Positions 1 through 32,484 of a stretch of DNA of 32,484 bases are shown one piece after another. Numbering within the stretch: the first letter of the stretch is position 1; each line of letters opens with the position of its first letter. This stretch comes from a virus. Position numbers and translations under genes: made by a program. The DNA is taken from positions 1 through 32,484 of the IMG/VR virus record IMGVR_UViG_3300009182_000204; one strand, written 5' to 3'. The notes under the pieces were generated by a model, which saw only the letters and a program-made list of their open reading frames with translations, was not told where the DNA came from and ran no database searches.

Positions 1-198
1 ATATCAATATCGTTTAATTCCGCTACACGTGATCTTAAAACACTATTTATAGGTGGTGATGAACATATTGTAGGAATACCTAAAACAAATGAATTTAGAT
101 TTTCTAATATAAGTGAATTAAATTTACTTGGTAAGTATAGGGGTAAAACTTTAGATTCATATGTTAGTTGGTTATTGAAAAAAGTAAGATACCATTAA
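1..198 (+). CDS. C-terminal end of an unidentified protein (5' truncated by window)
   Basis: An open frame runs from base 1 to a TAA at 196-198 and encodes the last 65 residues of a protein whose start lies outside the window. The tail ends in SWLLKKVRYH and holds no motif I recognise. Codon use matches the downstream phage genes, and a clear hairpin terminator follows 25 bases later, so this is the end of a real transcription unit. Function unknown. Confidence 0.6.
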   Translation: MSISFNSATRDLKTLFIGGDEHIVGIPKTNEFRFSNISELNLLGKYRGKTLDSYVSWLLKKVRYH

Positions 199-223
199 TT
201 TTAAAAATTAAATAAAAATTATT

Positions 224-250
224 AAACCCTCCAAAATGGAGGGTTTTTTA
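224..250 (+). terminator. Rho-independent terminator
   Basis: A 9-bp perfect stem (AAACCCTCC at 224-232 pairing with GGAGGGTTT at 238-246) closes a five-base AAAAT loop and runs into a T tract. It ends the transcript of the partial gene and separates it from the KTSC gene. Confidence 0.85.
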
Positions 251-288
251 TTTAATAAATTTTATTTATCTTTATAAAAAACAAATTT

Positions 289-531
289 ATGGGAATTTTA
301 AAAGAAACAATTAATGGTGTTATGATTGAGGTGGATATTAATTCAACTAATTTAAAAAATGGAAAATATAACACACAAACAGAGGATTTAACGATGACAT
401 TTAATAATGGAAGTATTTATGAATATAATAAAGTTCCTTGGGATTTATTCACCAAATTTAGATTGGCGGAATCTCATGGTAAATTCTTTAACGAGAATAT
501 TGCAAGAAAATTTACTTATAAAAAACTATAA
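289..531 (+). CDS. KTSC-domain protein
   Basis: This 80-residue protein is almost entirely a KTSC domain. Visible hallmarks are the strand-turn MTFNNGSIYEYNKVP (about residues 36-50) and the end AESHGKFFNENIARKF, matching the family pattern F-x-NG-x-Y-x-Y-x-x-VP followed by A-x-S-x-G-x-(Y/F)-F-N. KTSC domains are small folds found alone in phages and bacteria or fused to lysyl-tRNA synthetase; their role is not settled. The stop overlaps the next start by one base (TAATG), so the pair is probably translationally coupled. The family assignment is good; the function in this phage is unknown. Confidence 0.8.
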   Translation: MGILKETINGVMIEVDINSTNLKNGKYNTQTEDLTMTFNNGSIYEYNKVPWDLFTKFRLAESHGKFFNENIARKFTYKKL

Positions 532-1277
532 TGAAATTATTTGAAGAATTAATAGAAGATAAGGAATTAGACAAGAAGATTGTTGATACATTCAGGACAA
601 AGAATTCTTTATGTCAAGACATATTTAACAGAACATCAATGAAAGATGATGTTAAAAAATCCCTTATAAAAATTTCAGATAATTTTATTGATTCTTTGGG
701 TATTGAATTTTTTATACATGATATTGTTTTAACTGGTTCATTGGCAAATTATAATTGGTCTGAGTATTCGGATGTTGATTTACATATTTTAATTGATTTT
801 AAGGAAACTGATTATAATTTGGATATGTTAAAAGAATTCTTCGATACAAAGAAAGACATTTGGAACAAACAACATAAAATAACAATTAAAGGTTTTGATG
901 TTGAAATTTATGTTCAAGATGTAAATGAGGAACACGTATCTTCAGGTGTTTATTCTATATTATATAATAAATGGATAGTTAAACCAAATAGAAAAAATCC
1001 AAATATAGATGATAATAAAATACTTAATAAATCTGAGGAGTTAGCAAAAAAAATAGATGATTTAATTGGTAAATCGAAAGAAGGTAAAGATGTATCTAAA
1101 GAACTTGAGAGGTTAAGAAAAAAAATAAAAAAGTTCAGACAAACCGGATTAAATGATGGAGGTGAATTTTCTTATGAGAATTTGACATTTAAATTGTTGA
1201 GGAGAAATGGATATATTGGGAAACTTTTGGAATTAAAAAATAAAATAACAGACAATAAATTATCCATAGGACAATAA
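531..1277 (+). CDS. Nucleotidyltransferase-fold protein (MNT/pol-beta-like)
   Basis: A 248-aa protein with the minimal nucleotidyltransferase signature. GS at residues 69-70 is followed by SDVDLH, giving the metal-binding pair D81 and D83, and a likely third carboxylate, E125, lies in FDVEIYV. The spacing fits the polymerase-beta-like superfamily (G-S-x10-D-x-D). The C-terminal third is charged and helical and contains a lysine-rich coil and a FKLLRRNGY segment. Such enzymes transfer a nucleotide to a protein, RNA or small molecule; nothing here shows the substrate. It follows the KTSC gene with TAATG coupling. The fold is well supported, the target is not. Confidence 0.75.
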   Translation: MKLFEELIEDKELDKKIVDTFRTKNSLCQDIFNRTSMKDDVKKSLIKISDNFIDSLGIEFFIHDIVLTGSLANYNWSEYSDVDLHILIDFKETDYNLDMLKEFFDTKKDIWNKQHKITIKGFDVEIYVQDVNEEHVSSGVYSILYNKWIVKPNRKNPNIDDNKILNKSEELAKKIDDLIGKSKEGKDVSKELERLRKKIKKFRQTGLNDGGEFSYENLTFKLLRRNGYIGKLLELKNKITDNKLSIGQ

Positions 1278-1304
1278 ACATCTTATTTTTTCATTTAATC
1301 AATG

Positions 1305-1312
1305 TATTTATA
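1305..1312 (+). promoter_or_regulatory. Possible phage promoter element TATTTATA
   Basis: TATTTATA lies 42 bases upstream of the 434-aa gene in the only sizeable gap of this block. The same octamer recurs before the portal, protease and scaffold genes at a much tighter spacing, so this copy is the weaker case. In a genome this AT-rich, chance occurrence is likely. Confidence 0.2.
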
Positions 1313-1354
1313 TGATAAGAATAAATCTATTTATTTAATTAAAATTAAAAAAAA

Positions 1355-2659
1355 ATGGCAGAGTACAAACCACTAGGTAGTGAAAAGTTAAACGGAGATG
1401 ATAAATTAAAAAGAATTCTAGAATTAACTTACTACAATACGAATAAGAAAACATCTTCAAATAAACCAGAATTAGTTGAGTCATCAATTAAGGGTGGTAT
1501 TTATGGTATCGTTAAAGAAAACGGTAGTTATTATATTAAACAAGGTTTAAATGAACAATCACTTGATTATATTGGTGGTATGTTTATGAAGAATAAGAAC
1601 AAATTTAGTTCTTATGCTGAAGCATATAAAAAACTTGAATTTCTTAAAGGTCAAGAAAATTTACAAGAAGCAACAAAATATGTTCTAAAACAATCTAAAC
1701 CACAACAAGAATCTCCGATGGCATCACCATCAATGGATGCTCCTCCGTCACCCCCTCCTGCTGCTCCAACAGATGTACCTCCTGCGGCACCAACTGATAT
1801 GGCACCTGATGCCGGTATGGATACTCCTCCATCACCTGAAACTGGTGATGAACCAACTGGTGATGAAGGTAGTCAAGAAAATAAACGTTCTGACTATATG
1901 GCGGAAATACAAAAATTTTCAGGTAAACTTGGTCAAGAATTAAGAGATCAACATCAAAAAATGGAAAGTGATGATATTAAGTATGTTCTTAATATGATTA
2001 TATCTGCAGTTGATTTGGATAAATTACATGATAAAGATAGAAAAAAGATTGCGAAAGAATTTGAACCAGATGAAGATGAAATGGATTCAAATGAACCAAC
2101 TACAACACCAGAACCAAGTCCTGAATCTGATTCAGATTTGGGTGAGGGTATTAACATGTTAGATGAGTTTATAAATGACGATATAGATACTGATGATTAT
2201 TCTGACAATAGTACAAGTAATTTTGAATTATATCCACATAATCCAGAAATGAGACGTGGTAGAAATAAACAAATGGATACAGATGAAATTGATTTAAGTA
2301 GATACGCAGACATTGGTGAAGATTATTCAAGTGTTGAAAATGATGATTATGATGATTATCAAGAAAGACATCATGGTTTAGAAGATTTTGATGGTGTAGA
2401 TAATGAAGAATATCCTAATCCAGATGATGATCAATATGATATGTTAGGTGATAAAGAATCCGATGATGATATAGAAGATGATTCATTTGAAAATGAATGG
2501 GGTAATCCTAAACATGAAAATTGGAAAGAAGACGATGAGTATAAATATGAAAATTGGAAAAATAATGAAGATGACATTCAAGAAATTGATTTGGATGAAA
2601 TAAAAAATGAAATAAACAAACATATTACAACAACATTAGGAAAATACTTTAAATCATAA
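1355..2659 (+). CDS. Acidic, proline-rich protein, probably structural
   Basis: A 434-aa protein in three parts. A folded-looking N-terminal region (about 1-110) contains IYGIVKENGSYYIKQGLNE. A Pro/Ala/Ser linker spans about 120-175. A very acidic, Asp/Glu/Tyr-rich half with little predicted structure spans about 235-420. The segment NLQEATKY near residue 107 fits the L-x-E/A pattern cut by T4-type prohead proteases. No named family was recognised. It sits upstream of terminase in a run of acidic genes, and its composition resembles head-core or scaffold-like proteins, but that role is inference. Its stop overlaps the next start (TAATG). Confidence 0.6.
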   Translation: MAEYKPLGSEKLNGDDKLKRILELTYYNTNKKTSSNKPELVESSIKGGIYGIVKENGSYYIKQGLNEQSLDYIGGMFMKNKNKFSSYAEAYKKLEFLKGQENLQEATKYVLKQSKPQQESPMASPSMDAPPSPPPAAPTDVPPAAPTDMAPDAGMDTPPSPETGDEPTGDEGSQENKRSDYMAEIQKFSGKLGQELRDQHQKMESDDIKYVLNMIISAVDLDKLHDKDRKKIAKEFEPDEDEMDSNEPTTTPEPSPESDSDLGEGINMLDEFINDDIDTDDYSDNSTSNFELYPHNPEMRRGRNKQMDTDEIDLSRYADIGEDYSSVENDDYDDYQERHHGLEDFDGVDNEEYPNPDDDQYDMLGDKESDDDIEDDSFENEWGNPKHENWKEDDEYKYENWKNNEDDIQEIDLDEIKNEINKHITTTLGKYFKS

Positions 2660-3057
2660 TGAATTTACTATACATCAACCAAATTGGTTCAGATTATAAA
2701 GGTCAAAAACAATATGAATTTATTTTCAGTAAATCTACTGAGATTGAGGTTGAGGAATGGTTTATAGTCCCTGCATCATCTTCAAGTTATCCAATGTCTC
2801 CGGGTGTTGAATATATAGATCTTGTAGGTTTATTAAAAAATACTGATATTGACTTAGAACTTATTCAAAACTCCGATTATTTCGGAGTTATTGATGCTGT
2901 AGATGGTGTGGTATCATTAGGTTGGGAAAAATTTAATTTTGATTCTGAATATCAAAGGTTAAGTTTTAAATTTGGCGAATCTTTAGATAACGTTACAAAA
3001 AAATTAAAATCAAGAGGACACGAATTAATAAAAGAAGAAATAAAAATTGAAATATAA
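2659..3057 (+). CDS. Conserved-looking hypothetical protein
   Basis: A 132-aa soluble protein with no signal peptide, membrane segment or motif that I recognise. It has a strand-rich N-terminal part and a lysine/glutamate-rich helical end. It is tightly packed between two genes with TAATG overlaps at both ends, which makes it part of one coupled operon with the acidic 434-aa protein and the EF-hand protein. Function unknown. Confidence 0.6.
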   Translation: MNLLYINQIGSDYKGQKQYEFIFSKSTEIEVEEWFIVPASSSSYPMSPGVEYIDLVGLLKNTDIDLELIQNSDYFGVIDAVDGVVSLGWEKFNFDSEYQRLSFKFGESLDNVTKKLKSRGHELIKEEIKIEI

Positions 3058-4196
3058 TGAAAAGAAATGAATTAGTCGGTATCCTTATTAAAGAAGGATT
3101 TTCCGAAAAAACCTTGGTAAATTTTAGTGATAAACAACTTATTACTTTATCTAGTAGAATTTTATCAGAACAAACAATTCCTACATTGAAAGTACCTAAA
3201 GATTCGCCACAAGAAAAAGACGCAATGAATAAAAAACAATCATTTATTGCTTATGAAAACGAATTAAAAGGTGGACAAAAGAAATTAGATAAAAATCACA
3301 ACGGTAAACTTGATTCTCAAGATTTTAAAATATTGAGAGGTCAAAAAAAAGAAACTAAAGAAAGTGATGAAAAATGGATTCAAAAGGCAATTAATCCTGA
3401 TAAAAAAGGTGCATTGAAAAAATCATTACATGTTCCCCAAGATAAAAAAATACCAGCAAGTAAATTAAATTCCGCAGCAAAAAAAGGTGGTAAATTGGGT
3501 CAAAGAGCAAGACTTGCAAAAACATTAAGAAAACTTGATGAATCTAATTCTGAATTAAATGCTAAACGTAATTTACAATATGAATTAAGTGAAGCTGGCT
3601 GTTCTTCTCAAGATATTAATACGAAAGACATTAATGAATTGGCAGAAAAATTCTCAAAAAAATCTCAAGGTGTTAAATCTGCACACGATCACTATAAGAG
3701 AGTTACGGGAAAAGATATGACAAAAATCAACGAAAATTTGGCAATTAGAAATTGGGTTCGTACATTAGCTGAAAATAATTATCATTCATTTACATCAAAA
3801 AAAGAAATTATGAATTTAATCAGTGAAAAAATGAACAACACAGAAACAATGCAACCAATGCCATCTAAAGGAAAAAAAGGACACAATGGTATTCCTGAAT
3901 TTATGACTTATGATGCAATTACATCATCAAGTAGTCCTGCAGTTGCCCCAACAAAACCAAAAGTTGCTCCCGGTACAAAACCATCACAACCAACTAAACC
4001 GAAGAAAACTCCGTTTAGACCAACCCCACAAGTTCAACCAAATCCTGAAGCAATGAAGGAAAATGAACCTGCTGTTGCCCCAACAAAACCAAAAACAAAA
4101 CCTGGTACAAAACCTGCTGAACCAACTAAACCAAAGAAAACTCCGTTTAGACCAACACCACAGGTTCAACCAAATCCTGAAGCTAAAAAGAAATAA
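3057..4196 (+). CDS. EF-hand-like protein with C-terminal Pro/Lys repeats
   Basis: A 379-aa basic protein. Residues 78-89 form a calcium-loop pattern DKNHNGKLDSQD with D78, N80, N82, K84, D86 and D89 at the classical ligand positions. A lysine-rich region follows, then a helical segment (about 224-258) containing RNWVRTLAENNYHSFTSKKE. The C terminus carries two 39-residue copies of a proline/lysine repeat (294-332 and 338-376). The N terminus (MKRNELVGILIKEGFSEKTL) and the later RILSEQ resemble, loosely, the tagged N termini described for minus-strand genes, so it may be a head-internal protein. Calcium binding is plausible; the biological role is unknown. Confidence 0.6.
   Translation: MKRNELVGILIKEGFSEKTLVNFSDKQLITLSSRILSEQTIPTLKVPKDSPQEKDAMNKKQSFIAYENELKGGQKKLDKNHNGKLDSQDFKILRGQKKETKESDEKWIQKAINPDKKGALKKSLHVPQDKKIPASKLNSAAKKGGKLGQRARLAKTLRKLDESNSELNAKRNLQYELSEAGCSSQDINTKDINELAEKFSKKSQGVKSAHDHYKRVTGKDMTKINENLAIRNWVRTLAENNYHSFTSKKEIMNLISEKMNNTETMQPMPSKGKKGHNGIPEFMTYDAITSSSSPAVAPTKPKVAPGTKPSQPTKPKKTPFRPTPQVQPNPEAMKENEPAVAPTKPKTKPGTKPAEPTKPKKTPFRPTPQVQPNPEAKKK
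3936..4184 (+). repeat. Two direct in-frame repeats of a 39-residue Pro/Lys unit
   Basis: Copies at 3936-4052 and 4068-4184 encode PAVAPTKPK, a short variable stretch, then PTKPKKTPFRPTPQVQPNPE. They are nearly identical at the protein level and separated by only 15 bases, so they are a recent internal duplication in a disordered tail. Confidence 0.85.
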
Positions 4197-4214
4197 AAAA
4201 AATATTTTAATAAA

Positions 4215-5750
4215 ATGCATATTACTAAGAAAAATTTACTATCTTTGCTGAAACAAAATTTAAATGAAATGGCAATGGATTTCGATTCAGCAGATAGACC
4301 ACACTCAGATGTGACTGGTGCATTATCAACAGGTAACACACCTCTAAAAAAAATACCACTACCTAAAACAAGTGGTAATCCACATAATAATTTCCAAGAA
4401 TTATTAGCATCAGAACGTTATAAAGAAGTAATAAGAAACATTAGACGTTATACCGGTGTTCAAGATACTCTTAGTGGTAATTCAAATTCTAGATTATTAA
4501 GTATGATGTTTAATGCCCATAATCAGATTATTCGTATTGAAAGAGATCATAAAGAAGATTTAATACGATTGGCAGTTGAATTGGTTTGTAAAGATATGGG
4601 TATTAATGAGGATGATCTTAATTTTAAAGTAAAATTAACTGATTCATCTGAAATAGATACAAATAAATTTAATAGGAATCAACCTAATGAAGAAAATCCA
4701 GAAGAAGTTGAACCTGGTGATGAAGAACAACCTCAACAACCTCAACAACAAGGTAATAGCGAAGAAGAAGAAATTTTCTTTAGTCTTGAAAGATTAAACA
4801 TGGAAAGAGCTAAACAAAGACTTTTAAATGCGATTACACAAGGTGCATCTAATAGAGGTCACTACATGTATCATGCAGTTGAGGAAGAATTAAGACAAAT
4901 AACTGGTTCTGATGAATTAATTAACCTTTATGGTATTATGATGTCAATTAATGATACCAATTATTGGCAATTCGGTAATAATACAGTTGCAGACATGCAA
5001 AGTTCTGTTGCCGGTAGAGTTGATGTTCACATTCCAAATGTAAAAGACGATGAAGAAGATATGGATGGTGGAGAAGGTGAAGAAGGTGAAGAACAAGGTG
5101 GTGATGGGTTCGTTAATATACCCGAAAACTTTAATCCTGAAGCACCAACTATTACAGTAATAGGTGTTAATTTTCCTGTTATACTTCATGAACTAATTAA
5201 AGGTGTTTTAAAAGTATTTAAATCACATGGTCAAGGTGATCCTTCAAAAAAGAATGAGAAAGCGTTATATGCACAGGTTGCTAAACATGAAAACACGTTA
5301 GAAAAAGAAGTTTGGGATTTAAGATTAGGTCCAGCAATATGGGCAAGATTAAGAGAATCATTTCCTGATGAAGTTTTAGAAGAAAATAATAAAGATTTAC
5401 AGAATTATTTATTCATGAATATTTTCTCACTTCCAGCAAAGAAATTCTTAGTGTTCATGAAAGAAGTTATATCAGGTTCAGATAGTGGAAAACGTTTAAT
5501 TATTACAATGGTTCAATCAATAAAACAAATGTTTAGAGATGAGGATTATCAATCCGCAATTGGTAGTTTTAATGATGATTTAGAAGACGCGACAGATGAA
5601 ACTGATGAAGGTGATTTAGGTGATTTCTTAGGTGATTTAGGTATTTCTTTATCAAGTGGTGATGAAACAAATACAAATGATGATGAGGAATATGATGATT
5701 TTTTAAATAGTTTAGATCTCGATAACTATGATAATGATGATGATGATTAA
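4215..5750 (+). CDS. Acidic 511-aa protein upstream of terminase, probably structural
   Basis: The protein alternates folded-looking parts with acidic linkers (about 155-190, 270-300, 455-511). The central hydrophobic segment ITVIGVNFPVILHELIKGVL and a helical block with LFMNIFSLPAKKFLVFMKE look like conserved cores. The N terminus, MHITKKNLLSLLKQNLNE, is an amphipathic helix ending in L-x-E and resembles the putative capsid-targeting tags. It is followed by a strong terminator, then terminase. No family recognised; a virion or head-assembly role is inferred from position and composition. Confidence 0.6.
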   Translation: MHITKKNLLSLLKQNLNEMAMDFDSADRPHSDVTGALSTGNTPLKKIPLPKTSGNPHNNFQELLASERYKEVIRNIRRYTGVQDTLSGNSNSRLLSMMFNAHNQIIRIERDHKEDLIRLAVELVCKDMGINEDDLNFKVKLTDSSEIDTNKFNRNQPNEENPEEVEPGDEEQPQQPQQQGNSEEEEIFFSLERLNMERAKQRLLNAITQGASNRGHYMYHAVEEELRQITGSDELINLYGIMMSINDTNYWQFGNNTVADMQSSVAGRVDVHIPNVKDDEEDMDGGEGEEGEEQGGDGFVNIPENFNPEAPTITVIGVNFPVILHELIKGVLKVFKSHGQGDPSKKNEKALYAQVAKHENTLEKEVWDLRLGPAIWARLRESFPDEVLEENNKDLQNYLFMNIFSLPAKKFLVFMKEVISGSDSGKRLIITMVQSIKQMFRDEDYQSAIGSFNDDLEDATDETDEGDLGDFLGDLGISLSSGDETNTNDDEEYDDFLNSLDLDNYDNDDDD

Positions 5751-5771
5751 TATATAAAATAGATAGATTTT

Positions 5772-5803
5772 AAAAGGTGGTAATTTTTTACCACCTTTTT
5801 TTT
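5772..5803 (+). terminator. Rho-independent terminator before terminase
   Basis: A 12-bp inverted repeat (AAAAGGTGGTAA at 5772-5783 with TTACCACCTTTT at 5788-5799) encloses a TTTT loop and is followed by T residues. It would form in the leader if a GTG at 5777 were used for terminase, which argues for the ATG at 5816 instead. Confidence 0.85.
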
Positions 5804-5815
5804 GTATTTATTTAT

Positions 5816-6805
5816 ATGAATACAAAAATAGAACAATTAAAGGAGTATGCTAGAATAATTAAAGACACTCCATATGCGTTAAGAACATATCTTCAGACAT
5901 ATGATAACACACAAAAGAAATATGTACCAATGGATTTGTTTCAGGATCAAATCCAATTAATAGAAGACTACGAAAATTATAACGAAAATATTACGAGAAA
6001 ATATCGTCAAGCTGGTGTTACTACTGTAACTGCAGCTTGGTTATCCAAGAAACTACAATTATCAAAACCTGAGAATCCTGAAAGAGTTCTTCTTATTGCA
6101 AATAAACGTGATACTGCCGTGGAAATGGCAAATAAGATTAGAAACTTTTTAGACCAATGGCCACCATGGATAAATGTTGGGTTTTCACCCGATAAGAATT
6201 CCGAAAGTAGATTTAAATTAAATAATGGTTGTGAGGTTAAAGCAGTTGCAACATCTGCCGATGCGTTACGTGGTTATACACCAACAATACTAGTATTTGA
6301 TGAAGCCGCATATATTGAAGCTGGTGAGGACTTTTGGTCAGCATCAATGGCATCCCTTTCAACAGGTGGTAAGATTATATTAATATCGACACCAAATGGT
6401 TATGACCCAATATATTATGGTGTTTATGACCAAGCAATTCGTAAAATAAATGATTTCCATATTACCGATTTAAGATGGTTTAAAGATCCTCGTTATACAA
6501 AAGATTTAAGATGGGTTAAATGTACTGATATCGTTCATTATATGTTAAATCGTGAGTTATATAATGATGATGAGGTTGTCATGTACGATTATGAGATTGA
6601 AAAATACATCGAGTATATTGAAGGTGGTTATAAACCATTTTCAAGTTGGTTTGAATCAATGTCAAAAAAATTCAAATATGACAAACGTAAAATTTCTCAA
6701 GAACTAGAATGCTTATCAAAAAACACAATTATAACCGTTAGAGATAAACAAACAGGTGAAATTAAAAAAATGAAAATTGGTCAACTATATAATGAATTAA
6801 AATAA
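5816..6805 (+). CDS. 17: Large terminase N-terminal half fused to split-intein N-part (TerL-N::IntN)
   Basis: The first 298 residues are the ATPase half of a gp17-like large terminase. Visible are a deviant Walker A, RQAGVTT (about 64-70), Walker B TILVFDE (157-163) with catalytic E163, and the coupling motif STPNG (191-195). At QELE/C the extein stops and a 31-residue intein start (CLSKNTIITVRD..., 6710-6802) continues to a TAA. The nuclease half is a separate gene at 6980. T4 gp17 is 610 aa and the two exteins here sum to 589. ATG 5816 is chosen because the longer GTG start lies inside a terminator hairpin. The two products must be trans-spliced to give a complete motor. Confidence 0.88.
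   Translation: MNTKIEQLKEYARIIKDTPYALRTYLQTYDNTQKKYVPMDLFQDQIQLIEDYENYNENITRKYRQAGVTTVTAAWLSKKLQLSKPENPERVLLIANKRDTAVEMANKIRNFLDQWPPWINVGFSPDKNSESRFKLNNGCEVKAVATSADALRGYTPTILVFDEAAYIEAGEDFWSASMASLSTGGKIILISTPNGYDPIYYGVYDQAIRKINDFHITDLRWFKDPRYTKDLRWVKCTDIVHYMLNRELYNDDEVVMYDYEIEKYIEYIEGGYKPFSSWFESMSKKFKYDKRKISQELECLSKNTIITVRDKQTGEIKKMKIGQLYNELK
6710..6802 (+). mobile_element. N-terminal half of a split intein in terminase (IntN, 31 aa)
   Basis: It begins with Cys1 and has the block A pattern C-L-x-x-N-T-x-I followed by KMKIGQLYNELK before a stop. It contains only block A; the block B histidine is in the partner. Such a short IntN is the atypical arrangement known from the AceL-TerL intein, which also sits in a terminase gene. 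Confidence 0.82.
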
Positions 6806-6993
6806 TAGAATTTGATGGGATTTATTGGCACAGAAATTCAAAAGAAAAAGATGAAATAAGAGATGTGACCTATAAAAATTTAGGTTATCAGATACTAATC
6901 ATAAGTGAAAATGATTTAATAGATAAAAAAAATAAAATTAGTGATGAATTAATTAGTAAATGTGTAAATTTTATAAAAAATGAAAATAAATAA
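6796..6993 (+). pseudogene. Remnant of a Vsr-like (EDxHD-type) homing endonuclease
   Basis: A third frame, open from about 6796 to TAA 6991-6993, encodes IIEFDGIYWHRNSKEKDE and then KNLGYQILIISENDL. This matches the second half of Vsr-like/EDxHD nucleases: strand-turn-W-H, then G-Y-x-(I/L)-(I/L)-x-I-x-E-x-D. The closest in-window parallel is the intact enzyme at 19713, with IEYNGLYFH and GYKLIQIFEDEW. The N-terminal catalytic part and any start codon are missing, so I call it a remnant. It lies exactly between the two split-intein halves and overlaps the start of the IntC gene by 14 bases, as expected for a 'fractured gene'. Confidence 0.65.
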
Positions 6994-7303
6994 TAAATAC
7001 GAAATATTAACTCCAAATGGTTTTGAAGATTTTGATGGTGTACAAAAATTAAAAAAGAAAACGATTGAAATATTTTTTAATAATGATTTAAATCTTAGAG
7101 GTTCATTTAATCATCAAATATATGATTATGAGGGAAATCCAATTAAATTATCAAATATAAAAATTGGTGATAAAATCAAATCACATAATGGATTTTTAAC
7201 AGTAAAAGATATAAAGAAACACTATAATAAAACAAATGTTTTTGATATTATTAATTCGGGTAAAGACCATCTTTTTTATTCAAATGATATCATTTCACAT
7301 AAT
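6980..7303 (+). mobile_element. C-terminal half of a split intein in terminase (IntC, 108 aa)
   Basis: It opens with KYEILTPNGFEDFDG and ends SHN before Cys+1. The internal block B His (SFNHQI) and the penultimate His are present. With the 31-aa IntN this makes a 139-aa mini-intein without an endonuclease domain. The resemblance to the IntC of AceL-TerL is from memory. Confidence 0.82.
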
Positions 7304-8179
7304 TGTGACTTTTTAGGTTCAGGTGATGGTGTGATTTCTAGTGATATTCAAGAGAATATTAGAAAAAACATGATTAGAGTACCAAATGAAAAATATATGA
7401 CAGGTACTTTATGGCAATGGAAAGAACCAATTGAAGGTCATAGATATATAATGGGTGTAGATGTTAGTAGTGGTCAAAGTGATGACTTTTCATCGTTTAA
7501 TATTATTGATTTTGATGATAGAGAACAAGTAATGGAATATATCGGTAAAATACCACCAGATGATTTGGCATCTGTTGTATATAAATGGGCAATATTATAT
7601 AATGCATTCATTGTTGTTGATATTACAGGTGGATGGGGTGGTGGAACTTCCAAAAAACTTAAAGATATGAATTATAAGAACTTATACTATGAGGGTGTAA
7701 ACACTCAGAATATTTGGGATTATAATGCAAAAGCAATGGAGAAATTACCGGGTATTAATTTCAATAATAAACGTGTTCAAATTGTATCCGCATTTGAAGA
7801 ACAATTAAGAAAAGGATTTATTGTAAGATCATCAAGATTATTAAATGAACTGAATACATTTGTTTATATGAATGGTAGGCCTGACCATATGAAAGGTGCT
7901 CATGATGATGCAATTATGAGTATGTCAATTGCGATGTATGCTGGTGATATTTGTTTTAACCAATTACAAAGAACTGAACAAGTTAATAAATCAATGATAG
8001 AATCATGGACAATGAGTGAAAGAACATATGAACCACAAAAATCATTATATTCTTATGGTGGTTCTTTTGACCAAATTGGTAGTATGTATATGGATAATTC
8101 ACAATACGGTAATGGAATTAATTCACCAACATTAGAACAATATAAAGAAAATGCATGGTTATTTGGTAAAAAAAGATAA
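6980..8179 (+). CDS. 17: Split-intein C-part fused to large terminase C-terminal half (IntC::TerL-C)
   Basis: Residues 1-108 are an IntC that starts with its own ATG. It carries a block B-like SFNHQI, an F-like NVFDIINSGKDH and the C-terminal IISHN. The extein begins at CDFLGSG (7304), with Cys as the +1 residue. The extein is the RNase H-like nuclease half of gp17: GVDVSSGQSDD holds the first metal-binding Asp, VVDITGG the next strand, and GAHDDAIMS the last acidic pair. The gene ends 53 bases before the portal start. Together with the gene at 5816 it rebuilds a 589-aa terminase; splicing in trans is inferred from intact junction residues on both sides. Confidence 0.88.
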   Translation: MKINNKYEILTPNGFEDFDGVQKLKKKTIEIFFNNDLNLRGSFNHQIYDYEGNPIKLSNIKIGDKIKSHNGFLTVKDIKKHYNKTNVFDIINSGKDHLFYSNDIISHNCDFLGSGDGVISSDIQENIRKNMIRVPNEKYMTGTLWQWKEPIEGHRYIMGVDVSSGQSDDFSSFNIIDFDDREQVMEYIGKIPPDDLASVVYKWAILYNAFIVVDITGGWGGGTSKKLKDMNYKNLYYEGVNTQNIWDYNAKAMEKLPGINFNNKRVQIVSAFEEQLRKGFIVRSSRLLNELNTFVYMNGRPDHMKGAHDDAIMSMSIAMYAGDICFNQLQRTEQVNKSMIESWTMSERTYEPQKSLYSYGGSFDQIGSMYMDNSQYGNGINSPTLEQYKENAWLFGKKR

Positions 8180-8207
8180 ATCTTTATTTATTATAAAAAA
8201 AGATTTA

Positions 8208-8229
8208 TATTTATAAAAAAGTATTTATA
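8208..8229 (+). promoter_or_regulatory. Possible late promoter upstream of portal gene
   Basis: TATTTATA at 8208-8215 is followed by an A run and 17 bases later by the portal ATG; a second copy sits at 8222-8229. The 17-base spacing equals that seen before the protease gene. The sequence is the reverse complement of the T4 late element TATAAATA, so orientation is uncertain. Confidence 0.35.
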
Positions 8230-8232
8230 TAT

Positions 8233-11200
8233 ATGGCAGAACAAAATAACATCACGGTATTTCAAAAATTAACTAGAATGTTTGGTTATCCAGGTCAAAC
8301 TAAAACAGATGAGAAACCTGCATCACCTTCGTTTAATTTCTCAAAAGATGAATTACTAAAAACAAATAGTAAGGAAGAATTTGAAACCGCATTATTACAA
8401 TCACAACAAAGTAGTTATATCGCAGATAAGTGGTCAAAATTAGATCAATCAATTTATAATCAATCAATCTATTATGAACCAAATAGAATGTCAGCATATT
8501 ATGATTATGAATCGATGGAATTTTCAATACATGGAGATACTAAAATTGCAACTCCTGATGGTTTTATAACTATAAAAGAGTTGGCAGAAAAAGGTAGAGA
8601 CCATGAATTTATTACATATGCATATGATCATAATTTAAAAAAAGTTGTTCCTACAATTGCTCGTAATGCTCATTACACTAGAGATGAGATGACATATAAA
8701 ATAACATTTGATGATGGTTCTAATGTTATTGCAACATATGGTCATAGATTTTTAAAAAGAAATGGTGTCTTTTGTGAAGTTGAAAATTTAAAACTTGGTG
8801 ATTCAATGATGCCATTTTATAGAAAATCTTTTTTTAATAATCAAAATTATAATTGGATATATACTTGTGATTCAAAAGAGGGAAATCACGGATGGGTTTC
8901 TGAACATAATTTAATTGCAGAATGGTTTTATGAAAGAAAAATCATGAAAAATGAAGAGGTTCACCATATTGATTTTAATGGTAAAAATAATTTACCTGAA
9001 AATCTTAAAATTATGGACATAAATGAACATAGGTCATACCATGCAAAAATAAATAATGAAAAATTATGGTCAAATCCGGAATTTAGACAAAAAATGTCAG
9101 ATGTTGCCAAAAGAAAGGGAGAATATCATTGGAACGGAAAAAGAATCGGAAAAAATAACCCATCTTATCTTGCAATTGAATTTAATAAAATAATTGAAAC
9201 AGCAAGAATTTATAGAACCCAAGAAAAAACCTCAAAACATTTAGGGTTTTCTATTGCAAAAATACAAGATGAATTGAAACTTAATGGATTTAAAAATTGG
9301 ATGACGTTTTTAGATGTTTATGGTATTGAAAAATATATTCCAACAAAAGAAGAAAGAGAATCTCTTAATTTTAAGGTAATACCTTGGGACTTAATTATTG
9401 AGGTTGCGAAAATAAAAGGTACTATGCAATCTACCGCAGATTTCATTGGTGTTAAAATAAGTAAACTTCGTTCAGCATTAAAAATGGGTGGTTATGAAAA
9501 TTGGGGAACGTTTATGGTTGCTTATGGTATGAAAAAATCAAAAGCAGGTAGAAGAAAAAAAAATAATGATGAACCTATAATAAATCATAAAATTGTTTCA
9601 ATTGAACCTTACGGGGTTATTCCTGTTTACGATTTAACCGTTCCTGGATACAAAAATTTTGCAACTGATACTATTTTTTCACATAATACTCCAGAAATAT
9701 CCGCAGCGTTAGACATATATGCAGAGGAATCCACAACAATGTCTGAAAAGGGTGAAATTCTTACAATTTATTCTGAATCAAAAAGAGTTAAACACATACT
9801 TGAGGATTTATTTAATACAAGGTTAGATATTAATACAAACCTACAGATGTGGGCAAGAGGTTTATGTAAATATGGTGATGATTTTATTTATTTAAAAATA
9901 GATCCTGAAAAGGGAATTATAGGTTGTCAACAATTACCAAATGTTGAAATAGAAAGAGTTGAGGGTGCGTTATCTAAATCCCCGCAACGAATGGATAATA
10001 GAGTTCCTACTAGAGAACTGAGATTTATGTGGAAAAATAAAGACTTGGAGTTTCAATCATGGGAAATTGGTCACTTTAGATTATTGGGTGATGATAGAAA
10101 ATTACCTTATGGTACTTGTTTAAAGTATAATACTAGAATTGAAACTGAAAATGGTTATTCTGAAATACAAAATATAAAAATCGGTGATTTGGTTTGGTCA
10201 TTCGACACTATTACACAAACGAAAGTTTTATCAAAAGTATTAGATACAGTAAATTCTGGTATTAAAAAAACATATAAAATTTCAACTAAAAATAATTTTA
10301 TTGATGTTTCTAAAGAACATAAGGTATTATATTATAACACTAATAGTAAAAATTTTGAGTATAAAAATACTTTAGAATTTAAAATTGGAGATTTATTGGT
10401 GGTTGATAAGATAAACACAAATAATGATATTCAAAATAGATTAAATGATAATTTTATAATTGAACCAATCGTTTCAATTGAAGATTCTGGTGAACATGAG
10501 ACATATGATATTTTTGTTGAAAACAATAACCATAATTTTTATGCAAACGGTATTGTTGTTCATAATTCAATGTTAGATAAAATTAGAAGAATTTGGAAAC
10601 AACTTTTATTAGCAGAAGATGCTATGTTAATTTATAGAACATCGAGAGCACCTGAAAGACGTGTATTTAAAATATTCGTTGGTAACATGGATGATAAAGA
10701 TATCGAACCATATGTACAACGTGTTGCAAATAAATTTAAAAGACAACCGGTATCCGACCCTAAAAATGGTCAAGTTGATATGAGATATAATCAAATGCCA
10801 GTATGGTCACAAACACCAATTCCTCTTCTTGATGGACGAACAATAACAATTGAAGAATTATCTAAAGAATATGATGAAGGTAAAGAAAATTGGGTTTATT
10901 CAATACAAGATAATACCTTACAAGTCGTACCAGGAAAAGTAATATGGTGTGGAAAAAATTATACCGCCGAAAAACTTATAAAGATATGGTTAGATGATGA
11001 AACTTGGGTTATGACCGCACCTGAACATCCAATGATTTTACGTGATGGTTCTCGTAAACGTGCTGATGAATTATTACCAAATGATTCTTTAATGCCTTTT
11101 TATACAAAAAAATCATCAAAAGAAGATGGAATGAAAATTATTGATTATGATATGATTTATAACCCAAATTCAGGAAAATATGAATTTGTTCATAGACTTA

Positions 11201-12831
11201 TTGCAAATAAAGTTTTATCAGAACAAAGGGAAACTGTAAGAAAAAACACTAATTTTAGATTGAATAATAACCTTACAGTTCATCATATTGATTTCAATAA
11301 AAACAATAATAATCCAAATAATTTACAATGGGTTGGTAATATAGATCACATTAAAATTCATTCTATAATTGGAAAAGAAAGAATTATAAAATATAATAAA
11401 TCAGAAGAAAAAAGAAATTTAAATATTAAACTAGCAAAAGAACAAGAATGGTATAAACGTTTTGAACCATATAATCATTCTGAATTACATAAACAACATG
11501 ATACTATCAGAAAAAATGCTCAGTTAAAAGATTGGTCAAACCCTGAAAAGAAAATTGAACGTTCAATTAAAATGAGGGTTCAATTTGATGAATATGTTTT
11601 TAATAAAATAAACGAAAATATTTTATCAAAAAACATAACCAATAGAAAAACAATGTTAGATTTTCTTTCGGGTAATATGATTGATTATATTATTTCAATT
11701 AATAGTAATAAACGATTATATAAATTAAGAAAAATTGATAGAACAGTTTTAGAAAGAGAAATTAATAATAAAGGATTTAAAACTATTTCAGATTATATCT
11801 CTTCACATAAACTAAATCACAAAGTATTAAGAATAGAAGAAATTCATCAAAAAGAAGATGTTTATTGCATGACCGTTGTTGGACCAAATTGTGAAGATGA
11901 TAGACATAATTTCGCTTTAAAAAGTTTCACAAAAGATGGTTTTGTTGAAGAAAATGGGGTTTTTTGTGCAAATAGTGTTGACCAAGATTATTTCGTTCCT
12001 GTTCGTGACCCATCACAAACAATGCCAATTGAAACATTACCAGGTGCAACTAATTTAGGTGAAATTGCGGACATTGAATATATCCAAAAGAAAATGTTGG
12101 CAGCATTACGTATACCTAAAGCATTCTTAGGATTTGAAGAAGTTGTTGGTGATGGTAAGAACTTAGCCTTAATGGATATTCGTTTTGCTAGAACCATCAA
12201 TAAAATACAAAAATCTTTAATACAAGAATTAAATAAAATCGCTCTAATTCATTTATATCTTTTGGGTTTAGAAGATGAGTTAAATGAGTTTAGTTTATCG
12301 TTAACAAATCCATCAGCACAATCTGATTTATTAAGATTAGAACAATGGAAAGAAAAAGTTACATTATATAAAGATGCCACATCCGATCAATCTCAATTGG
12401 GTATATTACCGGTGTCTCACACATGGGCCAAGAAAAATATTTTGGGTATGAGTGATAATGAGGTGATTTTAGATTTACAACAACAACGTTTAGAAAGAGC
12501 GATTGGATTTGAATTAACAAATACTCAATTAATTATTAAACGTTCTGGTGTATTTGATGAGATTGATTCTAAATATGGTATACCGGAAGAAGAAAGAGAA
12601 AAAATTGAAGCTCAAGGTGGTGGTGAAGCACCAGGAGGTGGTGGATCTCCAATGGGTGGTGGTGGAGCACCTCCGGCAGGTGGTGAAGGACCATTAAGTG
12701 AATCAAAAAAACATAAAATATTAGGTATGTTGGGAGAAAGTGAAAATTTTTCTGATCTTTTTAATATGGAAAAGGCACAACAGAATATTTATGAAATAGA
12801 AACAAAAATAAAAGATATATTAAATGATTAA
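8233..12831 (+). CDS. 20: Portal protein (gp20-like) containing three inteins
   Basis: A single 1532-codon frame. Removing three inteins (residues 98-485, 629-778, 856-1247) leaves a 602-aa portal protein, close to T4 gp20 (524 aa) plus a Gly/Pro-rich tail. Extein landmarks once joined: YDYESMEF+TPEISAALDI, LPYGT+SMLDKIRRIW followed by EDAMLIYRTSRAPERRVF, and RYNQM+SVDQDYFVPVRD followed by LPGATNLGEIADIEYIQKKM. These match the conserved core of T4-like portals. The portal forms the dodecameric ring through which terminase pumps DNA and on which the prohead nucleates. The C-terminal 100 residues have a low-complexity Gly run and then a helix. All three inteins sit in highly conserved portal segments. 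Confidence 0.92.
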   Translation: MAEQNNITVFQKLTRMFGYPGQTKTDEKPASPSFNFSKDELLKTNSKEEFETALLQSQQSSYIADKWSKLDQSIYNQSIYYEPNRMSAYYDYESMEFSIHGDTKIATPDGFITIKELAEKGRDHEFITYAYDHNLKKVVPTIARNAHYTRDEMTYKITFDDGSNVIATYGHRFLKRNGVFCEVENLKLGDSMMPFYRKSFFNNQNYNWIYTCDSKEGNHGWVSEHNLIAEWFYERKIMKNEEVHHIDFNGKNNLPENLKIMDINEHRSYHAKINNEKLWSNPEFRQKMSDVAKRKGEYHWNGKRIGKNNPSYLAIEFNKIIETARIYRTQEKTSKHLGFSIAKIQDELKLNGFKNWMTFLDVYGIEKYIPTKEERESLNFKVIPWDLIIEVAKIKGTMQSTADFIGVKISKLRSALKMGGYENWGTFMVAYGMKKSKAGRRKKNNDEPIINHKIVSIEPYGVIPVYDLTVPGYKNFATDTIFSHNTPEISAALDIYAEESTTMSEKGEILTIYSESKRVKHILEDLFNTRLDINTNLQMWARGLCKYGDDFIYLKIDPEKGIIGCQQLPNVEIERVEGALSKSPQRMDNRVPTRELRFMWKNKDLEFQSWEIGHFRLLGDDRKLPYGTCLKYNTRIETENGYSEIQNIKIGDLVWSFDTITQTKVLSKVLDTVNSGIKKTYKISTKNNFIDVSKEHKVLYYNTNSKNFEYKNTLEFKIGDLLVVDKINTNNDIQNRLNDNFIIEPIVSIEDSGEHETYDIFVENNNHNFYANGIVVHNSMLDKIRRIWKQLLLAEDAMLIYRTSRAPERRVFKIFVGNMDDKDIEPYVQRVANKFKRQPVSDPKNGQVDMRYNQMPVWSQTPIPLLDGRTITIEELSKEYDEGKENWVYSIQDNTLQVVPGKVIWCGKNYTAEKLIKIWLDDETWVMTAPEHPMILRDGSRKRADELLPNDSLMPFYTKKSSKEDGMKIIDYDMIYNPNSGKYEFVHRLIANKVLSEQRETVRKNTNFRLNNNLTVHHIDFNKNNNNPNNLQWVGNIDHIKIHSIIGKERIIKYNKSEEKRNLNIKLAKEQEWYKRFEPYNHSELHKQHDTIRKNAQLKDWSNPEKKIERSIKMRVQFDEYVFNKINENILSKNITNRKTMLDFLSGNMIDYIISINSNKRLYKLRKIDRTVLEREINNKGFKTISDYISSHKLNHKVLRIEEIHQKEDVYCMTVVGPNCEDDRHNFALKSFTKDGFVEENGVFCANSVDQDYFVPVRDPSQTMPIETLPGATNLGEIADIEYIQKKMLAALRIPKAFLGFEEVVGDGKNLALMDIRFARTINKIQKSLIQELNKIALIHLYLLGLEDELNEFSLSLTNPSAQSDLLRLEQWKEKVTLYKDATSDQSQLGILPVSHTWAKKNILGMSDNEVILDLQQQRLERAIGFELTNTQLIIKRSGVFDEIDSKYGIPEEEREKIEAQGGGEAPGGGGSPMGGGGAPPAGGEGPLSESKKHKILGMLGESENFSDLFNMEKAQQNIYEIETKIKDILND
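8524..9687 (+). mobile_element. Portal intein 1 (388 aa, Ser1, HNH endonuclease)
   Basis: It starts SIHGDTKIATPDGFITIKEL (block A with Ser1) and ends VYDLTVPGYKNF...FSHN before Thr+1 (blocks F and G with the penultimate His). An HNH motif (VHHIDFNGKNNLPENL, portal residues 243-258) marks a homing endonuclease. Downstream are two 51-residue repeats (314-364 and 382-432) that look like DNA-binding modules. The insertion point is inside the conserved portal helix before PEISAALDIYAEE. Confidence 0.9.
9172..9528 (+). repeat. Two degenerate 51-residue repeats in intein 1
   Basis: Copies at 9172-9324 and 9376-9528 share the frame IIE-x-A-(R/K)-I, a (F/K)-x-I-x-K-(I/L) turn, L-K-(L/M)-x-G-(F/Y)-(K/E)-N-W and TF(L/M)-V-x-YG. 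The pattern looks like helix-turn-helix modules of the kind found in homing endonucleases, so target-site recognition is the likely role. Confidence 0.7.
10117..10566 (+). mobile_element. Portal intein 2 (150 aa, Cys1 mini-intein)
   Basis: It begins CLKYNTRIETENGYSEI and ends FYANGIVVHN before Ser+1. Block B is ISTKNNF...SKEHKVL and block F is TYDIFVENNNHNF. No HNH, LAGLIDADG or other endonuclease block is present, so it is a mini-intein that can splice but not home by itself. It splits the conserved LPYG-S-x-LDKIR portal motif. Confidence 0.9.
10798..11973 (+). mobile_element. Portal intein 3 (392 aa, unusual Pro1, HNH endonuclease)
   Basis: The portal extein reads RYNQM, then the intein starts PVWSQTPIPLLDGRTITIEE and ends ENGVFCAN before Ser+1. 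An HNH motif (VHHIDFNKNNNNPNNLQW) marks a homing endonuclease. Residue 1 is Pro (codon CCA at 10798) instead of the usual Cys or Ser, the penultimate residue is Ala instead of His, and block F carries Cys (VYCMTV). The borders are set by comparison with remembered T4-like portals, which read NQMSVDQDYF across this point. Confidence 0.8.
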
Positions 12832-13573
12832 TAAAATGAAAAAATTTGGTGATATAAAATCAAAAATGTTAACTAAGTTAACCGAATCGTATTCTAAACA
12901 AAATAAAGAAGAAATGAAATCAATATTAAATTTGATTAAAGAAAATAAAGATTTTAAAGAACTTTATTTATTTTACGAAGAAATTGAGAATAAATATTTT
13001 GAAGATAAAGAAGTTGCTCAATTGTATGTTGAACAAATTGGTTCAATGTTAAAGGAAAGAAAACCTTTGGATAGTGAATTTATTAATAAATTATCATCAG
13101 TATTAAAAGAAGTTGAAATTAATGAAAATGAAATTTATAATAGTTTAGATATATTATGTGAAGAAGATTCATTACTAAACATTGATAAGAAAGTAATATC
13201 AAAGAAAAAACTTGTAGACTATTTATTAACTAAGAAAAATGTTGTTGAAAATACCGGTATGAAATATGTTGAAAACGAAAATTTATTACACTCAGTTTTA
13301 ACAAACAATTTTAATGTACTTTATGATAACACGTTGAGCGAAAGCGAAAAAATTGAATTAAAAAACATACTATCATTAACACAAGAAGAATTAACAAACA
13401 AAACAACTGAATTAAAAGAATCTATTAACTCACAAATTGAAAATTTATTAAAAGAATCATCTACTGACGAATTAAAAAACTCACTTGATAAAGTGAAGGA
13501 AGAAATTAAAACGATGGATACATCGAAACATAATTATTACAGATTAACACAATTAAAAAATGGACTTATTTAA
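12824..13573 (+). CDS. Probable prohead-core or head-associated protein
   Basis: A 249-aa, highly charged, almost all-helical protein, overlapping the portal end by 8 bases. Starts at 12824 and 12836 are both possible, the latter giving MKKFGDIKSKML. It has no membrane segment or catalytic motif. KLTES near residue 18 fits L-x-E/(S,A), a prohead-protease site. In T4 the genes after portal (67, 68) encode small charged core proteins cut by gp21, so a similar role is inferred from position and composition, not from homology. It ends in a bidirectional terminator. Confidence 0.55.
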   Translation: MINKMKKFGDIKSKMLTKLTESYSKQNKEEMKSILNLIKENKDFKELYLFYEEIENKYFEDKEVAQLYVEQIGSMLKERKPLDSEFINKLSSVLKEVEINENEIYNSLDILCEEDSLLNIDKKVISKKKLVDYLLTKKNVVENTGMKYVENENLLHSVLTNNFNVLYDNTLSESEKIELKNILSLTQEELTNKTTELKESINSQIENLLKESSTDELKNSLDKVKEEIKTMDTSKHNYYRLTQLKNGLI

Positions 13574-13584
13574 GTCCATTTTTT
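13555..13584. terminator. Bidirectional terminator between convergent genes
   Basis: A 14-bp perfect inverted repeat (AAAAAATGGACTTA at 13555-13568 with TAAGTCCATTTTTT at 13571-13584) has only two bases between the arms. It has T tracts in both directions and contains the stop codons of both flanking genes. Confidence 0.85.
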
Positions 13585-13832
13585 ATTTTCTCACTATAGA
13601 TTGCTCTCAACTTACTATCTCTCTTTTCAACAGAAGGTTTAATATATTCCTTTCTATTTTTTAAATCCTGAAGTTGTCTTGTCTTTTGAACTTTTTGTTT
13701 ATAAGTTCTCAACGCTGTGTCAATACTTTTTTCTTTTGTTACATTAATTATAATCATAATATAAATAATTATCGCGAATATAGTAATTAATTTTGTACTA
13801 TGAAATATTTTGTTTAAATTTATTATTAACAA
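13566..13832 (-). CDS. Small single-pass membrane protein with charged helical tail
   Basis: Reading leftward, a TTG start gives 88 aa; the first in-frame ATG would give 63 aa from 13757. The N-terminal third is hydrophobic (LITIFAIIIYIMIIINV), a likely membrane anchor, and the rest is a Lys/Arg/Gln-rich coil. It is convergent with the 249-aa gene and shares its terminator. There is no lipobox and nothing identifies it as a spanin or holin. The antisense position inside the head block suggests later insertion. Function unknown. Confidence 0.45.
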   Translation of the reverse strand: MLIINLNKIFHSTKLITIFAIIIYIMIIINVTKEKSIDTALRTYKQKVQKTRQLQDLKNRKEYIKPSVEKRDSKLRAIYSEKIKNGLK

Positions 13833-13862
13833 TAAACAGAATATAAAATATATGTAAAATTA

Positions 13863-14285
13863 ATGAAGACAGGAAAGTATATACCTTTAGGGTGTTATAA
13901 TAACGTAAAGATAGGTTATGGTACAGTAGACTTTAAGAACTTAAAAACAATTTATTTATCCTTTAATGCATGGTTACAACCAGAGGAAATGGAAGATTTT
14001 GATAGTTCTATTTTTAAAACAAGACGAAGAGTAAAAGAATACATTGGGAGTTTGAAAGATAAACATTTTAAACAACAATGTATTGTTGATTTAAATGTAA
14101 AAACCAAAGGAATAAAATTAGAAAAAAGATCTTTTATGGATTTGGAAATAACTTTATTTGTTAATTCACATTTTGATGTTAAATCAAAAGATACAAAAAA
14201 TAAGGTCAAAAATATATTAGAATCCGTTATTGACAATAGTTTTAGTGATAAAAAATTGTTCAATTTTCATAAAACTAAGAAATAG
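13863..14285 (+). CDS. Hypothetical protein, 140 aa
   Basis: A soluble, lysine-rich protein starting MKTGKYIPLGCYNNVKIGYG. It looks like an alpha/beta fold: strand pairs about 18-45, then KTRRRVKEYI, then strands DLEITLFVNSHFDV near residues 98-111. No family is recognised. It converges with the 457-aa minus gene with only 8 bases between stops and has no obvious terminator hairpin of its own. Confidence 0.55.
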   Translation: MKTGKYIPLGCYNNVKIGYGTVDFKNLKTIYLSFNAWLQPEEMEDFDSSIFKTRRRVKEYIGSLKDKHFKQQCIVDLNVKTKGIKLEKRSFMDLEITLFVNSHFDVKSKDTKNKVKNILESVIDNSFSDKKLFNFHKTKK

Positions 14286-14293
14286 TGTTATTA

Positions 14294-15667
14294 TTATAAA
14301 TAATATAATAAATCATCTTCATGAACTAAGTTTTTAATAAGTTTAGTAACGCCATCTTTATTTTTTGAATATTTAATAATATTTTTTAGTTGTTCTAAAT
14401 TTTTATATAGAACATTTCTTACTTTATTTAAACCAATTAACTTTGAGAATTTAATTGGTTTATTTGTTGTTTGTAATATTGCTACTATGTCTTGTGGTGT
14501 TATATTTGTTTTATTTTCTATTATATATTCAAAAATTTTATCTGAATTTTCAAATTTTTTAAGAATGTGGTATAGTTTATATGACGTTAAAGAATTGAAT
14601 TTATTTGGGTGAACTAATAATAATTCTATTTCATTAAATCTTTTATCAAAATCATCGGAATCGTCCATTTTTGTATAAGTATCAAAATTTTTATTTGTAA
14701 TATCCACGTATCTTTTAAGTAAATTTTTATTATTTTTAATTAATTCAAATTGTTCATCACTAAGAGATGGTGATAATCCAATATATTTGTTCTTTAAATC
14801 TTCAGGTAAAATTTTAAATTGATTATACGTCAAATCTCCATTATTTGTTACGAATATGTCTATATAAAATTCTTTTTCTTTATATGGTAATCTTGCAAAA
14901 TCATCATCACTTAATTTATTTCGATATAATTTAATTTTTTCTCTTTCTTTTGGAGTTAAAGGTTTTGGTTGAAATATTTTTCTTAACCCATTTAATTCGG
15001 GTACTTTTTCTAATATTTCTTGCCATGACATAAGAAAATCACCATCATTGATTGCGGAAGTTAATTTATATATTTTTGTATATTTATCTTCTTCATTCGC
15101 AAGTTTTAAAGCTTGAATAACGAAAAAATGATACTTATCGTTTTTTATTACATTTTTTCTTTTAACAAAGTAAAACGATGGTTCATCTTCTTCATTTAAT
15201 CTATAATTATAAAACATATTACTTGAATCAGATCTAGATATACACCAAGAATAATTACCTTCTCCTTTATAATGTATACACGCCCTAGGAGTATCTGCAT
15301 AATAGATTTCTACATCATTATTTTCAAATATTGATTTACCATCTATCTTAAAATCTTCAAAATTTTGTGATCCAAACTTTCTTTGTCCTGCAACATAATC
15401 CACTAGGATTTCTAATTCTTTAAATGTTTTATAATTATCTACATTAAATCGGGGTTCACCGGTTGGTACACTTAAACCTGGTAATTCAATGTCTCTCGCT
15501 TCTCTATATTTTTTATTTCTGATTTCATTAAAATCATCCAAATATTTTTTTACAATATTTTGACTAAACCCTTGTTGAATATATTTTTGAGTTTGAGTTT
15601 TAAAATCTTCATTTAATGTTTTTTTTATTATTAAACTTAATTGATTTTCAGATAATATGATTTTCAT
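14294..15667 (-). CDS. Tagged 457-aa protein of unknown function
   Basis: It begins MKIILSENQLSLIIKKTLNE, one of the clearest copies of the repeated N-terminal tag ending in L-x-E. The middle contains ACIHYKGEGNYSWCISRSD (129-147) followed by SSNMFYNYR and SFYFVKR, a Cys/Trp-rich segment I have seen in large phage proteins without a known role. The second half is helical, with repeated leucine-rich stretches. The gene lies antisense between portal-region genes and gp21. A purine-rich AGAAGGG 7 bases before ATG could act as a ribosome binding site, unusual here. I infer a head-internal protein delivered with DNA; the activity is unknown. Confidence 0.65.
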   Translation of the reverse strand: MKIILSENQLSLIIKKTLNEDFKTQTQKYIQQGFSQNIVKKYLDDFNEIRNKKYREARDIELPGLSVPTGEPRFNVDNYKTFKELEILVDYVAGQRKFGSQNFEDFKIDGKSIFENNDVEIYYADTPRACIHYKGEGNYSWCISRSDSSNMFYNYRLNEEDEPSFYFVKRKNVIKNDKYHFFVIQALKLANEEDKYTKIYKLTSAINDGDFLMSWQEILEKVPELNGLRKIFQPKPLTPKEREKIKLYRNKLSDDDFARLPYKEKEFYIDIFVTNNGDLTYNQFKILPEDLKNKYIGLSPSLSDEQFELIKNNKNLLKRYVDITNKNFDTYTKMDDSDDFDKRFNEIELLLVHPNKFNSLTSYKLYHILKKFENSDKIFEYIIENKTNITPQDIVAILQTTNKPIKFSKLIGLNKVRNVLYKNLEQLKNIIKYSKNKDGVTKLIKNLVHEDDLLYYL

Positions 15668-15737
15668 TATTTCCCTTCTTTAATACATAAATATTAATGT
15701 TTTTAATAAGATTAAATGAAAATCTATAATATCGACA

Positions 15738-15745
15738 TATTTATA
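15738..15745 (+). promoter_or_regulatory. Possible late promoter upstream of prohead protease
   Basis: TATTTATA, followed by G-T-A-A-T-A, stands 17 bases before the gp21 ATG in the 95-base gap between divergent genes. The spacing matches that before the portal gene, and a similar box precedes the scaffold gene. Confidence 0.35.
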
Positions 15746-15762
15746 GTAATAACAAACTATAA

Positions 15763-16449
15763 ATGAAGGTATTAGGATTAAATGATATTGGAGTAAAAGG
15801 TTACCTTATCGAATACGATAGTGGATACGTATCTCCTAAAGAAAATACTAAAATCATACAGGAAATGAAGGATTTGGACTTCTCAGAAGACCTTATCCTT
15901 TATGCTGTGCTACAAAAATACGATACCCCAAACAAAAACGGAAGAATTTATCCCGAAGTATTATTAAAAAGGGAAAATGACAAGTATCAATCAGTTATAA
16001 AAAAAGGTGGGGCGTTGAACGAATTAAATCACCCTTCGTCATCTTTAATTGATTTAGATAGAGTTTCACATTCAATATTGGAAACATGGTGGGATGGAAA
16101 AATGTTAATGGGTAAAATTAAATTATTCACATCACCAGGTTGGAAAAAAATGGGTATTGTAAGTACCAAAGGTGACCAAGCAGCAATGTTATTAATGAAC
16201 GGAGCAACACTTGGTATTTCTTCACGCGGTGTTGGTTCATTAAAAAATGTTAAAGGACAAAATATTGTTCAAGATGATTTTGAATTGGTGTGTTTTGACT
16301 TAGTATCATCACCATCTACACCGGGAGCATACATTTTTGCAGACCCATCTGAAAGAGATCAATACCAAGAATCAGAACAAGAAAAACCTGCAGTAGATGA
16401 TCGTATGAAAAAATTAATGGGTAATTTAAATAATTTTTTATCAAAGTAA
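15763..16449 (+). CDS. 21: Prohead core protease (gp21-like)
   Basis: A 228-aa serine protease of the T4 gp21 type. The catalytic His is H90 in ALNELNHPSS and the nucleophile is in LGISSRGVGS (S153/S154). YDTPNKNGRIYP (53-64) is a conserved N-terminal segment of this class. It acts inside the assembled prohead, degrading the scaffold and trimming capsid and internal proteins after (L/I)-x-E. Its target in the capsid protein here is probably LINE/A (residues 57-61 of gp23). It begins the block protease-scaffold-capsid, as in T4. The acidic C-terminal tail may help incorporation into the core. Confidence 0.9.
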   Translation: MKVLGLNDIGVKGYLIEYDSGYVSPKENTKIIQEMKDLDFSEDLILYAVLQKYDTPNKNGRIYPEVLLKRENDKYQSVIKKGGALNELNHPSSSLIDLDRVSHSILETWWDGKMLMGKIKLFTSPGWKKMGIVSTKGDQAAMLLMNGATLGISSRGVGSLKNVKGQNIVQDDFELVCFDLVSSPSTPGAYIFADPSERDQYQESEQEKPAVDDRMKKLMGNLNNFLSK

Positions 16450-16502
16450 CCATTTTTTTTATTGATTTTCATACAAAAAAATAATTTTTCAAAAAAACAT
16501 GA

Positions 16503-16510
16503 TATTTATA
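16503..16510 (+). promoter_or_regulatory. Possible late promoter upstream of scaffold
   Basis: GATATTTATAATAAAA stands in the 79-base gap before gp22, with 18 bases between TATTTATA and ATG. The same 16-base string occurs on the minus strand before the gene at 28351. Confidence 0.4.
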
Positions 16511-16528
16511 ATAAAATAAAAATTACAA

Positions 16529-17770
16529 ATGAGTCAAAAATCCATTTTAGAACAAGCTTTACTTCAAGTACAAAATCTTGAAGAAGCAGTTAAAGTGAAT
16601 GCAAAAGGAATACTTGAATCTACCATGAAACAAGAATTAAAAGATTTACTTAAAGAAAGTATGGAAGAAGAGGAAGATGTTACAACAGAAGCAGATGACG
16701 ATGTTGATACAAATCCTGACGAAGAGGAAACAGATGATATGTCAGACGACACAGATGAAACAGATGAAACAGATGTAGATGATACAGATGATGAAGATGA
16801 AGAAGGTGACGATACTGAAAATGACGAAGACCTTGATAATAACCTTGACAATGATTACGAAAGTGATGAAGATTCTTTAGATCAAGAAAGTGAAGAAGAT
16901 GAACCATCAATGGATGATTCAGATGTTATGGACATGACAGGAGCATCACATGATGAGGTTTTGAAAGTTTTTAAAGCAATGAAACCAGAAGATGGTATTG
17001 TAGTTAAGAAAGACGGAAACAAAATTGAATTCAATGATGGTGAATCTGATTACATTATCAAACTTGATAATGAGGGTGATATGGATGAAAGTTTGGAACA
17101 TGATATGGACGAAAATGATAATCCATTCTCAAAAAAAGTTGGTAAATTAAAAGAAAGAGGTACATCAATCTCAATGGATGAAAATGGTGATCCTTTTTCA
17201 AAAAAAGCTGGTAAATTAAAAGAAAGAGGTACATCAACTGCAATTGACGAAACAGATGAAACTGTTTATGAAATTGAACTTGATGATGAAGGTAAAGAAG
17301 GTGATCAAAATGAAGCGGCAAGAACATTCGGTAATGGAGTAAGAGGACCAAAACAAAAACATAAATATGAGGCTGGTCGTCACGAAATGAATGAAGAAAT
17401 TAGTAAATTAAGAAAACAAAATTCTGAGTATAAGAAAGCTTTGGTTTTATTCAAAGACAAACTTAACGAGGTTGCAGTATTCAACGCTAATCTTGCACAC
17501 ATGACACGTTTATTTTCTGAACAAACAACAACTAAAAAAGAGAAATTGAATATTATTAAGAGATTTGATTCAATTTCTTCAATAAACGAATCTAAGAATT
17601 TGTTTACGATAATCGAAACTGAATTAACTGACAAAAAACCAATTAGTGAAACAGTAGTAGAAAAAATCTCTATGACACCTACATCTTCTTCTACAAATGT
17701 ATTATCAGAAGCAAAAGCATATGAAAATCCACAGTTTAAGAGAATGAAAGATTTAATGTCAAAAATATAA
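16529..17770 (+). CDS. 22: Prohead scaffold/core protein (gp22-like)
   Basis: A 413-aa very acidic protein lying between gp21 and gp23, as in T4. The N-terminal helix (about 1-48) is followed by a long Asp/Glu/Thr-rich region (45-135), a small folded part, two 23-residue tandem repeats (193-215, 216-238), a coiled coil (about 282-330), and a C-terminal end YENPQFKRMKDLMSK of the kind seen in T4-like scaffolds. It fills the prohead and is degraded by gp21 before packaging. The assignment rests on position, composition and the C-terminal motif. It has a candidate promoter of its own just upstream. Confidence 0.8.
   Translation: MSQKSILEQALLQVQNLEEAVKVNAKGILESTMKQELKDLLKESMEEEEDVTTEADDDVDTNPDEEETDDMSDDTDETDETDVDDTDDEDEEGDDTENDEDLDNNLDNDYESDEDSLDQESEEDEPSMDDSDVMDMTGASHDEVLKVFKAMKPEDGIVVKKDGNKIEFNDGESDYIIKLDNEGDMDESLEHDMDENDNPFSKKVGKLKERGTSISMDENGDPFSKKAGKLKERGTSTAIDETDETVYEIELDDEGKEGDQNEAARTFGNGVRGPKQKHKYEAGRHEMNEEISKLRKQNSEYKKALVLFKDKLNEVAVFNANLAHMTRLFSEQTTTKKEKLNIIKRFDSISSINESKNLFTIIETELTDKKPISETVVEKISMTPTSSSTNVLSEAKAYENPQFKRMKDLMSKI
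17105..17242 (+). repeat. Tandem 69-bp repeat in scaffold gene
   Basis: Two head-to-tail units, 17105-17173 and 17174-17242, encode MDEN(D/G)(N/D)PFSKK followed by (V/A)GKLKERGTS. Only a few residues differ, so it is a recent duplication in the core protein. Confidence 0.85.
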
Positions 17771-17809
17771 TAAAAATAAAAATAAAAATAAAACAAAAAA
17801 ACAATTAAA

Positions 17810-19597
17810 ATGGGAGCATTATTAGAATCAGGTATGGTTGGTAATATAGGGTTAAAACACCTTAGAGTTATCAAAGAAGATACCATCAGCAAATGGGACT
17901 CATTAGGATTCTTAGAGGGTCTTGATGGTCATCAAAGAGAGAATGTGGCGCAATTATACGAAAACCAAGCGTCATATTTGATAAACGAAGCAGCAACAGC
18001 AGATGCATCAGGTTCTTTTGAAACTGTTGTATTCCCTATCATCAGACGTGTATTCTCTAAATTATTAGCGAATGATATCGTATCTGTACAGGCGATGAAC
18101 TTACCAATTGGTAAATTGTTCTTCTTCATTCCTAAAATCCAAGAAAGAAATAGTAATGATAGTAACAAACACTACCATCCTTATGGTTACCCAAGTACTT
18201 CAACTACATGGAACGAAGGTTATAACACAGGTGCAGTAAACTTGTATGATCGTTTCTACACTAGTGGTGATGGTAATGACGCAGGTTCAAGTTTATATGA
18301 CTATTCTAAAGGTCAATATTCTGCAATCACCGGTATCGCTCCAGCATCAGCAGTTACTTTTAGTAATGGTGCAATCACTAAGTTAGACCTTAAAACTATT
18401 ACAGGTGCATCTGCACAAGCAAATATTGTATTAGCATTTACTGGTTTTAGTACAACAGGTGAGGGTCAATTAATCGGACCAAATGGTGCTATCATGGATA
18501 CAGAAGAATTCTTAGCATCTATGGAAATCTTCTTAACAGGTAATTTAAGCGGAGCAACTAACCAATTTAATGGTTCTTTATCAAGAAACTTTTCTATCGT
18601 TACACAAAAATATGGTAAAGGTATTATTGAGTATGGTACTAAGAAAACATCAACATTCCCATCACAATCAAGTGGTCAATATTATGTGGATAAAGGTACA
18701 GAAGGTGGTACAATGTATGTTCAAGTGGATATGCAAAACTACACAACAACTGGTTTTACTAACATAGTACCTCCATCTGGTTTCACAGAATCTGACTTTG
18801 CATTAAGTTATAGAGTATACGATACATTGGAATTTGAAGATGAAATCGGTGAGGTTTCTTTCGATTTACAATCTGTAACTGTATCTGTAACAGAAAGAAA
18901 ATTAAGAGCATCATGGTCTCCTGAGTTAGCTCAAGACGTAAGTGCTTTCCATAACATCGATGCTGAGGCTGAATTAACAGCATTATTATCTGAACAAATC
19001 GCAGCAGAAGTTGACCGTGAAATCCTTCGTGATTTGAGAAAAGGTGCAGCATGGACAAGTAAATGGGATTACAATGAGTGGAGATATGGTGGAGCTAACG
19101 GTGCTACTTTACAAGGTTACACTCAAAAAGACTGGAACCAAACATTGATTACAAAAATCAATCAGGTATCTGCTCAAATCCATAAAACTACTTTAAGAGG
19201 TGGTGCTAACTGGATCGTTGTTTCATCAGAAGTTTCTGCTGTATTCGATGACTTAGAGTACTTCCACGTTTCAAACGCATCTCCTGAAGAAGATCAATAC
19301 AACATGGGTATCGAGAAAATTGGTACTTTAGGTGGTCGTTATCAAGTTTATCGTGATCCATACTTCCCACCTAACAAAGTGTTAATTGGACATAAAGGTA
19401 AATCATTGTTAGATAGTGGTTATATATACGCACCATACGTACCATTACAACTTACCCCAACAATGTTTAATCCGTTCACAATGACACCGATTAAAGGTAT
19501 TATGACAAGATACGCGAAAAAGATGGTTAATAATAAGTACTTCGGTGTTATTACCGTAAGAGGTATTCAAGTATTTAACAACGATACATTGAGATAA
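17810..19597 (+). CDS. 23: Major capsid protein (gp23-like)
   Basis: A 595-aa HK97-fold capsid protein of the T4 gp23 family. The N-terminal region carries KWDSLGFLEGLDGHQRENVA and LYENQASYLINEAA, then the conserved VVFPIIRRVFSKLLANDIVS. A gp21 processing site is likely after E60 (LINE/A), giving a mature protein of about 535 aa. C-terminal landmarks include ANWIVVSSEVSAVF and GTLGGRYQVYRDPYFP. Codon use is richer in C-ending codons than in its neighbours (TTC, AAC, ATC), which fits very high expression. The leader is a string of A-rich AAATA units with no Shine-Dalgarno sequence. A strong terminator follows. Confidence 0.95.
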   Translation: MGALLESGMVGNIGLKHLRVIKEDTISKWDSLGFLEGLDGHQRENVAQLYENQASYLINEAATADASGSFETVVFPIIRRVFSKLLANDIVSVQAMNLPIGKLFFFIPKIQERNSNDSNKHYHPYGYPSTSTTWNEGYNTGAVNLYDRFYTSGDGNDAGSSLYDYSKGQYSAITGIAPASAVTFSNGAITKLDLKTITGASAQANIVLAFTGFSTTGEGQLIGPNGAIMDTEEFLASMEIFLTGNLSGATNQFNGSLSRNFSIVTQKYGKGIIEYGTKKTSTFPSQSSGQYYVDKGTEGGTMYVQVDMQNYTTTGFTNIVPPSGFTESDFALSYRVYDTLEFEDEIGEVSFDLQSVTVSVTERKLRASWSPELAQDVSAFHNIDAEAELTALLSEQIAAEVDREILRDLRKGAAWTSKWDYNEWRYGGANGATLQGYTQKDWNQTLITKINQVSAQIHKTTLRGGANWIVVSSEVSAVFDDLEYFHVSNASPEEDQYNMGIEKIGTLGGRYQVYRDPYFPPNKVLIGHKGKSLLDSGYIYAPYVPLQLTPTMFNPFTMTPIKGIMTRYAKKMVNNKYFGVITVRGIQVFNNDTLR

Positions 19598-19621
19598 TCT
19601 CATAAAAAAAACAAAACCAAA

Positions 19622-19652
19622 AAACCTTCGAGAAATCGAGGGTTTTTTTTTT
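19622..19652 (+). terminator. Rho-independent terminator after major capsid gene
   Basis: The stem AAACCTTCGA (19622-19631) pairs with TCGAGGGTTT (19636-19645), with one G-T pair, around a stable GAAA tetraloop, and runs into ten T residues. It closes the head-gene transcript. Confidence 0.9.
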
Positions 19653-19677
19653 GGTTTAAAATTAAATGGATTGTAAG

Positions 19678-19708
19678 TTGTTTTATATCATATTTATTAT
19701 TATATTTG
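19678..19708 (+). promoter_or_regulatory. Bacteroidota-type promoter for homing endonuclease
   Basis: TTG (19678-19680), 20 bases, then TATATTTG (19701-19708) fits the host sigma consensus TTG-N17-23-TAnnTTTG. The ATG follows 4 bases later, so the transcript would be nearly leaderless. Confidence 0.45.
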
Positions 19709-19712
19709 ATTT

Positions 19713-21428
19713 ATGAAAAGAATTTTAGATAATAAAGATATTGAAAATATAATAAGATTATATAAAACTGATGTTAAAAGTACGCATAAGTTAAGTGAAA
19801 TGTTTGGTGTTGGTCATAAAAAGATTTCACAGGTATTAAAAGAGAATAATGTTGAAATAAATAAAAAGGGTGGTCAGGAAAAAATTGGAAATAGTGATAT
19901 TATTGAAAAATCTAAAATAAATCGTTATGTGACAGATACAATTGGTCATAAATTAATTGTGGTATGTAAAAAAACAAATAAAATCTTTGATGATGTAAAT
20001 AATGTATCTGGTTGTTTGACAAGACATATTGTTGAAACATATGGTGATGTTGACATTCCGGTCACAAATTACCAAAGAAAAAAATATGAACATATCAATA
20101 ATAAGAAATGGTTTGAAGAATATTTTGATATAAGAGAAATACTAAAAAAAGATTATAGGAAATGTTGTTTATGTGACTGGGAGACTACTGATATTGAAAA
20201 TAAAACTGGATGTTTTGAGACTCATATCAATAGTGTTCATAAAATAACATTAAATGAATATTTAGAAAAATTTCCACAAGATATTAAATACCATAAAACT
20301 TATTTAAAGGAAAAAGAAAGAATTACTGAATTTTTAGATGAAAAAAATTATGTGAGATGTAAGTTATGTGATCAAAAAATGAAAACAATCACCAATAAAC
20401 ACCTTATGGAAAAACATAACATTTCTTGTTATGATTATAAGATAAAATTTCCAAATGAAATATTATCATCAAAATTGACTAGAAGTAAAATGAGTCATAA
20501 TACTAAGATGAGTAATATTAATATGTCTCCAACATGGTCATCAAGTGGTGAAATTGAGTTAAGGGAATTTATTGAATCTTTAGGTTTTAAAACTGAAAAG
20601 GGTAAAAATAGAAAAATTTTAAATGGTAAAGAGATAGATATTATAATACCAGAGTTTAAAATTGGGATAGAGTACAATGGTTTATATTTTCATACCGAAA
20701 AAATGGGTAAAAATAGTTCATATCATTTGAATAAAACAATTGAATGTAATAAAATTGGTTATAAATTAATTCAAATATTTGAAGATGAGTGGGTTGTAAA
20801 AAAAGATTTAGTTAAAAGTAAAATTAGACATATTTTAAAAATAAATAATGGTATTAAAATTGGTGGAAGAAACGTTATCATAAAAAGAATCGACTCATTA
20901 TTAAAGTCTAATTTTTTAAACATAAATCACATACAAGGAAACGATAATTCAAAAATACATTATGGTGGATTTTATAAAAATGAATTAATTGGTGTGATGA
21001 CATTTAACGATAAAAGAAATATGACAAAAAACAAAGATGAACAATATGAATTATCAAGGTATTCAATTAAAGAAGGATATGTTGTTAATGGGTTGGCATC
21101 TAAATTTATAAAAACATTTAAAAATGAATATTCCCCAAAAAATATTATCAGTTTTGCTGATAGAAGATGGACATTAGATCCTGAAAATAATTTATATATT
21201 AAAATGGGGTTTAAATTAGTTGGTATAAACAAACCTACCTACACTTATTACAATTCAAAAAAAAATAAATATAAACGTTTTCATAAATTTGGTTTTGGAA
21301 AAAACTCTTTAAAATTAAAACATCCAGATTTAGATTTTACAAAATCAGAAAAAACATTAATGAATGAACTTGGTTATGAGAGAATTTGGGATTGTGGGAT
21401 GTTTAAATATGAATTATTTTTTGATTAA
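19713..21428 (+). CDS. Free-standing homing endonuclease, Vsr-like/EDxHD type, with zinc-finger motifs
   Basis: A 571-aa multidomain protein. Residues 1-50 form a helix-turn-helix. Two Cys2-His2 motifs follow: C151/C152-C154...H171-H176 and C216-C219...H230-H235. Next is a nuclease core with SSGEIELREF (E280), GKEIDIIIPEFKIGIEYNG (D309) and FHTEKMGKNSSYHLNK, ending GYKLIQIFEDEW (350-360). This is the pattern of PD-(D/E)xK-like, EDxHD homing endonucleases of phages. The C-terminal 190 residues (RIDSLLKSNFLN..., SFADRRWTL, YIKMGFKLV) resemble an acetyltransferase-like domain common at the end of such enzymes. It sits just after gp23 behind the terminator, with a host-type promoter. The likely target is a conserved site nearby or in a related phage. 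Confidence 0.8.
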   Translation: MKRILDNKDIENIIRLYKTDVKSTHKLSEMFGVGHKKISQVLKENNVEINKKGGQEKIGNSDIIEKSKINRYVTDTIGHKLIVVCKKTNKIFDDVNNVSGCLTRHIVETYGDVDIPVTNYQRKKYEHINNKKWFEEYFDIREILKKDYRKCCLCDWETTDIENKTGCFETHINSVHKITLNEYLEKFPQDIKYHKTYLKEKERITEFLDEKNYVRCKLCDQKMKTITNKHLMEKHNISCYDYKIKFPNEILSSKLTRSKMSHNTKMSNINMSPTWSSSGEIELREFIESLGFKTEKGKNRKILNGKEIDIIIPEFKIGIEYNGLYFHTEKMGKNSSYHLNKTIECNKIGYKLIQIFEDEWVVKKDLVKSKIRHILKINNGIKIGGRNVIIKRIDSLLKSNFLNINHIQGNDNSKIHYGGFYKNELIGVMTFNDKRNMTKNKDEQYELSRYSIKEGYVVNGLASKFIKTFKNEYSPKNIISFADRRWTLDPENNLYIKMGFKLVGINKPTYTYYNSKKNKYKRFHKFGFGKNSLKLKHPDLDFTKSEKTLMNELGYERIWDCGMFKYELFFD

Positions 21429-21450
21429 TAATTTTTTTTAACTATATTTG
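21421..21450 (+). promoter_or_regulatory. Bacteroidota-type promoter for SAP/dCMP deaminase pair
   Basis: TTG (21421-21423), 19 bases, then TATATTTG (21443-21450), with ATG 4 bases further. The architecture is the same as upstream of the homing endonuclease, suggesting early expression by host RNA polymerase. Confidence 0.45.
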
Positions 21451-21454
21451 TGTA

Positions 21455-21763
21455 ATGGGAGAAATTGAATATGAAAAGTTACGTTTGGATGTTTTACAAA
21501 AATTAATTGAGGAACGTGGTATTGAATGTAAATCAAATAAAACAGAAATAATAAAACATCTTATAATGGATGATGAAGGAAAGTATATTAGAGAAACAAC
21601 ATATGAAAAATACGATAAAGATATGTTCTTATGTGGTATTGACATAAAAAATCAAAAACACATTATGGACATGAGTAAACTAATAGAAAAAAAAGAAGCA
21701 AAAAGATTTAATATGTATTCAAATAATAGAATACATTATATAACAAAACAAAAATTAATGTAA
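21455..21763 (+). CDS. SAP-domain-like small protein
   Basis: A 102-aa protein whose N-terminal 40 residues fit a SAP helix-extended-helix motif: LRLDVLQKLIEERGIECKSN followed by KTEIIKHLI, with the usual L-x3-L...G...(S/G)-x-K-x-x-(L/I)-I spacing. SAP motifs bind DNA. The rest is charged, with no recognised fold. The stop overlaps the start of the dCMP deaminase gene (TAATG), so the two are coupled. A DNA-binding role is inferred. Confidence 0.6.
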   Translation: MGEIEYEKLRLDVLQKLIEERGIECKSNKTEIIKHLIMDDEGKYIRETTYEKYDKDMFLCGIDIKNQKHIMDMSKLIEKKEAKRFNMYSNNRIHYITKQKLM

Positions 21764-22203
21764 TGGAGTGGAATGAGTATTTTTTAGGTATTGCAGAACA
21801 AGTAAAATTAAAATCAAAAGATATTAACACACAGATAGGTGCAGTTATCGTTGGTAGTGATAAGGAGATACTTTCTACGGGTTATAATTCATTTCCAAGG
21901 GGTTTGGATGATACGAAAGAAGAACGTCAGGAAAGACCTGAAAAATACTTTTGGATGGTTCATGCCGAAGCAAATGCAATATATAATGCTGCGAGAGTTG
22001 GAACACCAATAAAAGACTCTTCAATGTATATTACATCAGGTGTACCATGTATGGATTGTGCAAGAGGGATTATAAACTCTGGTATTAAGAAAGTATATTG
22101 TAAACGAGTTTGTACTACTACAAATAAAGATATGTGGGAAGAACACCAAAAACGTAGTATTGATATGTTACATGAATGTGGTGTGGATGTTATATTTTAT
22201 TAG
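21763..22203 (+). CDS. cd: Deoxycytidylate (dCMP) deaminase
   Basis: A 146-aa zinc enzyme converting dCMP to dUMP, feeding thymidylate synthesis for phage DNA. The zinc ligands are visible: H67 and catalytic E69 in HAEANAI, C96 and C99 in PCMDCA. Length and motif spacing match dCMP deaminases of phages and bacteria, with a NSFPRGLDD loop (42-50) contributing to the nucleotide site. It is in an early-type operon with the SAP gene under a host-like promoter. It ends convergently, overlapping the last 14 bases of the minus-strand ADP-ribosyltransferase-like gene. Confidence 0.92.
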   Translation: MEWNEYFLGIAEQVKLKSKDINTQIGAVIVGSDKEILSTGYNSFPRGLDDTKEERQERPEKYFWMVHAEANAIYNAARVGTPIKDSSMYITSGVPCMDCARGIINSGIKKVYCKRVCTTTNKDMWEEHQKRSIDMLHECGVDVIFY

Positions 22204-22689
22204 GTAATTGATCGTAATAATTTTTTAATTGATGTTCATATTCAAAATATTTTATATTATCCGGTGGGTTATAATTAACCATTTCTCTACCTTTAATAAC
22301 CAAACCATCATAACCTAAATCTAACATTTCAGTTCTTATATCAGTTTGATTAAAAAATTCATTAGGTTTATATGAGATATTACGTTCTTTACACCAATTA
22401 TTAATTACATTTTGAAGAAAGATTTCTGCCAAATTTGTATCATGAACAACTTTTGGTGTTTTTGGAATTGCGTTTAATACGAAATAAACTTTACCGTATT
22501 TGTTTGCCATGTCTTTATTACCTAAAAACGCAGTATAAAACCAGAACCAAATCTACCTCCACCATTGTTTTCTTTTCCAAGTTCTGTAACACCACGTAAT
22601 GTCACGTTTTTACGTTTCCATTTGAGATAATCTTTATGAGATTGTTCGTATAATATTTTAAATTGATTTTCTGTTATAATTATTTTCAT
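22190..22689 (-). pseudogene. ADP-ribosyltransferase-like protein with N-terminal tag, broken by a -1 frame shift
   Basis: ATG 22689 overlaps the kinase-like stop (ATGA) and opens MKIIITENQFKILYE, a clear tag copy. The frame closes at 22522 after 55 residues, in GGRFGSGF. One frame back, translation continues as YTAFLGNKDMANKYGKVYFV to 22190, so the two frames make one about 167-aa protein. TLRG, FGSGFYTAF...A-x-x-YG and GYDGLVIKGREMVNY (with the likely catalytic Glu) fit a mono-ADP-ribosyltransferase fold. The break is at a run of four T (22537-22540 on the coding strand). A one-base deletion, an assembly error or programmed slippage would all explain it. In T4, the tagged, packaged ADP-ribosyltransferase is Alt. 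Confidence 0.55.
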
Positions 22690-23612
22690 AATAACGATTT
22701 AATAATTCTATTAATGTAGTTTGGTGGAGTTCTTTTTATGTTATTTTGATTGGTTACCGAACCTTTAATCCATTCGCTTAAATCACTAATTTCATTATAG
22801 TCAACATCAGTATCATCATCAATTAAATCAACGTATTTACTCCAAGTCTTATCATAACCTTCCTTTGTCATCATTTCTAAAAAATCAGCTGCCATTGGGT
22901 GTTTTTTTCTTATAAAATCAATAACTTTTGGTGAAATGTGTTTATTTAAATTTTTTAATAATATTTCATTAATTTGTATATAATATTTATTGATTAATTT
23001 TGTTATTTTTAATTTTTCTAGTATGATTATAAAATATTCTTTTTCATCTTTTCCGATGTATCTTTTCACATCATAAACTTCAGCAAGATGTTGTGGTGTT
23101 TTTCCAATTAATTTATTTGAATTAACCGCTTCGGTTTTATCGGTAGTTATTTTTAATACTTTATCGTTTCCGATGTCGTATGCCATTCCAAACTCACCAC
23201 CCTTACCTAATTTTCTATGTTTTAATTCTGTGAATTTTTTAATTATTTTAGATAAACTTCTATTATCAATATTAAGTTTTGTTTCATCTAACTCTAAATT
23301 TTGTACATCAGTTTCAAAGTTTTCAAAAAAATTTCCAAAACCAATATCGAAATAACCTATATTACCATTCTTTTTAAAACCGATATTATTTAAATTAACA
23401 AAATCTTCAGAATTAATATGATAATATTTTAATTCATCGATTATCCCAATAAATTGATTAAAAACCCATAAAAGTTTTTTATCATCAATTTTAACATTAG
23501 GTTTATCATTATAAACATAATAATTAATCAAGATTTCGGATACATAATCAATATCATTACTTTCAGTTAAAATTAATTTTTTTAATTGTGATTCGTTTAA
23601 TAAGATTTTCAT
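22686..23612 (-). CDS. Protein-kinase-like protein with N-terminal tag
   Basis: 308 aa, beginning MKILLNESQLKKLILTES (tag, I-L-T-E/S). The kinase-like part is at 131-205: a glycine loop GKGGEFGMAY (136-145), VLKIT with the candidate ATP-binding K154, a possible helix-C Glu (E161) and the hinge-like FIIILEKL. No HRD or DFG motif is visible in the C-terminal 100 residues, so this is either a divergent or a catalytically dead kinase, or an N-lobe-like ATP-binding domain. It lies between the oxidoreductase and the ADP-ribosyltransferase-like gene, coupled to the latter by ATGA. A role in modifying host proteins early in infection is inference. Confidence 0.6.
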   Translation of the reverse strand: MKILLNESQLKKLILTESNDIDYVSEILINYYVYNDKPNVKIDDKKLLWVFNQFIGIIDELKYYHINSEDFVNLNNIGFKKNGNIGYFDIGFGNFFENFETDVQNLELDETKLNIDNRSLSKIIKKFTELKHRKLGKGGEFGMAYDIGNDKVLKITTDKTEAVNSNKLIGKTPQHLAEVYDVKRYIGKDEKEYFIIILEKLKITKLINKYYIQINEILLKNLNKHISPKVIDFIRKKHPMAADFLEMMTKEGYDKTWSKYVDLIDDDTDVDYNEISDLSEWIKGSVTNQNNIKRTPPNYINRIIKSLL

Positions 23613-23641
23613 ATTAATTAAAGTTATTATATTAAAAAACC

Positions 23642-24415
23642 TTATTTATCATTTGATAATTTAGTATCTTTTATGAATTTAGTATGAGAATTTTTATAAG
23701 ATTTTTGTGATTCATCTTCCACATCTTTTGTGTATTGCCAGTTCCAATATAAATTATCGTTTGGTTTGAAACCATAAAATCTATGTACTTCTTTTTGTAG
23801 ATTATTTACATTTTCACCATTCCAATTTTGACCAACACATATATAACCAGTTTCAATATCTTTTATTATATTAGTTTCTCCAAGTGTTGTATGTCTATTC
23901 TCCAACCAATTTAATCTTTCAATTAGATTTTGATAATACATATTAGTTTGTCCCCATCTTATTGAACTAAAAAAAATAACAGTATCAGATTCAAACAATT
24001 CTTTAGATATTTTCCATAACTCGTCAGATTTGTTATTGATATTCACCCAACATCTATGATGTCCTGTTGGGTTCTTATTTTTATCTTTAAGTTCCGCATC
24101 TTTTAATCCACAACTATTACCGTCTTTTCTTGATACATTACCTTCACAAGGTAATATTTTTAGGTCGGTAACATCAATTAAAACACAATCATCACCTAAT
24201 TCTTCTTTAATATACATCGCTAATAATTTTGACTTAGGTATATCAATATTAACTTCATCAAAATTATATCTATTTGAACAACTTAATAATAGAATTTTTT
24301 TCTTTGTTTTAAGAATATCTATTGTCTTTTTTATTGACTTCCAAGCATCTGATTGAACCATTTCCTCGGAAATCATTATTTGTCTTATTCTTTCTATATT
24401 TTCGTTTAAATTCAT
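23642..24415 (-). CDS. Flavodoxin-fold NAD(P)H/FMN reductase-like protein
   Basis: 257 aa. After an N-terminal segment NLNENIERIRQIMISEE (a variant tag ending in I-S-E) comes a flavodoxin-like domain: strand ILLLSCSNRYN (41-51, FMN phosphate loop region), strand DTVIFFSSIRWGQTNMYY (144-161, flavin-contact loop) and NLIERLNWLE. Cys90, Cys102 and Cys122 form an extra cluster not usual in the simple family. Such enzymes reduce flavins or quinones with NAD(P)H. It is the first gene of a minus-strand operon with kinase-like and ADP-ribosyltransferase-like genes. The fold is fairly sure; the substrate is unknown. Confidence 0.65.
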   Translation of the reverse strand: MNLNENIERIRQIMISEEMVQSDAWKSIKKTIDILKTKKKILLLSCSNRYNFDEVNIDIPKSKLLAMYIKEELGDDCVLIDVTDLKILPCEGNVSRKDGNSCGLKDAELKDKNKNPTGHHRCWVNINNKSDELWKISKELFESDTVIFFSSIRWGQTNMYYQNLIERLNWLENRHTTLGETNIIKDIETGYICVGQNWNGENVNNLQKEVHRFYGFKPNDNLYWNWQYTKDVEDESQKSYKNSHTKFIKDTKLSNDK

Positions 24416-24486
24416 ATTAATATAAATATAATAAAAAAATAAATAAATTTTACCATATTTTACATGTCCAATATGAAATTTTGTTA

Positions 24487-24494
24487 TATTTATA
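24487..24494 (+). promoter_or_regulatory. Possible promoter element TATTTATA before GIY-YIG gene
   Basis: TTATATTTATAATAAAA repeats the string seen before scaffold and the 28351 gene; ATG follows after 14 bases. It lies in the 93-base gap between divergent genes. Confidence 0.35.
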
Positions 24495-24508
24495 ATAAAA
24501 GGTAAGTT

Positions 24509-25402
24509 ATGATAATTTATAAATCAACAAATAAAGTTAATGGTAAGATATATATTGGACAAACAATTAATAGTTTGGAATCAAGAATTAAAAATCATAT
24601 CAAAGAAAGTAAAAAAGAAAATGTAATAAGACCATTTTTAAAAGCAATAAAAAAATATGGTATTGAAAATTTTTCATTTGAAATAATTGATCATGCAAAT
24701 AATTTAGACGAATTAAATGAAAAAGAAATAATTTGGATTAGTGAATTTAATTCAATTTTACCTAATGGTTATAACATAACTGGAGGTGGACAAGGTAAAA
24801 AATTAAAGACAACAGATGAATTTAAAAAAACAATATCAGAAGGATTAAAAAAATCAGAAAAATGGCAAAAAATATTACAAAGTGAAGAATATCAAAATAA
24901 AATAAAAAATAATTTTATTGCATTTAATAAGGGTAAAAAATTCACAAAAGAACATAAAGATAAAATTTGGGAAGGAAATAAAGAACGAATTTTAAAATAT
25001 AATAAAAGTACCTCTAAAGAATGGATTATTGTTGATGTAAATAACAATATAAAAAGAATAACAGGAAAAGAAGAGTATTTTAAAAATTTAGGGATGGATT
25101 CTGGTAATATGAGTAGAATGGCAAATAAACTAAATAAAAATAAAGTAATTAAAAGATATAACGGATATTATTGTTTCATTAATAATGGGGAATCTGATGA
25201 GATAATATTAAATAATGTTATAGAATTAGACAATATTTATAAAACAGAGTTTAATATTTATAATAAAATAACACAAGAGACTAAAATAATAAAAAAAGAT
25301 GAAATATATTCTTTCTGTGTGAGAGAAAGTCATGATTATTCATCTTTTTTAAGAATGATTAAAGGTAAATTTAAAACATATAAAAATTGGAGTCTTAAAT
25401 AA
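24509..25402 (+). CDS. GIY-YIG homing endonuclease
   Basis: 297 aa. The nuclease domain spans about 1-90: IIYKSTNKVNGKIYIGQT (the GIY-YIG strands), R26 in SLESRIKNH, KKYGIENFSFEII, and the metal-binding Glu near LNEKEIIWISEFNS, ending NGYNITGGGQGK. The C-terminal part has NUMOD-like DNA-binding segments: KGKKFTKEHKDKI (about 153-165) and a helix-turn-helix-like module with KEEYFKNLGMDSGNMSRM. It is a free-standing mobile gene inserted between two minus-strand operons, in the opposite orientation. Its target is probably a neighbouring or allelic phage sequence. Confidence 0.85.
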   Translation: MIIYKSTNKVNGKIYIGQTINSLESRIKNHIKESKKENVIRPFLKAIKKYGIENFSFEIIDHANNLDELNEKEIIWISEFNSILPNGYNITGGGQGKKLKTTDEFKKTISEGLKKSEKWQKILQSEEYQNKIKNNFIAFNKGKKFTKEHKDKIWEGNKERILKYNKSTSKEWIIVDVNNNIKRITGKEEYFKNLGMDSGNMSRMANKLNKNKVIKRYNGYYCFINNGESDEIILNNVIELDNIYKTEFNIYNKITQETKIIKKDEIYSFCVRESHDYSSFLRMIKGKFKTYKNWSLK

Positions 25403-25403
25403 A

Positions 25404-25446
25404 AAAAAATATCTTATAAAATTATAATTTTATAAGATATTTTTTA
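25404..25446. terminator. Bidirectional terminator between convergent genes
   Basis: A long AT-rich inverted repeat: AAAATATCTTATAAAATT and its complement AATTTTATAAGATATTTT, with A/T tracts on both sides. It serves the GIY-YIG gene and the minus-strand 247-aa gene whose stop is just beyond. Confidence 0.8.
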
Positions 25447-25447
25447 A

Positions 25448-26191
25448 CTACCAGGCTCTGCAACTCCAGTAGCGCGGGCGATCTCTTGGACCTGGATTAT
25501 CACATTTCATTCTTGCTCTAAATGATTTTCTTCTTTCTGGATTATTTTTCTTAATAACCATTCTTTTACCATGAGCTGATTTACCACCAAAACCAAAGTT
25601 TACTTTAACGACTTTACCTTTATCATTTTTAACAAAAACTCTAAATTTTTTGATGTCTCCCTGCATGATTTTACCCAACTGAACTTTTCTACCTTGGTAT
25701 TCGGCTTCATTCAATAATTCATCAGGAATAAAATTAGTGTTTTGAACTGACCCAAATTCATCTTCAAAGATGATATCATTATTTTCATCAAATTCATTTA
25801 AAGAATGTATTTCTTTTAAAATTAAATTTGTAATGTCACTTATAATTTCTTCATTATAATGAGTTAATTTAGGGGTATTACCAGTACCACTTTTTGGGTG
25901 TGTTTTTTCTGCGTTTCTTTTTTGATTTGTCATTCCTTTCTTTTCTTTTTTTGTATATGAACTAGCGGTTTTTGGGGTTTCTTTTGAAACTTTTTTGGAT
26001 GGTCTACATTTTGGGTAACTTCCATCTGCTGCTTTCTTTCTTCCACATGGTGGATGTTTTCCATTAACCTTTTTGCTAACATCTACCCACTTTTCTTTAA
26101 ACCATCTATTAAGATCTTCTTTTAAAACCTCACCAGATTCTAAAGATTCTTGAATATATTTTAAATCTTCTTTATTTACTAATATTTTCAT
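25448..26191 (-). CDS. Tagged basic two-domain protein, probably head-internal
   Basis: 247 aa, beginning MKILVNKEDLKYIQES (tag; I-Q-E/S). Domain 1 (about 26-115) is basic and Cys/Pro-rich: RWFKEKWVDVSKK, HPPCGRKKA and YPKCRPSKKVSKETPKTA. I associate it with a phage domain of unknown function (possibly DUF5872, from memory). Domain 2 (about 165-247) has GRKVQLGKIMQGD, KVNFGFGG, RRKSFRARMKCDNPG and ends RYWSCRAW; it is also widespread in phages and uncharacterised. Both halves are lysine/arginine-rich, which suits DNA contact inside a capsid. It is last of three consecutive tagged genes, and a terminator follows. Confidence 0.65.
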   Translation of the reverse strand: MKILVNKEDLKYIQESLESGEVLKEDLNRWFKEKWVDVSKKVNGKHPPCGRKKAADGSYPKCRPSKKVSKETPKTASSYTKKEKKGMTNQKRNAEKTHPKSGTGNTPKLTHYNEEIISDITNLILKEIHSLNEFDENNDIIFEDEFGSVQNTNFIPDELLNEAEYQGRKVQLGKIMQGDIKKFRVFVKNDKGKVVKVNFGFGGKSAHGKRMVIKKNNPERRKSFRARMKCDNPGPRDRPRYWSCRAW

Positions 26192-26199
26192 TTTATATA

Positions 26200-26415
26200 T
26201 TATTTAACTGTTCTCCATCCACCACCTTTGGATTTATATCTTTTAGATGCGGCACCATTACAATATGCACTTGGACAGACTTTGTATTTAGATCTTGCCC
26301 ACGCTAAACAACTAGCCCATAATTTTGAATTTGTTGGTTTATGTTTTGCTTCATCAATTTCCATTTCTTCATTAAGGATTAATTTTAATTGTTCTTCTGT
26401 TATTATTATTTTCAT
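26200..26415 (-). CDS. Small tagged basic protein, 71 aa
   Basis: About a quarter of the protein is the tag, MKIIITEEQLKLILNE. After the presumed L-N-E cut comes a short acidic linker, then a compact Cys-rich basic unit: KLWASCLAWARSKYKVCPSA, YCNGAASKRYKSKGG. Three Cys (plus Trp and Lys) suggest a small metal-bound or disulfide fold. It stands between two other tagged genes, with 8 bases to the next, so they form one operon. A T4 internal-protein-like role is inferred. Confidence 0.65.
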   Translation of the reverse strand: MKIIITEEQLKLILNEEMEIDEAKHKPTNSKLWASCLAWARSKYKVCPSAYCNGAASKRYKSKGGGWRTVK

Positions 26416-26421
26416 AATTTA

Positions 26422-26967
26422 TTAATTAATATATGCGTTTAGTTCGTATTTTTTACCCAAGTGAGTTACTTGTATTTGTAATGCTTTTCTTTGTTCTTTT
26501 CCGTTTTTGTAAAGGGTTATGGTAAATCTATTTGTTTTACCATCTCTTGGTCTAGCAGGACCCAGTCCTATTTTGGTTGATGTTTCATCTTTATCATATT
26601 CATAACCTCTTGATTCTGCGTATTCTAATGCTGAATTTATTGCGGAGGTATAAGAATCATGGTATGTTTCATAATCAGATTTTGATTCATTTAAATTTTG
26701 TTGTTCAAAATAACCTTCCATAAAATTTGCAACTTCTTCGATGTCATCTTTTGATGTTGTGATATGATCTGCTGCCCAAGCATGTTCACCAGTTATTAAT
26801 TTATCAAAACCTGGATGATGTTTAAAATTTAATATTTTTTCAATATCATTTTTCATATTTATTAAATTAGAAAGAACCATATAAGTTCCATCATTTTTTT
26901 CTTCTTCCATTTGTTCAGAAAGAATTCTTTTTAATTGTTCTTCTGTTATTTTAATTTTTGTTTTCAT
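26422..26967 (-). CDS. Tagged protein of 181 aa, probably head-internal
   Basis: I take the ATG at 26967, because it begins KTKIKITEEQLKRILSEQ (tag; I-L-S-E). The longer start at 27003 would overlap the upstream gene and add 12 residues unlike other tags. After an acidic linker and a helical part (SNLINMKNDIEKIL, about 34-47), the C-terminal 85 residues contain YTSAINSALEYAESRGYEYD, RFTITLYKNGKEQRKALQIQ and end KYELNAYIN, a strand-rich domain I recognise as common in marine phages but unassigned. It is directly downstream of the 456-aa structural gene and first of three tagged genes. Confidence 0.65.
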   Translation of the reverse strand: MKTKIKITEEQLKRILSEQMEEEKNDGTYMVLSNLINMKNDIEKILNFKHHPGFDKLITGEHAWAADHITTSKDDIEEVANFMEGYFEQQNLNESKSDYETYHDSYTSAINSALEYAESRGYEYDKDETSTKIGLGPARPRDGKTNRFTITLYKNGKEQRKALQIQVTHLGKKYELNAYIN

Positions 26968-26980
26968 AATATATAAATAC

Positions 26981-28351
26981 TTATTTTTCTGATACAATTT
27001 CAAATTTTATTTGATCTTTATAATAAATTTCTTCTGTATGTGTATGACCTTTAAATTCCATATAATATTCTCTTGGAATTAAGTAATTGGTATCTAAATA
27101 GAAGGAATTTTCATTGGTAACATCTAATTGTGTCCAATTGTAAACAATGATATCGGTATGTCCTTCTTTTACAAAAAGTCTATAATAAACTTCTTTAAAT
27201 AATTGTGTTTTTGGTGTGTCTATTGATCTAAATGAAACAACAACTTTTCTTATATCACCTTGTTTTATTTTATCGGATTGTTTTATTCCAAAATATTGTA
27301 TTGAGTATCTTTGTAGTTCTGTTTGATTACCTCCAACTGTAAAATTTGCGGTATATGGATTTGGTACAAATTTTTGTGTTACATCATTAATTAATATACC
27401 ATCTATGCTTATTGATTTCCACTTATCATAGAAGAATCTTCTACCATCACAAATTTGTCCTGAGAGACCCAAGGTGACTTTATAAATACCTTTCCTAACC
27501 TTTGTTGTGGTTAATCCTGTAAGTGTTGAAATTGGGGTCTTTGATGTATCTAATATGTCAACAGTAGGAAGGTAATCTAAATCATAGAAATTAGTTCCTT
27601 TTGTAACATATAAATATAAATTTTGTGGTGTTCTTTCTATGAATAATTCTCTATCATCATCTATTTTATCATCAAAAATTGTTTCCACAAAAGGTTCAAA
27701 AAATGTTTGTGTGTATTTAGTAAAAAAGGCAACTGATTGTTCAAGGGAATTTGTTATACTTTGATATGGGATATCGAAAGCTAAACCCAATCCATAATTG
27801 GTAGAACCTCCGGTTAAAATACTATTAATGTAGGATGTGATATCTGACTTAATATTTTCATTACCATTATCAAAATGTATTTTGGTTATTGTATTTGCAG
27901 TTAATTCATAAATACCTGATTTTGTCCAACCACTTAATGTTGTTTTATTATACCAGTTAGATGGTTTTGCGTCATATGTATGATTGTCTATCGATATATC
28001 TGAAGTGTATTCATAATCATACCCTGTTCCTTCATCCCAATATTCATCTATTCTAAAAACAATTAAATCAAAAGAACTAGTTCTTTGTTTTCCAGTACCC
28101 TTAATTTCATTTCGCATTGTTTCATCACCAAATATCGTATTGGTCATGTTAAGATAATGTTTCGTATTATTATCTAATATAAAATCACCATTATTTATTT
28201 TGGTTTTTAATTCATTTAAATCTACTTTAAAAATAAATTTTGAAAATCCATATCCGTAATATAATTCAGTTGCCGGAAATTTAGCGGTATTTACATACGA
28301 ATTTTTAATTATTGTATTGTTTTTTTCAAAATATGAACGATAATATGACAT
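26981..28351 (-). CDS. Probable virion structural (tail/baseplate-associated) protein
   Basis: 456 aa, strand-rich, with no signal or membrane segment. Segments SSFDLIVFRIDEYWDEGTGY, DYEYTSD and TKVRKGIYKVTLGL look like beta-sandwich parts. It follows the gp5-like hub gene by 24 bases, with TATTTATA and AATAAAA in that gap, so it may have its own promoter. A tail or baseplate surface role is inferred from position and strand content; I cannot name a family. Confidence 0.5.
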   Translation of the reverse strand: MSYYRSYFEKNNTIIKNSYVNTAKFPATELYYGYGFSKFIFKVDLNELKTKINNGDFILDNNTKHYLNMTNTIFGDETMRNEIKGTGKQRTSSFDLIVFRIDEYWDEGTGYDYEYTSDISIDNHTYDAKPSNWYNKTTLSGWTKSGIYELTANTITKIHFDNGNENIKSDITSYINSILTGGSTNYGLGLAFDIPYQSITNSLEQSVAFFTKYTQTFFEPFVETIFDDKIDDDRELFIERTPQNLYLYVTKGTNFYDLDYLPTVDILDTSKTPISTLTGLTTTKVRKGIYKVTLGLSGQICDGRRFFYDKWKSISIDGILINDVTQKFVPNPYTANFTVGGNQTELQRYSIQYFGIKQSDKIKQGDIRKVVVSFRSIDTPKTQLFKEVYYRLFVKEGHTDIIVYNWTQLDVTNENSFYLDTNYLIPREYYMEFKGHTHTEEIYYKDQIKFEIVSEK

Positions 28352-28361
28352 CTTTTTTTAT

Positions 28362-28369
28362 TATAAATA
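28362..28369 (-). promoter_or_regulatory. Possible promoter element TATTTATA (minus strand)
   Basis: Read leftward, the gap contains GATATTTATAATAAAA, identical to the string before the scaffold gene, 10 bases from the ATG at 28351. Confidence 0.35.
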
Positions 28370-28375
28370 TCTCAA

Positions 28376-29899
28376 TTAGTTGATTCTAATTGATTTATTT
28401 AAAAGATCATTTTCAATACTATTTAATAATTCGTTTAACTTTGTGTAATTGGGGTCGCCCTGTACTAACGGTCCGACCAAATTATGTTGATGACTTAATA
28501 ATAAGTCAATTATATGGTATAAGATTTTTAATAAATTTTCACCTCTTACAAAAGAATAAGTTTTAGGTTGAATTTTTGTTATGTAGTCTTCTTGTGTAAA
28601 ATCATATTTATTTAAATCATTAAAATCAATTACCTTATCCGTTTCATTTGTATCGGTGGATAAGAAATAAATTTTATCAGACACTATTGATCCAAATGTT
28701 TGTTCTGGTGAATTATCATTTATTTTACCATATTCAAACATGGTTTCTTTTATTTTGGGTTTTGGTATTGCTCTTTCTTGTGACCATACCATACCAGAAC
28801 CGGGTCCAACTTTACAAACTTCAATATTTGATATGAATATGGTTCTATTTTTGTTTTCAACATCTGTTGTTAATCTTTTAATAAATTCAGAAGATGGTCT
28901 AAAATAGAAAGGATGTATATCCTCGTTAGGATAAATAGAGTACGATGGGTTATTTAGTTTTAAATCATTTATTGTATATTTTAAACCTAAGTCATGTAAA
29001 CTATTGATAGTGTGTCTAGTTTCAATATAAGCGTTATTTAAAGAATTGACAGGTATTGAAAAAGTTGTTGAACCAGTTGTATGAATAAATTTGGTGAATC
29101 CTGTATTAATTGCGGTAAATTGATTAAAAACAGATGAGTTATATGAATCCCCATTTACTTTGCCTCCATCAACTTTATAAATATAAAAATTAACATTTGA
29201 TGGGCTTGTTAAATTATCCAAATCATATTCAATAATATATTTTATTGTTGCAGAATCATATGTTACTTCAGTTTTAATATCTGCGATTAAATCCATTTTT
29301 TTTGGGAACTTTTTTAATGTGATCTTCGCCAACTTGTTACTCATTAAAGGTTGTTGTAACATAGTTTTTCTATCTTTTACACTAGCAGCATCTTTTGATA
29401 ATAACTTACCCCCTCTTAATATAATACCACCATCTGTAAAAATTAAATCAGAACCAGATTTACCGTATATTGCATAATCTTTTTCATCTGCAAATGAGTT
29501 TTTTGATCTATCATTTGTATATGTATTATTTTTTGAATTTATAATATCTGCAGAATGTTTTACGTGAATACCATATGTGGTATTTTCAACTTGTTGTGAA
29601 TATGTTTGAGTATTATAATCGTATCTAGTTGTAAAAGGTCCGGCAATATATTCTTGGTTAACAGTTTCTTTATCTGGATTATAATTGATAATTTTAACCG
29701 CTTGTTTTTCTAATGGAATGAAATTAATATTTGTTGGTAGAAATGGGCAACATACAAATGGATCTTTATCTCCCCATTCTTCATATTCAACCGATTTTTC
29801 TTTTTCACCAATGTAGTCATTATAACGAACCGCACGTATTCTTCCAATACCTTTTGGGTCTTTATTATTTATACATATTCCAATATCTATTATTTTCAT
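28376..29899 (-). CDS. Baseplate hub protein with gp5-like OB domain
   Basis: 507 aa. The N-terminal 80 residues are OB-fold-like: IGICINNKDPKGIGRIRAVR, WGDKDPFVCCPFLPTN and KQAVKIINYNPD, matching the N-terminal domain of T4 gp5/VgrG-type spike hubs (DP-x-G-x-GR-(I/V)-(K/R)-V...). Further on, DYAIYGKSGSDLIFTDGGI (about 147-165) resembles the start of a spike-type strand repeat. No lysozyme catalytic motif is visible, so cell-wall cutting would need another protein. The region 200-350 is strand-rich. TAATG coupling links it to the upstream 66-aa gene. I am fairly confident of a hub or spike role, less so of the T4 gene number. Confidence 0.65.
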   Translation of the reverse strand: MKIIDIGICINNKDPKGIGRIRAVRYNDYIGEKEKSVEYEEWGDKDPFVCCPFLPTNINFIPLEKQAVKIINYNPDKETVNQEYIAGPFTTRYDYNTQTYSQQVENTTYGIHVKHSADIINSKNNTYTNDRSKNSFADEKDYAIYGKSGSDLIFTDGGIILRGGKLLSKDAASVKDRKTMLQQPLMSNKLAKITLKKFPKKMDLIADIKTEVTYDSATIKYIIEYDLDNLTSPSNVNFYIYKVDGGKVNGDSYNSSVFNQFTAINTGFTKFIHTTGSTTFSIPVNSLNNAYIETRHTINSLHDLGLKYTINDLKLNNPSYSIYPNEDIHPFYFRPSSEFIKRLTTDVENKNRTIFISNIEVCKVGPGSGMVWSQERAIPKPKIKETMFEYGKINDNSPEQTFGSIVSDKIYFLSTDTNETDKVIDFNDLNKYDFTQEDYITKIQPKTYSFVRGENLLKILYHIIDLLLSHQHNLVGPLVQGDPNYTKLNELLNSIENDLLNKSIRIN

Positions 29900-30099
29900 T
29901 ATTTTATAATTCTTTTCCCTATTTCATCATTAACTTTATCATATAACTCTTCAACACCATCAAGATGTCTTGTTAAGTCAATAATCAATTCTTTTGTTTT
30001 ATTGAACTCTTCATATAGTTCTTTTTGTGCAATAAATAAATCATTATTTGATTTATCTTCTATATTTTCAACTATTTCAATTAATTTTTTCTTATCCAT
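29899..30099 (-). CDS. Small coiled-coil protein, 66 aa
   Basis: Nearly all helix, Lys/Glu-rich, with heptad-like hydrophobic spacing (IVENIEDKSN..., LIIDLTRHLDGVEELYDKV). One base separates it from the upstream 631-aa gene, and it overlaps the downstream hub gene (TAATG). It could be a small tail chaperone or assembly factor; that is inference from position. Confidence 0.55.
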   Translation of the reverse strand: MDKKKLIEIVENIEDKSNNDLFIAQKELYEEFNKTKELIIDLTRHLDGVEELYDKVNDEIGKRIIK

Positions 30100-30100
30100 A

Positions 30101-31996
30101 TTATAAAGATTTTCCTGCCAATGTCATCATACCCGGTAATATTGTTCCAGGTCCTAATGGTGTTGCAACAATAATTGGTAATGAATTTGTTGAACTAACA
30201 AAACCGTTTGCATCTTTTTCTTCTGCATGTCCATCCATAATTGATTTAATCATTGTCTGAAGATTATTACTTTCACCAAATATTGGACCCATATTAATAC
30301 CAGCAGAAGACATTTTTTCGGATATATTCATACTAGCTCTTTCGGGACTATAACCGGATTGTTTGTCAGCGAACATTAATAACAAGTTAGGTATTTTTAT
30401 TGGTCCATTTGCGGTCAATGCTCCATTTATACCTGCAATTACAGCATTAAATAAATCGTAACAATTATCTAACCCATCTTGAAGTACTTTAGTAAGAAAC
30501 GCAATTAATGCTGTTATTATTATGTAATACTTTTTTAATTTACCTTTAAGTATTTTTTTTGCCGTCTTTTGTAAAAATTTTAAAAGTTCTACTTTAATTA
30601 ACTTCCAAAATTCCCTCATAAATAACCAAAAAATGTCTTTAATAATTCCATAAAATAATTTCCATAATTTTTTCATTAGTATTTTTAAATCAATTGATGC
30701 TAAATTATTTTTTATTATTTTATATACTAAAACAATTGGGAAAAATATTTTGGGTGATAAAATTGCAGTTATCATTGCTTTAGGTACATTTAAAATATAA
30801 AGATTTTGTAAATTAATGTTGAAATTGATTGTTGGTAAAGATGATTCTGATTGTGAAGATGCATCATTAGCCACTTTACTAAAAGTACTATCAATAACAG
30901 AACCAATTGGTTTTTTATCAATGAAATATACGAAATCCTCAATCATCTTACCATTTACAGGAACTTCAAAATTATTACAATCTTTGAATTTTAAAACTCT
31001 TCTTTTTTTTGTATCTTCATCATCTATATCAATACCCTCAACATCATCAAAATTAAAATATGATTGGATGTCTTCATCATTTTCATTAAACAATTTTGTT
31101 GGGTTATGATTTGTAAAATGTTTTGGATTTAATGGTGGTCCACAGACAGATAATAATTTCTTAATAATTCTTTGAACTTCATTCATCGCATCTAAAAAAA
31201 AGGATGGTTCAGTTCCGTCTCCTTGTATTGTCATTAACATTGCAGTTTTAACAATATCTCGTAATTCTGGTAATTCAATAGTTGAAAAATAATCTGAAAA
31301 AAATTCGCCAACTTTTGGTTGTGTATTTTCTTGTGTTAAACCTGAAATCACAAAATGTTGATTAGGTGCACTCCAAGTTGATGTAAATAATGTTTTATTA
31401 TTATTTGTATTAAACTGATATGGTGAACCATTAAAAGAGTTATAAAAATTTCTATTTACTTTCTGTTTGCCTTTATCAGGTGATGATGCTTCATACATTA
31501 TTTTACCAGACGCAGATGAAGGTTCTACTGTAAACATTTTTAATAGATCAAACTCATTTGGGGTTAACGTTAGTTGATCTATATTAATTGATGTTAGTGT
31601 ACCACAAATCCCATCTCCAGCAAAAAAAACTTTATTTACATTATCTGAAACAATTTGTCTAGTTGAACTTAAAGTTTTTTTTGCTGCAGTATGTGCACTA
31701 TCTTTTAAAACCCCTAACGCTGATTTATCTTTTCCTGCATTTTTATTTTGACCTAAAAACCCGTTAGAAATATCAAGTAAATCACCAAAAATATCTTTAT
31801 TGGAATTTGATGTTTTTCTTTTTTGTTTATCTAAATAAGCAGATAATTTTTTACCTAAAATAGCATCAGTTGATGGTAAATCTTTGAGGTATTTTTCATC
31901 AATACTATCTGTAAATGCTTTTGGGTCATCATTTATTTTTTTGATGGCCTCAAGTTTTGATTGTATTTTGTTTTTAGTACTTTTAACGTCGCTCAT
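30101..31996 (-). CDS. Large tail/baseplate protein with hydrophobic helices
   Basis: 631 aa. The N-terminal 120 residues are charged helices, followed by a strand-rich middle (about 120-390). Then come a hydrophobic helix at 406-428 (AMITAILSPKIFFPIVLVYK), amphipathic Trp/Phe/Lys-rich helices (444-480), and another hydrophobic helix at 489-504 (YYIIITALIAFLTKVL). The C terminus is Gly/Pro-rich (PLGPGTILPGMM). Hydrophobic helices in a tail protein suggest membrane insertion during DNA delivery or a tape-measure-like role. No family is recognised. It is coupled by TAATG to the 126-aa gene upstream and is in one operon with the gp5-like gene. Confidence 0.55.
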   Translation of the reverse strand: MSDVKSTKNKIQSKLEAIKKINDDPKAFTDSIDEKYLKDLPSTDAILGKKLSAYLDKQKRKTSNSNKDIFGDLLDISNGFLGQNKNAGKDKSALGVLKDSAHTAAKKTLSSTRQIVSDNVNKVFFAGDGICGTLTSINIDQLTLTPNEFDLLKMFTVEPSSASGKIMYEASSPDKGKQKVNRNFYNSFNGSPYQFNTNNNKTLFTSTWSAPNQHFVISGLTQENTQPKVGEFFSDYFSTIELPELRDIVKTAMLMTIQGDGTEPSFFLDAMNEVQRIIKKLLSVCGPPLNPKHFTNHNPTKLFNENDEDIQSYFNFDDVEGIDIDDEDTKKRRVLKFKDCNNFEVPVNGKMIEDFVYFIDKKPIGSVIDSTFSKVANDASSQSESSLPTINFNINLQNLYILNVPKAMITAILSPKIFFPIVLVYKIIKNNLASIDLKILMKKLWKLFYGIIKDIFWLFMREFWKLIKVELLKFLQKTAKKILKGKLKKYYIIITALIAFLTKVLQDGLDNCYDLFNAVIAGINGALTANGPIKIPNLLLMFADKQSGYSPERASMNISEKMSSAGINMGPIFGESNNLQTMIKSIMDGHAEEKDANGFVSSTNSLPIIVATPLGPGTILPGMMTLAGKSL

Positions 31997-32376
31997 TATA
32001 GTGAATATGAAGTTTTTGATATATTTTTATCATCATCATTAACTAATTTATCTAATATTGCTCTATCTTCATCAGATAATGTAAGTTTACCAATTGGCCC
32101 ACCTCCATTACCTTGACCTTGTGTTTGTTTTAATAAAACACTCTGTAATTTAACTAATGATATTTTCTTTTCTGCACATTCATTAAGAATTTTTTGTTGT
32201 TCTTTAATTACAGGTCCAATCATACTCATATCCTCAGCATCTTTCATAAACGCAAGCATTTTTTTCATAATTAATGATGCGGTATTTTTTTGTTCGATAA
32301 TGTCATTATAAATTTCTTGCATTAAAGATAATGCAGAATCGACATCTAATGATATAATATTTCTTTTATTTGCCAT
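31996..32376 (-). CDS. Hypothetical tail-operon protein, 126 aa
   Basis: A helical protein starting MANKRNIISLDVDSALSLMQ, with a Gln/Gly linker (QTQGQGNGGG) near residue 84 and an acidic C-terminal end. Its stop overlaps the next start (TAATG). The gene order suggests a small tail or baseplate assembly component; nothing in the sequence shows more. Confidence 0.5.
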   Translation of the reverse strand: MANKRNIISLDVDSALSLMQEIYNDIIEQKNTASLIMKKMLAFMKDAEDMSMIGPVIKEQQKILNECAEKKISLVKLQSVLLKQTQGQGNGGGPIGKLTLSDEDRAILDKLVNDDDKNISKTSYSL

Positions 32377-32396
32377 ATCAATAAATAGATGTTTTT

Positions 32397-32484
32397 TTAT
32401 TTTATAACATCTTCTAATATACCATTATACATTTTTTTATAACGTTTTAATGCTAATCTTATTTCTTTTGTGGATAAAGACGTC
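32397..32484 (-). CDS. C-terminal end of an unidentified protein (5' truncated by window)
   Basis: The last 28 residues (TSLSTKEIRLALKRYKKMYN and a short helix end) precede a TAA at 32399-32397, 20 bases before the next gene. It is probably the upstream member of the same tail operon. Too short to identify. Confidence 0.45.
   Translation of the reverse strand, partial: TSLSTKEIRLALKRYKKMYNGILEDVIK

Follow-up and report, generated by a model that had tools for sequence, protein, structure and literature searches.

Unrelated accessory proteins of a T4-like phage lineage begin with a shared N-terminal leader that is real and recurs far beyond chance. This leader is very probably a capsid-targeting propeptide, functionally like the capsid-targeting sequence of T4, and from the sequences it is most likely that the tagged proteins are packaged in the virus head, where they are then trimmed. 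The window, i.e., the whole stretch of 32,484 nucleotides of the viral record IMGVR_UViG_3300009182_000204, carries the class A form, MKI(I/L)xxExQLKx(I/L)(I/L)xE, at the start of six minus-strand genes, of which five are intact and one is frameshifted. They start at 15667, 22689, 23612, 26191, 26415 and 26967, as a sequence-only reading of the window had described. The leaders and proposed cargo bodies are as follows, including one gene with a different leader (24415).

15608-15667, minus: leader, class A long form, MKIILSENQLSLIIKKTLNE, N-terminus of the 457-aa gene at 14294-15667
14294-15607, minus: cargo body of the same gene, 437 aa, without a Pfam match over the cut-off
22645-22689, minus: leader MKIIITENQFKILYE of a 166-aa gene, frameshifted in this record
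22190-22644, minus: body of the 22689 gene, over two frames here, intact in contig L322
23562-23612, minus: leader MKILLNESQLKKLILTE
22686-23561, minus: cargo body of the 23612 gene, 291 aa, earlier called kinase-like
24365-24415, minus: leader, class B, MNLNENIERIRQIMISE; homologues have MKSILEEELQRLKQLMLSE or MNLQEELNRIKDMMRIVSE in its place
23642-24364, minus: cargo body of the 24415 gene, flavodoxin-like at sub-threshold level only (Flavodoxin_5, E 0.034)
26147-26191, minus: leader MKILVNKEDLKYIQE
25706-26146, minus: first cargo domain (DUF5872; PF19197, E 1.8e-12) and linker of the 26191 gene
25448-25705, minus: second cargo domain of the 26191 gene, an 85-aa basic body that starts AEYQGRKVQL right after LLNE
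26368-26415, minus: leader MKIIITEEQLKLILNE
26200-26367, minus: small basic cargo body of the 26415 gene (PTNxxLW...PSAYxNG...GGGW); homologues have other leaders
26914-26967, minus: leader MKTKIKITEEQLKRILSE
26422-26913, minus: cargo body of the 26967 gene; homologues have other leaders

The 22689 gene is broken by a one-base difference in this record and is intact, at 166 aa, in L322, a contig that is 99.97% identical. In the 26191 gene, the linker after the DUF5872 domain ends in a second candidate site, LLNE. The 24415 gene had been taken for a looser form of the tag; it carries instead a second leader type, class B (MNLxExIxRIxxMM..(I/L)xE), which occurs on many other proteins and was closed by (I/L)xE in 15 of 21 cases when compared with shuffles. 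The tag had also been suspected on two plus-strand genes, from which the motif is absent. Both are conserved head-region genes (arrows here and below mark the junction after E):

4215-5750, plus: conserved head-region protein, untagged, N-terminal (L/V/I)xE↓M kept in most relatives
3057-4196, plus: conserved head-region protein, untagged, (I/V/L)xE near residue 38 kept in most relatives

A score matrix trained on the six window leaders only was applied to seven related phages. It scored 53 of 1,757 N-termini as tagged, whereas none of 3,774 windows at internal methionines reached the score of a tagged N-terminus. A DNA pattern for the class A leader gave more than 119 matches in viral contigs, against none for a codon-permuted control, and no exact match in 257 Gb of bacterial genomes. 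The third codon positions of the leader DNA are variable, so selection acts on the leader protein, and an element at the DNA or RNA level was ruled out. The leader profile was found in one T4-like lineage only, with up to about 10-20 tagged proteins per genome, and T4-lineage homologues were found for 75 of the 79 tagged loci. The gp21 protease is encoded on 17 of the 40 largest tagged contigs. Seven tagged contigs without gp21 were examined and have many genes in common with the same lineage; the idea that contigs lacking gp21 or gp23 represent other phage types was rejected for these seven, which hold many T4-like reference genes.

The class A motif is followed by (I/L)-x-E in 84 of 103 sequences (shuffled expectation 37 +/- 4.5) and by (L/I)xD in 22. 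The site falls at residue 15-16 in 42 of the 84 and at residue 20-23 in another 23, and about one fifth of class A leaders have no canonical (L/I)xE in the span tested. The sequence-only reading had also reported gp21 and a capsid protein with a LINE/A site in the window. Both were found, and the capsid site, LINE followed by A or S, is invariant in 85 of 85 relatives:

15763-16449, plus: prohead protease of the gp21 type and proposed cutter (match to phrog_207, head maturation protease, E 2.8e-39)
16529-17770, plus: acidic scaffold-like protein between the protease and capsid genes, with weak homology to a protein at the same position in phage immuto
17810-19597, plus: major capsid protein, gp23 type, proposed cut after residue 60 (SYLINE↓A)

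Homologous bodies exchange leaders, and the one in front of a given body may be of class A, of class B or a generic helix. Of 122 junctions at such swapped leaders, 105 have (L/I/V)-x-E, compared to a background of 35%, and the bodies start at the site. The modularity of leaders and cargoes is strongly supported.

A natural experiment is provided by two cargo bodies that also occur in other phages. All 16 lineage copies of the 85-aa body of the 26191 gene have (L/I)xE↓A in front of the body, and so do the copies in the T4-like phages HTVC008M and C48C1; in C48C1, the leader is T4-style (MKKFKQYIDE). In Kolga, HTVC202P, HTVC111P, CRP-902 and CRP-738, the protein has no leader and starts at the body (MAxYxG). 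Likewise, cyanophages Sf-CH8 and S-BM3 have FVSE and YIEE ahead of the body of the 26415 gene, which starts directly in C72C1. The gp21 family is present in HTVC008M, C48C1, Sf-CH8 and S-BM3 and absent from the six phages with direct starts. CRP-6 is an exception, as it lacks the gp21 family, yet PLEE precedes the body. On these bodies, leader and site occur in all 4 phages that have gp21 and in 1 of 7 that lack it; a direct start is seen in 6 of the 7.

The tagged genes also have a sequence box, TATTTAT, in common with head and tail genes and not with replication genes, which may be a late-type promoter box. Counted only for genes with a gap of at least 30 nt, it lies within 45 nt upstream of 23/25 tagged genes, 30/42 structural genes, 3/15 genes for replication, metabolism or glycosylation, and 195/719 others. 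The T4 late promoter TATAAATA was not clearly enriched; the enriched box is TATTTAT. Examples in the window are:

26973-26979, minus: TATTTAT upstream of the 26967 gene, also found at the terminase, portal, gp21 and scaffold genes
15687-15693, minus: TATTTAT upstream of the 15667 gene
24422-24428, minus: TATTTAT upstream of the 24415 gene
15738-15744, plus: TATTTAT upstream of gp21

Junction swapping, co-occurrence with gp21 and the shared box are three independent tests that argue for head loading and gp21 cleavage. Together with the site itself, they lend good, though indirect, support to the earlier proposal that the leader directs cargo into the prohead and that gp21 removes the leader; that the cargoes act as injected effectors is the part we only infer. 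Homologous sequences in these comparisons do not count as independent observations. An accessory set of proteins would be made late in infection, each with one of several interchangeable leaders. The leader, of about 15-22 residues, would run from a short hydrophobic start through an amphipathic helix to (I/L)-x-E. During head assembly it may dock the protein to the prohead core, gp21 would then cleave after E to leave the mature cargo free inside the head, and the cargo could exit together with the DNA when the next cell is infected. Mature N-termini predicted in this way include EMEIDEAKHK (26415), QMEEEKNDGT (26967), SNDIDYVSEI (23612) and EMVQSDAWKS (24415) in the window, AEFQGKKVTL in HTVC008M, KNVPTNPALW in S-BM3, and SEMWDRD and SQFNEEL for the immuto proteins at 25061 and 111675. 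A literature search found no published virion proteomics for Flavobacterium phage immuto, the nearest isolate.

The recognisable cargoes are mostly peptidoglycan hydrolases (Phage_lysozyme with LysM, Hydrolase_2, NlpC/P60, Tae4), small basic proteins and zinc ribbons, and one tagged cargo has a weak DHH phosphoesterase match. That hydrolases should be in the head calls for an explanation, and they count against head loading. A pterin dehydratase also scores as tagged, and its native N-terminus may merely resemble the tag. The kinase-like and ADP-ribosyltransferase-like identities given earlier to the 23612 and 22689 proteins were not supported. Neither protein has a family match in Pfam, NCBIfam or PADLOC, PDB sequences gave no match for the 22689 protein and nothing usable for the 23612 protein, and the structure models (pLDDT 35 for 22689 and 32 for 23612) are not usable. 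Single weak matches to PARP, ATLF and CdiA_C were below Pfam cut-offs and were set aside. Most tagged genes are accessory, and for 25 of 39 the other five genomes contain no homologue; the difference in tag frequency between core and accessory genes is not significant. As had been predicted, the tag is not on replication genes (0/24), a weak test because only about one tagged gene is expected there by chance.

Several other explanations were considered. The leader might place proteins in the virion and remain uncut, or not always be cut, with (I/L)-x-E as part of a docking helix; when position 10 of T4 IPIII is Asp, the protein is still targeted yet goes unprocessed (PMC9026906), and about 20% of class A leaders have no clean site. 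We regard this as unlikely, since E is strongly favored over D at the leader end (84 vs 22 of 103), the bodies start exactly at the site, and the P1' A of the 85-aa body is the same as in the capsid site. Even less probable is recruitment to another late structure, such as the tail, baseplate, membrane or lysis complex, with the tagged hydrolases as lysis or entry enzymes. Such recruitment would suit the over-representation of the four hydrolase types among recognisable cargoes and a late-type box on head and tail genes alike. However, leader and (L/I)xE co-occur with the head protease, leaders of T4 and cyanophage style that precede homologous bodies belong to the type that targets the head in T4, and zinc ribbons, basic proteins and the DHH-like protein are not obviously lysis proteins.

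Least credible is a by-product without a sorting role, in which helix capping or a recombination hot spot spread with mobile accessory genes. T-E-x-Q/E-L does look like an ordinary capped helix, and most tagged genes are accessory, but unrelated leaders converge on the same end, and the leader is confined to one T4-like lineage, has no exact match in the bacterial genomes searched, is lost in phages without gp21 and comes with a common promoter box.

If the capsid-targeting reading is true, it provides a general annotation rule, a set of candidates for roles in take-over, counter-defence and entry, and new short leaders with which to put proteins into phage heads. Very few phages have a known virus-to-host protein cargo. 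In the present case, leader, protease site and promoter box flag accessory genes in a widespread uncultured lineage, which makes a cargo list readable from sequence, and two small marine-phage protein families are tied to the T4 head pathway. There is a slightly better than even chance that the lineage uses a small leader code (class A, B and C leaders besides generic helices), all read by one core and protease, by which each virion takes up 10-20 different proteins, several of them cell-wall hydrolases, and that leader, site and TATTTAT predict virion cargo from sequence alone on many uncultured contigs.

The closest known system is that of T4, in which IPI, IPII, IPIII and Alt carry a capsid-targeting sequence (CTS) that is cut by gp21. 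Ten residues of the T4 leader are enough for packaging, and processing needs positions 8 and 10 (PMC9026906). T4 IPII and IPIII begin with MKTYQEFIAE↓A, and IPI with MKTFKEFTSTTTPVSTITE↓A. As in T4, a short N-terminal leader with an (L/I)-x-E end stands on unrelated accessory proteins of a phage with gp21, gp20 and gp23 homologues. The leader sequences (MKIIITExQLKxII.E and others) are unrelated to the T4 CTS, and a leader profile search of T4 gave no match. Since there is no sequence likeness to MKTYQEFIAE, the leader is considered a functional analogue of the CTS, and homologous membership is not claimed. Leaders are 15-22 residues long, compared to 10-19 in T4; several classes occur in one genome, unlike T4, and bearers number up to about 10-20 per genome versus four. 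For T4, both packaging and cleavage have been proven; for the window lineage they are predicted.

Leaders of the Kyanoviridae and pelagiphages (MKxFxQFLxE type) are T4-style and unlike classes A, B and C, for which a searched cyanophage-like record gave only chance fits. Two window-cargo bodies have homologues there behind (L/I)xE sites, and a cytidyltransferase-like protein of Sf-CH8 opens with MKSLFQFLSE↓A; a putative cytidylyltransferase family has been detected in virions of cyanophage S-SM1 (PMC3037559). In SPN3US and phiKZ, a related protease cuts head and ejection proteins after Glu, and the diverged paralogues gp53 and gp54 have identical N-termini (PMC5694885). These viruses belong to another phage group, and their propeptides are mostly longer than 100 residues with a different cleavage motif. 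Most likely, the window lineage uses the known trick of T4 with a new, lineage-specific tag and many more cargoes.

A leader of the form MKI(I/L)xxExQLKx(I/L)(I/L)xE (the tag, or class A leader) is present at all six minus-strand starts in the window at which the sequence-only reading had placed it (15667, 22689, 23612, 26191, 26415, and 26967). The 24415 start, described there as a looser form, carries a second leader type instead, and the plus-strand 3057 and 4215 genes, suggested to be tagged, lack the tag yet keep a candidate protease site. The 22689 gene (window 22190-22689) is frameshifted in the window record by a one-base difference. The gene is whole in a 99.97% identical contig of 98.8 kb (L322, L341), which suggests either a sequencing error or a rare variant in the window record.

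The window, a single complete IMG/VR record, encodes a T4-like head module. Besides terminase and portal, the module comprises a protease of gp21 type (phrog_207, E 2.8e-39), a scaffold-like gene, and a capsid protein of gp23 type. Among the relatives are a 162-kb contig (L003/G001) whose capsid protein is 91% identical and several contigs of 130-270 kb; two isolates, Flavobacterium phage immuto and Microcystis phage Mel-JY01, are more distant. Intein-like insertions split the terminase large subunit and portal genes (window 5777-8179 and 8233-12831), and in a few contigs, G001 (77461-79308) among them, gp21 too is apparently split by an in-frame insertion. Homing-endonuclease-like genes lie beside the capsid gene (19713-21428) and among the tagged genes (24509-25402). 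The 269-kb record G041 (IMGVR_UViG_3300032296_003307) has two T4-like head modules, at 25-37 kb and 228-238 kb, one immuto-like and the other of the window's lineage, and looks like a chimeric assembly or mixed record.

The search of N termini in relatives bore out the tag. A score matrix built from the six window leaders alone reached at least 10 bits at 53 of 1,757 gene starts in seven other genomes, and at none of their 3,774 internal methionines. A DNA pattern for MKIIITExQLK had more than 119 matches in IMG/VR, where its codon-permuted version had none, and no match in 257 Gb of bacterial and archaeal genomes. Third codon positions of the leader are variable, which indicates that selection acts at the protein level. 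A leader profile hit four genomes of the lineage at 34 places in all; at E <0.05 it matched nothing in T4, immuto, Mel-JY01, RM378, a cyanophage-like record, or two huge phages. Of the 40 largest tagged contigs, 17 carry gp21, including five of the six above 200 kb; seven of the remainder were examined, and each has many genes in common with this T4-like lineage. One or more homologues in the lineage exist for 75 of 79 tagged loci. The tag was found on none of 87 genes of recognised core function, a comparison of low power as only about two were expected.

Across 16 genomes, class A opens 103 genes, class B (MNLQExIxRIKxMM..xE) 21, class C (ISExEKxRILxLH) six, and immuto's own leader type, ILSEQFKRMQKLAGIITE, two; these patterns matched at 4 of 6,635 internal methionines. 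Class A comes in two lengths: the site falls at residue 15-16 in the short form and at 20-23 in the long one. Two unrelated immuto proteins (25061 and 111675 in MW353175) have in common MKKQILSEQF(K/R)RMQ(F/K)LAGIITE↓S (arrow, proposed gp21 cut), which differs from the tag but has the same kind of end; it is testable, as immuto is a cultured phage.

A (L/I)-x-E site follows the class A motif in 84 of 103 cases, leaving out the ITE of the motif itself, against 37 expected from shuffling, and the class B motif in 15 of 21 against 5.5. Every one of the 85 capsid protein copies examined contains LINE↓A or LINE↓S. Different leaders are found on homologous bodies: the 24415-type body is preceded by MNLNENIERIRQIMISE, MKSILEEELQRLKQLMLSE, or MNLQEELNRIKDMMRIVSE, and bodies related to 26415 and 26967 by MKIIITEEQLKLILNE, MKTIKLTETQIKNLITNIISE, MKNIKTIIKKQLKNISE, or MINPRIKRIIETAIKE. 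An (L/I/V)-x-E lies within nine residues of the point of divergence in 105 of 122 rows versus 35% of random N-terminal windows; as the rows are mutually related, this is to be read as an effect size rather than a probability.

Phages with and without gp21 provide a natural experiment. A basic domain makes up the C-terminal 85 residues of the 26191 protein, and all 16 lineage copies of this domain have (L/I)xE↓A in front of it. Among T4-like phages, this domain follows LEE↓A in HTVC008M and LTE↓A in C48C1, whose protein opens with MKKFKQYIDE, a leader in the style of T4. The protein begins at the body itself (MAKYQG, MAKYKG, MATYKG, or similar) in Kolga, HTVC202P, HTVC111P, CRP-902, and CRP-738; CRP-6, with PLEE upstream, is an exception. 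The 26415-type body follows FVSE↓E in cyanophage Sf-CH8 and YIEE↓K in cyanophage S-BM3, and begins the protein in C72C1. The gp21 family is present in HTVC008M, C48C1, S-BM3, and Sf-CH8 and was found in none of the other seven. Leader plus site thus go together with the protease (4/4 phages with gp21 vs 1/7 without; Fisher p ~0.015).

A TATTTAT box within 45 nt upstream was found for 23 of 25 tagged genes with an intergenic gap and 30 of 42 structural genes. It is less frequent before genes for replication, metabolism, or glycosylation (3 of 15) and before the remaining genes (195 of 719). Window genes with the box upstream are terminase, portal, gp21, the scaffold gene, and tagged 15667, 24415, and 26967, for example:

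Window 15738-15744: TATTTAT box upstream of gp21
Window 26973-26979: TATTTAT box upstream of the tagged 26967 gene

The box lies 10-30 nt before the start codon, precedes most structural genes in the related genomes G001-G008, and marks head, tail, and tagged genes, not replication genes. It is a candidate late promoter of the lineage.

Most cargoes have no recognisable domain, and the kinase and ADP-ribosyltransferase identities proposed for window cargoes are guesses. Domains above Pfam cut-offs are Phage_lysozyme with LysM, Hydrolase_2, NlpC/P60 with a peptidoglycan-binding domain, Tae4 amidase, PG_binding_1, HD, DUF5872, and Pterin_4a; zinc-ribbon and DHH matches fall below them. Tae4 amidase, on the tagged protein L141:14825-15505 (genome G006), is otherwise known among type VI secretion effectors. 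The tagged cell-wall hydrolases would fit as entry enzymes carried in the virion, or they may serve lysis.

The best reading of these sequence patterns, and a highly probable one, is a real, lineage-specific capsid-targeting leader system. The leader is not called a homologous member of the T4 type because no sequence match was found in T4. A putative cytidylyltransferase family has been detected in cyanophage S-SM1 virions (PMC3037559), and a cytidyltransferase-like protein of Sf-CH8, set beside that family by name, starts MKSLFQFLSE↓A; both cases lend independent support to enzymes in such heads. That the T4 targeting sequence enables T4-like phages to take up varied proteins has already been suggested in a review (PMC9026906). 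The same way of working is proposed for the window's lineage, but with a leader whose sequence is new, with several classes of leader, and with far more cargoes than in T4.
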